A DNA stretch of 52,775 nucleotides from a virus: the IMG/VR virus record IMGVR_UViG_3300042569_001606, positions 1-52,775 of that record, one strand, 5' to 3'. This document shows, piece by piece, positions 1 to 52,775 of this stretch. Position numbers and translations under genes: made by a program. Below the pieces are notes generated by a model. That model did not search any database and was not told the DNA's origin. It saw only the letters and a list, made by a program, of their open reading frames with translations. The first letter of the stretch is position 1. Each line of letters starts with the position of its first letter.

Positions 1-11
1 GCGACCCGCCG

Positions 12-42
12 ACCGTAACCCGCATTCGCAAAAAAAGGAAAG
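12..42 (-). promoter_or_regulatory. Conserved leftward promoter-like element P1
   Basis: Read on the minus strand this is CTTTCC, a T-run, TGCGAA, then TTACGGT. The same 30-31 bp layout recurs at 48522-48552, 46310-46340 (both leftward) and 18296-18325 (rightward). The TACGGT end fits a -10 box of TAnnnT form, and the GGGAT leader hairpin of the downstream gene (52639-52653) begins 6 bases further on, at the expected transcript start. It would drive the leftward operon 52623 to 48559. It is duplicated at 52660-52690 by the terminal repeat. TTCGCA/TGCGAA arms flank the T-run, so a protein operator is an alternative. Confidence 0.6.
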
Positions 43-69
43 CGCTAAATGCGAAACCGTCGACTGACG

Positions 70-108
70 GCCTGATCTGCTGCGCTTGCGTTCAGGCTTT
101 TCTTTTTT
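70..108 (+). terminator. Rightward intrinsic terminator or attenuator in the leader
   Basis: GCCTGA at 70-75 pairs with TCAGGC at 92-97, followed at once by a T-rich tract (98-108). This is a rho-independent terminator reading rightward, yet no rightward gene lies between it and the divergent leftward promoter. It therefore either blocks read-through around the circle or acts as an attenuator ahead of the initiator gene at 307. Confidence 0.6.
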
Positions 109-127
109 CGGGAGGTGGAGGAAGCTG

Positions 128-306
128 CCGGTGTCGGCCCCATAAACGACGAACCCCACCGGGGGGTTCGGTGGGGTCGACGGGCATCAGCAGCAGTGCG
201 AAGGGCGGGAATCCTTTGCCGCTGATGCCTCCCAAAAGGAGCAGGGCTGGGTGCATCCTAGTCCCTGCTCCCCAACGCGATCAACCCCAGATCGCATGAG
301 GGCCGC
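128..306 (+). promoter_or_regulatory. Multi-hairpin leader upstream of the initiator gene
   Basis: No gene is visible here; the stretch is nearly continuous stem-loops. CGAACCCC (150-157) pairs with 163-170, or alternatively 153-161 pairs with 169-177; both stems are perfect and mutually exclusive. GGCATCAGC (183-191) pairs with 221-229. GGAGCAGGG (238-246) pairs with 263-271 and continues inside through 247-251/257-261 to a TGCAT loop with one bulged T. GCGATC (277-282) pairs with 290-295. The ribosome site GAGGG (298-302) follows, just before ATG 307. It could be a structured 5' leader controlling the initiator, a small RNA, or part of a replication origin. Confidence 0.6.
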
Positions 307-1692
307 ATGGCCAGTTCTGAGCCGTTTCAGATGCTCCCGAATCGCCTGCTAGATACCGTCGCCGATCCCGGCGCGGTCTGGGCGTATCTTTGGTGTCGTC
401 GATTCTCCAACTGGAAGAGTGGAGGGTTGACCAAGACCACAACCGAGATCGCCCAGCTTATGGGCATCACCCAGAGGACGCTGGCCAAATACTTGAAGAC
501 CCTCCAGACCACGGGCTGGATGGTTCTCGATGGGCTCCCAGGCCAGCAGTTCTGGAGGATCATCCCACCCGGAGCCCAGCTGGTCAGGTCGGCGCCTGAC
601 GCAGTTTTTCAGGGGGTCGTTTTTGAGAAGCCTTCCAAAACGGCTTCCCAGAGCCCTCTTTTGCGCGTTCCCGACTTCGCGGCTCTATCTGATCCGGGAT
701 CTGATCCGGAATCTGATCCGGATCTGCTTGGGGTGGTGGGATCTCCTGTAGGCCAGTGCTCTACGGATCTCGATCCTGCTCTCTATCCGGAGGGGGGTCC
801 GGGGGGAACCACGCCCCAGGGGGTGAAAAACCGCGCACCCCCTCCCCCTGAAAAACCGAGCACACCCCCTGAAAACTTGAGCGTGGAGGCGATCGAACGC
901 GGCGACTGGGAAGAGGCCCGCCCGCAGAACGCCAACGCCTTGGCCATCGCGCTGCGCCAGGTCTGGATCGATGAGGTCTGGACCGCATGGGCAGGCGGCG
1001 GGGAGCCCCCCACACGCGGCGTGGGCTCCGACCTCGTGGAGATCCACAAGGCCCTCAAGGACGGCGCAACCCCACGCGGCATCGTCGACGCCTTCCGTGG
1101 CGTCAGCGGCCACCCATGGTTCGCGGCGACCCTCGCCAAAGGAGCCCCGGCGACGGCGCTGCGGGTCATCCTGCACACCAACGCGGGCAAGCTGTACGAA
1201 GAGCTGGCCGCGATCGGGCGCAAACGCCGGGGCCAAGGCGTCGCGGCGGACCGGAACGCTGCCGAGTCCGCTTGGGTCAGCCTGTACGCCTCTGCATTCG
1301 AGGTTCTGGCCAAGGGCAAGCGGAGGGCGCCGACCAGCTACGAAGCCCAGCGGTGGGGCCGTACAGGCTGTTGGGATGTGGTTGAAGTCTCAGACGGCCC
1401 TGGCGGCGTGGTGCCGGTCTACGGTCCGGCTGAGCGGAAGGGGTTCACGTGGGCGGAGATCGCCCGCGTCGATGCGGCGATCAGGTCCATGTCGCTGGCG
1501 GCGGGAAACGTCGCGGCTGGGCGGATTGCCTCGGATCAGGTGCTGGAGCAGTTCGGCACCGTAGGAGGTCAGATCGCCGGTGCGATGCAGCGGCGGGTGG
1601 TGTCGGAGTTCAAGGCGTTTGGGGAGCAGATCGCAGCAGTGGTTGCCGTGGTCGCAGCGCGCCAGTCTCAGCAAGAGCAGGAGCAGGTCTGA
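307..1692 (+). CDS. Replication initiator-like protein with N-terminal helix-turn-helix
   Basis: A 461-residue protein. Residues about 20-85 form a winged helix-turn-helix (TTTEIAQLMGITQRTLAKYLKTL) of the type found in phage and plasmid replication initiators. The middle, about 110-200, is low-complexity and rich in Asp, Ser, Pro and Gly, and the C-terminal half is an unassigned alpha-helical region. The gene lies directly before the primase-helicase, with its stop overlapping that ATG, which is where lambda-like phages place their initiator or helicase loader. Three perfect 11-bp repeats lie inside the gene (687-721), as iterons do in lambda O. The start follows GAGGG. The assignment rests on fold and position; a DnaD/DnaT-type helicase loader is the main alternative. 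Confidence 0.6.
   Translation: MASSEPFQMLPNRLLDTVADPGAVWAYLWCRRFSNWKSGGLTKTTTEIAQLMGITQRTLAKYLKTLQTTGWMVLDGLPGQQFWRIIPPGAQLVRSAPDAVFQGVVFEKPSKTASQSPLLRVPDFAALSDPGSDPESDPDLLGVVGSPVGQCSTDLDPALYPEGGPGGTTPQGVKNRAPPPPEKPSTPPENLSVEAIERGDWEEARPQNANALAIALRQVWIDEVWTAWAGGGEPPTRGVGSDLVEIHKALKDGATPRGIVDAFRGVSGHPWFAATLAKGAPATALRVILHTNAGKLYEELAAIGRKRRGQGVAADRNAAESAWVSLYASAFEVLAKGKRRAPTSYEAQRWGRTGCWDVVEVSDGPGGVVPVYGPAERKGFTWAEIARVDAAIRSMSLAAGNVAAGRIASDQVLEQFGTVGGQIAGAMQRRVVSEFKAFGEQIAAVVAVVAARQSQQEQEQV
687..721. repeat. Iteron-like tandem repeats inside the initiator gene
   Basis: The 11-mer ATCTGATCCGG occurs perfectly at 687-697, 699-709 and 711-721, with a 12-bp period, and a partial ATCTG follows at 722-726. 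It encodes a Ser-Asp-Pro repeat. Because 12 bp is also four codons, the repeat may serve only the protein. However, exact conservation of wobble positions, location inside the putative initiator gene and the comparatively AT-rich flank (603-660) match the lambda-type origin arrangement. Confidence 0.45.
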
Positions 1693-3704
1693 TGAAAAAG
1701 TTTGGAGCAGCAGAACGTGATCCGCCGACGTCGTCGGAGATCGAACGCGTCGTGGGTATGGGCTTGCGCATCAAGCGCCGCGTCAAGGAGAGCAGCGGCG
1801 TCCATGTGCTGGCGGACTGCCCGTTCAACGGGTGCAAGCAGCACCTCTACGTCAACGTGGAGAGCGGCCTGTGGGACTGCAAGAAGTGCGAGGAATCCGG
1901 CAACATCTGGCGCCTGGCCGATCACCTCGGCATCCGCCTGCGCGACAGCCAACCACGGATCGTGAAGCAGGTCGGTAGCGCGCTGGTTGCTGGCGCACGG
2001 GCCAAGGCCAACCGAGTCGTCACCAACGCCAAGGGCATCGACCTCGCAGGCGTGCAGTCAGCGTGCGATCGCCTCTTTGCCGAAGACGACAAGGCCGGCG
2101 CTCGTGTTGGTGAGTACCTGCGCAAGGTTCGCGGGCTCGACGACGACACGATCCGCCGCTTCCAACTCGGCGTCACGTGGATCAAGGAACGCGACTGCAA
2201 GCCGGAGCTGGCGGTGGGAATCCCCTACCTCGACGGCGACAAAGTCCCGCTGATGAAGATCCGCAACCTCGAAACCCAGAAGGACCTGCGGAAGTTCCGC
2301 CGCACCGCTGGCGGCTACTCCGGCCTGTTCAACGCGGCGGGCATCAAGGGGTGCCGACAGGTCGTGCTCGTCGAGGGCGAGCTGGACGCGATCAGCCTCT
2401 GGCAACTCGGCATCCACAACGTGGCCAGCACGAGCCTCGGCGCCAAGAAGACGATCCCGGAGGAGTGGCTGGACGCCCTCGCCGACGTCGAGGACATCGT
2501 GCTTTGGTACGACGGCGACGACAAAGGGCAGGAGGCAGCCGGCGCCCTCGTCGACCAGCTCGGCAGCTACCGTTGTCGGGTGGCCTCGATGCCCGCTGGC
2601 GTGGAGGCCAAGGACGCCAACGACTTGCTCGTGAAGGTGGGCGGCGACGAAGCCGCCGAGCTGGCGCGCAAGGCCGTCGATGCAGCGCTGGGGCTGACCA
2701 ACGGCAACGTCACGACACCCGGAACCTTCGCCGACGCCCTCGAAGCGGAGATCATGGGCGGCGACAGCTCGCTGGGCATCTCGACGGGCTGGCCCTCGGT
2801 CGACCGGCTCATGCGCGGCGTTCGCATGGGTGAGCTCACACTGGTCACCGGCCACACGAACGCGGGCAAGACCTCGTGGGTGCTCCGCCTGCTGCGCAAC
2901 CTCGCACGCCAGGGCTACCCGGTGATGGCCTCGGCGCTGGAGAACGGCCCCGTGGCGATCGCTCGCAAGGTGTTCCAGAGCGAGTTTGGCCGCCCGATCT
3001 CGTCGATCCGCACCGACGAGGATCGCCGGATCGCAATGGGTGCGCTGGCTCAGCTCGACCGCGATCCGCTGTACCTGCTCGACCTCTACGGCAAGCACCC
3101 GCTGGCCAAGATCGTCGACGCCATGACCTACGCCCGCCACCGCCTCGGGGTGCGCTACTTCGGGCTGGACCACCTGCACTTCCTCGGCAAGAGCGATGCG
3201 CGGCAGGAGACGCTGGACCACCTCGACGAAGTGCTGTCGACGCTGACGGAGCTGACGCGCAAGCTGAACATCCACATCTTCCTGATCGCGCACCCCAAGG
3301 GCACCGTTGCCGCCGACACGATCCCCGACGGTGACAGCATCAAGGGCACGTCGTCGGCAAAGCAGACCGCCGACAACGGCGTGACGGTGTTCCGTTCCGT
3401 CGACGTCGCAGGCGATGCGAGCGCCAAGAAGATGAAGATCAAGGACAGCGTGGGCCGCAAGATTGAGATCGAGCTGCAACCCCGCGACGTGCTGATCTCG
3501 GTGTGGAAGGCCCGCCACGACGAAGCCGGCGAGGGCTCCGCCGTTTTGGAGTTCGACCGCCGCAATCTGTGCTACAACGAGAAAGAAGGGACGCGGGATG
3601 CGTCTCACGAGGAGTCCGATGCCAACACCCAAAAAACCGTCGATCAAACAACCCAAGACCTCTGGGGCGCGTCGTCGAAAACAGACGATCCTTTCGCCAG
3701 CTGA
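1692..3704 (+). CDS. Bifunctional DNA primase-helicase (T7 gp4-like architecture)
   Basis: A 670-residue protein. It would synthesise RNA primers and unwind the replication fork. An N-terminal zinc site is formed by Cys43, Cys48, Cys63 and Cys66. A TOPRIM primase core follows, with EGELDA at about 228-233 and YDGDD at 273-277. A RecA-like hexameric helicase domain carries Walker A GHTNAGKTS (387-395) and a Walker B-like LDHLHF around 493. The ATG at 1692 overlaps the upstream TGA by one base; a longer in-frame reading upstream would overlap the initiator gene and lacks domain content. Its 3' end overlaps the RuvC-like gene. No phage DNA polymerase is recognisable, so it probably loads the host polymerase. 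Confidence 0.92.
   Translation: MKKFGAAERDPPTSSEIERVVGMGLRIKRRVKESSGVHVLADCPFNGCKQHLYVNVESGLWDCKKCEESGNIWRLADHLGIRLRDSQPRIVKQVGSALVAGARAKANRVVTNAKGIDLAGVQSACDRLFAEDDKAGARVGEYLRKVRGLDDDTIRRFQLGVTWIKERDCKPELAVGIPYLDGDKVPLMKIRNLETQKDLRKFRRTAGGYSGLFNAAGIKGCRQVVLVEGELDAISLWQLGIHNVASTSLGAKKTIPEEWLDALADVEDIVLWYDGDDKGQEAAGALVDQLGSYRCRVASMPAGVEAKDANDLLVKVGGDEAAELARKAVDAALGLTNGNVTTPGTFADALEAEIMGGDSSLGISTGWPSVDRLMRGVRMGELTLVTGHTNAGKTSWVLRLLRNLARQGYPVMASALENGPVAIARKVFQSEFGRPISSIRTDEDRRIAMGALAQLDRDPLYLLDLYGKHPLAKIVDAMTYARHRLGVRYFGLDHLHFLGKSDARQETLDHLDEVLSTLTELTRKLNIHIFLIAHPKGTVAADTIPDGDSIKGTSSAKQTADNGVTVFRSVDVAGDASAKKMKIKDSVGRKIEIELQPRDVLISVWKARHDEAGEGSAVLEFDRRNLCYNEKEGTRDASHEESDANTQKTVDQTTQDLWGASSKTDDPFAS
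3590..3604 (+). promoter_or_regulatory. GGGAN leader hairpin (copy 1, RuvC-like gene)
   Basis: Stem GACGC/GCGTC closes the loop GGGAT. GAGGAG follows at 3609-3614 and ATG at 3619. It lies inside the 3' end of the primase-helicase gene, so this stretch is both coding and structured. The ATG at 3598 is part of the hairpin and is not the likely start. Confidence 0.75.
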
Positions 3705-4266
3705 TGCCCTGCGGGCGCTCTTGCTCGACGAGAGCGGCCAGTGCTTGCCTTTCGTTTCCATCGATCCGTCGACGGCGTCGTTGGGGTGGTCGGTCTGGGC
3801 CGGAGGGCTCACGCACCGCATCGAGCGAAGCGGAGCCCTGCCCCGTGGATGGGCTGAGAAGGAGGCGCTGGCCCTTCTCCGCACCGCTCCTGTCGTCAAC
3901 GGCGCCGTGTGCCTGGCCCTCGTGATTGAGGACCAGTTCATGGGCCGCAACCCGGCGTCAGCGATCCGCGTCATCGAAGCGCGGATGCGTGTCGAGGTCG
4001 TGGCGCGGCTGCTCGGGTGGAAGATCGCCCGCGTGCCCGCGACGACGTGGCAGAGCGCCAAGCTGCACATCAAGGGCGAGAAGTTCCCGACACGCGGCAA
4101 GGACGCGAAGCGCGCAACCACGCATGTGCCGCCGACGGAAGTGCTCAAGGAAAGGTCGATCGCCTTGGCGCGGAAGATCGACCCTCGACTCTCCGGCGCC
4201 GACCTTGTCGACGATCAGGCCGACGCGATCGTGCTCGGTGAGTACGTGACCGAGGTGATCAAGTGA
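3619..4266 (+). CDS. RuvC-like Holliday junction resolvase / RNase H-fold nuclease
   Basis: A 215-residue protein. It shows the RuvC pattern: a first acidic residue in a strand (FVSIDPSTASLGWSVW), a second in VIEDQFMGRNP, and a C-terminal DLVDDQADAIVLGEY supplying the last acidic pair. Such enzymes resolve branched DNA from replication and recombination before packaging. Start choice: ATG 3619 follows the conserved GGGAT hairpin and GAGGAG; ATG 3598 would add seven residues but lies within the hairpin. The gene overlaps the primase-helicase by 86 bases and the next gene by four (GTGA). Basic N-terminus, probably DNA-contacting. Confidence 0.82.
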   Translation: MPTPKKPSIKQPKTSGARRRKQTILSPADALRALLLDESGQCLPFVSIDPSTASLGWSVWAGGLTHRIERSGALPRGWAEKEALALLRTAPVVNGAVCLALVIEDQFMGRNPASAIRVIEARMRVEVVARLLGWKIARVPATTWQSAKLHIKGEKFPTRGKDAKRATTHVPPTEVLKERSIALARKIDPRLSGADLVDDQADAIVLGEYVTEVIK

Positions 4267-5060
4267 TTCCCACGCAGGCGAATCCGTGGGAGTTGCTGGC
4301 GGGGCGGAGCGAGAGGGTGATGGCGAAGGCGCTGGCCGATGCTGGCGTCGTGCTGGACGCGCTGATCACCGATCCGCCGTACAGCCACCGCACGCACAGC
4401 GGCAACCAAGCTGCGGTCTACGCCGACGGAGCAGGCGACCGGCGCAAGATCGCATACGACCACTGGGAGCGCCGCCACGTCGCCGCATTCGTGAGGCGCT
4501 GGCACCCGCTGTGTCGAGGTTGGTTCGTCGCCCTGACCGACCACGTACTGGCCCCGGTCTGGGAGAAGGAGCTGGAGCGCGCAGGCCGCTACGTCTTCGC
4601 CAACATCCCGGTCGTGATCCCAGGGATGACGGTGCGCACGAGCGGAGATGGCCACAGCACCGAGAGCGTTTGGTGCATCGCTGCTCGCCCACGCACGAAA
4701 GGGTTCGCCTCGTGGGGCACCCTTCCCGGCTGGTACAAGAGCACCGGGCGCGATGGGTGGTCGCGGCAGATGGGATCCAAACCGCTCGACGTGATGGGCG
4801 CGATCTTGCGCGACCACAGCCGCATCGGTGACCTCGTCGGCGACCCCTGCGCAGGCGGAGGTACGACGGTGTTGGCGGCGGTGCTCAACGGACGGCGCGG
4901 CATCGGGTGCGACATGGACAAGGCGCTTGTCGCCGAGGCCAGAGAGGCGATCGCACGCCGCGCTCAACCTTCACTTCTCGCTTCCATCGCTGAGTCGATC
5001 CGGACAAAGCAGGAGGGCGAGGCATTCGCGGCAGCCGAGCAGGCACCGCTTTTCGAGTAA
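4263..5060 (+). CDS. DNA N4-cytosine / N6-adenine methyltransferase
   Basis: A 265-residue SAM-dependent methyltransferase. The catalytic DPPY lies near residue 38 (ITDPPYSHR) and the SAM-binding DPCAGGGTT near 197, so the order is catalytic motif first, as in the beta-type N4/N6 enzymes. No restriction endonuclease partner is adjacent, so it is probably an orphan enzyme that protects phage DNA or marks it. GTG start overlapping the previous stop (GTGA) with GAGGTG upstream. DPPY allows either N6-A or N4-C, and the sequence does not decide between them. Confidence 0.88.
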   Translation: MIPTQANPWELLAGRSERVMAKALADAGVVLDALITDPPYSHRTHSGNQAAVYADGAGDRRKIAYDHWERRHVAAFVRRWHPLCRGWFVALTDHVLAPVWEKELERAGRYVFANIPVVIPGMTVRTSGDGHSTESVWCIAARPRTKGFASWGTLPGWYKSTGRDGWSRQMGSKPLDVMGAILRDHSRIGDLVGDPCAGGGTTVLAAVLNGRRGIGCDMDKALVAEAREAIARRAQPSLLASIAESIRTKQEGEAFAAAEQAPLFE

Positions 5061-5071
5061 CGGAGACGACG

Positions 5072-5947
5072 ATGGCAACGATCCAGAAGCAACCCGTCAG
5101 CCTGCGCGCATTCGCGCCACTCAAGACCCATTTTGCAGCGCTGAACGGCGGCAAAGCACAGCCCGTGATGACGGTGCGCATCCCGCTTGAACTCGACGCC
5201 ACCGACGAGGTGTTGAAGGCCGACCCGTGGCGCCACCTGTTCCCCTTTGCGGCAGAGACGATGTCCCTGATCGCAGGACGGGAGGGTGACGAGAAACGCG
5301 GCACCGACATCACCGCTCGTGGCTCGGTGACCGATCTTCATGTCGAGCTGTTCGATGGCGAGATCGACGACAAGCCGGCGTTCAACTTCCAGAGCGCCGT
5401 CGTTGCGGGCAAGCCGCGCCTGGCGATCGACGAAGACGGCAAAGGCGTGATCCACCTCAAGGTCAAGGCCGTGCTGAGCAAGCGCGATTTTGGCGAGCTG
5501 GGCCCGTACATCGACGCATCGCTGTTCTGCTCGCTCACGACGGCGCAGCGCACGATCGACGAGCAGATCGCCGAGAACAAGGCAGCCGCCGAGGGCAACG
5601 CGACGATCCCCGAGAAGAAGCAGAAGCCGCCGAAGGAGGAACGCTGGGTGTCGCCGCTCGACAGCAAAGAGGGATCGATCGCCTACGTGTTCACGACGGA
5701 CGCCGACGCCTTCGTGAAGTCGGCGTTGTCGCTGCACACTGATTTGCGGGAGGCCCAGATCGTTGAGGCAGCCCGCAAGATCGCACGCGTGAGCGCAGGT
5801 CTTCAGGCACGCCGTGTGAGCGTGAGCCTCGACAACGTCAAAGATGTCGTCGACACGCTGGTTGGTCCTTCGATCGTGAAAGACCTCGAAGCGTTCAAGG
5901 CGGAGAAGGCCGCGCAGGCGGCGCAGGGCAGTGGCGCGGCAGAGTGA
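5072..5947 (+). CDS. Hypothetical early protein
   Basis: A 291-residue soluble protein I do not recognise. The N-terminal 150 residues look like mixed beta structure. A lysine/glutamate-rich linker (about 165-190) and a C-terminal helical segment ending in an Ala/Gln-rich tail follow. It has no signal peptide or membrane segment and no catalytic motif I can name. A clean ribosome site (GGAGACG) precedes ATG 5072. It lies between the methyltransferase and a leader-hairpin gene in the replication arm, suggesting a DNA-metabolism role, but that is inference only. Confidence 0.8.
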   Translation: MATIQKQPVSLRAFAPLKTHFAALNGGKAQPVMTVRIPLELDATDEVLKADPWRHLFPFAAETMSLIAGREGDEKRGTDITARGSVTDLHVELFDGEIDDKPAFNFQSAVVAGKPRLAIDEDGKGVIHLKVKAVLSKRDFGELGPYIDASLFCSLTTAQRTIDEQIAENKAAAEGNATIPEKKQKPPKEERWVSPLDSKEGSIAYVFTTDADAFVKSALSLHTDLREAQIVEAARKIARVSAGLQARRVSVSLDNVKDVVDTLVGPSIVKDLEAFKAEKAAQAAQGSGAAE

Positions 5948-5957
5948 TCGTTGTCGT

Positions 5958-5974
5958 CGCTGCGGGATGCAGCG
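5958..5974 (+). promoter_or_regulatory. GGGAN leader hairpin (copy 2)
   Basis: Stem CGCTGC/GCAGCG (6 bp) with loop GGGAT, then GAGGAG at 5978-5983 and a GTG start at 5990 with six-base spacing. No copy of the 30-bp promoter element precedes it, so it is probably an intra-operon copy. Confidence 0.75.
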
Positions 5975-5989
5975 CATGAGGAGCAAGCG

Positions 5990-6460
5990 GTGGACGAAGT
6001 AGCGGCGACAGCATGGGCGGGAGCGGTGAAGATGGCGGCGCGATCGAAGGATCGCCGTGGCCTTGTCTCCGCTCTCGTCTTTCACGAAGGGCAGAGCTAC
6101 CGCGTCGAGGTCGCAGCGATGTACGTCGAGCCCGACAACTACGACCACCGGGCCAAGATTCCGAGCCCCTATAACGTCGCCACACGCTGGCAGCTCGTTG
6201 TGCGGCTGGACCTCGAAGGCGCGGCGCGGACCAAGAGCCCGACAGACGACACGGCCATTCTGGGTGTGCTCTCGCAGGTGCAGGCCGCGATCACGGTGCT
6301 CTTCGAGCCCGGTCAGGTGCCTGGCCTCAAGGCAACGTTCGCGCGGACCAAAGCGCAGCTCGCATACGAAACGTGGCGCGGCGGCGACGTCGGCGGCGCA
6401 ACGTGGGTGGTCCGCAAGGGCCGCTGGGTTTCTCTCCACAGCGCACTGATTCAATGGTGA
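5990..6460 (+). CDS. Hypothetical early protein
   Basis: A 156-residue protein of unknown function with central beta strands (SYRVEVAAMYV, WQLVVRLDLEG). The GTG at 5990 is chosen because it sits six bases after the GAGGAG of the conserved hairpin leader; an upstream in-frame TTG at 5951 would translate through the hairpin. The next gene starts seven bases downstream. Confidence 0.75.
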   Translation: MDEVAATAWAGAVKMAARSKDRRGLVSALVFHEGQSYRVEVAAMYVEPDNYDHRAKIPSPYNVATRWQLVVRLDLEGAARTKSPTDDTAILGVLSQVQAAITVLFEPGQVPGLKATFARTKAQLAYETWRGGDVGGATWVVRKGRWVSLHSALIQW

Positions 6461-6467
6461 GGGTGTG

Positions 6468-6956
6468 ATGCTTTTTTCGGAAGTGTTGATGGCGTCATCC
6501 GTCGAGGATGGCGAAGTGATGGAAGACGGGCGCCCTGTGCGCCTGCGCGTGATTCTCCAGCGGCGTTGGGGCTGGCCACGAGCGGCGGCGAACGCGGCGG
6601 CGGAGATCCTGCGAGCGAGGGCCGCACCGGGCCGTGCCGTCGTTCACCTCGTCGGGGCGGAGCGAATGCAGCAGCAACAAGAGCTGCTGCGCAGCCACCC
6701 CGACCTCGTGACCGGGCTCTGCGAAGGACTCGCACGCGGCAAGGTGCACACCGACGAGCACGAAGCCGGCTTGCGTATCCGCCGCATCGAGCTGTCGCTG
6801 TCGCACACGGTCCACAATCTCGGGCTCGTGAGCGACATCCTGGCCTTGCTCGAACAGCGGTTTGGCTCCGAGCTGGCCGACGTCGTGATCACCCCTCACG
6901 GCGCGGGCACCAACCCTGCGGTCGCGATCGCCGTATCGCTGACGGATGACCAGTGA
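6468..6956 (+). CDS. Hypothetical early protein
   Basis: A 162-residue soluble protein with no recognised domain. It contains a basic helical middle section and a hydrophobic C-terminal beta-like section. GTG (6465) and ATG (6468) are consecutive; ATG is taken as the start because GAGGG lies just upstream. Overlaps the next gene by four bases, indicating translational coupling. Confidence 0.72.
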   Translation: MLFSEVLMASSVEDGEVMEDGRPVRLRVILQRRWGWPRAAANAAAEILRARAAPGRAVVHLVGAERMQQQQELLRSHPDLVTGLCEGLARGKVHTDEHEAGLRIRRIELSLSHTVHNLGLVSDILALLEQRFGSELADVVITPHGAGTNPAVAIAVSLTDDQ

Positions 6957-7231
6957 CCGAGGCGCCGGTGGTCCCGTGGATCCTCGGCACGAGGCTGGCG
7001 CTTGCGAGGGCGCTGGCTCTCGTCGTCGCCGAGGAACGCAAGCTGTGCTGGGGTCGGATGACCCCGGCACAGCGCGATCGGCTCGTGGCAGAAGCAGAGC
7101 GCCGCGTGCAACGCTGGGTGGCGGAGGGTGCTGCGCGCACCTTCCTGTCGGAATGGAGAGAGCCCCTTGTTGAAGCGAACACCGATGAAGCGGTCGACGA
7201 AGCCGATGGCTCGACGGAGCAAGAAGGCTGA
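6953..7231 (+). CDS. Hypothetical small protein
   Basis: 92 residues, GTG start overlapping the previous stop. Helical throughout, with a strongly acidic C-terminus (EANTDEAVDEADGSTEQEG). No domain recognised. Its 3' end overlaps the HNH-like gene in another frame by about 65 bases, so one of the two starts may be later than drawn. Confidence 0.65.
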   Translation: MTEAPVVPWILGTRLALARALALVVAEERKLCWGRMTPAQRDRLVAEAERRVQRWVAEGAARTFLSEWREPLVEANTDEAVDEADGSTEQEG

Positions 7232-7529
7232 AGCGCGATACGCCGGCACCGACGGCAAGGGCGAAGGCCGACGCGACTTCGTGCGGCGCATTCTCGATGA
7301 GCGCCCGGAGTGCGAGGTGGCCTTGCCGCAATGGTGCGACCGCCAAGCGACCGAGGTGCACGAGAAGTTGCGCCGCTCCGCAGGCGGCAACATCACCGAC
7401 GACGCCAACGTGCTTGCGGTCTGCCACTGGTGCCATCAGTGGGTGCACGCCAACCCCGCGATGAGCATGAAAAAGGGCTGGCTGCTGTCGAGATACGACG
7501 GCGACGACGAGGTGGAAGCGTGCGACTGA
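7167..7529 (+). CDS. HNH-type nuclease-like protein
   Basis: About 120 residues. After a basic, Lys/Arg-rich N-terminus (LKRTPMKRSTKPM, typical of small phage HNH proteins), the core has a first Cys pair (ECEVALPQWC), then EVHEKLRRSAGG, then VCHWCHQWVHANP. This is the Cys-His metal-finger frame of HNH nucleases, with the H of EVH as the candidate catalytic residue. Start is uncertain: TTG 7167 or 7170 follows GGAGAG at proper spacing, and ATG 7185 is the next option. Possible roles are nicking endonuclease, packaging helper or NinG-like recombination factor. Confidence 0.68.
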   Translation: MLKRTPMKRSTKPMARRSKKAEARYAGTDGKGEGRRDFVRRILDERPECEVALPQWCDRQATEVHEKLRRSAGGNITDDANVLAVCHWCHQWVHANPAMSMKKGWLLSRYDGDDEVEACD

Positions 7530-7801
7530 CCAGCAAGGACAGCGAGATTGCCCGCCAGTGGATCGCAGAGCGCGATCGCATCAGCGGCTCTGCGTCGTTC
7601 CTCGACGGGCGCTTTGAGCTTGCCCCCTACAAGGGCGCCGACATCTTCGTCACCGCCGACGTTGCCGAGGGCAACAAGATGCTCGCTCGTGGCATCGCCC
7701 TCGACAACGTCGCGGCGGCGCTCGCTGCCCGTGCGGTCGCGAGAGAGCACGGGGCCACGGCGACTCAGCGTGCCCTCGTGAACCTGTTTTCACTGGAGTA
7801 G
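7520..7801 (+). CDS. Hypothetical small protein
   Basis: 93 residues beginning at GTG 7520 (MRLTSKDSEIARQWIAERD), overlapping the HNH gene by ten bases with GAGGTGG upstream. Helical, no motif recognised. It ends nine bases before the first ParB-like gene. Confidence 0.68.
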   Translation: MRLTSKDSEIARQWIAERDRISGSASFLDGRFELAPYKGADIFVTADVAEGNKMLARGIALDNVAAALAARAVAREHGATATQRALVNLFSLE

Positions 7802-7810
7802 GGAGCAGCC

Positions 7811-8452
7811 ATGCAAGACCACACGAGCACCGCCCGCACGATCCACACTCGCCCCATCGCGGACTTCAAGCCGGACCCTCACAACGCACGGCAGCACAGC
7901 GCCCGAAACCTTGAGGCGATCCGGGAGTCCCTTCACGTCTTCGGGCAGGTGAAGCCGATCGTTGCCCTCGACGACGGTACGGTTATCGCGGGCAACGGAA
8001 CGCTGACCGCCGCCAAGATGCTCGGCTGGACGCACCTTGCTGCCGTCATCTTTCCCGACGTCGAGAAGGCCAAGGCGTTCGCCATCGCCGACAACCGCAC
8101 CGCCGAGCTGGCCGAATGGGACCAGGTTGCGTTGGCGACCGCGCTGCAAAGTTTCTCTGAGGAAGCGATCGCAGCAGCCGGCTTCGACCTCAACGAAGCG
8201 GCCAGCATCATGTCGGCGGCGTTCTCCGCTGCTGTGCCGCTCCCAGAGGCACCGCCAGACCTTCCGCCGCCGCCTCCCCCGCCTCGGGAGCGGCCTGACC
8301 TCCCAACGAGCACCACGCGCACTGTGCACCTCCACTTCACGCCGGAGGCAGAGGTGAAGTTCACCAAGGCGGTGAAGAAGCTGGCCAAGCAGTTCGGCAC
8401 GGCAAACGTCACCGACACGGTGCTGGCGGCGCTGCTGAAGGCGGTGGGCTGA
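7811..8452 (+). CDS. ParB-like N-terminal domain protein (first of a tandem pair)
   Basis: 213 residues. Residues about 15-100 carry the ParB/Srx fold: DPHNARQHSARNLEAIRESL, then FGQVKPIVAL and GTVIAGNGTLTAAKMLGW, which is the CTP/phosphate-binding pocket region. A proline run (about 155-165) links to a short C-terminal helical domain. Phage ParB-like proteins of this kind neighbour DNA methyltransferases and DNA glycosyltransferases. The next gene is a second copy overlapping by one base, and a glycosyltransferase gene follows. A chromosome-partition role is unlikely because there is no ParA. Confidence 0.82.
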   Translation: MQDHTSTARTIHTRPIADFKPDPHNARQHSARNLEAIRESLHVFGQVKPIVALDDGTVIAGNGTLTAAKMLGWTHLAAVIFPDVEKAKAFAIADNRTAELAEWDQVALATALQSFSEEAIAAAGFDLNEAASIMSAAFSAAVPLPEAPPDLPPPPPPPRERPDLPTSTTRTVHLHFTPEAEVKFTKAVKKLAKQFGTANVTDTVLAALLKAVG

Positions 8453-9279
8453 TGTCGGCGTGGAAAGGACCGAAGCAGCTGATCCCCATGCTCGTGGACC
8501 GTCAGCAGCTCGCTGCTGACCCTCGCAACGCACGAGCCCACGATGCCCGCAGCATCAAAGCGATCGCCGAGAGCCTAGACCGCTTCGGACAGCGCAAGCC
8601 GATCGTGGTCCGCCGAGGTGTCGTCATCGCCGGCAACGGCCAGCTCGCTGCGGCGGAAGCCCTGGGGTGGGATCGCATTGCTGTCGTCGACGGCTCCGAC
8701 CTCAGCGACACGGACGCCACCGCCTTCGGGATTGCCGACAACCGCACGGCTGAGTTGTCGACGTGGGACACCGACATCTTGAAAGAGCTGATGGCGGACC
8801 TTCCGACGGACGTCAGCATTGCGCTGGGCTTCGACGGTGAGGAGCTGACGGCATTGTTTGCTGAAACACCCGACGGCGACGAAGCGCCGAAGGCCACCGA
8901 CGGCATCGACGACACGTACACCGCCAAGATCGCTTCTCCGGTTTACGAGCCGCGCAACGAATGCCCTCCCGTTGCTGATCTTGTTGACCGCACAAAGACA
9001 GTGAAGCTCAAGGCTGAGATCGATGCTGCTGACCTCCCTGCCGATGTCGCGGCGTTTCTTCACCTTGCGGCGGAGCGTCACGCTGCTTTCGACTTCCACC
9101 GCATCGCAGATTTCTACGCCCACGCCGACGCACCAACGCAGCGGCTGATGGAGCGCAGTGCCCTCGTCATCATCGACTTTCAGCAAGCGATCGATCAGGG
9201 CTACGTGCGGCTGTCGCAGGTGACGGGTCAGCTCGCCGAGAAAGAGAAGCCGAAGGCCGGTGACGACGATGAGGTCTGA
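8452..9279 (+). CDS. ParB-like protein with C-terminal extension (second of the pair)
   Basis: 275 residues. The N-terminal ParB/Srx domain (DPRNARAHDARSIKAIAESL, FGQRKPIVV, VIAGNGQLAAAEALGW) is paralogous to the preceding gene. A distinct C-terminal region (about 165-265) contains the RTKTVKL segment, FDFHRIADFYAHAD, and MERSALVIIDFQQAIDQGYV, a block I associate with ParB-like proteins beside phage DNA-modification genes. The two ParB copies probably act together. ATG overlaps the upstream TGA; its stop lies inside the start of the glycosyltransferase gene. Confidence 0.82.
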   Translation: MSAWKGPKQLIPMLVDRQQLAADPRNARAHDARSIKAIAESLDRFGQRKPIVVRRGVVIAGNGQLAAAEALGWDRIAVVDGSDLSDTDATAFGIADNRTAELSTWDTDILKELMADLPTDVSIALGFDGEELTALFAETPDGDEAPKATDGIDDTYTAKIASPVYEPRNECPPVADLVDRTKTVKLKAEIDAADLPADVAAFLHLAAERHAAFDFHRIADFYAHADAPTQRLMERSALVIIDFQQAIDQGYVRLSQVTGQLAEKEKPKAGDDDEV

Positions 9280-10123
9280 CTTTGCCGCATTCATCCTCAC
9301 GCATGGCCGACCCGATCGCGTCCACACCTACAAGACGCTGATGGAAGCCGGCTACACCGGCAAGGTGTATTTCATCGTTGACGACGAGGACGTCACCGCC
9401 GATGCCTACCGCGCACGATTCGGTGAAGAGCGTGTGTTGACGTTCAGCAAAGCGGAGGCTGCCAAGCTGTTCGACATCGGCGACAACTTCGAGGGCCGAC
9501 GCGGCGTGGTCTACGCTCGCAACGCTGCTTGGGGTCTTGCTCGCTCAGTGGGGCTGAAGCACTTCATTGCCCTCGACGATGACTACACGAGCCTGTTCTA
9601 CCGCTACGACAGTCGGGGCGCCTACGGCTCTTTCCGCATCCGCCGCACCGTCGACGATCTGCTGGAAGCGCTTGTGGCGTTCATGGAGGCGACGCCCGCT
9701 CTGACCATCACGATCTCCCAGGGCGGTGACCACATCGGCGGCGCGAACGACACGCTGAGGCTCAAGCGCAAAGCGATGAACACTTTTGTGTGCTCGGTGG
9801 ATCGCCCGTTCCGATTCGATGGCCGCATCAACGAAGACGTCAACGCCTACGTCATGGAGGCTCGACGTGGGCGTTGCATGTTCACCCTCATGCAAGCGCA
9901 GGTGAACCAGCTGATGACGCAGAGCAACGCTGGAGGGATGACCGAGCTGTATCTGGACAGCGGCACCTACGTGAAGAGCTTCTACAGCGTGATGCTGGAA
10001 CCGAGCTGCGTGCGGATCGGCCAGCTCGCCGATCCGAGGTCACCGCACTGGCGCTTCCACCACGCGATCAACTGGCGGAACGCTGCTGTCCAGATCGTCC
10101 ACGAACGACACCGGAAGATCTGA
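9269..10123 (+). CDS. TET-associated-type glycosyltransferase (TAGT family)
   Basis: 284 residues from ATG 9269 (GTG 9260 would add three). A GT-A-like fold is indicated by an N-terminal FILTHGRPDRVHTYKTL, VYFIVDDED, and the putative metal-binding FIALDDDYTSLFYRYD. Further conserved blocks are GGDHIGGAND, NEDVNAYV, TQSNAGGMTELYLDSGTYVKSFY and a C-terminal HHAINW. These match the family described beside TET/JBP oxygenases, ParB-like proteins and methyltransferases in phages, proposed to glycosylate modified bases in phage DNA. No TET/JBP oxygenase is recognisable here, so the acceptor base is unknown. Confidence 0.78.
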   Translation: MRSDFAAFILTHGRPDRVHTYKTLMEAGYTGKVYFIVDDEDVTADAYRARFGEERVLTFSKAEAAKLFDIGDNFEGRRGVVYARNAAWGLARSVGLKHFIALDDDYTSLFYRYDSRGAYGSFRIRRTVDDLLEALVAFMEATPALTITISQGGDHIGGANDTLRLKRKAMNTFVCSVDRPFRFDGRINEDVNAYVMEARRGRCMFTLMQAQVNQLMTQSNAGGMTELYLDSGTYVKSFYSVMLEPSCVRIGQLADPRSPHWRFHHAINWRNAAVQIVHERHRKI

Positions 10124-10137
10124 AGTAGACAGCAGGC

Positions 10138-10163
10138 GGTGATTCTCCTAAAAGAGAATCACC
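10138..10163 (+). promoter_or_regulatory. Perfect 10-bp stem-loop upstream of the DUF4942 gene
   Basis: GGTGATTCTC (10138-10147) pairs fully with GAGAATCACC (10154-10163) around a CTAAAA loop. No T-tract follows, so it is not a typical terminator. It abuts the GGGAT leader hairpin at 10164-10178. Its CTCCT...GAGAATC stretch loosely resembles part of the conserved promoter element, so it may be a degenerate version. Confidence 0.6.
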
Positions 10164-10178
10164 GGCGCGGGATGCGCC
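10164..10178 (+). promoter_or_regulatory. GGGAN leader hairpin (copy 3, DUF4942 gene)
   Basis: Stem GGCGC/GCGCC with loop GGGAT, then ACGAGGA (SD at 10183-10187) and ATG 10194. It directly follows the 10-bp stem-loop, giving two stacked hairpins before the start. Confidence 0.78.
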
Positions 10179-10193
10179 TCACGAGGAACCGCA

Positions 10194-11066
10194 ATGAGCG
10201 CCGAGAACAAAACCACAAGCCTGCTGCCGTCGATCTCTGTCGTCGACGTCGTGCGCCACCGCAACGAGATCGTCGACAAGCTCAAGCAAGCCGCAGGAAT
10301 CTTTGGCGAGGCCGTCGCCATCGGCAAGAGCATGGAGGTCTACGGGCTCGACGCTTCGCTGTCGCTGTCGGTGTCCAGCTACTCGCACCGCCTCGGCTGG
10401 TTCGGCGACAAGGAGCTGACCGAGCAGCTGACGAAAGACGTCGACCGTCGCATCTGGCAGACGCTCATCGAGCGCAGCGGGATCAAGACCTTCATGGATT
10501 CCGAGGCACGCGAAGCCTTCCACAAAGACCTGATGGACCGAGCCCCGCCGATCTCTGTCGAGAACGTCACGGCCACCTTCGCCTCTCTGCACGATCGCCG
10601 CGCCGAGATGTTTGAGCGCGGTGTGGTGAACCTGTTCCGCCGTCGCTCGTGGGACTTCAAGACCAACAGCCCGGTCGCCTTCGGCAACAAGATGATCCTC
10701 CGCAGCGGCTGCGAGACGCGCTGGGGTGGACGCTGGGGCCTCGGCATCATGGCCGGCACGAGCGACGCCCTCGACGACATCCTGCGCGTTCTGGCGGTGC
10801 TCGCTGGGCACCCCGAGCCCGACCACCGTCAGGGCTCCGCCGCGCAGATCGTCGCCCAGCCGTGGGGCCCCAACGATCCCGTCGCGGTCATCGGTGTGCC
10901 TGGGTGCACGCCAGCGCTGCCGATGTTCGAGGTCAAAGGCTTCCGCAACGGCAACATCCACATCCGCTTCGTCCAACCGCAGCTGATCCAGAAGCTGAAC
11001 CGGATCGTGGCGAAGCATCACCCCAACATGCTGCCCCCCAGCGAAAAGGAAGTGGCCAATGGTTGA
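10194..11066 (+). CDS. DUF4942-domain protein
   Basis: 290 residues. The C-terminal half has the DUF4942 pattern: VENVTATFASLHDRRAEMFERGVVNLFR, WDFKTNSPVAFGNKMIL, DDILRVLAVLAGHPEPDHR, and FRNGNIHIRFVQPQLIQKLNRIV. This domain is found in phage and mobile-element proteins, often fused to or beside DNA methyltransferases; its biochemical role is unknown to me. It has its own hairpin leader, so it probably starts a regulated segment. Overlaps the next gene by eight bases. Confidence 0.78.
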   Translation: MSAENKTTSLLPSISVVDVVRHRNEIVDKLKQAAGIFGEAVAIGKSMEVYGLDASLSLSVSSYSHRLGWFGDKELTEQLTKDVDRRIWQTLIERSGIKTFMDSEAREAFHKDLMDRAPPISVENVTATFASLHDRRAEMFERGVVNLFRRRSWDFKTNSPVAFGNKMILRSGCETRWGGRWGLGIMAGTSDALDDILRVLAVLAGHPEPDHRQGSAAQIVAQPWGPNDPVAVIGVPGCTPALPMFEVKGFRNGNIHIRFVQPQLIQKLNRIVAKHHPNMLPPSEKEVANG

Positions 11067-11337
11067 GCCAGCGACAGAGCGCTACCTGCGCGCACAGATC
11101 GAAGCCCTCCGCACCGACGCCAAGATCGTCGCCCAGCACCGTGAGGCTGAGCGCGCCATGTACCGCACGCGCATCGACGCGCTCAAAGGTGCGCTGGAGA
11201 AGGCCGCGTTGCGCAACTTTGCCTCTGGCCCGTGCTTCTGCACGGTGCCGATCCCCGAGGGCACCGCCCATCACCTCAGCTGCCAGCACATCCGCAACGT
11301 GCTCGCCAACGACGGAAAGGTGGTCACCAATGGCTGA
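11059..11337 (+). CDS. Hypothetical coiled-coil small protein
   Basis: 92 residues, mostly helical and charged at the N-terminus (coiled-coil prone), followed by a Cys/His stretch (GPCFCTVPIPEGTAHHLSCQH) that could bind zinc. Function unknown. Overlaps both neighbours by eight bases. Confidence 0.68.
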   Translation: MVEPATERYLRAQIEALRTDAKIVAQHREAERAMYRTRIDALKGALEKAALRNFASGPCFCTVPIPEGTAHHLSCQHIRNVLANDGKVVTNG

Positions 11338-11821
11338 CCTCGAAGCTGAGCACCGTGAACTTTTGAAAGCACGCGATGACCTCGCCAGCGTTGCCCAAGC
11401 GTGGGCCAGCAAGTGCGCTGAGCAATCCGCACAAATCAAGGAGCTGGAGAAGGAGCGCGAGAAGCTGATCGACGAGTGTTGCCGTTTTGAAAACGCCAAC
11501 GTTGCTCTTGTCGACGAGAGAAAGCGGCTGACCGACGCGTTGGCCTACTGCTTCGATCGTCGCGGCATCAACTTCTCATACGACGAGTGGGCGGAGTTGT
11601 GCGTCAAAGCGCTGGGTCGACAGCCCGCCGCCCTCGGCGCCGGCAACGATGGCCCAGGCACGCTGCGCGCCGAGAAGGCGGAGGCTGAGGTTGCTCGGCT
11701 CCGTGTTGAGCTTGCTGAGTCTGAGGCCACCGTCGCCGACCTGAACCGGCAGATCGACGAGGCCCACCGAGACAATGCGCAGCTGATCTTGTCGGCCATG
11801 CACCGGGAAGGTGGCCAGTGA
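11330..11821 (+). CDS. Hypothetical coiled-coil protein
   Basis: 163 residues from ATG 11330 (MADLEAEHRELLK). Long heptad-like coiled coils at about 1-65 and 105-155 flank a short globular piece (FDRRGINFSYDEWAELC). No catalytic motif. Overlaps the previous gene by eight bases and the next by four (GTGA). Function unknown. Confidence 0.7.
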   Translation: MADLEAEHRELLKARDDLASVAQAWASKCAEQSAQIKELEKEREKLIDECCRFENANVALVDERKRLTDALAYCFDRRGINFSYDEWAELCVKALGRQPAALGAGNDGPGTLRAEKAEAEVARLRVELAESEATVADLNRQIDEAHRDNAQLILSAMHREGGQ

Positions 11822-12501
11822 AAGAGCACGGCATTCTCTTCAAAGACGAGATGGTGCGGGCTCTGATCGCGGGCCTGAAGACCGAGACGCGGCGCGCGAT
11901 CAAGGGCATCCCTCCTGACTTCATCGGCGGCGACACCGCGTTCGTCACCGATGGTTCCCGCTGGGCAGTGTCGCGGTCGTTCCTCGACAGACGCGGTGTT
12001 GGATGCTTCCCCGAGGGCGACGCCGCTCTGCGTCACACCTTCGGCTCCCCTGGGTGCACGCTGTGGGTGCGTGAAGTCTGGGATCTTACGAAGTCCGCTT
12101 GGGTGAACGACGACGACGACCAGATCCGTTTCGTTGGCCCAGCGTCCAAAGATCCACGAGGCCATGCGTTGAACGACTGGCGTCTGAGCTTTCGAGCTGA
12201 TGACCAGTACCCAGCGGAGGCCAAATGGCGCTCATCTTTGCTGATGCCTCGATGGGCAGCACGGATCACCGCCACGCTTGTCGAGGTCGAGCCCCAGAAG
12301 CTGGGCCAGATCACCGAGGCCGACGCGGCAGCCGAGGGCATGGCCCTTGTCGCCAAGGAACGCGGTTGGGGTCGCATGCCGCTGCGTGAAGTCTTCTACC
12401 GCTACTTCGCAGAGATTCACGGCGGAAAACCTGACGACGACATGCCGGTCTGGGTTGTCCGTTTCAAGGATGTCGTTGTCGGGAAGGCGGGTGGCTCGTG
12501 A
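11818..12501 (+). CDS. ASCH/PUA-like phage protein
   Basis: 227 residues opening with ILFKDEMVRALIAGLKTETRR, the signature N-terminus of a widespread family of phage proteins with an ASCH (PUA-like beta-barrel) fold predicted to bind RNA or modified bases. The C-terminal WRSSLLMPRWAARITATLVEVEPQKLGQITEADAAAEGM agrees with the family. Members are often labelled morphogenetic protein without proof. GTG start coupled to the previous stop. A role as a reader of modified nucleic acid would fit the nearby modification genes, but this is inference. Confidence 0.7.
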   Translation: MKEHGILFKDEMVRALIAGLKTETRRAIKGIPPDFIGGDTAFVTDGSRWAVSRSFLDRRGVGCFPEGDAALRHTFGSPGCTLWVREVWDLTKSAWVNDDDDQIRFVGPASKDPRGHALNDWRLSFRADDQYPAEAKWRSSLLMPRWAARITATLVEVEPQKLGQITEADAAAEGMALVAKERGWGRMPLREVFYRYFAEIHGGKPDDDMPVWVVRFKDVVVGKAGGS

Positions 12502-12827
12502 GCGTGCGCAGCGGTACCGACCACCAGATCCTCGTGCGCATCAAGCGCGGCGACAGCGGCGCAAGCATCGTCGACGAGCTGGGTTGCTCTTACGCCCGGA
12601 TCAGAGCGATCGCGAAGGCGCACGGCATCGAGCGCAAGACCACGGGCGGAGCCGTTGCCCGCCTGTCCGGGGAATACCCCCTGAAAACGCAGCACGACCC
12701 ACGGAGAATCACGCCGTGGGTCCGGGTGGCCCTCCCAGTGGGTTGGGCCGTTTCCGTGAGCTACGACGGCTTGGGCGACGAGGTGATCGTGCTCAGGCGA
12801 AGGGAGCCAGATGCGATCGACGAATGA
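12498..12827 (+). CDS. Small helix-turn-helix-like protein
   Basis: 109 residues. Residues about 12-45 (RIKRGDSGASIVDELGCSYARIRAIAKAHGI) look like a homeodomain-type or resolvase-type helix-turn-helix. The rest is an unassigned beta-rich segment. GTG start overlapping the previous stop; its 3' end overlaps the cytosine methyltransferase by 17 bases. Possibly a DNA-binding partner of that enzyme. Confidence 0.62.
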   Translation: MSVRSGTDHQILVRIKRGDSGASIVDELGCSYARIRAIAKAHGIERKTTGGAVARLSGEYPLKTQHDPRRITPWVRVALPVGWAVSVSYDGLGDEVIVLRRREPDAIDE

Positions 12828-13737
12828 CCTTGTGGCCGTGGACCTGTTCGCAGGCCTCGGCGGCTTCTCCACCGGCGCTGTACTGGCCGGGGCTCGTGTC
12901 GCGTGGGCGGCGAACCACTGGAAGCGGGCCGTTGAGCTCCACGAAGCCAACCACCCCGACACGATCCACGCGTGCCAGGACCTCCACCAAGCCGACTTCA
13001 CCAAGGTGCCCGACCACGACGTCATGCTGGCCTCGCCTGCGTGCCAAGGTCACAGCCGCGCACGCGGGGGCAACACCGACGCATCGGCTGACCTGTCGAG
13101 GTCGACGGCGTGGGCGGTGGTCGCTGCGGCGGAGGTGAAGCGCCCTCCTTTCGTCGTCGTCGAGAACGTGCCCGACTTCGTGCGCTGGAAGCTGTTCCCC
13201 GCGTGGCTGAGCGCCATGAATGCGCTGGGCTACCACGTCGAGCCCCACGAGGTGGACAGCGCCGATCACGGGGTGCCTCAGAACCGTGAGCGCCTGTTTC
13301 TGGTGTGCTCGCTGCGGGCTCCGCTTCGGTTGGTGCTCCCTCGCAGGCCGCACGTCAGCGCCAGCAGCTTCGTGCAGATGGGCGAGGGCCGCTGGTCGGA
13401 GGTCCACCGCCCTGGCCGAGCTGCGGCGACGCTGGCGCGGGTGTCCTGGGGTCGGCAGCACATCGGCGACCAGTTCCTGATCTGCTACTACGGCAACACC
13501 TCGACGGCGCGATCGTTGACCCGCCCCATCGGCACCATCACGACGCGGGACCGCTGGGCGATCGTCGACGGTGACCGAATGCGGATGCTCAGCGCAGAAG
13601 AGTGCAAGGCTGCGATGGGCTTTCCGTCGTCGACGAAGCTGCCGCAGAAGCACGCCGAGGCCGTCCACATGCTGGGCAACGCGGTGTGCCCTCCCGTGGC
13701 GGCGGACATCATCACCGAGATTGCGAGGGCCGCGTGA
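12811..13737 (+). CDS. Cytosine-C5 DNA methyltransferase
   Basis: 308 residues with the ordered C5-methyltransferase motifs: I DLFAGLGGFS (11-20), IV ASPACQGHS with catalytic Cys78, VI VVVENVPDF, VIII VPQNRERLF, and X near the C-terminus (MLGNAVCPPVAADII). The residue before the catalytic Cys is Ala instead of the usual Pro, a variant I associate with a subset of phage and prophage enzymes. No restriction partner is seen. It may protect phage DNA or provide 5-methylcytosine for further modification in combination with the glycosyltransferase. ATG start. Confidence 0.92.
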   Translation: MRSTNDLVAVDLFAGLGGFSTGAVLAGARVAWAANHWKRAVELHEANHPDTIHACQDLHQADFTKVPDHDVMLASPACQGHSRARGGNTDASADLSRSTAWAVVAAAEVKRPPFVVVENVPDFVRWKLFPAWLSAMNALGYHVEPHEVDSADHGVPQNRERLFLVCSLRAPLRLVLPRRPHVSASSFVQMGEGRWSEVHRPGRAAATLARVSWGRQHIGDQFLICYYGNTSTARSLTRPIGTITTRDRWAIVDGDRMRMLSAEECKAAMGFPSSTKLPQKHAEAVHMLGNAVCPPVAADIITEIARAA

Positions 13738-13979
13738 AGAGTTTCACTGTTGCTTTGCTTCTGACCCTGTCTGCGTGCGCTCCTGTCGAGGTGGTCACCT
13801 GCGAGCGGGTGCCCGTCTCCCCAATGTTCACCCGAATCGAGTGCAGCGATGGCGATGTGCGAGCCATCGTTGGCTGCCCCGCCAACGCCGTCGAAGTCAC
13901 CGACATCCACTGCGAGTGCAAAGACGGGTTCAACATGACGTTTGTCGACGAGACGTTTGTTTGCTTGGAGGCGCCGTGA
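13734..13979 (+). CDS. Small predicted lipoprotein, Cys-rich
   Basis: 81 residues from GTG 13734 (overlaps the methyltransferase stop). The N-terminus MKSFTVALLLTLSAC is a short signal peptide ending in a lipobox with Cys15 as the lipidated residue, predicting a membrane-anchored periplasmic or surface protein. At least five more cysteines follow, suggesting disulfides. An exported lipoprotein within an early DNA-modification operon fits superinfection exclusion or another envelope change better than lysis. That role is inferred. Confidence 0.75.
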   Translation: MKSFTVALLLTLSACAPVEVVTCERVPVSPMFTRIECSDGDVRAIVGCPANAVEVTDIHCECKDGFNMTFVDETFVCLEAP

Positions 13980-14293
13980 AGAACCCGACCGGCAAGCTGA
14001 CCGGTGTCGTCAGGCGGAGGATGCCGGACCCTGACGGCCTTTTCACCGACACCCACGTTGAGGTCTTCGAGCCAGAAGGCGCCACTGTTCCCGGCGTCAT
14101 CAAGGAGTTCGCCCAGGACAAGACCGGCACGATCGTCGAGGTTCTGGTGGACTGCGGCGCTCACTTCACGGAGGCCAACGAGCCCTGCGGAGTCGTGCGC
14201 TTTGCATGGAACGCTCAAGCATGTCGCTTCGTGTGGCCGCAGGCTTCTGCGCGGTACGTGACCCATTTCCTCACGAAGATGGAGGCCCAGTGA
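13976..14293 (+). CDS. Hypothetical protein
   Basis: 105 residues from a GTG coupled to the previous stop. Beta-rich (LTGVVRRRM, TGTIVEVLVDCG, GVVRFAWN), no signal or membrane segment, no recognised domain. Overlaps the next gene by four bases. Confidence 0.68.
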   Translation: MKNPTGKLTGVVRRRMPDPDGLFTDTHVEVFEPEGATVPGVIKEFAQDKTGTIVEVLVDCGAHFTEANEPCGVVRFAWNAQACRFVWPQASARYVTHFLTKMEAQ

Positions 14294-14517
14294 GCTACGA
14301 CAAGTTCAGCCTCGACGTCCTGCGCATCCTTGCGGTGCCGGAGTTCTGCGCCCTGGACACCGCCGAGCAGCGCAGTGCTTGGGCAAAGTCCCACGGCGTT
14401 CCCGGACCCCTGAGCGAAGCACTCGTGCGGCGGGCTCGTGCTGCCTGCGAGCGCCGAGAAGACAACAAGCGGTTGGGCCTCCCCGACCCCATCCGACCCA
14501 AGAAGGAAAAACCATGA
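14290..14517 (+). CDS. Hypothetical small protein
   Basis: 75 residues starting at GTG 14290 (MSYDKFSLDVLRILAVPEFC). Helical with a basic C-terminus (RPKKEKP). No domain recognised; coupled at both ends by four-base overlaps. Confidence 0.66.
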   Translation: MSYDKFSLDVLRILAVPEFCALDTAEQRSAWAKSHGVPGPLSEALVRRARAACERREDNKRLGLPDPIRPKKEKP

Positions 14518-15185
14518 ATCCACCAAAAGCGATTTGTTCTTGTCGAGGTGAGATCATCGGCGACGCGATCTGCTCCAAATGCTTGGGCTTTGGGTGGATG
14601 TGGGCTGACGGTGTGCCGCCGACGATGTGCACTGGTGGTGGTGCTCAGCCAAAGGCTGCAATCCTTCAAGGCCGGAGCCCGACAGACCTGACGTGCGGGC
14701 GCACGGGAAAAACCTGCCCTGGCTGCGATCGCAATGCGGTCGACATCGGAGGGCCTCAAGACCGCCAGCGAACGATCGACTGGCAGGTTGCTCAGCGCTT
14801 GAAGGTGCGCCCGCTGATCCCCAACGATGTCGAGCACCTTGATCCCGGCATCAAAGACCTTGTCGTGACGTTGCGTGGCCTCGGCGTGAAAACCACCGAC
14901 AGCGGCGACGGCGTGAGCAAGTTGCCCGGAGGCTACTGGGATCGCCTTGGGTTTCAGCCCTACGATCCTGCGGATGTGATCCCACACCGCCACGTCGTCA
15001 TCGTCGAGGAAAGCCGCGACGTGATCGGGCCTACTCTCGAAATGTTCCTTGAGCACGCCACCGGTGATTGGTCTTTCGACATCTCGGTGCTTCCGTCACC
15101 GCGCCGCCCGATCTGCATCGTGGCGGTCCAAAAGCAACTGCCCGACGAGGGTGCGGTGTGGCGATGCCAGACACCGTCACGCTGA
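14514..15185 (+). CDS. Zinc-ribbon-containing hypothetical protein
   Basis: 223 residues from ATG 14514, preceded by AAGGAA. The N-terminal 70 residues carry CSC, CSKCLG, C and CGRTGKTCPGC clusters that could bind one or two zinc ions. The C-terminal 120 residues are an unassigned alpha/beta domain (LKDLVVTLRGLGVKTTDSGDG-like stretch, HVVIVEESRDVIGPTLEMF). Function unknown. Confidence 0.7.
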   Translation: MNPPKAICSCRGEIIGDAICSKCLGFGWMWADGVPPTMCTGGGAQPKAAILQGRSPTDLTCGRTGKTCPGCDRNAVDIGGPQDRQRTIDWQVAQRLKVRPLIPNDVEHLDPGIKDLVVTLRGLGVKTTDSGDGVSKLPGGYWDRLGFQPYDPADVIPHRHVVIVEESRDVIGPTLEMFLEHATGDWSFDISVLPSPRRPICIVAVQKQLPDEGAVWRCQTPSR

Positions 15186-15337
15186 CCTGCGCCCACTGCG
15201 GCGTGTCGTTTGAGCGCCCCAAGCGCTGGACCTCGAACAAGACCGGCCTGACCTGTTGCTACTCCGAAGCCTGCAAGCGAGCGCGCTGGGCAGCGTCCAG
15301 GGCGAAGCTGCGGGCGAAGGCCAAGGTGGAGGGCTGA
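15158..15337 (+). CDS. Small zinc-finger protein
   Basis: 59 residues from GTG 15158, seven bases after GAGG; ATG 15164 is the alternative start. CAHC and CCYSEAC form a treble-clef-like zinc site, followed by a basic helix (RARWAASRAKLRAKAK). The resemblance is to small nucleic-acid-binding zinc proteins. Overlaps the upstream gene by 28 bases. Confidence 0.7.
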   Translation: MAMPDTVTLTCAHCGVSFERPKRWTSNKTGLTCCYSEACKRARWAASRAKLRAKAKVEG

Positions 15338-15341
15338 CCCG

Positions 15342-15509
15342 ATGGCGAGGTGGTGGTGGATGTCGCCCTGGGGTTGGATCTCCTACGAATCCGCCTTGGC
15401 CCGTGGGGAGCCCGTCGCCTACGGCATGGCGTATGCGTTTTTCATCGGAGGGCGGTGCACCGGAAAGCGAGCCTGCCGAGGGAGTACGCTGGGAAAAACA
15501 CCGGACTGA
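15342..15509 (+). CDS. Small Trp-rich protein at the end of the early operon
   Basis: 55 residues from ATG 15342 (MARWWWMSPWGWISYESALARG), with GGAGGG upstream and a position four bases after the previous stop. Five tryptophans in the first 12 residues are striking. A short hydrophobic patch (AYGMAYAFFIGG) may contact membrane. It ends just before the terminator at 15514. Real but small; function unknown. Confidence 0.5.
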   Translation: MARWWWMSPWGWISYESALARGEPVAYGMAYAFFIGGRCTGKRACRGSTLGKTPD

Positions 15510-15513
15510 GAAG

Positions 15514-15537
15514 CGGCGCCACCTCGGCGCCGTTTTT
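15514..15537 (+). terminator. Rho-independent terminator of the early operon
   Basis: CGGCGCC (15514-15520) pairs with GGCGCCG (15526-15532) around ACCTC and is followed by TTTTT. It ends the rightward early transcript and separates it from the terminase genes. Confidence 0.88.
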
Positions 15538-15884
15538 CGTTCTGCGACCGGATCGCGCAGGGCCCAACTCCCCGTCACCTCCCTCCGCTCCCAGCACCAA
15601 CCACCCTTTCCACCCTCCCCACCACACCGCCCCAAGCACCTCCCAATCCCTGAGAAAGAACCAAGGGGACCGGGAACCCACCCAGAGGGACAGCAGCGGT
15701 CTGCGAGCGGCACGCGACGAACAGGGACCACCACCGGCACACGGGAGGAACGGGCCTCAGGCGGCAGCAGCCCAATGGGCAGGGGGAACACCAGTGCGTG
15801 GGCGGGTGGGGACGTGGGAGGCACACGACGGGCACGCCTCAGCGCACGAAAACAGGTAGTCTGGCACGTGAGGAGGGCACTTCC
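15538..15884. other. Non-coding C-rich / G-rich stretch before the terminase genes
   Basis: No convincing gene lies here. Bases about 15563-15650 on the plus strand contain only about five G and are mostly C with A and T, like a Rho-loading (rut) site. The following 150 bases are G- and A-rich and contain a four-run G motif at 15800-15818. Placement just before the small terminase gene also fits a packaging (pac or cos) region. A weak TAGTCT (15857-15862) could be a -10 box for the terminase operon. Confidence 0.55.
15800..15818 (+). other. G-quadruplex motif
   Basis: GGG, GGG, GGGG and GGG runs separated by 1, 1 and 4 bases meet the usual four-run pattern on the plus strand, about 65 bases upstream of the small terminase start. 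Folding is not proven. Confidence 0.5.
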
Positions 15885-16544
15885 GTGACCCAAGAGCACA
15901 CGAAGCAACCAAAACCGTTCAAGGTGCCGGTCGAGCTGCGGCACACGAAGGAGACCAAGGACGCGCCGCGCCCGCTGCTGCATGAGCCAATCTGGGAACG
16001 CCAGGATCGCGAGAGCGGGCGGGCATTCGACGCCTTCACCACCTACCGGGATCTGGGCCTGACGCGAACGATCCGAGCCGCTTGCGCCGCGCAGGGCATC
16101 ACGCTGCGGCTCGGCAACCGCTTCTCGACGCGGTGGCGCTGGGCAGAACGCGCGCTGGCGCACGACCGGATGAGGGATCAGGCGAAGGACGAAGCTGCCG
16201 TGAAGAAGGCCCAAGAGTTGGGCGAGAAGCACGCCCGGATCGCAGGCCAGCACCTCGCCGCCCTGCTCGCCCCGGTGGCGGAGCTGGGCAAGCGCCTCGG
16301 TGCCGGCAACGCCGACGGCAAGAAGCTGGACCTGACGAAGTTGAGCGACGCCGACCTGCTGCGCATGGTCCAGCGGAACGGCCCCGTGGTGCGCAACCTT
16401 GCCGAGCTGGAACGGCTCTCCAACGGGCTGCCCAACACGATCACCGCCGCGACCGACACGTCAGGCAAGGACGTGCAGCCGGTGCCGCAACAGACTGTCG
16501 TCGACGCCCTGCGGGAGATGTTCGCGAAAGGAAAGAAACCGTGA
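15885..16544 (+). CDS. Terminase small subunit-like protein
   Basis: 219 residues from GTG 15885, seven bases after GAGGAGGG. The N-terminal half carries WERQDRESGRAFDAFTTYRDLGLTRTIRAACAA and NRFSTRWRWAERALAHD, a helix-turn-helix layout common in proteins encoded immediately upstream of large terminases. A helical middle (about 95-140) could form the oligomerisation coiled coil. It would recognise the packaging site and load the large terminase. Overlaps the next small gene by four bases. Confidence 0.75.
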   Translation: MTQEHTKQPKPFKVPVELRHTKETKDAPRPLLHEPIWERQDRESGRAFDAFTTYRDLGLTRTIRAACAAQGITLRLGNRFSTRWRWAERALAHDRMRDQAKDEAAVKKAQELGEKHARIAGQHLAALLAPVAELGKRLGAGNADGKKLDLTKLSDADLLRMVQRNGPVVRNLAELERLSNGLPNTITAATDTSGKDVQPVPQQTVVDALREMFAKGKKP

Positions 16545-16705
16545 AAGCCCTCTTCGTGTTCTCGGCCTTCGCCTCCAGCGTGCTCGCCTGCGTCGGCGCT
16601 TACCTTGCCGTGATGTCAGACCACGTCGTCGTCACGGTCCTTTGGATCGTCGTCTCGACAGTCCACGGTGCATCGGCTGCGTTTAAGTGGCGCAACATCG
16701 CCTGA
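16541..16705 (+). CDS. Small two-helix membrane protein
   Basis: 54 residues from GTG 16541. Two hydrophobic segments (about 4-24 and 31-47) with short loops predict a hairpin membrane protein. It lies between the terminase subunits and could be a holin-like or membrane-modifying protein, but nothing more can be said. Confidence 0.62.
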   Translation: MKALFVFSAFASSVLACVGAYLAVMSDHVVVTVLWIVVSTVHGASAAFKWRNIA

Positions 16706-16772
16706 CTTCGGCCTGAGTATATAAGTTTTGCCGGGCTGGTACCCAACTCCAGCGCTCCCACGGATACAATAA
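16706..16772 (+). promoter_or_regulatory. AT-rich gap before the large terminase
   Basis: A 67-base gap with TATATAA at 16718-16724 and TACAAT at 16765-16770, two AT-rich patches in an otherwise GC-rich region. No good -35 partner at normal spacing is seen and no clear Shine-Dalgarno precedes ATG 16773. A promoter or non-canonical initiation site is possible. Confidence 0.3.
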
Positions 16773-18272
16773 ATGTCGAAGAAGACTCCAGCGAAGCCCG
16801 AGGCGCCGCAGGGCAACTACGTGCTCGCTCCGCCTGACCCCGACGTCGCCATGCACTTCATCCGGGAGTTCCTGGGGGAAACGCTCTGGGACAAGCAGCA
16901 GGACATCGTGCGGGCCGTCTTCACCGACGCAGGCACCGTTGCCGTGGCCTCCTGCACCGGCGCCGGGAAAACCCGCGTGGCCGCTGCGATCGCGCTGGCG
17001 TGGGTGTGCACGGGCTGCCTGCGCACGGCGGTCACCACCGCGCCGACGGGCCGTCAGGTGCGGGAGCTGCTGTGGAAGGAGCTGCGCAAGCTGTACCGGC
17101 AGGCGGCGGCGAACGGGCACCCCATCGGCGGCACCCTCCCGCCCCGAGCCCCTGAGCTGCGTTTCGAGGAAGACTGGGCGGTGCTGGGCTTCTCGTCGAG
17201 CGACGAGGTGAACATGCAGGGCTTCCACACACCGGGTGGCACCCTGTTCATTCTCGATGAGGCCATGGGCGTGAAGGAGGGCCACTGGGACGCCATCAAG
17301 GGCACGCTGACGGGTGGGTACGACCGCCTGCTGGCCATCGGGAACCCGACGACGCCCGCAGGCCGCTTCTACGAGCTGTTCAAGCCGAAGCGGAAGGGCA
17401 GCCCGGTCAAGGTGGCGCGCATCCACATCAGCGCGTTCGACAGCCCTAACTACAAAGCCGCTGCCGCTGCCGAAGCCGCAGGCGAGGTTGCTGGCCCAGA
17501 GTGCGAGGTCATCCCCGGCATCGTGACGAAAAAGTACGTCGACGAACGCCGGGAGGAGTGGGGCGAGGACAGCCCGTTGTGGAAGGCCCGCGTTCTGGGC
17601 GAGTTCCCCGACCAAGCCGACAACGTGCTCATCCCGATCGCGTGGATCGACGCGGCGATCGAACGCTGGAAGGACACGACCGCTGCGGGGAAGGTGCCGA
17701 CCGAGGGCGACCGGGAAGCAGGCTTGGACGTGGCCCGCTTTGGCGACGACAAGAGCGTGCTGGGCACCGTGCTCTGGAGCCCGCGCCTGACCTGGGTGTA
17801 TGAGCTCACGAAGCGCACGAAGGCCGACACGATGGCGATCGCAGGGATGGCCGCTGTTGCGATCCGAGATCTGGGGCTCGTGCGCTGCCGCGTCGACGCC
17901 GACGGTGTCGGTGCTGGTGTCTACGACCGGCTGGCGGAGCTGGGCCTGCCCGCCATCGAGATGCGCGGCGGCATGCGCGCCAGCGACACCACCCGCTTCG
18001 TGAACGCCCGCAGCGAGTGGCACTGGCAGTTCCGGGAGGCTTTGCGGCCCGACGCGCCGATCCCGCTGGCCCTCCCCGACGATGCCGCACTGTTGTTTCA
18101 GGCGACCACGATCCGCTACCGCCTCGACAGCTCAGGCCGCATCGAGGTCGAGAGCAAGGAGACGTGGCGCCGACGGACCGAGAAAAGCAGCCCCGACGAA
18201 CTGGACGCGGTGGCGTACACGCTGGCGAAGGGCGCCGGATCTCCGGGCGGTGTCGAGGTGTCGTGGATCTGA
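16773..18272 (+). CDS. terL: Terminase large subunit
   Basis: 499 residues; the motor and nuclease that packages DNA into the prohead. ATPase domain: Walker A SCTGAGKT (60-67) and Walker B LFILDEA (158-164, acidic pair 162-163). The nuclease domain starts around 317 with GLDVARFGDDKS (Asp319), followed by VDADGVGAGVYDRL and a C-terminal DELDAVAYTLA supplying the other acidic residues. Length is typical. The order small subunit - small membrane gene - TerL - portal is the usual head module order with a few extra genes between. Confidence 0.95.
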   Translation: MSKKTPAKPEAPQGNYVLAPPDPDVAMHFIREFLGETLWDKQQDIVRAVFTDAGTVAVASCTGAGKTRVAAAIALAWVCTGCLRTAVTTAPTGRQVRELLWKELRKLYRQAAANGHPIGGTLPPRAPELRFEEDWAVLGFSSSDEVNMQGFHTPGGTLFILDEAMGVKEGHWDAIKGTLTGGYDRLLAIGNPTTPAGRFYELFKPKRKGSPVKVARIHISAFDSPNYKAAAAAEAAGEVAGPECEVIPGIVTKKYVDERREEWGEDSPLWKARVLGEFPDQADNVLIPIAWIDAAIERWKDTTAAGKVPTEGDREAGLDVARFGDDKSVLGTVLWSPRLTWVYELTKRTKADTMAIAGMAAVAIRDLGLVRCRVDADGVGAGVYDRLAELGLPAIEMRGGMRASDTTRFVNARSEWHWQFREALRPDAPIPLALPDDAALLFQATTIRYRLDSSGRIEVESKETWRRRTEKSSPDELDAVAYTLAKGAGSPGGVEVSWI

Positions 18273-18295
18273 TCTCAACAAAAAGAACATCAGCG

Positions 18296-18325
18296 CTTTC
18301 CTTTTTATGGGAAACGCCGTAGAAC
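18296..18325 (+). promoter_or_regulatory. Conserved rightward promoter-like element P4
   Basis: CTTTCC, T-run, ATGGGAA, then TAGAAC, matching the leftward elements at 12-42, 46310-46340 and 48522-48552. TAGAAC ends eight bases before the GGGAT leader hairpin (18334-18350). GCG and TTTCC can pair with GGAAA and CGC around the T-run, so the region may also fold. It would start the transcript of 18366 onward into the head genes. Confidence 0.6.
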
Positions 18326-18333
18326 AGATCACA

Positions 18334-18350
18334 CGGTGCGGGATGCACCG
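18334..18350 (+). promoter_or_regulatory. GGGAN leader hairpin (copy 4)
   Basis: Stem CGGTGC/GCACCG (6 bp) with loop GGGAT, then CACGAGGAG and ATG 18366. It sits at the predicted transcript start of element P4. Confidence 0.78.
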
Positions 18351-18365
18351 CACGAGGAGCCCACA

Positions 18366-18764
18366 ATGTCGAACATCATCCGCACCTTCCGCAGCAAGCC
18401 TTTCGTCGTCATCGCCCGCGACACCAGCGACGTGATCGGCAGCGCAGGCAACAAAGCCCTCGCCAGCGCGATCGGCGCCAGCAAGGCCAGTGAAAACGGT
18501 TACCGCGTGATCGACCTCAGCGACGTCGACGGCTTCCAAGAAGCCGCTGTGAACGCTGCCGATATTGGCAGCGCAATTGTAGCCCAGTACGCCAGCGGCC
18601 TTTCATGCGGGGCAATCGACTGCTGGCTGCGCGAGTCGAAGAACCGATCGTTCCTCGTCGGCGAAACCGTAGCTGACCGTCTGCGCAAGACACTTGGCAA
18701 GCTGTCTCGCGAAGCTGCACGCAAGCAGGTCGCTCAGTGGATCCTCGAAGGGGCCACGGGTTGA
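18366..18764 (+). CDS. Hypothetical protein with conserved leader
   Basis: 132 residues from ATG 18366 (MSNIIRTFRSKPFVVIARD). Alpha/beta, soluble, no recognised domain; the C-terminal half is helical and basic (VADRLRKTLGKLSREAARKQVAQWI). It is the first gene after the conserved promoter and hairpin leader, downstream of TerL, so it is probably expressed at a distinct time or level. GTG 18336 is in frame but inside the hairpin and is rejected as the start. Confidence 0.75.
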   Translation: MSNIIRTFRSKPFVVIARDTSDVIGSAGNKALASAIGASKASENGYRVIDLSDVDGFQEAAVNAADIGSAIVAQYASGLSCGAIDCWLRESKNRSFLVGETVADRLRKTLGKLSREAARKQVAQWILEGATG

Positions 18765-19237
18765 CCTCTCCGATCGCCACCCCGTGGTCGCGGTTGGGTT
18801 TCTGCCCGGTTTGCGCGCAGCAGATCGGGCACCCCTGCCGGACCAAGCACGGCGCGACCCGCCGCAAGCACGACGAACGCCACAAGGAGTACCCCGTGAT
18901 CCTGAAGATCCAGGCCACCAAGCTCGACACCGATCCCATCCTTCGCCAGTTCCTCGGCATCGAGCCCGCCGACGACGTCGATCGGCCACACCGCAGCGTG
19001 GAGGTGAAAGCCCTCGACGCAGCCCTTGCTGCCGCCTTCAACGCGGGTGCCGTCCAGGCCCTCGAAGGGCAGGGACAGCCGTCTGATGTCGCCACCTGCT
19101 GCCGCGCCTTCACCGACGCGCTCCAGCTCCCCTCGACGACGCGGATCGACGCCCTCGTGGCCGCGCTGCTGGCCTACCGGGATCGTGTCGCTGTCGAGTT
19201 CAGCGAGAAGACCCCACGCAGGACCACCCGCCGATGA
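18761..19237 (+). CDS. Hypothetical protein with Cys/His zinc-binding N-terminus
   Basis: 158 residues from TTG 18761, overlapping the previous stop and preceded by GAAGGGG. CPVCAQQIGHPCRTKHGATRRKHDERH (residues about 15-41) is a likely zinc site. The remaining 115 residues are helical. No family name assigned. Confidence 0.62.
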   Translation: MTSPIATPWSRLGFCPVCAQQIGHPCRTKHGATRRKHDERHKEYPVILKIQATKLDTDPILRQFLGIEPADDVDRPHRSVEVKALDAALAAAFNAGAVQALEGQGQPSDVATCCRAFTDALQLPSTTRIDALVAALLAYRDRVAVEFSEKTPRRTTRR

Positions 19238-19428
19238 CTCTTCCCGCCTCCATCTTCGGGATCACGCCGGTGGTCCCGAAGCCCTCCCGCCTGCTCTTCG
19301 TCGTCATCGAGCCCCGCCGCCTGCGGAACTTCGGGGCTTCCGTCGACGAAGCAGCACGCGCCGCCCAGCGCCACGCCGAGCACCGGCTGGCGCGATTCCG
19401 CCGCTTCGAGGTTGCCGATGAAAGCTGA
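19234..19428 (+). CDS. Hypothetical small protein
   Basis: 64 residues, ATG overlapping the previous stop (ATGA). N-terminal hydrophobic/beta piece (SRLLFVVIEPRRL) and a helical, Arg-rich C-terminus. No domain recognised. Confidence 0.6.
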   Translation: MTLPASIFGITPVVPKPSRLLFVVIEPRRLRNFGASVDEAARAAQRHAEHRLARFRRFEVADES

Positions 19429-19630
19429 TCTCTGCCCCGAGTGCTCCCGCCGCCATCGGCAGGAGACGATCCCCGACCGCATTTGGAAGAGGCTTCAAGC
19501 AGGCGCTTTTGCGACGGTGATGGAGTGGCTGACCCTGGGGTACATGGCTTTTGCCTTCGTGGTGATCGCGGCCTTCTCTGTCGCCGTGCTGGTCTTTCTG
19601 GGCACCTACCTGTTCGACGTGCAGCGATGA
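19418..19630 (+). CDS. Small single-span membrane protein
   Basis: 70 residues from ATG 19418 (GAGG six bases upstream). CPECSRRHR near the N-terminus could bind metal; a long hydrophobic helix (about 38-65: LGYMAFAFVVIAAFSVAVLVFLGTYL region) predicts one membrane span with the N-terminus in the cytoplasm. Function unknown. Confidence 0.62.
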   Translation: MKADLCPECSRRHRQETIPDRIWKRLQAGAFATVMEWLTLGYMAFAFVVIAAFSVAVLVFLGTYLFDVQR

Positions 19631-19884
19631 AGCGCGTCACCGCTGCACGCCTCGCCCGCGTCATCGCCCGGTACCTCCGCCGACCGGGCAACGGTGCAGG
19701 CGGCAACCTGCACATCGTGCTCGACGACGGAAACACGAAGCGCGCCGATCTCCACTTTTGCGAGCGGTGGGCTGCCGACCGAGGCGACTGGTCTGGGGCT
19801 CGACTCGCCCGCCTGATGGCGACGGCGACACCGACGCAGTGGACCAAGGCGATCAAGCTGGCCAGAGGTGTCAAATGGGAATGA
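19627..19884 (+). CDS. Hypothetical small basic protein
   Basis: 85 residues from ATG 19627, overlapping the previous stop. Arg-rich N-terminal helix (RVTAARLARVIARYLRR) and a compact alpha/beta remainder with CERWAADRGDW. No family recognised. Confidence 0.6.
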   Translation: MKRVTAARLARVIARYLRRPGNGAGGNLHIVLDDGNTKRADLHFCERWAADRGDWSGARLARLMATATPTQWTKAIKLARGVKWE

Positions 19885-20075
19885 GGGCGAGATTCTGGAC
19901 CGAATGCGATGTGTGCCGCAGCGACGGCATTCACACCGTGGGCGAAGACTCGATGACCAACAACGAGCGAAAACAGAACGATCGCCGCAAAGGTTGGAAG
20001 CGTCTTCGTCACAAAGGGCGCCTCGTCGATGCTTGTCCGGACTGCGTAAACCGCACCCGGCAGACTTCCGCCTGA
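19875..20075 (+). CDS. Small zinc-finger protein
   Basis: 66 residues from ATG 19875 (AGAGG upstream). CDVC near the N-terminus and CPDC near the C-terminus form a likely four-Cys zinc site separated by a basic, Asn/Arg/Lys-rich helix (NNERKQNDRRKGWKRLRHKG). Probably nucleic-acid binding. Confidence 0.62.
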   Translation: MGMRARFWTECDVCRSDGIHTVGEDSMTNNERKQNDRRKGWKRLRHKGRLVDACPDCVNRTRQTSA

Positions 20076-20114
20076 CCGCTCCCATCTGAGCCCGCGCCCA
20101 GCTACCGTGGGCAC

Positions 20115-22568
20115 ATGGGCATCTTCGACACTCTCGCCTCCCCCTTTCGCCGCGCCTTCGGCACCAGCCAGCGCGGCACCCTCCCTGCCCTCTCCGCTGC
20201 CGAGGTGGTCGACGCCACGACGGTGGAGCGGTTCCTTGAACGCGCAGAGCGCAACGCAGGCCGCTCGCTTGCGGAATCCGTCGTCACGAACGTGAGCCAA
20301 GGCGGACCGCGCAAGGGCAGCAACGAGATCTTCAAGCTGTACCGGGAGAGCCCGTGGCTCCGGGCCACCTCGCACCACGTCAGCTCGACGGTTGGCGCGG
20401 TCGCGTGGAAGCTGTTCGCGGAACCCACCGAGGGCACCCGCCACGCCACGCGGAAGGCGTACCGGGAGCCGAGCCGCGAACTGCTGATTGCGCCGCCCAC
20501 AGCACGCCACGCGCTGCGCAAGCGTGCCCTTGGCGACGGCTCTTTGGTCGAGATCACCCGCCACCCGTGGCTGACCCTGATGGACCGGCCCAACGCCCTG
20601 ATGCGGGGCAAGGTCGCGCGCCAGTCGACGATCGCCAGCTATGACCTCGTGGGCACCGCAGGGTGGGTAATCGAACGCGGCCCCCAAGACGTGCCGGTGC
20701 GCGGCTACCCTGTCCCCGGTACGTGGATCCAGCGCCGCCCCACCTTCGAGGAACCGACGTGGGGCATCAACATCGGCGGGGTGCAGTGGAACATCCCGGT
20801 GACCGACTTCCTCAGCTTCGAGGATCCTGATCCCGCGCAGCCCTACGGCCCCGGCGCTGGCCTCGGTCTGGCGATCGCTGACGAGCTGGACATTGACGAG
20901 CACGCCGCCAAGACGGTGGGCGCCTACTTCCAGAACGGTGCGATGCCCAACAGCATCGTCTCGATGAAGGGTGCTCGCCCCGACGTGCTCAAGCGCGCCA
21001 AGAGCGACTGGAACAACCTCCTTCAGGGCTTCCGCAAGGCGTACAAAACGCACTTCGTGTCGACGGAGTTGTCTGTCGAGCGCATGGACACGTCGTTCAA
21101 GGACATGGCGCTCATCGAGATCCGCAAGAGCGTGCGCGACACGATCCAGCAGACCTGGGGCGTGCCTCCCGAGAAGCTGGGGATCGTCACGAACAGCAAC
21201 CGCGCAACGTCACAGGCCGCACGCGCGATCGACGCCGAAGACGTGATGGTGCCGCGCCTTGAGGTTCTGCGTGAAGAGTTCCAACGGCTGGCGTCGATGT
21301 TCGATGACCGCCTTGTCGTCGACTACGAAGACCCGGTGCCCGCCGACATCGAGGTGAAACGCGGGGTCTACTCCGCCTTTGCCGGTCGCTTCACCGTCGA
21401 CGAGGAACGGGCACTGGCGGGAGATCCGCCGCTCCCCGAGGGCCACGGCGGTAACGGGTTCATCGTCAACGGCATCTGGTATCCACGGCTGACGGACCTC
21501 CGCCCCGACATCCGCGCCGACCACATCGCGGCGGGCATCCCCTCGGTCAACGAAGCACGCGATCGCCTGCGGCTCCCCCCGCGTTCAGACGGCTACGTTC
21601 CGACGTCGTCGATGCCGATGTTGGCCCCTGCACCTGAGCCAGCACCCGCACCGGAAGCGCCTGCGGCGGAGGATGCGCCCCAGACCGCTGCCGACCTCCT
21701 GATGAACACCGCGACGCAGAAACGCAGCGTGCCGCTCGACGCCATCAAGCGCATCGTCAACGAAGTGAGCGTGCGCGCCATGTACGACCAGATGGGCCCG
21801 GTGATCGGTCGCCTCATCGACGCGTGGGGGCAGGAGACGCTGAACGTTGTCGGTGACCTCGTGGAGCAGGACGCCGGCACCTTCGATGGCGACAGCGCCA
21901 GCGTTCGCGGTCACATGCGCGCTCTGGCGACGGAGCGGATTCAGAAGCTCATCAACACGACGACGCGAGAAGAGGTGCGCGCCGCCATCGAGCAGGTCAA
22001 CCGCGACGGTGGCGAGATCGACGACTACGTCAGCGCGATCGGCAAGGTGTTCGAGCGGGCACGCGTCGTGCGCTCGCAGGTCATCGCGGAAACCGAGTCG
22101 ATCGTGCACTCGCAGTACGCCGGGGTGGAAGCGCTCAAGCAGTCCGGCATCACGATGAAAAAGGAGTGGATCGCCACCCAGGACGGGCGCACCCGCGACG
22201 CCCACCTGTCCCTCGACGGCCAGCGCCGTGAACTTGACGAGGCTTTCAGCGTGCCGTCTGGCCAGTACCAAGGGGCCAAGGCTCAGCAGCCCGGTGGATT
22301 CCGGATCGGTGCCCTCGACATCAACTGCCGCTGCGTCGTCGGCAGCGTGATCGAAGACTCCGAGTTGGCTGCCAAGCTGGCCACACGCGGCGTGAGCGGC
22401 GTGGCCCTCCTGACCCCCAACAGCACGGCGGAGCAGCGAGCGGCAGCGTGGAGGGCTGCTGACGAAACGCTGCGCCCGTGGGACAGTCGCATTGCCAAGG
22501 CGGCACGCGACGGGTTCGACGCTCAGGAGGTCGCCGTGCTGGCTGCCCTCACAGACGCCCTGGCCTGA
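20115..22568 (+). CDS. Portal protein fused to a MuF (SPP1 gp7-like) head morphogenesis domain
   Basis: 817 residues. About 1-480 resembles HK97-type portals: an N-terminal region, GAYFQNGAMPNSIVSMKG, DTIQQTWGVPPEKLG, and a C-terminal wing. A Pro/Glu/Ala linker (about 495-530) leads to a second domain with the MuF signature (VIAETESIVHSQYAGVEALKQSG, then ATQDGRTRDAHLSLDGQ and LDINCRCVVG). Portals form the dodecameric DNA gate; MuF proteins enter the prohead and may be ejected. The two are usually separate neighbouring genes. No Shine-Dalgarno is evident; TACCGT lies six bases before ATG. Confidence 0.88.
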   Translation: MGIFDTLASPFRRAFGTSQRGTLPALSAAEVVDATTVERFLERAERNAGRSLAESVVTNVSQGGPRKGSNEIFKLYRESPWLRATSHHVSSTVGAVAWKLFAEPTEGTRHATRKAYREPSRELLIAPPTARHALRKRALGDGSLVEITRHPWLTLMDRPNALMRGKVARQSTIASYDLVGTAGWVIERGPQDVPVRGYPVPGTWIQRRPTFEEPTWGINIGGVQWNIPVTDFLSFEDPDPAQPYGPGAGLGLAIADELDIDEHAAKTVGAYFQNGAMPNSIVSMKGARPDVLKRAKSDWNNLLQGFRKAYKTHFVSTELSVERMDTSFKDMALIEIRKSVRDTIQQTWGVPPEKLGIVTNSNRATSQAARAIDAEDVMVPRLEVLREEFQRLASMFDDRLVVDYEDPVPADIEVKRGVYSAFAGRFTVDEERALAGDPPLPEGHGGNGFIVNGIWYPRLTDLRPDIRADHIAAGIPSVNEARDRLRLPPRSDGYVPTSSMPMLAPAPEPAPAPEAPAAEDAPQTAADLLMNTATQKRSVPLDAIKRIVNEVSVRAMYDQMGPVIGRLIDAWGQETLNVVGDLVEQDAGTFDGDSASVRGHMRALATERIQKLINTTTREEVRAAIEQVNRDGGEIDDYVSAIGKVFERARVVRSQVIAETESIVHSQYAGVEALKQSGITMKKEWIATQDGRTRDAHLSLDGQRRELDEAFSVPSGQYQGAKAQQPGGFRIGALDINCRCVVGSVIEDSELAAKLATRGVSGVALLTPNSTAEQRAAAWRAADETLRPWDSRIAKAARDGFDAQEVAVLAALTDALA

Positions 22569-22590
22569 TGGCCCCACTTGGAGGATCGAC

Positions 22591-23964
22591 ATGCACCGCC
22601 GCAACAACCGCACCGCCACCCAGACCCGCGACATCCGTCGTGACCCGTTCGCGCAGTGGACGCGGAAGCCGACCAAGGGGGCCACGCTGGAGCTGCCCGG
22701 TCGCGCCACCGACGTGGTCACCCTCAGCCGCGACGCCGGCAAGGCCCGCGACCAGATCGCCGCCCTGCTGCGCGACGCACCCAAGGAGGTCCGCGAAGCT
22801 GCCGTTGAGGCAGACGCCACGGGCCTCGGCGACGTCGTGGCCAAGGTCACGATCTCCAACGAGCGCGTCGACAGCTACGACTCGACGTTGGCCGTTGACG
22901 GCTGGGACGTGAGCGACTTCCAGCGCAACCCGGTCGTGCTCTACGCCCACGATCAGAGCGGGGTGCCTGTCGGTCGCGACATCGGCGTGCACACCCGCGC
23001 AGGCGTCGACGGTGCGGCAGGCGCGCTCATCGGCGTGACCCGCTTCGTGAGCGAAGAGCTGGATCCCTTCGGTGCGAAGATCGCCCGGTTCGTTCAGGCC
23101 GGCATCCTCCGCACGACGTCGGTGGGCTTCGAGCCGCTGGAGTTCGAGATCGCCGAGGATCGCGACACCGGCGACAGCTGGTTTGCCCCCATCGACTTCA
23201 CCCGGCAGCGCCTGCGTGAGTACTCGTGGTGCGCGGTTCCGGCGAACCCCGATTGCCTCGTCGATGGTGCCCGCCTCGCCAAGCACGGGATCACCCGCCG
23301 CGATGTCGACGAGCTGTTGGAGCGCGCGATCGAAAACACGGACAGCCTGTTTGTCCCGCGCCGTGAGCTGGTCGCACTCAAGCGTGCGGCGACGGGCACC
23401 CGCGTGATCGTCGACCTCGGCGCCCTCGGCAGCTTCCAGCTCACGCCGGTCCGTGCTCCGGTTGCCGCCGACGACAACGTGGCCAACCCGGAAGCGTACG
23501 CCGACGACGAAGACGCCCACCCCGAAGACGACGGCACCGGTGATGCCGCCCGCGCCGAGGGCGACATGCCCGAAGAACCCGAGGTGATGCTGATGTGCCC
23601 CGATTGCGGCACCCAGCGCGCCGCCGTGGACTTCGTGGTCGTCGAGCCCGAAGCCGAAGACGAGGGCAGCGCCGAGGGCGAACCCGCTGAAGGCGAAGGC
23701 ATGGGCGAAGGCGAAGGTGAGCTGAACGAAGACGAGGCCCGCGCCGACCTCGAAGACGACGGCGATGCTTTCGGCAAGGAGAGCGGCCCCAAGCTGGAGA
23801 AGATCAGCACCGCTGTCTTGGAGCGGGAGCTGGCCCGCCGCCAGCGTTCCGGCGCTCTCGACAGCCGCCGCGCTCCGGGCCACGATGACCTGATGGAAGC
23901 CGCCAACGTTGCGGCGGATCTGGTCGAGGATCTGGAGCTGGAAACCCTCGGCCGTCTGCCCTGA
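22591..23964 (+). CDS. Prohead maturation protease with long acidic C-terminal region
   Basis: 457 residues from ATG 22591 (GGAGG upstream). The HK97-type serine protease domain occupies about 60-250, with candidate catalytic His120 (VLYAHDQSG) and Ser177 (RTTSVGFEP). The C-terminal 170 residues are very acidic with Glu/Gly repeats and end in a helical segment (LERELARRQ), probably a scaffolding-like tail. It cleaves capsid precursor delta domains during maturation. The next gene is the capsid protein, in the canonical order. Confidence 0.88.
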   Translation: MHRRNNRTATQTRDIRRDPFAQWTRKPTKGATLELPGRATDVVTLSRDAGKARDQIAALLRDAPKEVREAAVEADATGLGDVVAKVTISNERVDSYDSTLAVDGWDVSDFQRNPVVLYAHDQSGVPVGRDIGVHTRAGVDGAAGALIGVTRFVSEELDPFGAKIARFVQAGILRTTSVGFEPLEFEIAEDRDTGDSWFAPIDFTRQRLREYSWCAVPANPDCLVDGARLAKHGITRRDVDELLERAIENTDSLFVPRRELVALKRAATGTRVIVDLGALGSFQLTPVRAPVAADDNVANPEAYADDEDAHPEDDGTGDAARAEGDMPEEPEVMLMCPDCGTQRAAVDFVVVEPEAEDEGSAEGEPAEGEGMGEGEGELNEDEARADLEDDGDAFGKESGPKLEKISTAVLERELARRQRSGALDSRRAPGHDDLMEAANVAADLVEDLELETLGRLP

Positions 23965-24027
23965 ACCCAACCCTGTCCCCCCTCGACAACGCCCCAGAGG
24001 GTCCGCCCTCGCTCAAGGAGAGAAACC

Positions 24028-25470
24028 ATGCACCGCCGCACCGTCCCCCCGACCCGCAACGCCTCGGCCCCGGCTTCCCGGTCGGGCATCAGCCCCACCG
24101 CCCTCGCTGACGCCACCCAGCGCGTGCTCGAACAGCGCGCCGCCGCCCGCCGTGGCGCCCCGGCTGTCCACACCTCGGACCGCTCGCAGCGCTACACCCA
24201 GCGCGACTACGACCTGATGGCCCTCGACAACGGCGCCCACCGTGAGGGTATGGAGCGCCGCGCCCGGACCAACGAAGAGGTCCGCCGCGATCGCATCGAC
24301 AGCCGCGACGGCACCGTGCGCGACGAAGATGGCCGCGCTGTCCGCAACACCGGCGCCTTCCGCAAGCGCCAGTTCACCGAGATGCGCGGCCAGCGCACCC
24401 GTGGCGCGGCCTCCGGCGTGCCGACCCTCGGCAACGACAGCCCCGTGGGCCTCCGGATCTCCGGGTTCCTGGCCTACATGGCGATGGCCCAGGGCGACCC
24501 GCAGAAGGCGTACCGCATCGCCAAGGAGCACGGCGCCGACCCCGTCGTGATCCGTACCCTCGGTGAGTCGACGATCTCGGCGGGTGGCGCCACGATCCCC
24601 GAGGTCATGGTGGAGGACTACATCGAGCTGCTGTACGCCTCGACGGTCTACCTCCAGGGCAACCCGATGCGTCTCGATGCCCCCGGTGGCAACCTGACCC
24701 TCCCGAAGATCGCGACCGGCGCGATGGGCGGCTGGATCGGCGAGAACGCGAACGTGCCGAAGTCGGCCCCGACCTTTGGTCAGGTCAAGGTCGATCTGAA
24801 GTACCTCGGCGTGCTCGTGCCGATCGCCAACCGCCTCATCCGCCACAGCCCGATGGCCGTGGAAACCCTTGTGCGCGATGACCTCGTGGCGAACGCCTCG
24901 GTGCTCATCGACACGGCTGCGATCCGGGGCACCGGCTCGGTCCACCAGCCCAAGGGCCTGCGCCAGATGGCGGCTGCGGCCAACGTCTTCGCTCAGACCG
25001 GCACCAGCGTCGCGGCCATCACGACCGACACGGCCAAGATGCAGCGCCTGCTTGAAGACGCGAAGATGAAGTTCGTGCGCCCGTACTGGATGATGGCGCC
25101 GCGCACCCGCTGGGGCCTGATGGCTGCCCGCGACGGCAACAACAACCTCGTGTGGGCCGACGAGATGAGCCGTGGCGAGTTCCAGGGCAAGCCTTTCGGC
25201 GTCACCCAGAGCATCCCCACCAACCTCGGCGGCGGCAGCGACTCCGAGCTGTATCTGGTCGACATGATCCACCAGATCTTCGCCGAAGGTGTGGGCGACG
25301 ACGGCCTGCGCGTCGAGGCTCGTGACGGTGTCGCCTACCACGACGGATCGCAGGTCGTGGCGGCGTTCTCGCAGGACCAGACCGTTGTTCGCCTCATCCA
25401 GTCGGCGGACATCGTCAGCCGCCAGGACGGCAACGAGATCAGCGTGCTGACCGGCGTCACGATCGCCTGA
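24028..25470 (+). CDS. Major capsid protein, HK97 fold
   Basis: 480 residues. The first ~140 form a charged, helical delta-like domain expected to be removed by the upstream protease. The rest shows HK97 capsid features: GGATIPEVMVEDYIELLYASTVYLQGNPM, WIGENANVPKSAPTFGQVKVDLKYLGVLVPIANRL, GTGSVHQPKGL, and the C-terminal P-domain and A-domain strands (FSQDQTVVRLIQSADIV). Translation start has AAGGAG. A very stable hairpin lies just after the stop. Gene context is fully consistent. Confidence 0.93.
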   Translation: MHRRTVPPTRNASAPASRSGISPTALADATQRVLEQRAAARRGAPAVHTSDRSQRYTQRDYDLMALDNGAHREGMERRARTNEEVRRDRIDSRDGTVRDEDGRAVRNTGAFRKRQFTEMRGQRTRGAASGVPTLGNDSPVGLRISGFLAYMAMAQGDPQKAYRIAKEHGADPVVIRTLGESTISAGGATIPEVMVEDYIELLYASTVYLQGNPMRLDAPGGNLTLPKIATGAMGGWIGENANVPKSAPTFGQVKVDLKYLGVLVPIANRLIRHSPMAVETLVRDDLVANASVLIDTAAIRGTGSVHQPKGLRQMAAAANVFAQTGTSVAAITTDTAKMQRLLEDAKMKFVRPYWMMAPRTRWGLMAARDGNNNLVWADEMSRGEFQGKPFGVTQSIPTNLGGGSDSELYLVDMIHQIFAEGVGDDGLRVEARDGVAYHDGSQVVAAFSQDQTVVRLIQSADIVSRQDGNEISVLTGVTIA

Positions 25471-25477
25471 GCAACCG

Positions 25478-25509
25478 GGGCAGGGTGGGGCTTCGGCCTC
25501 GCCCTGCCC
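25478..25509 (+). terminator. UUCG-capped hairpin after the capsid gene
   Basis: A 14-bp stem (25478-25491 with 25496-25509, two or so G-U pairs) capped by TTCG, starting seven bases after the capsid stop. It is followed by a pyrimidine-rich stretch rather than a pure T-run, so it may be a partial terminator or a 3' mRNA stabiliser that keeps capsid mRNA abundant. Confidence 0.7.
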
Positions 25510-25561
25510 TTCGCCTTTCCCTTCACCCTCGCCTTCACCTTCCGCTCTCAGGAGCCCGCAC

Positions 25562-25981
25562 ATGTCCCACGCATCGCGCAACAACATCGGCGCCTACGTC
25601 GCCACTCGTCAGGGCACTCCCAACCTCTCGCAGGCCGCAGGCAGCCGGAACGGTGCAGCCATCGACCGCTCCAGCTTCTTGTCGCTCGTGCTGATTGACG
25701 CGGTCGGCGCTGCCACCGGCACCCCGTCGACGCAGACGCACGACCTCAAGCTCCAAGAGTCCGATGACGGCAGCACCGGCTGGACCGACGTCAGCGGCGC
25801 GGCCCTTCCCCAGAAGACCACGGCCACCGCCGAGGTCCGCCGCCTCGACGTCAACCTTGCCGGCGTCAAGCGCTTCATCCGCACCGTCGAAACCAACGCG
25901 TTCACGGGCGGCACCAGCCCTGCGTTCCCGTCGGCGTCGATCGTCGTGCTCGGTGGTGCTGACGACCTGCCCGCCGTCTGA
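25562..25981 (+). CDS. Head decoration-like structural protein
   Basis: 139 residues from ATG 25562 with CAGGAG upstream. Beta-rich (FLSLVLIDAVGA, DLKLQESDDGSTGWTDVSG, AEVRRLDVNLAGVKRFIRTVE). Its position between the capsid and the connector genes, flanked by two strong hairpins, suggests an abundant head decoration or stabilisation protein. The family is not certain. Confidence 0.62.
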   Translation: MSHASRNNIGAYVATRQGTPNLSQAAGSRNGAAIDRSSFLSLVLIDAVGAATGTPSTQTHDLKLQESDDGSTGWTDVSGAALPQKTTATAEVRRLDVNLAGVKRFIRTVETNAFTGGTSPAFPSASIVVLGGADDLPAV

Positions 25982-26006
25982 GCCAGGCTGACCCTTGAGG
26001 TTCGAG

Positions 26007-26042
26007 AAAGGGCGCGCACGTCATTCCGACGGCGCGCCCTTT
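26007..26042 (+). terminator. Hairpin terminator after the decoration-like gene
   Basis: AAAGGGCGCGC (26007-26017) pairs perfectly with GCGCGCCCTTT (26032-26042). CCTGTT follows. Probably a partial rightward terminator. TTACGGT just downstream (26047-26053) resembles the -10 box of element P1 and could restart transcription. Confidence 0.7.
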
Positions 26043-26070
26043 CCTGTTACGGTGGCCAAAGGAGATCCCA

Positions 26071-26469
26071 ATGGCCAAAAAAAAGACCGATTCCGATGTG
26101 CTCGACCCCACCGACACCCCCGTGGTCGACGGTGCCGCCGCCGCTGCTGAGCCCTCCGCCTTCGCTCGTGTCGTGACCGCGATCGCCGAGGTCGTGCGCC
26201 CGTCCAACGTCGTCGACTTCGTTGACCACACCGGCAGCGCACGCCGCGCCAAGGTCAACAGCGGCGGCTACGTCGAGATGTTCGCCGCCGCCCAGCTCGA
26301 CGGCGTGCAGAATGGGGAGCGCTTCGGCGAACGCCCTGCCCTTGCCTTCCGCCTCGTCGCCGAGGGCAAAGCCCGCTTGGCTGACGAAACGGCCTTTGCG
26401 GCGGAGGACATCACCAGTGTGCGAGAAGATGGCGGTGACGACGCGTCCACGGACCTCGCCACCGCTTGA
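26071..26469 (+). CDS. Hypothetical structural-region protein
   Basis: 132 residues, ATG after AAGGAG. Low-complexity, Ala/Asp-rich N-terminus, then a small beta-containing domain (VDFVDHTGSARRAKVNSGGYVEMFAAAQLDG). Acidic C-terminus. Situated between head and connector genes; possibly a minor head protein. Confidence 0.62.
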   Translation: MAKKKTDSDVLDPTDTPVVDGAAAAAEPSAFARVVTAIAEVVRPSNVVDFVDHTGSARRAKVNSGGYVEMFAAAQLDGVQNGERFGERPALAFRLVAEGKARLADETAFAAEDITSVREDGGDDASTDLATA

Positions 26470-26587
26470 CCTCGACGAGAGAGAGGCGCTGGCGCAAGAC
26501 CTCTACGACATCGGTGCCGCCGCCAACCTCGCCCTCGCCCGTGTGATGGCCAGCAACCCGGCCAACTGGCCCAACGACGACGAGTAA
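26429..26587 (+). CDS. Small hypothetical protein
   Basis: 52 residues from ATG 26429 (MAVTTRPRTSPPLDLDEREALAQDL); GTG 26417 with GGAGG upstream is the alternative start. Overlaps the preceding gene by 41 bases in another frame and ends three bases before the connector gene. Helical, function unknown. Confidence 0.45.
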   Translation: MAVTTRPRTSPPLDLDEREALAQDLYDIGAAANLALARVMASNPANWPNDDE

Positions 26588-26590
26588 ACG

Positions 26591-27259
26591 ATGCCCCTGC
26601 CTGAGTCTGCCCTGACGACCCTCGCCAAGTTGAAAGCTCAGCTCAGGATCACCGACTCGTCGGCGGATGCCCTGCTGGAGGACGCGATCACCGGCGCGTC
26701 GCAAATGGTCGCGGACTTCATCGGTCGGCGCATCCACTTCCAGAGCATCACGGCGGAGAAGGCCACCGGCAGCGGCACCCCCGAGCTGTCGCTGTCGGTT
26801 TGGCCCGTGCTCGCTGTGACGCTGATTGAGGCGACCGACGGCGCCGTGATCGTGCCGACCTACTCCTGCGACGGTGAAGACGCAGCAGCGGGCATTGTGC
26901 GCTCTTTGGTGGGGTGCTGGCAGTGGAGCCCCGGACTCATCGGCGAAGGCATCGGCGGCGATCCCGTTGTCGGTCACGACGTCCCCAACTACCTCGTGAC
27001 CTACTCCGGTGGCTGGCTCACGCCCAACCAATCCGCCGTCGTCGGTGCCACCCCGCTGCCGGCGTCCATCGAGCTGGCTGCCCTGCTGCTCGCCACGAAC
27101 CTGTATGCGGCCTTCGGCACCGATGTCGCCGTGGCCAGCGAGTCGCTGATGTCCTACAGCGTCTCCTACGGGAACCCCGACAGCCTGTATGGGGCCAGCG
27201 GCCTCCCGAAGCGCATCGAGGCGATGCTGTCCCCCTACCGCGCCCTGAGCCAGTGCTGA
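26591..27259 (+). CDS. Head-tail connector (HK97 gp6-like adaptor)
   Basis: 222 residues. The N-terminal helical pattern LAKLKAQLRITDSSADALLEDAITGASQMVADFIGR is typical of gp6-like adaptor proteins that form a ring beneath the portal. The rest is a larger inserted beta region, longer than a minimal gp6 of about 100 residues. Position after the capsid supports it. Confidence 0.8.
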   Translation: MPLPESALTTLAKLKAQLRITDSSADALLEDAITGASQMVADFIGRRIHFQSITAEKATGSGTPELSLSVWPVLAVTLIEATDGAVIVPTYSCDGEDAAAGIVRSLVGCWQWSPGLIGEGIGGDPVVGHDVPNYLVTYSGGWLTPNQSAVVGATPLPASIELAALLLATNLYAAFGTDVAVASESLMSYSVSYGNPDSLYGASGLPKRIEAMLSPYRALSQC

Positions 27260-27266
27260 GGCCAAC

Positions 27267-27608
27267 ATGCTGATCACCCCGTGGCTCATTCACACCGTCA
27301 CCCGCGCACGACGAACCGGGATCAGCTCGAAGGGCGATCCCACCTACGGCACCCAGGAGACGATCCGGGCTCGTGTCGAGTTCGTGCAGCGCATGACCCG
27401 CAGCGCCGAGGGCAAAGAGGTGATCAGCAACTGCGAGATGGCGTTGCTGGATCGGCCCCTTTACGACGACGTGTTTTGGTTGCCGTCGATCGCGGGCTCG
27501 GTCGCTGACGACACGTCGAGCCAAAGCGCAGGCCGCACGCCGGTCCAAATCAAGGGCGCCACCAACAAGCTCGGCACCCAACAGCTCTGGATCGTCAGCT
27601 TCGGCTGA
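27267..27608 (+). CDS. Head-tail joining / stopper-like protein
   Basis: 113 residues, beta-rich (IHTVTRARRTGISSKGDPTYGTQETIRARVEF), with size and position typical of SPP1 gp16/HK97 gp7-type head completion proteins that plug the connector. No sequence signature is decisive. Confidence 0.7.
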   Translation: MLITPWLIHTVTRARRTGISSKGDPTYGTQETIRARVEFVQRMTRSAEGKEVISNCEMALLDRPLYDDVFWLPSIAGSVADDTSSQSAGRTPVQIKGATNKLGTQQLWIVSFG

Positions 27609-27621
27609 TACGCTGGGCGGC

Positions 27622-28173
27622 ATGTTCTACATGCCGATGGCCGTCGTTGTCCGTTCCGTCGACCAGACCACGGCGGACCTCAAGAAGCAGATGGAGCTCT
27701 ACCAGAACGCCTTCGTGGGCGCGGTGTATCTCCTTGGCACCGAGGTGGTCACACGCGCGATGCGCAAGACCCCCGTCGACACCGGATACCTGCGAGCGTC
27801 GCGGTACGTGCTCAAGCCCAGCCACGTCGCAGCGGGTTCCCCCTTCGAGGTCGTGGTGGGCTTCTCCGCCCCATATGCGATCTTCGTTCACGAGCGCGAT
27901 CGCAACTACACCGTCGGTGAGTGGAAGTTCCTCAGCAAAGCGTTTGCCGAGGTCACGAGCGGCGCCGACGCCTTCTTGGCGAAGATGACGGAGAAGCTGG
28001 CGCTGGCCGGAATGGACATCGGCGGCATCCCCGAGGTTCACCCCACCGGCCCGCTCGTGGGGCCCCAGATTCACCCGCGCCTGCGGGCTCGACGTCGCAA
28101 GCTCGACGCCCAGGCCAAGCAAGACAAGCGGCGTGGCCTTGCCCGCACACCCTCCCCCCGCAAAAGGAAGTGA
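27622..28173 (+). CDS. HK97 gp10-like tail-neck protein
   Basis: 183 residues. TEVVTRAMRKTPVDTGYLRASRY and FSAPYAIFVHER are the hallmark of the HK97 gp10 family, which acts at the head-tail interface. The C-terminus is strongly basic (RRRKLDAQAKQDKRRGLARTPSPRKRK). No Shine-Dalgarno precedes ATG 27622; instead TACGCT lies seven bases upstream, almost the same sequence as before the endolysin gene. ATG 27634 is a later option. Confidence 0.85.
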   Translation: MFYMPMAVVVRSVDQTTADLKKQMELYQNAFVGAVYLLGTEVVTRAMRKTPVDTGYLRASRYVLKPSHVAAGSPFEVVVGFSAPYAIFVHERDRNYTVGEWKFLSKAFAEVTSGADAFLAKMTEKLALAGMDIGGIPEVHPTGPLVGPQIHPRLRARRRKLDAQAKQDKRRGLARTPSPRKRK

Positions 28174-28176
28174 TCG

Positions 28177-28620
28177 ATGGCCAGCTCTCTCCCCGACGTC
28201 GCCGAAGACCTGTTGTTGCTCGCCTCGGTGAAACCCGCACTGGCGTCCCTCGTGATCGTCAGCGGCAGCCGCAACGCCTACAGCGGGCCTGAGCGCCCAT
28301 CCAAGGGCAGCGGTATCCCGCTGGAGTCGACGTTCTGGGAGGTCGCAGGCGGTCGCGCCGACCTGCACAACGATGGTCGCCTGCGCGTCGTCGAGGTCCA
28401 ATGCCTCGTGCGCGGCAAGCGGCAGGACTACGACACCTCCCGGCTCAAGGCCACCGCGATCCTCGACAACCTCGACCTGAACGGCCCCTTCACGGGCGCT
28501 TCTTCAGGGCGGCAGTACATCGACGTCGTCGCGGTCAACGCCACGCCGATCCCGCTTGGCCCCGGCGAGAGTGACGCGGAATACTTCGCCATCAACTTCA
28601 ACGTCACGCTGGAAGGCTGA
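28177..28620 (+). CDS. Tail terminator-like protein
   Basis: 147 residues starting three bases after the previous stop. Beta-rich with the layout of tail terminator proteins (LLLASVKPALASLVIVSG, GRLRVVEVQCLVRGK, DYDTSRLKATAILDNLD, AEYFAINFNVTLEG). These cap the tail tube. Position before the tube gene supports it. Confidence 0.72.
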   Translation: MASSLPDVAEDLLLLASVKPALASLVIVSGSRNAYSGPERPSKGSGIPLESTFWEVAGGRADLHNDGRLRVVEVQCLVRGKRQDYDTSRLKATAILDNLDLNGPFTGASSGRQYIDVVAVNATPIPLGPGESDAEYFAINFNVTLEG

Positions 28621-28623
28621 ACC

Positions 28624-28947
28624 ATGCCGCTCCCATTCGACCGTCGCCCGCTCTCGGTGCAGCTCGCCTTGATGGCCCTCACGCGCACGATCCACGAGAT
28701 CGAAGCTGGCCAACTCGACGTCACGCACATCGAATACGACGACGTGGATCGCGTCGTGCTCGTCTTGCACTGTGCGCTCCCTGACCCCGAGGCCACCGTG
28801 CAAGCCGCCCAGGTCGCAAAAGGCGTGACGTGCGCGGCCTGCGGTTCTTCCGAGGTGCGGGACGCTGGCGGTCTGGACCGGCTCTGCATCCGGTGCAACC
28901 ATTGCTGGAGTCTCGAAGCACCGGGCGCTGCCCGCCATCAGGAGTGA
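28624..28947 (+). CDS. Hypothetical zinc-ribbon protein in the tail operon
   Basis: 107 residues. Helical N-terminus; C-terminal CAACGSSEVRDAGGLDRLCIRCNHCW forms a CxxC/CxxC zinc ribbon. Not a usual tail component. Starts three bases after the tail terminator-like gene, so co-translated. Function unknown. Confidence 0.7.
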   Translation: MPLPFDRRPLSVQLALMALTRTIHEIEAGQLDVTHIEYDDVDRVVLVLHCALPDPEATVQAAQVAKGVTCAACGSSEVRDAGGLDRLCIRCNHCWSLEAPGAARHQE

Positions 28948-28950
28948 TCC

Positions 28951-29397
28951 ATGCCTACAGCCGGCCCATTCGCCGCCCGCGTTGCCGAGGTTGCCGTGAG
29001 CAACGCGGCGTCGACCGATTTCACCTCAGCCACCTACGTCGACGTTGAGCGCGTCAACAGCCCGACGTTCAGCGGCAGCCAGGACACCGCCGAAACGTCG
29101 AGCAACGACAGCGGCGGCAACAAGGAGTTCGTCACGACGTGGAAGTCGGCCACGCTCTCTTTCGAGATGATCGCCGACGAGACTGCCACCGGCCAAGAGC
29201 ACCTGTGGACCGCGTTCACGAACGCCGAAACCCGCGCCTTCCGTTGCCGCCCAAAGGGCAACGCGACGACGGAGAAACAGATCCGGTTCCTCGGTCAGAT
29301 CACGTCGATCGAAGAGACGCTGGACAAGGGTGACGTCGGCAAATACCGCGTCACCGTCCAGCGCACGGGCACGCAGACCCGCGACAACCAGCCCTGA
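28951..29397 (+). CDS. Major tail (tube) protein
   Basis: 148 residues, beta-rich: DFTSATYVDVERVNSPTFSGSQDTAETSSNDSGG, EFVTTWKSATLSFEMIADE, FRCRPKGNATTEKQIRFLGQITSIEETLDKGDVGKYRVTVQRTG. This is the pattern of siphophage tail tube proteins (TP901-1/phi13 type). A strong terminator follows, as expected for an abundant product, and the tail chaperones come next. Confidence 0.85.
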   Translation: MPTAGPFAARVAEVAVSNAASTDFTSATYVDVERVNSPTFSGSQDTAETSSNDSGGNKEFVTTWKSATLSFEMIADETATGQEHLWTAFTNAETRAFRCRPKGNATTEKQIRFLGQITSIEETLDKGDVGKYRVTVQRTGTQTRDNQP

Positions 29398-29420
29398 CCT
29401 CGACAGCGGCTTTGTTCCTC

Positions 29421-29453
29421 AACAGGCGCCCAACACGGCGCCTGTTTTCTTTT
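29421..29453 (+). terminator. Rho-independent terminator after the tail tube gene
   Basis: AACAGGCGCC (29421-29430) pairs perfectly with GGCGCCTGTT (29437-29446), followed by TTCTTTT. Probably leaky, reducing downstream tail gene expression relative to the tube. Confidence 0.87.
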
Positions 29454-29494
29454 GTGCCGCCACACGTCACGCTGCGCCGACACAGGAGGACCAC

Positions 29495-29911
29495 ATGGCT
29501 ACCGATCCGCTCAAGTCCCGCGCCATCCACATCGGCGGGCAGACCCGCAACATCAAGATGACGATGACGGCGCTGCGCGTTCTGCAGAAGCGCTACAACG
29601 GCGCCCCGGTTCGCGACATCGTGCGCAACCCCGACATCGACCAGATCTGCGAGATGGCCGCTGCGGGCCTGCTTCACGAGGATCGCACCATCAGCGCCGA
29701 CACCGTCGCGAAGTGGCTCGACAACGAGCCGCAGATGATGCCGAAGCTGGCCGCGATCGTCGTCGAGTGCATCGGTGACGCCTACTCCCGAATGAGCCCA
29801 CCCAAGGCCAAATCGGGGGAAGGCGACGCCCCGGTGAGCACGCCGGGGCTCGACGAGACGACGATGGCGGTGGACGCGATGACGACGGCGGATGGCCTGA
29901 CTTCGGGCTGA
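29495..29911 (+). CDS. Tail assembly chaperone, G-type
   Basis: 138 residues from ATG 29495 (CAGGAGG upstream). Helical (IKMTMTALRVLQKRYNGAPVRDI, ISADTVAKWLDNEPQMMPKLAAIVVECI), the size and place of lambda G-like chaperones between the tube and tape measure genes. The next frame (-1) stays open across its 3' end into the T-type gene, so a G-T fusion by ribosomal frameshifting is likely. Confidence 0.8.
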   Translation: MATDPLKSRAIHIGGQTRNIKMTMTALRVLQKRYNGAPVRDIVRNPDIDQICEMAAAGLLHEDRTISADTVAKWLDNEPQMMPKLAAIVVECIGDAYSRMSPPKAKSGEGDAPVSTPGLDETTMAVDAMTTADGLTSG

Positions 29912-29952
29912 TCCTTCGCCTCTGCGGTCGCTATCAGATCTCGACCAGCGAG

Positions 29953-30270
29953 ATGTGGGAGATGACGCCGTCAGAGTTTGTCGAGGTGTTGACGGGTGCG
30001 CGTGAAGCAGAGCGCGTGCACCGCTTGGGGTATGCGTCGATCGTGAGCGTCGTGCTCTCCTTCGGCGGCACGCAGATGAGCCCCGAGGCGCTGATTGGTG
30101 AAGAGGTCGAATATGGCCCCAACCCCTTCAACCCCGGCGATGATGAGCACCTTGACGCCGAAGGCCGACAGGCACGCCGAGCCCGGATGCTCGAAGCCTT
30201 GAGGGAATCCGCAAAGCGGGCACACGATGAGTGGATGCCGCAGGGGGTGACCCTCGACGGCGACGACTGA
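29953..30270 (+). CDS. Tail assembly chaperone, T-type (probably made by -1 frameshift)
   Basis: 105 residues if started at ATG 29953 (MWEMTPSEFVEVLTGAREAERVHR). The same frame is open upstream through at least 29821 and includes GLILRLCGRYQISTSE just before the ATG, exactly the motif expected in T domains (a compact helix leading to the M.P.EF segment). That region would be translated only by a -1 shift from the G gene. No canonical slippery heptamer is seen; GGGGGAA at 29815-29821 is the best candidate. Confidence 0.7.
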   Translation: MWEMTPSEFVEVLTGAREAERVHRLGYASIVSVVLSFGGTQMSPEALIGEEVEYGPNPFNPGDDEHLDAEGRQARRARMLEALRESAKRAHDEWMPQGVTLDGDD

Positions 30271-30282
30271 ACGGAGCGAGCG

Positions 30283-32514
30283 ATGACCCAGGTAGGCAGC
30301 GGCGTTGAGATTCCCATCAAGGGCGACACGTCGCAGGTCCGCAAGGCCGTCGACGACGTCATCGGCAGCTTCGACAAGCTCGTTTCGAGGGCCAACCAGC
30401 TCGAAGCAGCGTTGGCCGATGACGCGGTCACCTCGAAGTTGACCGCCGAGGGCTTGCAGCACCTCCAGAAGGAGGCTGCTGCGGCCCGCGCCAAGGTCGA
30501 CGCCCTGACGCAAAGCACCGAGCAGATGGTGCACGTCAAGAGCCGTGCGCGTGAGGTGGCCGGCCAGCTCGATGAGCGGTTTGGCAAGCTCCAAGTCTCC
30601 ATCGGCGGCATGTCTGCGGCTCTCGGTGGGGCCAGCGGTCGCTTTGGCGACCTCATCGGCGGCGCCGCTGACCTCGCCATGACCTTCGCCGCTGGCGGGC
30701 CTCTGATGGCTGGTCTGGCCGCTCTCGGTGCTGGAGTCGCCTACGCCATCGGCGAGATCTCGAAGGCGCAGGAGGCAGCGGCTACGGCCGCAAAAGAGAG
30801 CGCCGCCCAGATGGACAAGCTCAAGGCGAAGGCAGAAGCCGCCGCCGATGCCCTTGCCGCAGCCAAAGAGGGCGTGAGCGTCGAAACCATCCAAGACCGT
30901 CGGACCATGGGCGGCGCGACTGCGCAGCTTGGAACAGCGGCTGAGGCCGTTGGGAGCGCCTTCCGATCGGGGGGTGGTGGCTCTGACCTCGGTTTCGGCA
31001 AAGCGCTGGCCGATCCGAGCCGCGATCTTGAAGACGCCTACAAGCGAGCGGCCAAAGCTGCCGATGAACTCATCGACCCGGCCCGCAAGGCGAAGGTGCA
31101 GGCGGCGCTTGAGGACTACCGCAAGAGCCTCGACCAGCTCACGATCATCCAGCGCACGCAGGCCGACCAAGAACAAAAGAAGCTGGTCGACGAGCTGCGA
31201 GCGTGGGGCGAAGGCGTCGCCGACGCAGCCAAGAACACGAAGGCGCTCAGTGCTGCGGCTGCCGTCGCCACGGAGTCGTTCGACGCGTTGGCCGAAGTGC
31301 GCAACATGTTCGCCAGCGTGAAGGCTGCCGGCACGAAGTCGCCGCTGTCCTTCGCCAACCCGGAGATCTCCCAGGATGCGGCGCTGGACACCGTCGGCCT
31401 CGGTTCCCCGGCCATCGAGATCTCAACGCAGTTTTCCGAAGTGCTCGACGCGACCGCTGAGGAGATGGCTTCGTGGGGCGAAGTGCTCGACGAGACAGCG
31501 GGCGAGTTCACCGACCTGATGTCTCCCGTGGAGCGCTTCGGTGAAAGCCTGAGTGAACTCGGCAAGAGCCTCGGTGACGTCGTCGGCTCCCAAAGCACGA
31601 TCGACAACGTCGTCAGCGGCGCAGCAGGGCAAGGTGGTTTCGACTCGGTCGGCACCGACTTGGGCGCCGCGATCGGTGGGTTCCTTGGCCCGGTCGGCTC
31701 CGCCATCGGCGCCCTGCTGGGAACCCTGCTCGGCAACGTGATGGACGAACTGGTTGAGATCCTCGGTGTCGTCACGCCGCTGATGGATGGCCTGGCGATC
31801 GCGGTCGCGGCCCTCTCGCCGATCTTCATCGTGCTCAAGGTGCTGATGGCCGAGGTGGGCCAGCTCTTTGTCGCGCTGGCTCCGCTTCTGCTCGTGCTCG
31901 CAAAGCCGATCGCCGCTCTCGTGCTCGTCGTCGTTCGCGTGATTCAGGTGCTGCTGCCGTTCGTGAACATGATCCTGATCGCAGTCGCGGGCCTCTTGGG
32001 GTTCCTCGACTTCATCACCTACGGCGTCAGCCTGCTGGACACCTATTTCTTTCAGCCGCTGATCGAAGGTGTCCGATGGCTCTACAATGGGCTTGTTGGC
32101 TTCTACAACATGATCATCGACATCATTCGGAAGGTGCCGGGGCTCGGGAAGTTCGGCGCCAAGGCATCGCTGATGGAAGAGGCTGTTGCGCCGGTGATCG
32201 ATGAGTTCGCGTCATCGACCGACGAACTGGCGAACATCATGGGCGAAAACACCGACGCCACCGAGGACAACACCCAAGTCACCGGCGACATCAACCAAGA
32301 GCTGACCAACCTCCCCAGCGGCTACAAGATCGCTGGTGCGGAGTACAACGCAGCGGACGGTGTGCGGATGCAGCCGATGATCAACATCGTCGTCGAGAAA
32401 TGGTTTGGCTCCAGCACACCGTCGGAGGACATCAAAGACCTCCACAAGAAGGCCAAGTTTGGGACCAAGGGCACGTTCAATGGTCGCCGATTTGCGAGCG
32501 ACGAGAAGGGCTGA
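30283..32514 (+). CDS. Tape measure protein
   Basis: 743 residues. Long helical N-terminal two-thirds with many Ala/Lys/Glu coiled-coil segments; hydrophobic, Gly/Leu/Val-rich segments at about 105-155 and a cluster at about 450-600 (including LVLAKPIAALVLVVVRVIQVLLPFVNM-type stretches), as in proteins that span the tail lumen and insert into the host membrane. From the usual ~1.5 A per residue, the tail would be about 110 nm. Lies directly after the tail chaperones. Confidence 0.9.
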   Translation: MTQVGSGVEIPIKGDTSQVRKAVDDVIGSFDKLVSRANQLEAALADDAVTSKLTAEGLQHLQKEAAAARAKVDALTQSTEQMVHVKSRAREVAGQLDERFGKLQVSIGGMSAALGGASGRFGDLIGGAADLAMTFAAGGPLMAGLAALGAGVAYAIGEISKAQEAAATAAKESAAQMDKLKAKAEAAADALAAAKEGVSVETIQDRRTMGGATAQLGTAAEAVGSAFRSGGGGSDLGFGKALADPSRDLEDAYKRAAKAADELIDPARKAKVQAALEDYRKSLDQLTIIQRTQADQEQKKLVDELRAWGEGVADAAKNTKALSAAAAVATESFDALAEVRNMFASVKAAGTKSPLSFANPEISQDAALDTVGLGSPAIEISTQFSEVLDATAEEMASWGEVLDETAGEFTDLMSPVERFGESLSELGKSLGDVVGSQSTIDNVVSGAAGQGGFDSVGTDLGAAIGGFLGPVGSAIGALLGTLLGNVMDELVEILGVVTPLMDGLAIAVAALSPIFIVLKVLMAEVGQLFVALAPLLLVLAKPIAALVLVVVRVIQVLLPFVNMILIAVAGLLGFLDFITYGVSLLDTYFFQPLIEGVRWLYNGLVGFYNMIIDIIRKVPGLGKFGAKASLMEEAVAPVIDEFASSTDELANIMGENTDATEDNTQVTGDINQELTNLPSGYKIAGAEYNAADGVRMQPMINIVVEKWFGSSTPSEDIKDLHKKAKFGTKGTFNGRRFASDEKG

Positions 32515-32520
32515 GCGCAC

Positions 32521-33435
32521 ATGTCTTTTCTGCACATCAACGGCGTCACGATTCCGGTCAAAGCCGACTCTCTCGAAGAAGAGGAGATCGTGATCGGTGA
32601 CATCTTCGCCCGTTCCATCGGCGGCGCCATCTTCGGTACCCAGGCCACGACCAAGCGCCGCTGGACCTTTGAGACGCTGCCGATGTCTCGCGACACGGCG
32701 GAGAAGATGCGCCAGTGGATCGAAGGCAAGATTCAAACGTGGTCGTTCACTGGGTCCGCCGCCGCCGACGGGCTCCTGAGCGGCGCTGGTATCTCCTTGG
32801 GTGGCGCGGCCACTTTTGCGAGCAGCGGAGGCAGGACGGGCGGGAAGATGACCGCAGGGTCCGGTGGCTTGGCCAACATGGACATGTTCGACAAGCTGTA
32901 CCGCGTCAGAGGGTGGGCGCCCGATCAGGGGTGGACGCTTGGATGCTGGCGCAACTCCACAGCTGCTGAAGGCTTTCCCAGCAATGCATGGTTTGACCTC
33001 GTGATGACCGGAAACGTGGCGGTCATTCGCGGCGGTGCTTCCCCTCCCGTGGGCACAATCCAGTACCGCAACGGTGCGGTCGTGGCGTCGAGCATGCAGC
33101 GCTACGTCAACGTCTCAACGACTGAGCTTGAATGGGTTGCCCTTGCTGGGTACCTCGCCACCGGTACCGCTGCCGCCGTCGACTACGATGACTTCTGGTT
33201 TGCCCCTTTCGAGGTTCCTGCTTCGTGGGTGCCCGAGATCTACGCACACCGTCTCGCCTTCGGCTTGGCTGATGCGCCGCGTGTGTCGGCATCTGGGGAC
33301 TGGTTCGTTGAGACGACGCCAATCGACGTGATCTGCCGAGTCAGGAACACCAAGCAGTTGAATGCGACGCTGAAAGGCGCGGCATCACACTCAGCAGCAA
33401 ACCGGATCTTTGAAGTCGTGATGGAGGAGATCTGA
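32521..33435 (+). CDS. Distal tail-like protein
   Basis: 304 residues. N-terminal FLHINGVTIPVKADSLEEEEIVIGDIFARS and RRWTFETLPMSRDTAEKMRQWIEG resemble distal tail/baseplate proteins; the middle (about 80-240) is a beta-rich insertion with aromatic residues, possibly carbohydrate-binding. It follows the tape measure and precedes the tail tip protein, the normal place for Dit. Confidence 0.68.
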   Translation: MSFLHINGVTIPVKADSLEEEEIVIGDIFARSIGGAIFGTQATTKRRWTFETLPMSRDTAEKMRQWIEGKIQTWSFTGSAAADGLLSGAGISLGGAATFASSGGRTGGKMTAGSGGLANMDMFDKLYRVRGWAPDQGWTLGCWRNSTAAEGFPSNAWFDLVMTGNVAVIRGGASPPVGTIQYRNGAVVASSMQRYVNVSTTELEWVALAGYLATGTAAAVDYDDFWFAPFEVPASWVPEIYAHRLAFGLADAPRVSASGDWFVETTPIDVICRVRNTKQLNATLKGAASHSAANRIFEVVMEEI

Positions 33436-33437
33436 AA

Positions 33438-33635
33438 ATGGACGAGGAAGAGCAACGCGACGTCGTCAAAGGTAGCCGACGCAAGCTGCGCCGATCGTTG
33501 AATGCTGAGCTGACTCAGCTCGCCACAAAGGCTCGCACCGAGTTCCAAGACGGGCCTTTCCTGTCTGGCTTCCTGAGCGCCATTGAGCGGAGCCGTCAGA
33601 TCGTCGACAAAGGAGGAACCACCGACGAGGACTGA
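33438..33635 (+). CDS. Small charged protein in the tail operon
   Basis: 65 residues, helical, acidic at both ends and basic in the middle (GSRRKLRRSLNAEL). Starts two bases after the previous stop and ends three before the next gene. Function unknown. Confidence 0.65.
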   Translation: MDEEEQRDVVKGSRRKLRRSLNAELTQLATKARTEFQDGPFLSGFLSAIERSRQIVDKGGTTDED

Positions 33636-33638
33636 ACC

Positions 33639-36458
33639 ATGGCGCGCAGCAGCGACTACACCTTGCCCCGCTCCCACGTCCCCAGCGGCACCAGCACCGA
33701 CTATCAGGTGCTGCTCCGCGCCGACGAGGCCAGCGGGGTGATGCTTGATGACCTCGGTGGTGCCAGCTTCACCAACGTCGGCGCGGTTGGCACCACGGGA
33801 AGCGCGACCCGCGACAACCTCGTCAACGGTGCGCGCGTCTTCAACGGCACGACTCAGGCCGCTGTGCGCTCCACCATCGTCTCCACCGACGCCGACAACT
33901 TCCACGTCGAGAACGGTGGGTTTGGCGTTGCCTGCTGGTGTCGACCAAATACGATCCGCGACCAGACGGTGTTCGAGCTTGGCGACTACCACGCGGCTGC
34001 CGACGAGACGCGCAACGCTCAGTTCCGCCTTCGCCCTCGTGCATCGGGTGCGTTCTCGTCGGAGTTTGAAGATGGCGCAGGCTCGACTGGTCGACGCGAC
34101 AGCACGGGCAACGGGCTGATGCAGGCCGGCGTGTGGTCGCATCTCGGCGTGTGCTTCCGCCCTGACCCCGACAAGATCGGACGCGCCAACGTCCAGCTCT
34201 TCTTCAACGGCAAGATGGTCGCCCAGGCATTCGATCGCCCGTGGCCGACGGGGGGAAGCAATGCCCGCTGGATCGTCGGGGCTTCGCGCGGCCTCGGCAC
34301 CGGCCTTGGCGTCTATGGCGAGTTTTTCGACGGCGCCTTGGATGACCTCATCGTCACCCGTTGGCCTCCTGATGTTGCTTGGTTCCGCAGCGTGTACGGT
34401 CGCGGCGTCCAAGAGTTCGTCAAGCGTTTCGTTGAAACAAAGAGCACCCCACGGTGCATGTTTTCGACGTTTGCGCGTGTATTGGTGAAGGCTCCACAGG
34501 GCAAGTTCGCGAAGCTCCGCCGCGTTGACCTCGATTGGGTTGACCTCACGAACGTCAACGGCATCGACTTCGTCAAGGAGATCACTTGGGGATCATCGCT
34601 GGATGACTTCATCACGAATGCGACGGTGAAACTTCACCCACGATTCGGCGCCTACAACATGAGCCCCTTTGCGCCGAATACCGAAAGTGGCGGGATCACC
34701 TACGAGCACAACCCGCTTGCCGAGCCGATCGATGCGGCAAGCCCTGTCGACGGCCCGATGAACGCTTTCCTGCGTTCGATGAGGCGTGTTCGCATCGAAA
34801 CCGCTCTCTGCCCGATGGGCATGTTGCGAGAGCAGGCCGACCCATATTGGGAGGTCATGTTTGACGGTTTCCTTCGAGCCGTCGACGTCAGCGACGACGA
34901 AGTGACGATGACCTGCGCCGACCTCGGATCGGCCCTGCTCGACACTTTCGTGGAGCCCACAAAAGACGGGACCGATCGCCAGTATGGGACCGCAGGCGGC
35001 ACGCCCGTCGAGGGGGAATTGCAGGATCTCATCGACGACAACAGCCCTGCTCGATTTGAGATCGTGCCGTCGATCAACGGCAGCGTGGCCGGCATCGACG
35101 ACAGCGGTGCGGGTGGCCGCGTCGTCATCCAGCTCTTCAGCAACACGCTGACGGCGGACGTCAACGCCCGAGGTCGACCGCATTGCCTGCAAGCCGGCGA
35201 CATCTTCACCGTCACCGGCACCGTGAACTACAACGGCACCTACACGGTGTTCTCGACGACGGACTTTGCGGTCACGACGGTCGAGACAAAGAGTGGCCTG
35301 CTCGCTGCTGAAAACGTCGGCATCGTGACTGCTGTCGACGCCTTCTCCTACGGCAAGATCGGCGTGCCTCAGCTTTACGTTCCGACGACGCCAGCGTGGA
35401 ACGTCTACGAGTGGAACGAACCCGCATCAAAGGGTGTGCTTCAGGCTCTTGACGACATCGCCAGCCAGATCGGTTGGCGCGTTGCCTACAAGTGGCACGA
35501 CCTCCGCCAAGAGTTCCGGCTGACGCTGTTCAGTGGCCCGTCACCGTCTCTCGTGCTCGCTCACGACGTGCTCTCCATCGGTCGCATGTCGATCAAGGTC
35601 GACGACGTGCGCAACGTGATCGTCGGTGAGTACGCCAGCGAGGCGACGAAAGATGCTGTCGGTGAGCGTGCGATCTTCGCCCGTGCTGTTCGTGACATCA
35701 CATCGCTTCGAGAGTTCGGGCGCTTCATGGCCCGCATCCGCGTCGACGGCGACAGCCTCGTGAACACTGCCGGCGAAACGGACGAACTGATCTCGACGGT
35801 GCTCAACGACCTGTCGCAACCCATTGCTGAAACCGACGTCGAGACGCTGTACCACCCGATCGTTGAACCCGGAGACTGGTTGGCGTTTATCGAAAGCGGC
35901 AGCCTGATCCGCACCACCTTTTTCAGTGGGCTCAACAACGACGGCATCTTGAACCAGATGCTGTTCAAGGCTCACTCTGGAGCCGTCGCGAGCTTCGAGC
36001 ACACGCACAGCAACGACCAGACGCGCACGTCGTATCGCCTCCGCCGTGTTGCTCCTGACACCGGCGTCTACGTGAACACGAGCCGTGTCGACCGCCACCA
36101 GGAGACTTTCGCTCAGCGGGGCTCAACCCGAGGTCGTGGGCTTTCACCGCCGAAGCCGCCACCGGCTCCGACGATGCGCGTGCTCGGCAACCTCAGCGGC
36201 AACCGCATGGTCACCGCGTCGTGGGCTCTCCCGGTCAGCGGGTTGAATCAGGCGTGGCGGTCGACGGAGGTTCATCTGTCGACCACGACAGGGTTCACGC
36301 CGTCGTCGGCATCGCTTGTTGGCGTCGTCAGTGGCACCACGCACACGTTCCTGACCCCGTCCGCGTCGACGACATACTACTGCCGGCTGGTGCACCGTGA
36401 CCTGATGCGGAACAGGTCCGCACCGGGGCCGCAGACGTCTTTCGTGTCGGCTGCTTGA
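33639..36458 (+). CDS. Large tail tip / host-recognition protein with LamG-like and FN3-like domains
   Basis: 939 residues. About 20-255 is a concanavalin A/LamG-like lectin domain (FGVACWCRPN, VWSHLGVCFRPD, NVQLFFNGKMVAQAF, FFDGALDDLIVTRWP). About 270-830 is a baseplate hub/tail-tip-like region (LISTVLNDLSQPIAETDVETLYHPIVEPGDWLAF). About 850-939 is a fibronectin type III-like domain. The combination suggests a protein that holds the tail tip and binds host surface glycans, merging two or three usual tail proteins. Confidence 0.8.
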   Translation: MARSSDYTLPRSHVPSGTSTDYQVLLRADEASGVMLDDLGGASFTNVGAVGTTGSATRDNLVNGARVFNGTTQAAVRSTIVSTDADNFHVENGGFGVACWCRPNTIRDQTVFELGDYHAAADETRNAQFRLRPRASGAFSSEFEDGAGSTGRRDSTGNGLMQAGVWSHLGVCFRPDPDKIGRANVQLFFNGKMVAQAFDRPWPTGGSNARWIVGASRGLGTGLGVYGEFFDGALDDLIVTRWPPDVAWFRSVYGRGVQEFVKRFVETKSTPRCMFSTFARVLVKAPQGKFAKLRRVDLDWVDLTNVNGIDFVKEITWGSSLDDFITNATVKLHPRFGAYNMSPFAPNTESGGITYEHNPLAEPIDAASPVDGPMNAFLRSMRRVRIETALCPMGMLREQADPYWEVMFDGFLRAVDVSDDEVTMTCADLGSALLDTFVEPTKDGTDRQYGTAGGTPVEGELQDLIDDNSPARFEIVPSINGSVAGIDDSGAGGRVVIQLFSNTLTADVNARGRPHCLQAGDIFTVTGTVNYNGTYTVFSTTDFAVTTVETKSGLLAAENVGIVTAVDAFSYGKIGVPQLYVPTTPAWNVYEWNEPASKGVLQALDDIASQIGWRVAYKWHDLRQEFRLTLFSGPSPSLVLAHDVLSIGRMSIKVDDVRNVIVGEYASEATKDAVGERAIFARAVRDITSLREFGRFMARIRVDGDSLVNTAGETDELISTVLNDLSQPIAETDVETLYHPIVEPGDWLAFIESGSLIRTTFFSGLNNDGILNQMLFKAHSGAVASFEHTHSNDQTRTSYRLRRVAPDTGVYVNTSRVDRHQETFAQRGSTRGRGLSPPKPPPAPTMRVLGNLSGNRMVTASWALPVSGLNQAWRSTEVHLSTTTGFTPSSASLVGVVSGTTHTFLTPSASTTYYCRLVHRDLMRNRSAPGPQTSFVSAA

Positions 36459-36463
36459 GCAGT

Positions 36464-36499
36464 GGGAACCTCCGGGCCACACTGGGCTCGGAGGTTCCC
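36464..36499 (+). promoter_or_regulatory. Hairpin sequestering the ribosome site of the holin-like gene
   Basis: GGGAACCTCCG (36464-36474) pairs perfectly with CGGAGGTTCCC (36489-36499). The right arm contains the GGAGG ribosome site (36490-36494) of the gene beginning at GTG 36500, so the start is closed when the hairpin forms. It begins five bases after the stop of the tail tip gene, so ribosomes finishing that gene could open it. Confidence 0.75.
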
Positions 36500-37183
36500 G
36501 TGAAGATCCTGTTTCTCCTTGCCGCTCTCGCCGCCCAGAGTCCGCCCTTGGACGCTGGGCCCCCTGCTGACCCGACGTCGCACGTCATCGTCGGCAACGA
36601 CATCCACGTCACGGCTCCGCTTCCGGCTTCGGCCCAAGCTGCTCCTGACGCTGTCCTTGCCGCCCTCGATGCGCCGCCCGCTCCTGTCGACGACGTTGCG
36701 ATCGTCGCCGACGCTTTCCGCGACATGATCAAAGCGATCACCAACTGGAAAAGCGCCGGTGCCCTCGCCATCGCGGCGGCAATCATCGCTTTGCTGATGC
36801 GGCTCTCCAAACTCGGGGTGCTGTACCGGCTTCTGGAGGCCCGTGGCTGGTCGTGGGCCCGTCCATGGATCGCCGGCCTACTCGGCGGCACTGGTGCGGC
36901 TCTCACAGCGTTTGGCTCCGGCGTGCACGACCTTCCTTCGCTCGTGTCTGCCTTCGTGAGCGGTGTCCTGGCCGGCTTCACCGCTGGTGGTGGGTACGAC
37001 GCAGGCCGGCTGGTCTTCGCTGCGGAGCGCAACAAGAAACGCGTCGACGTCGGGGCACTCAACAAGCTGACCGAGATCGCTGCCGAAAGTCGCGAGAAGC
37101 AGCACGTCATCGAGGCAAGCCGCAACCTTTCGCCAAGCAAGCGCGCTGAGGTCTTGGCCGCGACCCTCGGGAAGCACCAGTGA
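36500..37183 (+). CDS. Holin-like membrane protein
   Basis: 227 residues from GTG 36500, the start that follows GGAGG. N-terminal signal-like segment (MKILFLLAALAAQS), a Pro/Ala-rich stretch, then hydrophobic helices at about 85-105, 120-140 and 147-165, and a charged cytoplasmic C-terminus. It lies at the head of the lysis-type cluster preceding an M15 endolysin, so holin is the best guess. An upstream in-frame start at 36455 is rejected because it lies before the hairpin. Overlaps the next gene by four bases. Confidence 0.6.
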   Translation: MKILFLLAALAAQSPPLDAGPPADPTSHVIVGNDIHVTAPLPASAQAAPDAVLAALDAPPAPVDDVAIVADAFRDMIKAITNWKSAGALAIAAAIIALLMRLSKLGVLYRLLEARGWSWARPWIAGLLGGTGAALTAFGSGVHDLPSLVSAFVSGVLAGFTAGGGYDAGRLVFAAERNKKRVDVGALNKLTEIAAESREKQHVIEASRNLSPSKRAEVLAATLGKHQ

Positions 37184-37521
37184 TCGCCTTCGCCCTCGCC
37201 TTCGCCCTCGCCGCGAACAACGGCGCTGTCGCCTTGGAAGAGGGCGAAGCTGCACCGTTCGTCGGCGTATTGCTGACCAACGATCGAGCGACCGAGCTGG
37301 CGCTGGTCGAGAATGAGGTTGGCTCGTGCCGCGCACAGCTCGCCGCCTCCGCGAACATCATCGAGCAGTGGAAGGCCGTAGCTGCGGCCCCACCCCAACA
37401 GGCCCCGCTGATCACCGACCCCACGCTGAACTGGTGGATCGGATTCGGTGCCGGCGTTGGCCTCACGGTGGGCTCCCTCGCCTTTGCAGCGTGGGCCCTG
37501 ACAACAGCCAGCAACATCTGA
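37180..37521 (+). CDS. Small exported/membrane protein of the lysis region
   Basis: 113 residues from GTG 37180. Signal-like N-terminus (MIAFALAFALAANNG, encoded by tandem 12-bp repeats), a soluble middle, and a C-terminal membrane helix (WWIGFGAGVGLTVGSLAFAAWAL). Possibly an antiholin or spanin component; no lipobox. A terminator follows immediately. Confidence 0.6.
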   Translation: MIAFALAFALAANNGAVALEEGEAAPFVGVLLTNDRATELALVENEVGSCRAQLAASANIIEQWKAVAAAPPQQAPLITDPTLNWWIGFGAGVGLTVGSLAFAAWALTTASNI

Positions 37522-37557
37522 ACGCGGCCCCGGTGACTCGGGGCCGCGTTTCTCTTT
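37521..37557 (+). terminator. Rho-independent terminator in the lysis region
   Basis: AACGCGGCCCCG (37521-37532) pairs perfectly with CGGGGCCGCGTT (37539-37550), then TCTCTTT. The stem begins inside the TGA stop codon of the upstream gene. Confidence 0.88.
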
Positions 37558-37618
37558 CGTCGGCTTGTCGTCGACGCAAAAGCCAGTCACGGTTCGATTC
37601 CAGCAAGAGGTCGATTCG

Positions 37619-38053
37619 ATGGAAGACTGGAAGTTTGCCCTTACCTTGGCGGTCCCACTGCTCACGTTCGCCGCCCTCTGGGGCGAGATGCGATCGTCGC
37701 AGAAGAGCCAAGAGAAAAACGCCGACGACCACCGCAAGGAAACCGCTGAAACGGCCAAGCGCGTCGAGGCGATGCACAACGAAGCGGCTACCGAAAAGCA
37801 GGCGCTGCGTGAGCTCACAGCGCGCCACGCGGAACTGGCGGGAGAGGCCCGCAACCGGATCAGCGCCGTCGAGGGCCGCGTGTCTACCGTCGAGCGCGAG
37901 AGCATCGAGATCCGCGCCGAGCTGCGAGCCCTCGCCACAGGACAGGCTCGCATCGAGAGCAAGCAGGATCGGGAAAGCCAAGCGATCGAAAGCATCCGCC
38001 GTGACGTGATGATCGCCCTGGGTAAGATGACCAAAGGCGACCCTCTGGGCTGA
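37619..38053 (+). CDS. Membrane-anchored coiled-coil protein (spanin-like candidate)
   Basis: 144 residues from ATG 37619 (AGAGG eight bases upstream); an in-frame TTG at 37565 is less likely. One N-terminal membrane helix (about 5-22, FALTLAVPLLTFAALWG) followed by a long charged coiled coil (about 25-135). This resembles an inner-membrane spanin or phage-head-proximal holin accessory. It is placed 13 bases before the endolysin. No partner outer-membrane lipoprotein is adjacent. Confidence 0.6.
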   Translation: MEDWKFALTLAVPLLTFAALWGEMRSSQKSQEKNADDHRKETAETAKRVEAMHNEAATEKQALRELTARHAELAGEARNRISAVEGRVSTVERESIEIRAELRALATGQARIESKQDRESQAIESIRRDVMIALGKMTKGDPLG

Positions 38054-38066
38054 TACGCTTGGGCGC

Positions 38067-38579
38067 ATGACGACACCCATGCCTCCGCTCCGCCCCGGTG
38101 ACTTCTCCCGCTACTTCTCTCGCCACGAGGCCACACGCAGCAACAACGCTGACGAGGCAGGGCTGGCGAACGAACCCGGCCCCGCCGAGTGGGCCGCGCT
38201 GGAGAACCTGTTCCGCAACACGATGGACCCGATCCGCCACTTCCTTGGGCGCCCGATCCGTCCGTCGTCGGCGTACCGCTCCCCTGCGGTGAACAAGCTC
38301 GCTGGCGGTGCGCGCAACTCGCAGCACCTGCGCGGTGAGGCCTGCGACTTCGAGGTGCCTGGCCTCGACAACCTTGAGCTGGCCCACCTGATCGTCGGCA
38401 ACCCCGCGATCGTCTTCGACCAGCTGATCCTTGAGTTCTACCGCCCCGGCATCCCGACCTCGGGGTGGGTCCACGTAAGCCGCACACGCGCCGAGAAGCA
38501 GCGCCGCGAAGTGCTCACGGCCAAGGTTGGTGGCGGCTTCGCTGTCGGCCTGCCGCCGTTGCCCGCCCGGACCGGCTGA
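38067..38579 (+). CDS. Endolysin, peptidase M15 (D-Ala-D-Ala carboxypeptidase-like)
   Basis: 170 residues. SSAYRSPAVNKLAGGARNSQHLRGEACDFEV carries the zinc ligands His87 and Asp94, and GWVHVS supplies His136. This is the peptidase M15A fold that cuts the peptide stems of peptidoglycan. No signal peptide, so a holin would release it. No Shine-Dalgarno precedes ATG; TACGCT lies seven bases upstream, nearly the same sequence as before the gene at 27622. Confidence 0.9.
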   Translation: MTTPMPPLRPGDFSRYFSRHEATRSNNADEAGLANEPGPAEWAALENLFRNTMDPIRHFLGRPIRPSSAYRSPAVNKLAGGARNSQHLRGEACDFEVPGLDNLELAHLIVGNPAIVFDQLILEFYRPGIPTSGWVHVSRTRAEKQRREVLTAKVGGGFAVGLPPLPARTG

Positions 38580-38593
38580 GGCACGATCGCAGG

Positions 38594-38899
38594 ATGACCA
38601 CCCCTCACATCCTCCTGCGCTTCGTCACCAATCACACGGCAATCACCACGAGCGGCGTTGAACGGCGCTACTCGGCGGGTGAGCGCTATTCGGTCCCCGA
38701 GCCCCAGGCCCGCGACGCCTGCGCCGCTGGTGCTGCCCACCCCGAAGGTTCGCCCTCGGAGCAGGACGCGGCGATGGGCGAGGCGTTCGCCGCCAACGAC
38801 ATCGTCATCCACGAGCTGTACGCGCTGTATTCGGCTGCCGTCGCTGCAAAAGCCAAAGCCGAAGCCGAAGCCCGTGCTGCCGCTGAATCGGCCTCCTGA
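38594..38899 (+). CDS. Hypothetical protein
   Basis: 101 residues from ATG 38594. N-terminal beta segment (ILLRFVTNHTAITTSGVERRYSAGERYSV) and a C-terminal Ala/Glu/Lys helix (AKAKAEAEARAAAES). Resembles small proteins encoded near endolysin or tail genes; function unknown. Confidence 0.65.
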   Translation: MTTPHILLRFVTNHTAITTSGVERRYSAGERYSVPEPQARDACAAGAAHPEGSPSEQDAAMGEAFAANDIVIHELYALYSAAVAAKAKAEAEARAAAESAS

Positions 38900-38946
38900 G
38901 CCGCCACGCTTCGCCACATCACGCAACCTGAACACGGAGCCCGCTC

Positions 38947-39339
38947 ATGCCCGCATCCACAGTTTCTCTCGTCGTTGTTGGTCCGGGCGGCACGCCTGCC
39001 GGGGCTGCGCACGACGAACAGCAAAGCACTGCCCTCGGCAACTCCTTCGACAATGCGGAGCCCACGATCCTCGTCGTGCGCAACACGAACGTTGCCGCTC
39101 GTGTGATCACGTTCCTCGCTGACCGTTACGGCGGTGAGCGCACCGTGATGACCGCGACGATCCCCGGCTCCGCCACCGAGAACGGCACCGCTGTCCTTGG
39201 CCCGTTTCCACCGGACCAGTTCAACGATCACTCGACGACGGACGCCACGAAGATGGGCACCGTCCAGTTCACCCACAACGGCGCCAACGCTGACCTCCAG
39301 CTTTGCCCGACGCGGCTGAACCGTTCCTTCATCCGCTGA
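38947..39339 (+). CDS. Hypothetical structural-type protein
   Basis: 130 residues, beta-rich (STVSLVVVGPGGTPAG, NAEPTILVVRNTNVAARVITFLAD, GTVQFTHNGANADLQL). This Ig-like or jelly-roll composition fits a capsid decoration or fibre-associated protein. No family recognised. Confidence 0.6.
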   Translation: MPASTVSLVVVGPGGTPAGAAHDEQQSTALGNSFDNAEPTILVVRNTNVAARVITFLADRYGGERTVMTATIPGSATENGTAVLGPFPPDQFNDHSTTDATKMGTVQFTHNGANADLQLCPTRLNRSFIR

Positions 39340-39363
39340 ACTCCCACCCCGTCGAGGTGAATC

Positions 39364-41460
39364 GTGCCCAACCCGAAGCTGTTTCGTGAGCCCTTTGAAA
39401 CCTACAACCCGTCGTCGCCTGATTCGCCATGGCAAGAGAGGGTCGGCGACGGCGATCTGACCTACGTCGACGGCAATGCGTCTGGCACCAGCTACTTGGT
39501 GATCAGCAAGAGCCCCCTTCTTGCCGGCACCCAGACCGACGTCGAGACGAAGCAGGCATACGACCTGCCGCTTGACGTCAACTTTGGCCTTTCGATGTCC
39601 CAGAACACGTTGGGGCAAGAGCTGAGCGTCGAGGTCGTTGACCCCAACAAACTGCCCGACATCGAAGACCTTGAGATCGCCAGCATCACGCAGACGACGA
39701 CGGTGCTGACCGTCGACACCGTCAAACCCCATGGTCTTGTTCCTGGCAAAGCCATCGGGATTGCAGGGTGCTCGAACCCTGTCGCCAACTATCCCGCCCT
39801 TGTCGTCGCCAGCATCCCGTCTCCGACGCAGCTCACGGCTACAGCTGGTCCTGGCGGCACGATTCCGTCGCAGACGATCACAAACCCGGCAGGAGCCAAA
39901 GGTTCGGTGTTCTTCCGTGAGCGCTTCGGGCGAAGCAAAAACGGCATCGCTCAAATCTTTGAAAATGCGAGCGCCACGCAGGCGTCGCTGTATGTGCGCA
40001 GCGAGGCTGGCGACGGTTTCCCCTCAGGTACCATTGCTGGGCAGCACGTCGTCACAGTGGGTTCCCGTGCGCCGGTTCAGCTGGTCAACAGCAAGGACAC
40101 GTTCGCATTTGGGCCCACGACTGAGTACCGGATGCTGGCGCAAGGGGAGCGCTCGCAGTGGTCAGACTCTCCCGTCGACAGCGTCGCTCAGGCGACGAAC
40201 CGGCTGGTGCGCTCACAGATCACCCCATCAGGGAAAGCCTGCTACCGCCTCCGCTTCCGAGCCAACAACAGCAAGAGCCTTACCGTTCCGGTGGCCCAGA
40301 TCGTCAGCGTGACGAAGACAGGCACGACGACAGCCACCGTGGTTTGCGATCGCGCTCACGGCCTCGCCCTCGGCGACCCCATCGCAGCCTACGGTGCCCG
40401 CGACCAGACGAACTTCGCCAACTTGACGGCGGCAACGGCGGTTGCCTCCATCGTCGACGCCAACACGTTTACCGTCGTGTGGGGTGCTGCCGTTACGGCG
40501 ACCACCTTTGGCGGCTACGTCTCGAAGGTGATGGGCGGCAACCTCCCGTCAGCACTCGGTGCGAACGTCATCGCGGCGCAAACCGCAGTGCTCGTGACCC
40601 GCGTCGACGGCACTCGCGAGCTGACCTTGACGGGCAACACCAACTGGGGCGGCCTGTCGATCGGCGACATGGTCGAGCTGGTCGGTGTTCGTAACGCTGT
40701 CGACGGCGCCACCCTGGGTATCGACGGTGCATGGAAGGTCGCCAACGTCGCCACGACAACGCTGGTGCTCGTGCTGCCCTACGCCGGTCAGCGTGAGGTC
40801 ATCCCTGACTTTGTCGTCGTCAACTGTGGCGGTGGCGTCATCAAGCGGACCGACACCCGCGTCAGCTTCGTGCGCCTGATCGCTCACGATTCGCAGTGGA
40901 TCGTGGGCACGCCTCGCCCATCGAGCGACATCGCTGCGGCTGCTCCCGTGGCCGTGCAGAACACCGTGGCGACGACGCTGTCGTCAACAGCGGTGGCTGG
41001 CACCGTCGCCGCAGACGCTGCCGTCGGTAACCCCGTTGGTACGGGTGGCCGCGCCGCCAACGCCAACCCAACGGCGGTGTCGGCTGCTGGCGACTTGGTC
41101 AACGACCTCTCGACGATGCTAGGCGCCAAGGTCGTCAAGCCCTACGCCATTCCCGAGGCTGAGTGGGCCACCACGCTGGCCCTGACGGCGATCACCGATG
41201 TCGCAATCCAAGCCGCCGCCCCTACGGGCATCAAGCGGCACCTGACGTGGTTGGATTTGCACAACTCTGGCGCCTCCGCCGTTGATGTGCTCATTCGCGA
41301 CGGAACGACGACGCGGCTGCAAATCACCGTGGCCGCTGGCCAGTCGAAGGTTCTTCAGCTTCCGACGGGCATCACGACGACGGCGGCAACTGCTCTCAAC
41401 GTCCAGCTGAGCGCAGCTGGAACGGTGAGGCTCAACGCGGGCGGATACACCGCCCCGTAA
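39364..41460 (+). CDS. Large repetitive beta-structured protein (fibre or appendage candidate)
   Basis: 698 residues. At least two copies of a domain with an HGL..G..I....G core occur: around residues 118-150 (VDTVKPHGLVPGKAIGIAG) and 326-350 (CDRAHGLALGDPIAAYG), each followed by a VASI...T segment. A third weaker one lies around 415-440 (GLSIGDMVELVGV). N-terminal 110 residues are unassigned; C-terminal 70 residues look like a beta-sandwich. Composition and location after the lysis genes suggest a late virion appendage. Confidence 0.6.
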   Translation: MPNPKLFREPFETYNPSSPDSPWQERVGDGDLTYVDGNASGTSYLVISKSPLLAGTQTDVETKQAYDLPLDVNFGLSMSQNTLGQELSVEVVDPNKLPDIEDLEIASITQTTTVLTVDTVKPHGLVPGKAIGIAGCSNPVANYPALVVASIPSPTQLTATAGPGGTIPSQTITNPAGAKGSVFFRERFGRSKNGIAQIFENASATQASLYVRSEAGDGFPSGTIAGQHVVTVGSRAPVQLVNSKDTFAFGPTTEYRMLAQGERSQWSDSPVDSVAQATNRLVRSQITPSGKACYRLRFRANNSKSLTVPVAQIVSVTKTGTTTATVVCDRAHGLALGDPIAAYGARDQTNFANLTAATAVASIVDANTFTVVWGAAVTATTFGGYVSKVMGGNLPSALGANVIAAQTAVLVTRVDGTRELTLTGNTNWGGLSIGDMVELVGVRNAVDGATLGIDGAWKVANVATTTLVLVLPYAGQREVIPDFVVVNCGGGVIKRTDTRVSFVRLIAHDSQWIVGTPRPSSDIAAAAPVAVQNTVATTLSSTAVAGTVAADAAVGNPVGTGGRAANANPTAVSAAGDLVNDLSTMLGAKVVKPYAIPEAEWATTLALTAITDVAIQAAAPTGIKRHLTWLDLHNSGASAVDVLIRDGTTTRLQITVAAGQSKVLQLPTGITTTAATALNVQLSAAGTVRLNAGGYTAP

Positions 41461-41475
41461 CACCAAGGAGAAGAC

Positions 41476-41655
41476 ATGGAACCGCTCACGTTCACCGTCA
41501 TCGAGATCACCGACTCCGAAGGCTTCAGCACGATTCGCGTGCAGCTCGGCAGCAGCTCCAACGACGTCTCCTGTGGCGACGCCTTCAACATCGTGGTCAT
41601 CCCGGCCATCGCATTGCTCAACGCCGTCAACAGCCCGCTGGTTCTCTCGGTCTGA
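41476..41655 (+). CDS. Small hypothetical protein
   Basis: 59 residues from ATG 41476 with AAGGAG upstream, 15 bases after the preceding stop, and followed by a perfect terminator. Sequence MEPLTFTVIEITDSEGFST at the N-terminus, beta-rich, hydrophobic C-terminus (IVVIPAIALLNAV). Probably a real last gene of the late operon. Confidence 0.62.
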   Translation: MEPLTFTVIEITDSEGFSTIRVQLGSSSNDVSCGDAFNIVVIPAIALLNAVNSPLVLSV

Positions 41656-41670
41656 CCTGACCGACAGCTT

Positions 41671-41711
41671 CAAAGCCCCGCACGTCGATGGCGTGCGGGG
41701 CTTTGTCTTTT
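41671..41711 (+). terminator. Strong rho-independent terminator of the late operon
   Basis: A 14-bp perfect stem (41671-41684 with 41692-41705) around TCGATGG, then TCTTTT. The longest perfect terminator in the window; it ends the late structural transcript. Confidence 0.92.
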
Positions 41712-41730
41712 CGTCGAGGTACAAGAGGGC

Positions 41731-42315
41731 ATGATCCTCAACGACTCGCAGATCGACCACCTCGCCAAGCACAGCGGAATGATCACGCCGTACACGCCGG
41801 AGCAGGTCCGCCGCGTCGACGGGAAGGCCGCGATCTCCTTCGGCCTGTCGTCGTTTGGGTACGACGTCACGCTGGGCAATAACGTCGACGTGTTCGTGCC
41901 CTTGGGCGACAAGCCGATCGACCCCAAGCGCTTCGATCGCAACCACCTCAAGCGGCTCGACGTCGAGAAGGCGCCGCACGGAAACGGCTACGTGGTCACC
42001 CTCCCGCCGCACAGCTACGCCCTCGGCCACACCGTCGAGCAGTTCGCCTTGCCCGACGACGTGCTGGTGGTCTGCCTCGGGAAAAGCACCTACGCCCGCA
42101 GCGGCATCATCGTGAACACGACGCCGGCAGAGCCTGGGTGGAAGGGCCAGTTGACCTTGGAGTTTGCGAACCCCACGCCGTCGCCCGTGTTCCTCTACGT
42201 GGGCGAGGGCGTGGCGCAGTTCCTGTTTCTTCGAGGGGAGCGGCCCGCGACAACGTATGCGGACCGCTCCGGGAAGTATCAGGATCAGATGGGCGTCACC
42301 CCGGCGAAGGTGTGA
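41731..42315 (+). CDS. dcd: dCTP deaminase
   Basis: 194 residues, close to the usual ~190. Converts dCTP to dUTP for thymidine nucleotide supply. Diagnostic motifs: LSSFGYDVTLG, LGKSTYARSGI and TTPAEPGWKGQLTLEFANPTP with the catalytic Glu, plus VAQFLFLRGE. It is the last rightward gene and lies after the late terminator, so it needs its own promoter or read-through. A dCTP deaminase also alters the cytosine/thymine pool, relevant to the modification genes. Its stop abuts the end of the convergent leftward gene. Confidence 0.92.
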   Translation: MILNDSQIDHLAKHSGMITPYTPEQVRRVDGKAAISFGLSSFGYDVTLGNNVDVFVPLGDKPIDPKRFDRNHLKRLDVEKAPHGNGYVVTLPPHSYALGHTVEQFALPDDVLVVCLGKSTYARSGIIVNTTPAEPGWKGQLTLEFANPTPSPVFLYVGEGVAQFLFLRGERPATTYADRSGKYQDQMGVTPAKV

Positions 42316-42735
42316 TCAGACCTTCATCACGAAGTCGCGGCGGCACACGTGCTCCGCCTCGGTTCCGTCCTTCTCCATGCGCTTTGCGTCGGCGGCTTCG
42401 CAGTCGACGTGAAGATCGCAGTGAGTCCCGGTGACGACGTATTCGCGGACCTCGGTTGGCTCCGCCTGCACCATCGTTTCGGTCTTGCCGCCGCTGTCGT
42501 TGGTCGAGACGTCGATGCCCTGAGCGGCGGCGGTGGTCGCGATCTCGATGGCAAGAAGCTGGTTGGCCAGCTCGCTCCGCAGGTGCGCCAACTCGGCGGC
42601 AAGCTGGCGCTCCATCACGCGGGAATGCGCCAGATCCCGCTCAAGGTCTGCGATCCGCTTCCGGCTTTGCTCGTCACGTTCGTTCAACAGCTTGCGGAGG
42701 TGGGCAACAATCTGGTCTTCAGTCGTGTTCGACAT
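42316..42735 (-). CDS. Hypothetical coiled-coil protein
   Basis: 139 residues. N-terminal 70 residues form a charged coiled coil (KLLNERDEQSRKRIADLERDLAHSRVMERQLAAELAHLRSEL region); the C-terminus has CDLHVDCEAADAKRMEK with three cysteines. Convergent with dcd with no bases between stops. Overlaps the MarR-like gene start side by 17 bases. Confidence 0.7.
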   Translation of the reverse strand: MSNTTEDQIVAHLRKLLNERDEQSRKRIADLERDLAHSRVMERQLAAELAHLRSELANQLLAIEIATTAAAQGIDVSTNDSGGKTETMVQAEPTEVREYVVTGTHCDLHVDCEAADAKRMEKDGTEAEHVCRRDFVMKV

Positions 42736-43072
42736 GCTTCTGCTCCTTGTGTGCTCTCGACGTGCGCAAGAGCCGCACGCCTTTGGGTGTGATCGCGCAG
42801 AGGTTCACCCGGCGATCGTGTTTGTCTCGACGGCGTTCGATCAGGCCGTGCTTCTCCAGGACCAACAGGTGGTCCGCGATCGTGGCTTGGGGGACTTCGA
42901 GGGTCAGCACGAGCCCCACCACCGGCTGGGGTCCATCCGACAGGACCAGCAGGATCGCGAACTCCATCACGCCGCTCTGGATCGTCGAGTGTCCCGCGCA
43001 GCGTTGTGCGGGACACATCCGGGCAATCATCTGCCCGACCTCGGTGTTGGACATCGCCAGCTCAACGGTCAT
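42719..43072 (-). CDS. MarR/winged-helix transcriptional regulator
   Basis: 117 residues. A winged helix spans about 35-105: MEFAILLVLSDG, EVPQATIADHLLVLEKHGLIERRRDKHDRRVNLCAITPKG is the MarR recognition helix and wing. The N-terminus has Cys20 and Cys25, which might sense metal or redox. Probably controls phage or host promoters; its site is unknown. Start ATG 43072 with GAGG upstream. Confidence 0.8.
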   Translation of the reverse strand: MTVELAMSNTEVGQMIARMCPAQRCAGHSTIQSGVMEFAILLVLSDGPQPVVGLVLTLEVPQATIADHLLVLEKHGLIERRRDKHDRRVNLCAITPKGVRLLRTSRAHKEQKHVEHD

Positions 43073-43304
43073 GGGGTGGCCTCACGACGATCGCGGTTTC
43101 TCGGTCGCGGTCGCCCGGATCGATGGCCGCACCGAAGCGTTCAAGGGCGTCTGCGATCCGCTCCAGCGCCGTCGCGATCCGCTCAATGGGCTCGATGACC
43201 TCGGGCTGGCCCGCCGCAGCCTTGGCGGCGATGCACCGGGGCCACTGCTCGCACCCGTTTTCGTTGGTGGGAAGGCTCCCGCATCCGCAAACCCAAACCG
43301 GCAT
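43062..43304 (-). CDS. Hypothetical small Cys-containing protein
   Basis: 80 residues. N-terminal Cys cluster (VCGCGSLPTNENGCEQWPRC) could bind zinc or a cofactor; C-terminal coiled coil (PIERIATALERIADALERF). ATG overlaps the preceding stop (TGATG), with AGGAGG upstream. The leader stretch TTCCCGCAAAGGAG is shared exactly with the XRE-like gene leader. Confidence 0.65.
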   Translation of the reverse strand: MPVWVCGCGSLPTNENGCEQWPRCIAAKAAAGQPEVIEPIERIATALERIADALERFGAAIDPGDRDRETAIVVRPPHDR

Positions 43305-44263
43305 CAGCGCCTCCTTTGCGGGAACTGTTGAAGCCCCGCGAAGCTGAACGGGAACTCGCTGGGATCGGCACCCTTGCTGTGCGCGGTTCGCACGCGGTTG
43401 CCGTCGACGACGTAGTTGGAGCCCAGCTGCTTAGCGAACACCGGTGTGCCCGAGGCCAAGCACTGGTTCACGGTGTGAACGATCCAGCGCTCATCGCAGG
43501 GCCGTGCATCGGGGCCGCTCTCGCCGCCGACGATCACCCAATCGATCAGGCTGTCCGCCAACTCGGAGCTGATCAGCGCCTGGCGGCTTTGCTTGATCAG
43601 CTTGGCCTCGTCGGCTTGCTCATACGAAAGGTCAGCGGGCCACGATTCGCACACCGGCCAGAGGTGCGGCGCCAGATCCAGAGCACCCAGCAGCGGCTCA
43701 CACGAAAGGAAACGCACCGCCGCTGGGATTGAGCGCAGCACGTCGATCCGAGAGGCCACCGCCATGCTCTCGACCGTCGTGCCGAGCCACACGTTGTCTG
43801 GCGGCACACCGTCCAGCCAGCGCTCGACCATCGGGCGACCGGAGAGGCCAGAGGTGTAGGGCAGGCTGCGGTGAAGCAACGTAAGCACGCGCTCCGGTCG
43901 CTTCGTGAGGATCTGCCAGTCAAGCCACGGCGTCACCGCGACGATGTCGAACAGGTCGCCGCGCAGCTTGTCGAGGTCTTCGCGATCCTCGAATACGTCG
44001 GCCAAGCTGGCGCAGAACACCTTGCGGCGAACACGGGCAACCATCGCCTCGTGGTTCCACCGCAGCGGCCTCCGCCAGTTCGTCACCGAGGTCCGCTGGC
44101 GGTGTGCGGTAGGGCCCCAGAGCGGCAGGCCCCTCGCCTTCGACACCCGCGCCGGGGTCGATTCCTCGGCGTAGCAGTTGCGGCAGCCCTCGCTGACCTT
44201 GGTGCACCCGATCCACGGGTTCATCGTCGAGTCTGTCCATGCGATCCCTGTCTCATCGGCCAC
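43304..44263 (-). CDS. Gp37/Gp68-family (DUF5131) three-Cys protein
   Basis: 319 residues from GTG 44263. IAWTDSTMNPWIGCTKVSEGCRNCYAE is the family hallmark, with Cys20, Cys27 and Cys30 as candidate iron-sulfur ligands; VFCASLADVFED, WQILTKRPERV, NVWLGTTVES, FLSCEPLLG and VIVGGESGPDARP follow in order. The family is related to radical SAM-like enzymes; substrate unknown. An upstream in-frame start at 44311 would overlap the preceding gene more. Common in phages and prophages. Confidence 0.88.
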   Translation of the reverse strand: MADETGIAWTDSTMNPWIGCTKVSEGCRNCYAEESTPARVSKARGLPLWGPTAHRQRTSVTNWRRPLRWNHEAMVARVRRKVFCASLADVFEDREDLDKLRGDLFDIVAVTPWLDWQILTKRPERVLTLLHRSLPYTSGLSGRPMVERWLDGVPPDNVWLGTTVESMAVASRIDVLRSIPAAVRFLSCEPLLGALDLAPHLWPVCESWPADLSYEQADEAKLIKQSRQALISSELADSLIDWVIVGGESGPDARPCDERWIVHTVNQCLASGTPVFAKQLGSNYVVDGNRVRTAHSKGADPSEFPFSFAGLQQFPQRRR

Positions 44264-44555
44264 GAGCCACCGCCTTTCGTGCTGCGCGTCGGAGCTTGCG
44301 CCCTCGGCCACCCAGCGGGTTTTTGATCAGTCGCCGCTCGAACCTCCCGAAGCAGCTTCGGAGGGCGTCGACGACGTTGTTGATGAAGTGCCAGAGCGGA
44401 TCGAAGAACGACTGCCGCAGCACCTCGACCACCGCGTCCACGAACGCCCGGATCTTGCCCAGCACGTCGGAGGGCATCGGCGCCAGGAACAGCAGCGCCC
44501 GGTTCCCGTTGTCGAGGCGTCGCCACGTCTCGGCGTGCACGAGTGCCGCCGTCAA
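44253..44555 (-). CDS. Hypothetical small basic protein
   Basis: 100 residues. A hydrophobic/helical middle (GKIRAFVDAVVEVLRQSFFDPLWHFINNVVDAL) and a very basic C-terminus (RGRKLRRAARKAVARGR). May associate with membrane or nucleic acid. Four-base overlap with the ParB-like gene. Confidence 0.65.
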   Translation of the reverse strand: MTAALVHAETWRRLDNGNRALLFLAPMPSDVLGKIRAFVDAVVEVLRQSFFDPLWHFINNVVDALRSCFGRFERRLIKNPLGGRGRKLRRAARKAVARGR

Positions 44556-45463
44556 GCGGCACCGCCTTTCTTGGGGCTCAGGTCGCGCACGAGGCCAACG
44601 AGCCCCTTCACGGTGTTGGGCTTCCGGTCACCGAGGCACAGCGCGATGATCTGGCTGGGTGTGAGCTCTGCCAGCACCTCGTCGGTTTTCTCGCTGGCCA
44701 CCAGCAGCTTGAGCTGGGCCCGCGACAACCCCGGCACCTTGCTGTCGTCGTCGCCTGCCTTGCTTTGGCGGACGTGGTCACGAGCGCGCTCAATCGTTGG
44801 CCTTGCCCCGTCAGCGGAGAGGGCAGCGAGAGCCCCGGCCTGCTCCGGCTTGGGCAGCTCAGCCAGCCTGAGCGCGGCAGAGGGGGCCAGCGTTCCGGCT
44901 TCGATCGCGGCGTGGATCGCAGGGTCCGCCGACCGCAGGCGCAACAGCGCGTCGACCTCGGCGGGCTTCACACCCATCGCCCGTGCGGCCTGCTTCACGC
45001 CTGCGGGGCCTGCGCCCCAGAGCCGCACGAGGTGGCCAGCCTTCTCCGCCCGGACCAGCACCGTGTCGCCCTGGCGGATCTCGTTCTCCGCCACCGAGGC
45101 AGACACCAGCTCGGCATCGGTCCAGCCCTTCACCGGGCTGAGGCAGGGCACGGTCACCGCCTCAGCCTCTGCGGTCTTGCCGGCTTCCCGCATACGGGTG
45201 GCGAGGGCTCGTGCAGCACGCACGCGCTGGCGACCCCACAGCACGATGACCCGGCCATCGTCTTCCTTCGTGACGCCGATCGTCTCCAGGACACCGAGCT
45301 GGGCGATCGACTCCACCAGCGACTCCGACACCGGCAGCTTGACGCGGGCGTCGTAGTGGACGTGCTCGGGGCCGTCGTCGGTGTCGAGCCCGATGATCAC
45401 GACATCGAAGGGGGAGAGGCGAAAGGCGGGGGTGCGGCTGCCGTCGAGGGCTTGTTTGGACAC
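44552..45463 (-). CDS. ParB-like protein (third copy)
   Basis: 303 residues from GTG 45463, six bases after CAGGAGA; a longer start at 45553 would overlap the upstream gene and translate through a hairpin. ParB/Srx core: VSESLVESIAQLGVLETIGV, VLWGRQRVRAARALATRM. The helix-turn-helix half (PAGVKQAARAMGVKPAEVDALLRL) follows, so this copy has the full ParB/KorB-like layout unlike the tandem pair at 7811-9279. No ParA gene is seen. Confidence 0.82.
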   Translation of the reverse strand: MSKQALDGSRTPAFRLSPFDVVIIGLDTDDGPEHVHYDARVKLPVSESLVESIAQLGVLETIGVTKEDDGRVIVLWGRQRVRAARALATRMREAGKTAEAEAVTVPCLSPVKGWTDAELVSASVAENEIRQGDTVLVRAEKAGHLVRLWGAGPAGVKQAARAMGVKPAEVDALLRLRSADPAIHAAIEAGTLAPSAALRLAELPKPEQAGALAALSADGARPTIERARDHVRQSKAGDDDSKVPGLSRAQLKLLVASEKTDEVLAELTPSQIIALCLGDRKPNTVKGLVGLVRDLSPKKGGAA

Positions 45464-45522
45464 TGGGATCTCCTGTGCGTGGAAGGGAAAGCGGAGCCCA
45501 CCCGCGTTGGGGCTCCGGGGGA
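45464..45522 (-). promoter_or_regulatory. Leader with hairpin before the third ParB-like gene
   Basis: CGGAGCCC and GGGGCTCCG can pair in this stretch, followed on the minus strand by CTTTCCCTTCCACGCACAGG and the GTG start. The gene at 47997-48245 has a closely related stretch (CTTTCCCACGCAGGAGA), so this is probably a second family of leaders. Confidence 0.5.
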
Positions 45523-45729
45523 TCAGTGGGTGGCCGTGCGGTGACGTGGCCACCCTTTAGACAAGGCCAGACGCGGCACTTGCATGCTCACGGTTTCGCC
45601 TGACAAAAAGTAGACACGCATTGTTTCGTCTGTGTCTGGACAAGCCAGCACACGGATACCGTGCAGCGTGTGCATTGACTGTATGCTTGACGGCTGATTG
45701 ATCCACATGCGTTGAATGGTCTTGCTCAT
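45523..45729 (-). CDS. Small hypothetical protein
   Basis: 68 residues starting MSKTIQRMWINQPSSIQ. Base composition is less GC-rich than its neighbours, suggesting later acquisition. It shares the MSKT start and upstream GGAGACTCAAATG-like ribosome site with the next gene upstream. Function unknown. Confidence 0.6.
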   Translation of the reverse strand: MSKTIQRMWINQPSSIQSMHTLHGIRVLACPDTDETMRVYFLSGETVSMQVPRLALSKGWPRHRTATH

Positions 45730-45743
45730 TTGAGTCTCCGAGG

Positions 45744-45986
45744 TCAGCGGGTGGCGTCGGCGAAGTCGAGGGCGGCAGCTTCGATGCAGTCGATCTTGAC
45801 CGCCCGCTGCTCGATGGTCGCCGCCATCTGCGTGAGGTTGATCTGGGCGCTCAGGCCACGGCGGTTCTGCTTCACGTCGGCTTTGAGCAGGGCCAGCTTT
45901 GCGATCAGGCCGTCGATGTCGTCGGTCAGGGTGCTGCGGAGGGCGGTGGTCGTGCGGGCCATGTCGGCGATCAGGGTCTTGCTCAT
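45744..45986 (-). CDS. Small hypothetical helical protein
   Basis: 80 residues, all helical (MARTTTALRSTLTDDIDGLIAKLALLKADVKQN). Coiled-coil prone, no catalytic motif. A 9-bp hairpin (46010-46035 region, arms AGCGGGCGG/CCGCCCGCT) precedes its ribosome site. Confidence 0.65.
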   Translation of the reverse strand: MSKTLIADMARTTTALRSTLTDDIDGLIAKLALLKADVKQNRRGLSAQINLTQMAATIEQRAVKIDCIEAAALDFADATR

Positions 45987-46047
45987 TTGAGTCTCGTTTC
46001 GTGGAAGAGGGGAGCGGGCGGCACCACCGCCGCCCGCTGGGGGTCGC

Positions 46048-46269
46048 TCAGAGCGGCTTGGCTGCGCGGTAGCAGGATGCGCCCATCGGGAAGCAGCCTT
46101 GGCTGACCTCGCCCTCCGGCATCGTCGAGGTGGTCTTGTAGTAGTTGCCGCTCTCGCTCATCTCGACCCACTGGATGGTGGCGTGGTTCTTCAGAGCCTT
46201 GCCGCAGCACTGGCACTCGAAGCGGGTGGCGGCGTTTTCGGCGAGAGCTGCGGTGGTGAGTTCGTGCAT
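46048..46269 (-). CDS. Small zinc-ribbon protein with conserved promoter and leader
   Basis: 73 residues. CQCCGKALKN and C-terminal C/CY residues make a partial zinc ribbon. It is the first gene behind promoter element P3 and a GGGAC leader hairpin, so it is probably abundant and early. Function unknown. Confidence 0.72.
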   Translation of the reverse strand: MHELTTAALAENAATRFECQCCGKALKNHATIQWVEMSESGNYYKTTSTMPEGEVSQGCFPMGASCYRAAKPL

Positions 46270-46285
46270 TTGGTCTTCCTCGTGT

Positions 46286-46300
46286 GGCGCGTCCCGCGCC
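46286..46300 (-). promoter_or_regulatory. GGGAN leader hairpin (copy 5)
   Basis: On the minus strand: stem GGCGC/GCGCC with loop GGGAC, then ACACGAGGAAG and ATG 46269. Starts nine bases after the TAGGGT of element P3. Confidence 0.75.
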
Positions 46301-46309
46301 GATGAGTTG

Positions 46310-46340
46310 ACCCTACGCCGATTCTCAAAAAAAGGAAAAG
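46310..46340 (-). promoter_or_regulatory. Conserved leftward promoter-like element P3
   Basis: Minus-strand CTTTTCC, T-run, TGAGAA, then GTAGGGT: the same layout as P1, P2 and P4. It overlaps the T-tract of the terminator at 46327-46375, so termination of the SSB operon and initiation of the next one share bases. Confidence 0.6.
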
Positions 46341-46375
46341 AGAAAACGGCGCAGATCGCTCCGCGCCGTTTTCTC
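46327..46375 (-). terminator. Leftward terminator of the Sak4-SSB operon
   Basis: GAGAAAACGGCGC (46340-46352) pairs perfectly with GCGCCGTTTTCTC (46363-46375). Read leftward, a T-rich run (46327-46339) follows. Lies 34 bases past the SSB stop. Confidence 0.85.
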
Positions 46376-46408
46376 GTCTTTGGGAAGCCCTGATCTCTGT
46401 CTCAGATC

Positions 46409-47068
46409 TCAGAACGGGAGATCGTCGTTGTCCGGATCGGTGAACGGATCGGTGGTCGTTGTCGTGCCGCCCCCGCCGCTGTCGTTCGTGCTGCCGCCGT
46501 TGTTGCTCGTGCCTTCCTTGGCCTTCGCCTTGTAGGGCTCTTCAACCCGGTCTTCACGCTTGCCGACGGTGGTGCTCCAGTCCGGAGCCTCGGTGTAGCG
46601 CTTGCGAGTCTCGGCGGTGAGCACCTTCACCTGCTCCACCTCGACGTCGATCCATGGCCGGTTGGGGTTCTGTTCGTTCTTGCGGCTGCTCACGAGCAGC
46701 TTCATCGCGAACGGAACGCCGGTGACGGCCAGCATCGCGTCGTCGCTGTCCGGATCGAAGCCGTCCAGCTCGGTTTCGTTGCTGCCCGTGGCGAGCAGCA
46801 GGAAGGCCAGGCGGGCAGCGTTGGCATCCTTGGCGAAGTCGGCCCAGTAGTCGACGGTGAAGCTGCTGCCCACGGCCTCCTTGTTCGCCTCGTCGAGGGC
46901 CTTGAGCACGAAGACCTTGTAGCGCACCGACTTGGTGCCCTTGGCGTTCTCACGGCGCTGGAAGGACTGGATGACGCACTGAATCGCACCGGTCTTGACC
47001 TTGGTGGCGGCGACTTTCTGATCGCCCTCGAAGTTTTTGACGTGTTTGCCGAAGCTGTAGCGGGCCAT
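46409..47068 (-). CDS. Single-stranded DNA-binding protein
   Basis: 219 residues. N-terminal ~150 residues beta-rich, OB-like (YSFGKHVKNFEGD, GAIQCVIQSFQRRENAKG, SVRYKVFVLKALDEAN). A Gly/Ser/Thr-rich flexible linker follows and the chain ends DPDNDDLPF, the acidic-hydrophobic tip by which SSBs recruit partner proteins. It is directly downstream of the Sak4-like gene; Sak4 recombinases are known to need a cognate SSB. Confidence 0.82.
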   Translation of the reverse strand: MARYSFGKHVKNFEGDQKVAATKVKTGAIQCVIQSFQRRENAKGTKSVRYKVFVLKALDEANKEAVGSSFTVDYWADFAKDANAARLAFLLLATGSNETELDGFDPDSDDAMLAVTGVPFAMKLLVSSRKNEQNPNRPWIDVEVEQVKVLTAETRKRYTEAPDWSTTVGKREDRVEEPYKAKAKEGTSNNGGSTNDSGGGGTTTTTDPFTDPDNDDLPF

Positions 47069-47130
47069 GGTGCTGTCCGTTCTGTGTGGTCGTTGCGGTT
47101 ACGGGTGACTGGTTCTCGTGCTGTGCTGGG

Positions 47131-47943
47131 CTACTCTGCCGAGGTGCCCAGCTTTGTCCAGATGGCGACACGCTCAGCCAGCGCGGCGTCGTCGGGAGGT
47201 GGCTGCCCGAGCATTCGGGCGATGACGTGCAAGGGCTCGACGGGCTCTCTGTTGTCGAGGCCAGCGGCGATCTTCGTGGTGTACCGCTCCCCTGCGTAGA
47301 AGCTGATCTGTCGACGCACAGCGCCGCTCTGCATCTCGGCGGAGTGCACGTAGCCCACCGCCTGGACGAACTGCGCCAGCTCGTTGGGCAGCTTCTTCCC
47401 GAGCACCGCAGGCCGGTGGACCATGCCCATGCCCTCCACCTTTTCCTCGGCGTCGAGGGTGATCACGACGACGTGGGCGTGAGCGTCGCGGATCGTGCGC
47501 ATCAGGCTGGCGGTCTTGTCGAGGATGACGCCCCACGTGTCGAGGTCGGTGACGTCCTGGCGCTTCTCCTGCCGGCTGGTGAAGTGCTCTTTGATCATCC
47601 GCTGCGCGTCGGTGAGCGAGTCGAGCACGACGCTGTCGAACCGCTTGCCGATGTTCGGCGACGCAGCGAGGGCCACGAAGTCGATCAAGTCCTGGAACGA
47701 CTCGATGACGAACACGGACGCCTTGGGGTTGATCCGCTTGATCGACGGCACCGCCTGCTTCTCGGTGAGCCCGATCAGTGGGCGAGGCATCCCGGCGCCG
47801 AAAGACGTCTTGCCGGCGCCGCTGGGCCCGTAGAGCAGGATCTTGGCTTTGTCGAGGCTGGCCATGTCGTCGGCGCTCTTGATGCGGTCAAGGATCGACG
47901 GCTTCACTGGCTTTGCTGCTGGTGCTGGTTGTTCTTCGGCCAT
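47131..47943 (-). CDS. Sak4-like RecA-fold single-strand annealing recombinase
   Basis: 270 residues. Walker A GPSGAGKT (39-46) and Walker B-like FDSVVLDSLTDAQ (about 101-113), on a minimal RecA core, match the Sak4/AAA_24 group of phage recombinases. It anneals single strands coated by SSB. The neighbour SSB and the RecB-like nuclease upstream complete a recombination set. Confidence 0.85.
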   Translation of the reverse strand: MAEEQPAPAAKPVKPSILDRIKSADDMASLDKAKILLYGPSGAGKTSFGAGMPRPLIGLTEKQAVPSIKRINPKASVFVIESFQDLIDFVALAASPNIGKRFDSVVLDSLTDAQRMIKEHFTSRQEKRQDVTDLDTWGVILDKTASLMRTIRDAHAHVVVITLDAEEKVEGMGMVHRPAVLGKKLPNELAQFVQAVGYVHSAEMQSGAVRRQISFYAGERYTTKIAAGLDNREPVEPLHVIARMLGQPPPDDAALAERVAIWTKLGTSAE

Positions 47944-47996
47944 TGGCGTTCTTTCTGCCCGCGTGGGGCTGCTTGCTGGTCTGCAAGGTGGGGAGG

Positions 47997-48245
47997 TCAG
48001 AAGGGGAGGGTGTCGCCAAAAGATGCGCGACCAAGTTGGGTCATGCCGTCACGGATACGGTGGCGGGTAGCGTCGTCGACACGGGTGAGCACGAGGAACG
48101 CGCTACACGCAGACTCGGTGCCGTAGAACACGACGCTGTGCGGCTCCACGCTGTTGGGGTCGTAGGCGATCACGAAACACTGGTCAGGGTCAGGCGTTCC
48201 GGTGTTGTCGACGGAGGGGCAGAGGTACAGCACGACGTTGGACAT
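47997..48245 (-). CDS. Hypothetical small protein
   Basis: 82 residues, beta-rich (VVLYLCPSVDN, CFVIAYDPNSVEPHSVVFYG). It ends GDTLPF, reminiscent of the SSB tip two genes downstream but less acidic. CAGGAGA precedes ATG. Function unknown. Confidence 0.65.
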   Translation of the reverse strand: MSNVVLYLCPSVDNTGTPDPDQCFVIAYDPNSVEPHSVVFYGTESACSAFLVLTRVDDATRHRIRDGMTQLGRASFGDTLPF

Positions 48246-48303
48246 TGGGTTCTCCTGCGTGGGAAAGGGCGCCGACCGAAGCCAGCGCCGTGAAGGGTGA
48301 GGG

Positions 48304-48480
48304 TCAGACGTCCCAGCCGATGGACCGGGCGAACGCGATCAGGCTCTCCATCGCCTCGTCGTCGTCAATGCTTTCATCCCACGGCATCTCGTCTTCGGTG
48401 GGCTGTTGGTCGTCGTCGATGCCCTCGCATCGAGCGCAACCGCAGTAGGACGATTCGGGGTTGAAGTGGCTGGTGAACAT
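48304..48480 (-). CDS. Small acidic protein with conserved promoter and leader
   Basis: 58 residues from ATG 48480 (MFTSHFNPESSYCGCARCEG). CGCARC may bind metal; the rest is very acidic (IDDDQQPTEDEMPWDESIDDDE), like DNA-mimic or anti-host small proteins. An upstream in-frame ATG at 48504 lies in the hairpin and is rejected. It is first behind element P2, so probably strongly expressed. Confidence 0.68.
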   Translation of the reverse strand: MFTSHFNPESSYCGCARCEGIDDDQQPTEDEMPWDESIDDDEAMESLIAFARSIGWDV

Positions 48481-48497
48481 CGGTGGGCTCCTCTTGG

Positions 48498-48512
48498 GCT
48501 GCATCCCGCAGC
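48498..48512 (-). promoter_or_regulatory. GGGAN leader hairpin (copy 6)
   Basis: On the minus strand: stem GCTGC/GCAGC with loop GGGAT, then CAAGAGGAG and ATG 48480. It begins nine bases after the TAGGGT of element P2. Confidence 0.78.
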
Positions 48513-48521
48513 TCGTGAGCG

Positions 48522-48552
48522 ACCCTAACCCGGATTCGCATAAAAAGGAAAG
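48522..48552 (-). promoter_or_regulatory. Conserved leftward promoter-like element P2
   Basis: Minus-strand CTTTCC, T-run, ATGCGAA, then TTAGGGT, the best match to P1. The stretch 48530-48565 can also fold into an AAAGGA/TCCTTT hairpin with a T-run, so it may end the upstream nuclease transcript as well. Confidence 0.6.
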
Positions 48553-48558
48553 TCCTTT

Positions 48559-49878
48559 CTACGCAAACGGATCTGTCTCTGGCTTCCACTCGTTTGATGG
48601 CTCTGCATCGCGTTGCTTAAAGCGGAAAGGCAACCCGAGCTTGGCGGCTTTTTCGCGCTCCGGTGTGATCGCCCACGGTCCGGAGAGATCACCCCGCAGC
48701 TCTTCGTGGCGCACCGATCGCAGCTGGTACCCGATTCGCACCTGTGCGCCGTCCTCCAAGCAGATGCGGGAGTAGGGGCAGGGGTTGGCCGCAGGACCGA
48801 CGCACGAGGCCACCTGACGCGGGTGATACGGGCGCCGCTGTGCCTCGATGCGCGTGAGCGCCCACCAGCCTGCATCGGTCTGCCAGTCGTCGAGGTCACC
48901 TTGCCCGAGTGGGTACCGCTCACGGGCGAAAAACTGGCGGTTGCTCAGGGCGTCGAGCACGTCGGCATACCTGCCGGGGTCGAGCCCGTTGGCGAGGATC
49001 GTCTGGAGGTAGACGGCCCGCGTCGTGTCGATCCGCTTGTCCCTCGACAGCCCCGGCGAAACCGGGTGCGGCGTCGCCTTCGTGGGCTTCGGCGGAGCCA
49101 GCATCTCCGGGACACGCGGCACGCTCTTACGCAGCGTGTTGTAGATGACGCCTGCGACCTCGACGGGCACCTTGACGTCGGAGATCGATGCGATCGGGTC
49201 GCGCAGCAGCCACGCATAGCAGCGGATCTGGGGGTCCAGGCGGAGCTTGCGCCCGTAGCGGATCAGGTCGCGCTCCGCCGTCGTCTTGTGCTCGACGATC
49301 CACACGAGCCCGGTGCTTCGCTCCCGGATGAGCAGGTCCATCTCGCCGCCCTGTGCCCACCGGCGCCACGTTTTCTTGCCCGTGAGCGTCACGAGCTGGC
49401 CCTGACTCAGCTCGGTTGCGGGTGGCCTGTCGAGGATCGGCCCGCCGTGTTCCGGGTGCACGAGCCAGCGGCCCACCTGCGTGCCCACACCCAGGATCTC
49501 CCACTCTGTCGAGTCGTGCTGCCAGTGGTGCTCGACGTAGTGGGCGAACATCCCCCAGCTCTCGGCGGCGATCTCGTTGTTCTCCCGGTGCATCTCGTCG
49601 GGCATCAGGCCCTCGTATGCGGCCACGGCCTCGGCAACAGCGGCGCGGCGCTGGTCCAGCCACGGCTCGATGACGGCCCCGTACAACCAGAGGCACGACT
49701 GCGGCGGCAAGCAGCCGTTGCGGTACCACGCGTCAAGCAGCCTGTGGACCAACGAGCCCTGCCTGAGCGCAGCGGGCGACTCTCCCTTGGGGGCAAGGCC
49801 CTCGACGTAGCGGAAGGCCCATTTGCGCTCGCAGGCGGAGGTGCCGCGCTCGCTGTTCGTGACGACTCGCATCAGCAT
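48559..49878 (-). CDS. PD-(D/E)XK nuclease, Cas4/RecB-like with iron-sulfur cysteines
   Basis: 439 residues. The nuclease core is EMDLLIRERSTGLVWIVEHKTT (Asp, then Glu-x-Lys), followed by a QxxxY-like CYAWLL segment. A first Cys near residue 16 (TSACERKWAFRYVEGLAP) and a C-terminal triplet CVGPAANPCPYSRIC form the pattern of a 4Fe-4S cluster seen in Cas4 and AddB-type nucleases. It would produce single strands for Sak4. ATG 49878 overlaps the upstream stop. Confidence 0.87.
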   Translation of the reverse strand: MLMRVVTNSERGTSACERKWAFRYVEGLAPKGESPAALRQGSLVHRLLDAWYRNGCLPPQSCLWLYGAVIEPWLDQRRAAVAEAVAAYEGLMPDEMHRENNEIAAESWGMFAHYVEHHWQHDSTEWEILGVGTQVGRWLVHPEHGGPILDRPPATELSQGQLVTLTGKKTWRRWAQGGEMDLLIRERSTGLVWIVEHKTTAERDLIRYGRKLRLDPQIRCYAWLLRDPIASISDVKVPVEVAGVIYNTLRKSVPRVPEMLAPPKPTKATPHPVSPGLSRDKRIDTTRAVYLQTILANGLDPGRYADVLDALSNRQFFARERYPLGQGDLDDWQTDAGWWALTRIEAQRRPYHPRQVASCVGPAANPCPYSRICLEDGAQVRIGYQLRSVRHEELRGDLSGPWAITPEREKAAKLGLPFRFKQRDAEPSNEWKPETDPFA

Positions 49879-50540
49879 CAGAGATCTCCGAAGTCGCGGG
49901 GTTCATCGGCCAGCAGATCGTCGAGGTCGGCATCACCGAGGCCGCCCGACGTCATGCCCATCCGGACCAGCGACTGGTAAGCGGCCTGCTCTCCGCCATC
50001 CGGGTCGTGGAGCTCAAGCCCAAGGTGGCCATCGCGTTCAAGGGTGGCGCGGCGGGTTCGTGGAAGGTCGACGGTGCGGATCTCGTCGTGGTTGAGGGTG
50101 CCGGTGTTCGTGTTGAACCTCACGTCATCGTCGTCGCCGACCCATTCCTGCTTGTTCAGGGCGGCGACAGCGTTGACCACACGGCGGCAGGTGGCGATGT
50201 CCATCTGGCCCATGTGCGCCTGCTCCGGGGTGAGCCGCAGCGTCGAGGCCAGCCAGCCGTAAGCCTCGCCACGCGTCATCGTGCCGTTGCGCCAGAGGCG
50301 ATCGAACACCGCGTGGGCGAGGGACCGAGCCCGCCGCAGCTCAGGGTTTGCGGGCACGCCCAGCGCCTTGTCGGTGCCAGGGTGGCAGCCAACCCACCCG
50401 CCACAGCCCTCGCAGAGCCAGAACAGCTTGTCCTTGAGGTCGACGCGGCCCCGGTACAGCTCGTCGCCTCGACGAAGCCGCATCTGTATGCGGCCACCGC
50501 AGCACGTCGACGGTGCGCGTTTTGGAATGCGGAAGGCCAC
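49878..50540 (-). CDS. DUF3268-type zinc-finger protein
   Basis: 220 residues from GTG 50540. CC, then CEGCGGWVGCHPGTDKALGVPANPELRRARSLAHAVFD is the DUF3268 signature (zinc-finger-containing phage/mobile-element protein), and MGQMDIATCRRVV is the conserved C-terminal motif. The C-terminal ~100 residues are an added acidic region. Longer upstream reading frames run through the XRE gene and are rejected. Confidence 0.8.
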   Translation of the reverse strand: MAFRIPKRAPSTCCGGRIQMRLRRGDELYRGRVDLKDKLFWLCEGCGGWVGCHPGTDKALGVPANPELRRARSLAHAVFDRLWRNGTMTRGEAYGWLASTLRLTPEQAHMGQMDIATCRRVVNAVAALNKQEWVGDDDDVRFNTNTGTLNHDEIRTVDLPRTRRATLERDGHLGLELHDPDGGEQAAYQSLVRMGMTSGGLGDADLDDLLADEPRDFGDL

Positions 50541-50542
50541 GG

Positions 50543-50758
50543 TTACCCCCAGAAGTCGACGGGTTCCACGTCGACGGCAGTGGCGATGGCTTCGAGGCTC
50601 GACACCTGAAGCGCTGCGCCGTTTTCGTTGATCGCCCGGTACAGCGTCGAGGTGGACAGGCCTGCGGCTTTGGCGACCTCCGCCGTGCTCACGCCGATCC
50701 GTTCGCGGGCCTCGGTGAAAACCTTGGTGAACTGAAACTTCTGCTTCTTGCTGGCCAT
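50543..50758 (-). CDS. XRE/Cro-type helix-turn-helix regulator
   Basis: 71 residues from ATG 50758 with AAAGGAG upstream. VSTAEVAKAAGLSTSTLYRAINENGAALQVSSLEAIATAVDV is a Cro/C1-type DNA-binding fold. Leader TTCCCGCAAAGGAG is shared with the gene at 43304. It is positioned behind the helicase in the leftward operon from P1. A regulator of the shared phage promoter elements is possible. Confidence 0.82.
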   Translation of the reverse strand: MASKKQKFQFTKVFTEARERIGVSTAEVAKAAGLSTSTLYRAINENGAALQVSSLEAIATAVDVEPVDFWG

Positions 50759-50787
50759 GTTCTTGTTTCTCCTTTGCGGGAATGCGC

Positions 50788-52308
50788 TCAGAAAGCGCGG
50801 ATTGGCGTGCCTGCCCCGTCGAGGGCGGCAAGCACGAGGGTTTTGCGGGCACGGGTGATCGCGACGTAGGCCAGATTGCGTTCCTGGCCGACCTCCCACG
50901 CCTGCTTCGCCATCCGCGACGGCAGCCGGTGGGGGTCAAGGATCACGACGCGGTCAGCTTCGGAGCCCTTGGCCTTGTGGATCGTCGAGAGCGTGACGAC
51001 GTTCTTCACCTCGTCAGAGAACATCGACGTGATCGCCTCTTCCAGCTCGGGCAGCGTGCGCACTTCGAGGGCGAAGGCCCGCAGCGTCTCCACCTTGTCG
51101 TGGAGCGCTTCCAGCTTGTGCTCGTGGCCGGCCTTCTTCAGCTTCTCGGTCTGCGTCTTGGTGTAGCTGACCAGCTTTTCCAGCAGGTGCGACACTGACG
51201 TGGGGCGGAGCTGCTTCACGAGGGCGCTGAGCCCCTGGCCGATCTCGCGACCGAGCACGCGACACGGCACGCGCTTGCGCAGGAGGCGATAGGCCAGCGT
51301 GATCAGCGGAGCGGTGTTGCGGCAGATGACGAAGTCATCGGCAAGCCAGTCGTGTTTCTCCAGCGACGGCGCCAGCACGACGGTACCCGCAGGAGCCCCG
51401 GCGACTGCTTCGAGGTGCGGCACGAACTGCTTGGCGATCGCGACGACGTCGGTGGGGCAACGGTAGGTGACCGTGAGGGGGAACGCCTGAGCGCCAAACT
51501 CCCGACCGATGGCCCCGAGGCTGTCGCTGTCGGCGCCACGGAAGCCGTAGATGGCCTGATGGGCATCGCCCACGGCGATCAGGCGCCCGTCGTCAGCAAC
51601 CGCGCCGTGCAGCATCTTGCGCTGAATCGCGCTCACGTCTTGGGCCTCGTCGATCATCACCCACTTGAACCGGGGCATCGGCAGCCCAAGCACGACGGTC
51701 AGGTACAGCTGGTCGTCGAAGTCGATCACGTTCGTGTCGAGCAGGCCGATGCGGAGCACCTTGCGGGCGTGCTCGATGGCCTGCGGCATCAGCGTGTCGT
51801 CGTTGTACGGCGCCGCGATGTCGAAGTGGTCGATGATGTGATCCCACTCCGCCTTCGTGTCCTCGACGATGCCCACCGCGTTGTGGATGCCGCTCGGAAC
51901 AAGGCCGACGGTCTTGGCTTTGCCCACGAGCTTGCTGACCGTCGACGCCCACTTGCGGCACTCGGCGGAGCCTTTTCCAAACAGGTTGTCGATGATCGTG
52001 CTGGTCTTCTTGGCGTCGAGGCGAACGTTGCCAAACTCTCGGCAAACGCAGCGGTGACCGAGGCTGTTGAGCGTCATCGCGCTGACGTGCGACGGCATCC
52101 CGCGACCCTGCACCTCTTCCACGGCCTTCTTGTTGAAGGCGAGGTAGAGCACGCGATCGGTGCTGGGGATCCGCGTTGCTGCTTCGCGCAGCGTCGTCGT
52201 CTTGCCGGAGCCCGCGACCGCTTCGAGGATCGCGGCGCGGTGCTTGGGCGCGGGATCCTCTACCCAGGAGAAGAACGCGGCGTGCTGTGGGGTGATCTGA
52301 AAAGCCAT
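50788..52308 (-). CDS. UvrD/Rep-like superfamily 1 DNA helicase
   Basis: 506 residues. Walker A AGSGKTTT (about 32-39), motif Ia-type FNKKAVEE, Walker B WVMIDEAQDVSA, motif IV region, VTLSTIHKAKGSEADRVVI (motif V) and NLAYVAITRARKTL (motif VI). Shorter than UvrD (about 720), lacking some 1B/2B insertions. Likely acts in replication restart or with the recombination genes downstream. Confidence 0.93.
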   Translation of the reverse strand: MAFQITPQHAAFFSWVEDPAPKHRAAILEAVAGSGKTTTLREAATRIPSTDRVLYLAFNKKAVEEVQGRGMPSHVSAMTLNSLGHRCVCREFGNVRLDAKKTSTIIDNLFGKGSAECRKWASTVSKLVGKAKTVGLVPSGIHNAVGIVEDTKAEWDHIIDHFDIAAPYNDDTLMPQAIEHARKVLRIGLLDTNVIDFDDQLYLTVVLGLPMPRFKWVMIDEAQDVSAIQRKMLHGAVADDGRLIAVGDAHQAIYGFRGADSDSLGAIGREFGAQAFPLTVTYRCPTDVVAIAKQFVPHLEAVAGAPAGTVVLAPSLEKHDWLADDFVICRNTAPLITLAYRLLRKRVPCRVLGREIGQGLSALVKQLRPTSVSHLLEKLVSYTKTQTEKLKKAGHEHKLEALHDKVETLRAFALEVRTLPELEEAITSMFSDEVKNVVTLSTIHKAKGSEADRVVILDPHRLPSRMAKQAWEVGQERNLAYVAITRARKTLVLAALDGAGTPIRAF

Positions 52309-52324
52309 TGTGCTGTCCTCGTGT

Positions 52325-52339
52325 GCTGCTTCCCGCAGC
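52325..52339 (-). promoter_or_regulatory. GGGAN leader hairpin (copy 7, helicase)
   Basis: On the minus strand: stem GCTGC/GCAGC with loop GGGAA, then ACACGAGGAC and ATG 52308. No promoter element precedes it; intra-operon. Confidence 0.75.
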
Positions 52340-52359
52340 GGTGTGCTTGTGGTGGTTGC

Positions 52360-52623
52360 TCAGCCGTTGAGCGGCCAACCGCTTTTCTTCCAAACGGTGT
52401 TCTGCGTGATCTTCTTGCCGACCTTGACGACGTGGTCGACGACGACGTCAGCGACCGGGTTGATGTCAACCCTGCCGGACTCGTGAGCGACCGTCGCCGC
52501 ATAGATGGCGGCTTTTTCGGTGGCGTGGGTACGACCGATCTGAACCCAGCTCTGCGAGCGCAGGCACCAGTACTTGGCGACGTAGAACTCTGAGGCTTTG
52601 GGCTCGGTCTTGAGGGTGAACAT
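52360..52623 (-). CDS. First gene of the leftward operon, hypothetical
   Basis: 87 residues, MFTLKTEPKASEFYVAKYWCLRSQ... beta-rich N-terminus, helical middle, basic C-terminus (KVGKKITQNTVWKKS). The start at 52623 follows AGGAGG and the conserved GGGAT hairpin; transcription from element P1 (12-42 in the circle). No domain recognised. Confidence 0.72.
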   Translation of the reverse strand: MFTLKTEPKASEFYVAKYWCLRSQSWVQIGRTHATEKAAIYAATVAHESGRVDINPVADVVVDHVVKVGKKITQNTVWKKSGWPLNG

Positions 52624-52638
52624 CGGCGGACCTCCTGT

Positions 52639-52653
52639 GTCGCATCCCGCGAC
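52639..52653 (-). promoter_or_regulatory. GGGAN leader hairpin (copy 8)
   Basis: On the minus strand: stem GTCGC/GCGAC with loop GGGAT, then ACAGGAGG and ATG 52623. Six bases after the TACGGT of element P1 in the circular genome; the terminal repeat boundary falls inside it. Confidence 0.78.
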
Positions 52654-52775
52654 CCGCCGACCGTAACCCGCATTCGCAAAAAAAGGAAAGCGCTAAATGC
52701 GAAACCGTCGACTGACGGCCTGATCTGCTGCGCTTGCGTTCAGGCTTTTCTTTTTTCGGGAGGTGGAGGAAGCTG
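52649..52775. repeat. Terminal direct repeat (genome closure), copy 2
   Basis: Exact second copy of bases 1-127. When the window is circularised one copy drops out, leaving about 52,648 bp, and the leftward promoter at 12-42 becomes the promoter of the gene at 52360-52623. Confidence 0.93.

What the first reader, a model, noticed from the sequence alone, without database searches (positions are those of the whole stretch)
61..306. Chain of stem-loops, including two mutually exclusive ones, ahead of the initiator gene
In 240 bases there are a terminator hairpin (70-108), a pair of alternative perfect hairpins competing for the same bases (150-157/163-170 versus 153-161/169-177), a 9-bp stem (183-191/221-229), a 14-bp stem with one bulge (238-271) and a 6-bp stem (277-282/290-295) just before the ribosome site. 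A terminator upstream plus alternative structures is what attenuators and riboswitch-like leaders look like, and strong palindromes next to an initiator also suit an origin.
Basis: seen in the sequence. Interest (0 to 1): 0.72.

Follow-up and report, generated by a model that had tools for sequence, protein, structure and literature searches.

The report
Folded leader before phage replication gene
The stretch just before a phage's replication gene really is packed with RNA hairpins far beyond chance, but they look like a rigid mRNA leader in a two-way control region rather than a riboswitch or replication origin, and following it up uncovered a repeated hairpin that marks the start of eight of the phage's genes.

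Summary
The window is a circular tailed-phage genome: its first and last 127 bases are identical, leaving 52,648 bp. On the circle, 52624..306 is a 331-bp control region between a leftward operon and the rightward replication operon (initiator gene at 307, then primase-helicase).

Every named arm exists. The 246 nt fold at z = -4.2, and hold more perfect stem than any of 643 windows or 300 shuffles.

Forcing the other changes neither the downstream hairpins nor the ribosome site. No Rfam family reaches its cut-off. GC skew does not turn here. The best origin candidate lies inside the initiator gene (iterons 687-726), as in lambda O.

Best reading: a static, multi-hairpin 5' leader of the replication mRNA. 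Main rival: an antisense RNA on the minus strand.

No relative holding this region could be found, so conservation is untested.

In passing: the leftward side carries one of eight copies (four more in a related phage) of a covarying GGGA-loop hairpin directly before the Shine-Dalgarno. It is a structured look-alike of the unexplained Start-Associated Sequences of cluster K mycobacteriophages.

The parts
1..306 (.). right part of the 331-bp divergent control region 52624..52648 + 1..306; leftward gene starts at 52623, rightward initiator gene at 307
   Evidence: terminal repeat 1-127 = 52649-52775; gene layout
70..108 (+). terminator-like hairpin 70-75/92-97 with T-rich tail 98-108
   Evidence: shuffle z -2.4 on its own
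131..145 (+). possible four-codon leader ORF GTG TCG GCC CCA TAA with GGAGG at 117-121; overlaps the 5' arm of the outer stem
   Evidence: read from sequence; effect of occupying it modelled; not shown to be translated
133..181 (+). hairpin B: outer stem 133-143/171-181 (11 bp, two G.U) plus inner stem 150-157/163-170 (8 bp), 6-nt bulge
   Evidence: -34.5 kcal/mol; z -4.4
153..177 (+). competing perfect stem 153-161/169-177; minor on the + strand unless 133-142 is occupied
182..230 (+). hairpin C: stem 182-191/221-230 with an inner 8-bp stem
   Evidence: z -3.4
238..271 (+). hairpin D: 14 bp, one bulge, one G.U, loop TGCAT
   Evidence: z -5.4
277..295 (+). hairpin E: GCGATC aacccca GATCGC directly before the Shine-Dalgarno 298-302 (GAGGG)
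   Evidence: z -6.7
144..231 (-). sub-threshold resemblance to 6C RNA (two hairpins, one with CCCCCC loop); candidate antisense RNA
   Evidence: 30.9 bits, cut-off 47
255..284 (-). weak promoter-like pair TTGATC-18-TAGGAT
   Evidence: 8 of 12; 36 such sites at 8 of 12 in the genome, 5 outside genes
10..43 (-). leftward promoter-like module CTTTCCTTTTTTTGCGAA..TACGGT, related copies at 48553-, 46340- and 18296+
52639..52653 (-). pre-Shine-Dalgarno hairpin GTCGC-gggat-GCGAC of the leftward operon, one of 8 copies in the genome
307..1692 (+). initiator-like gene: N-terminal helix-turn-helix, linker, helical C-terminal part
   Evidence: HTH, E about 1e-3, below curated cut-offs; low-confidence model
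687..726 (+). 3.4 tandem 12-bp iterons ATCTGATCCGGR inside the linker of the initiator gene; candidate origin
   Evidence: GC3 falls to 0.54 over 604-885
604..885 (.). inverted and direct copies of CCCCCTGAAAAAC around the iterons (604-616, 824-842, 844-862, 865-882)

Best explanation
61-306 is the 5' leader (untranslated region) of the rightward replication-operon mRNA, in the divergent control region of a circular tailed phage. On the + strand it folds into four consecutive stable hairpins (B 133-181, C 182-230, D 238-271, E 277-295) ending directly at the Shine-Dalgarno. It most likely works as a static structure: it protects the 5' end of the initiator/primase message and shields it from Rho and nucleases, and it holds the ribosome site in a partly open pocket between hairpin E and the start codon. 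The hairpin with a T-tail at 70-108 stops any rightward transcript that starts further upstream. Shown here: the structures, their excess over chance, the gene layout, and that predicted openness of SD and AUG is the same in every fold tested. Inferred: that the leader is transcribed on the + strand, and the protective role.
For: z = -4.24 with 0 of 200 shuffles as low; most perfect stem of 643 windows; fold z of -5.2, level with the lowest of 528 windows. The region lies between divergent operons, so a rightward message must start in or upstream of it. The stems' imperfect positions are G.U on the + strand, and hairpins B and D are 7.6 and 3.9 kcal/mol stabler as + than as - RNA. Hairpin E sits in the same slot before the SD as the eight covarying hairpins of other genes in this phage. 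C, D, E and SD/AUG openness are unchanged whatever happens to hairpin B or to the 5' end.
Against: No + strand sigma-70-like promoter was found in the region. No relative carrying the region could be found, so there is no covariation or conservation for these stems. Hairpin C is as stable on the minus strand as on the + strand. The protective role is an inference from general knowledge of 5' hairpins.
Confidence: 0.5

Rival explanations
1. Antisense-RNA gene: a minus-strand RNA of about 100 nt (start near 248, end near 145-140) covers the initiator leader and lowers initiator synthesis by loop-loop pairing, as in plasmid copy-number control. The strong hairpins are the shared antisense/target structures.
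For: Minus-strand promoter-like TTGATC-18-TAGGAT at 284-255. Minus strand 231-144 resembles the two-hairpin, C-rich-loop 6C RNA at 30.9 bits. GC-rich complementary loops (C6 on -, G6 on +). A terminator-like hairpin on the minus strand at 178-152. Antisense RNA inhibiting translation of a replication initiator is known in plasmids, e.g. RNAII/repB of pMV158 (PMC4485353, abstract).
Against: The 6C score is well under the curated cut-off of 47, and four of 14 control genomes ring sub-threshold too. The promoter match is 8 of 12, one of 36 such sites, most of them in genes. The minus-strand U-tail is poor (CGTCGTTTAT). B and D fold better on the + strand.
Confidence: 0.2
2. DNA-level element: the inverted repeats are operators or recognition sites for a repressor, the initiator or a partition protein at the divergent promoters, and RNA folding is a by-product.
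For: Both strands fold equally well by z; the region is the divergent promoter region; an HTH repressor-like gene (50543-50758) and ParB-like proteins are encoded.
Against: The arms of the hairpins do not share a common sequence, unlike repeated operators. The stems' imperfect positions are G.U rather than random mismatches. GC skew does not turn here. A better origin candidate lies at 687-726.
Confidence: 0.15
3. Conditional leader: a four-codon ORF (131-145) is translated, its ribosome blocks the 5' arm of the outer stem, and the hairpin flips to 153-161/169-177, regulating the operon as a leader-peptide attenuator.
For: GGAGG then GTG TCG GCC CCA TAA read from sequence. Blocking 116-147 raises the competing hairpin from 0.03 to 0.97.
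Against: The flip changes nothing downstream: C, D, E and SD/AUG openness stay the same. No terminator follows the switch. A four-codon ORF with GTG start is weak evidence.
Confidence: 0.07
4. Origin of replication at 61-306.
For: Palindromes beside an initiator gene.
Against: No iterons or AT-rich stretch in 110-306; no skew turn at the region; iterons plus A-rich repeats lie inside the initiator gene with a local fall in GC3.
Confidence: 0.05

Closest known systems
Structured 5' leaders of phage early or replication operons (general class)
   Same: Non-coding, strongly folded stretch just ahead of the first gene of an operon, last hairpin abutting the SD
   Different: No sequence match to any Rfam 15 family at cut-off; four hairpins in 165 nt is unusually dense for this genome
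6C RNA (RF01066)
   Same: On the minus strand, two adjacent hairpins, the second with a CCCCCC loop and a very similar stem
   Different: 30.9 bits against a cut-off of 47; first loop lacks six Cs and is longer than the model's; position overlaps an initiator leader
Plasmid antisense-RNA control of replication initiators (e.g. RNAII of pMV158)
   Same: Long structured leader before an initiator gene, weak opposite promoter inside it
   Different: No transcript shown; the phage has iterons inside the initiator gene
Start-Associated Sequences (SAS/ESAS) of cluster K mycobacteriophages (PMC3203893), for the pre-SD hairpins found in passing
   Same: Repeated GGGAT followed by AGGAG(CCC) just before start codons of scattered genes; for four of the eight copies a promoter-like inverted-repeat module lies upstream
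   Different: Here GGGAY is the loop of a covarying 5-bp hairpin and about 10 nt separate it from AGGAG. Cluster K has the contiguous 13-mer, and the authors found little support for hairpins in the ESAS repeats there. R1 scores cluster K phage Anaya sites at only 9-12 bits against 42-53 here.
Lambda-type origin inside the O initiator gene (own knowledge)
   Same: Tandem iterons in the linker between the DNA-binding N-terminus and the C-terminal part of the initiator
   Different: 12-bp units, 3.4 copies; binding not shown

Membership tests
Transcription attenuator or riboswitch leader | Two mutually exclusive structures of comparable stability or switchable balance | tested here: inconclusive
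   Free leader: 0.97 vs 0.004-0.03; flips only if 133-142 is occupied
Transcription attenuator or riboswitch leader | One of the two states forms a terminator, or hides or frees the ribosome site | tested here: not met
   No U-run after either hairpin; SD/AUG openness unchanged
Transcription attenuator or riboswitch leader | Match to a known riboswitch or leader family | tested here: not met
   Rfam gathering scan empty; lax scan gives no riboswitch
6C RNA (RF01066) | Score at or above the curated cut-off of 47 bits | tested here: not met
   30.9 bits
6C RNA (RF01066) | Two hairpins, each with at least six Cs in the loop (definition from own knowledge) | tested here: not met
   Second loop yes, first loop no
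Replication origin | GC-skew turning point | tested here: not met
   Turns at about 45.3 and 18.4 kb
Replication origin | Initiator iterons | tested here: not met
   None in 61-306; the array is at 687-726
Plasmid-type antisense control | Opposite-strand small RNA with promoter and terminator | tested here: inconclusive
   Weak promoter and weak terminator matches only
Conserved structured leader | Stems kept by compensatory change in relatives | not testable with these tools
   The related phage's contigs (L010, L107) do not cover the region; searches with neighbouring genes and motifs found none that do
SAS (cluster K), for the pre-SD hairpins | Contiguous 13-mer GGGATAGGAGCCC within two mismatches | tested here: not met
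   0 sites in the window

The most novel reading that the evidence does not exclude
The phage runs a post-transcriptional regulon. A phage or host RNA-binding factor reads a GGGAY-loop hairpin plus Shine-Dalgarno at eight scattered genes (including both the first leftward gene and the UvrD-like gene behind it), while the replication operon on the other side of the same control region carries a different, four-hairpin leader that exempts it or answers to a separate signal, possibly an antisense RNA. The SAS motif of cluster K phages would be the unstructured cousin of the same system.
Probability: 0.2. Interest if true: 0.7.

Novelty: new variant of a known kind. Interest (0 to 1): 0.42.

Why it matters
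The leader itself is a clean example of a strongly folded replication-gene leader and a good test bed for static versus regulated 5' structures in phages. More useful is what it led to: a covarying hairpin fused to the ribosome site, repeated at eight starts in one genome. The function of the cluster K SAS repeats, described in 2011, is still reported as unknown (PMC3203893, PMC11373665). A structured look-alike gives a handle for asking whether such repeats are translation signals read by a protein.

Tried and rejected
Balanced hairpin switch: rejected, an outer stem locks one state. Riboswitch or known leader: no Rfam match. Origin at 61-306: skew and iterons point elsewhere. Terminator serving an upstream gene: upstream genes run the other way on the circle. 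Relatives of the initiator, primase-helicase and UvrD-like genes in viral contigs, and of the initiator in genome contigs: none confirmed, none of the initiator in phage records. Exact pattern of the central palindrome in viral contigs: none. Phage-encoded CsrA as reader of the GGGAY hairpins: no CsrA gene, and the loop lacks the A of the ANGGA site (own knowledge). Integrase genes (tyrosine or serine): none found. Single-sequence model of the initiator: too poor for a fold search (pLDDT 38), so none was run. GGGAY-hairpin pattern hits in other viral contigs scored 12-22 bits, partly by construction of the pattern, and were not pursued.

Full report
What the window is. Bases 1-127 are identical to 52649-52775 and the identity stops there, so the record is a circular assembly of 52,648 bp; an overlap of exactly 127 is a common assembly k-mer length, which is an inference. 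It encodes a tailed phage: terminase, portal, major head protein, tape measure, primase-helicase, Sak4-like annealing protein, exonuclease, ParB-like proteins, methyltransferases and a dCTP deaminase. The rightward genes run from 307 to 42315 and the leftward ones from 52623 down to 42316. The finding therefore lies in a 331-bp divergent control region (52624..52648 plus 1..306) that the linear coordinates hide.

Observation. Every arm described is present. The region folds at -123 kcal/mol against -101.6 +/- 5.1 for shuffles, 0 of 200 as low. It holds 39 bp of perfect stem, more than any of 300 shuffles (maximum 31) and more than any of 643 windows of the genome. In a genome scan of 200-nt windows its z of -5.2 is level with the lowest. 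The minus strand is as extreme by z, so folding alone does not say which strand, or whether RNA or DNA, matters. Two details point to the + strand: the imperfect positions of the stems are G.U there, and hairpins B and D are 7.6 and 3.9 kcal/mol stabler as + RNA; hairpin C is 1.2 kcal/mol stabler as minus RNA.

The 'mutually exclusive' pair. The resulting 19-bp hairpin is -34.5 kcal/mol; the rival state of the same stretch is -23.6. Cotranscriptional prefixes reach the same end state. If 133-142 is occupied, the rival wins (0.97-0.99). A possible four-codon ORF, GTG TCG GCC CCA TAA at 131-145 behind GGAGG, covers that very arm, which is a neat possibility. But in all states C, D, E and the openness of SD and AUG stay the same, and no U-run follows either hairpin, so the switch has no visible output.

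The terminator. Hairpin 70-75/92-97 with TTTTCTTTTTT is a fair intrinsic-terminator candidate, but on the circle no rightward gene precedes it. It could only stop transcripts started inside the control region or antisense transcripts from the leftward operon. No segment able to pair with its arms as an antiterminator was seen by eye.

Origin. Detrended cumulative GC skew turns at about 45.3 and 18.4 kb and rises through the control region. The highest-scoring tandem repeat of the genome is the 12-bp iteron array at 687-726. It is flanked by repeats of CCCCCTGAAAAAC and sits where the initiator's third-position GC falls to 0.54 from 0.76-0.82, in a linker between the HTH (Pfam E about 1e-3, below curated cut-offs) and the C-terminal part. 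This resembles the lambda O arrangement (own knowledge) and is a better origin candidate; binding is not shown.

Antisense rival. A lax Rfam scan gives 6C RNA on the minus strand at 231-144 with 30.9 bits (cut-off 47), and a TTGATC-18-TAGGAT pair stands upstream on that strand. Both are weak. Together they make an antisense RNA over the initiator leader the main rival.

Relatives. A related phage (sample 3300033076) is held as two contigs, L010/L085 and L107, 84-90% identical over most shared genes, but neither covers the control region. That the two contigs are one phage is an inference from sample and identity. Searches with the initiator, primase-helicase and UvrD-like genes found nothing that covers it. 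Conservation of the leader is therefore untested, which is the main weakness of any functional claim.

Found in passing. The leftward side of the control region carries a promoter-like module (CTTTCCTTTTTnTGnGAA, then a TAnnnT-like hexamer 17-18 nt behind TTTCCT) and a hairpin directly before the SD. The hairpin (G N Y G C - GGGAN - G C R N C, then CA-GAGG, then ATG/GTG) occurs eight times in the window and four times in the relative. All 55 pair cells are paired. Two of the five pairs change on both sides and one uses all four Watson-Crick types. The covariation score is 0.50 against 0.155 +/- 0.047 in shuffles and at most 0.135 when slid. One copy (start 3619) lies inside the 3' end of the primase gene, so it is not confined to intergenic promoters. 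Model R1 separates the 12 copies (42-53 bits) from everything else (at most 20 bits in the same records); the copies built the model, so that separation is partly by construction. Sequence and position recall the SAS motif GGGATAGGAGCCC of cluster K mycobacteriophages, whose ESAS partner holds a promoter with inverted repeats (PMC3203893, PMC11373665). The window has no SAS within two mismatches, and R1 finds only weak matches at Anaya's SAS sites. So it is a look-alike, not a member. Hairpin E before the initiator gene occupies the same slot with a different loop.

Verdict. The structure is real and extreme. It is most likely a static, four-hairpin leader of the replication operon (0.5), with an antisense RNA as the main rival (0.2). 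It is not shown to be a switch and is probably not the origin.

Noticed in passing
starts 3619+, 5990+, 10194+, 18366+, 52623-, 52308-, 48480-, 46269-; L010 14578-, 6941-; L107 1042+, 3661+: Twelve covarying hairpins with GGGAY/GGGAA loop directly before the Shine-Dalgarno; look-alike of cluster K SAS.
   Followed up: partly
10-43 -, 48520-48553 -, 46321-46340 -, 18296-18320 +: Promoter-like module CTTTCCTTTTTnTGnGAA..TAnnnT ahead of four of these genes; 46267-46405 is 96% identical to the relative, above its coding identity.
   Followed up: partly
687-726 and 604-885: Iterons and A-rich repeats inside the initiator gene: candidate origin.
   Followed up: partly
about 10138-10163: Perfect inverted repeat GGTGATTCTC-CTAAAA-GAGAATCACC just before one GGGAY hairpin, partly kept in L010; operator-like.
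   Followed up: no
9260-10123 +: Protein of the PHROG family named beta-glucosyl-HMC-alpha-glucosyltransferase, next to ParB-like and methyltransferase genes; hints at modified DNA.
   Followed up: no
   Followed up: yes
36401-36600, 41601-41800, 7601-7800, 10001-10200: Other stretches with unusually strong folding, mostly at gene junctions.
   Followed up: no
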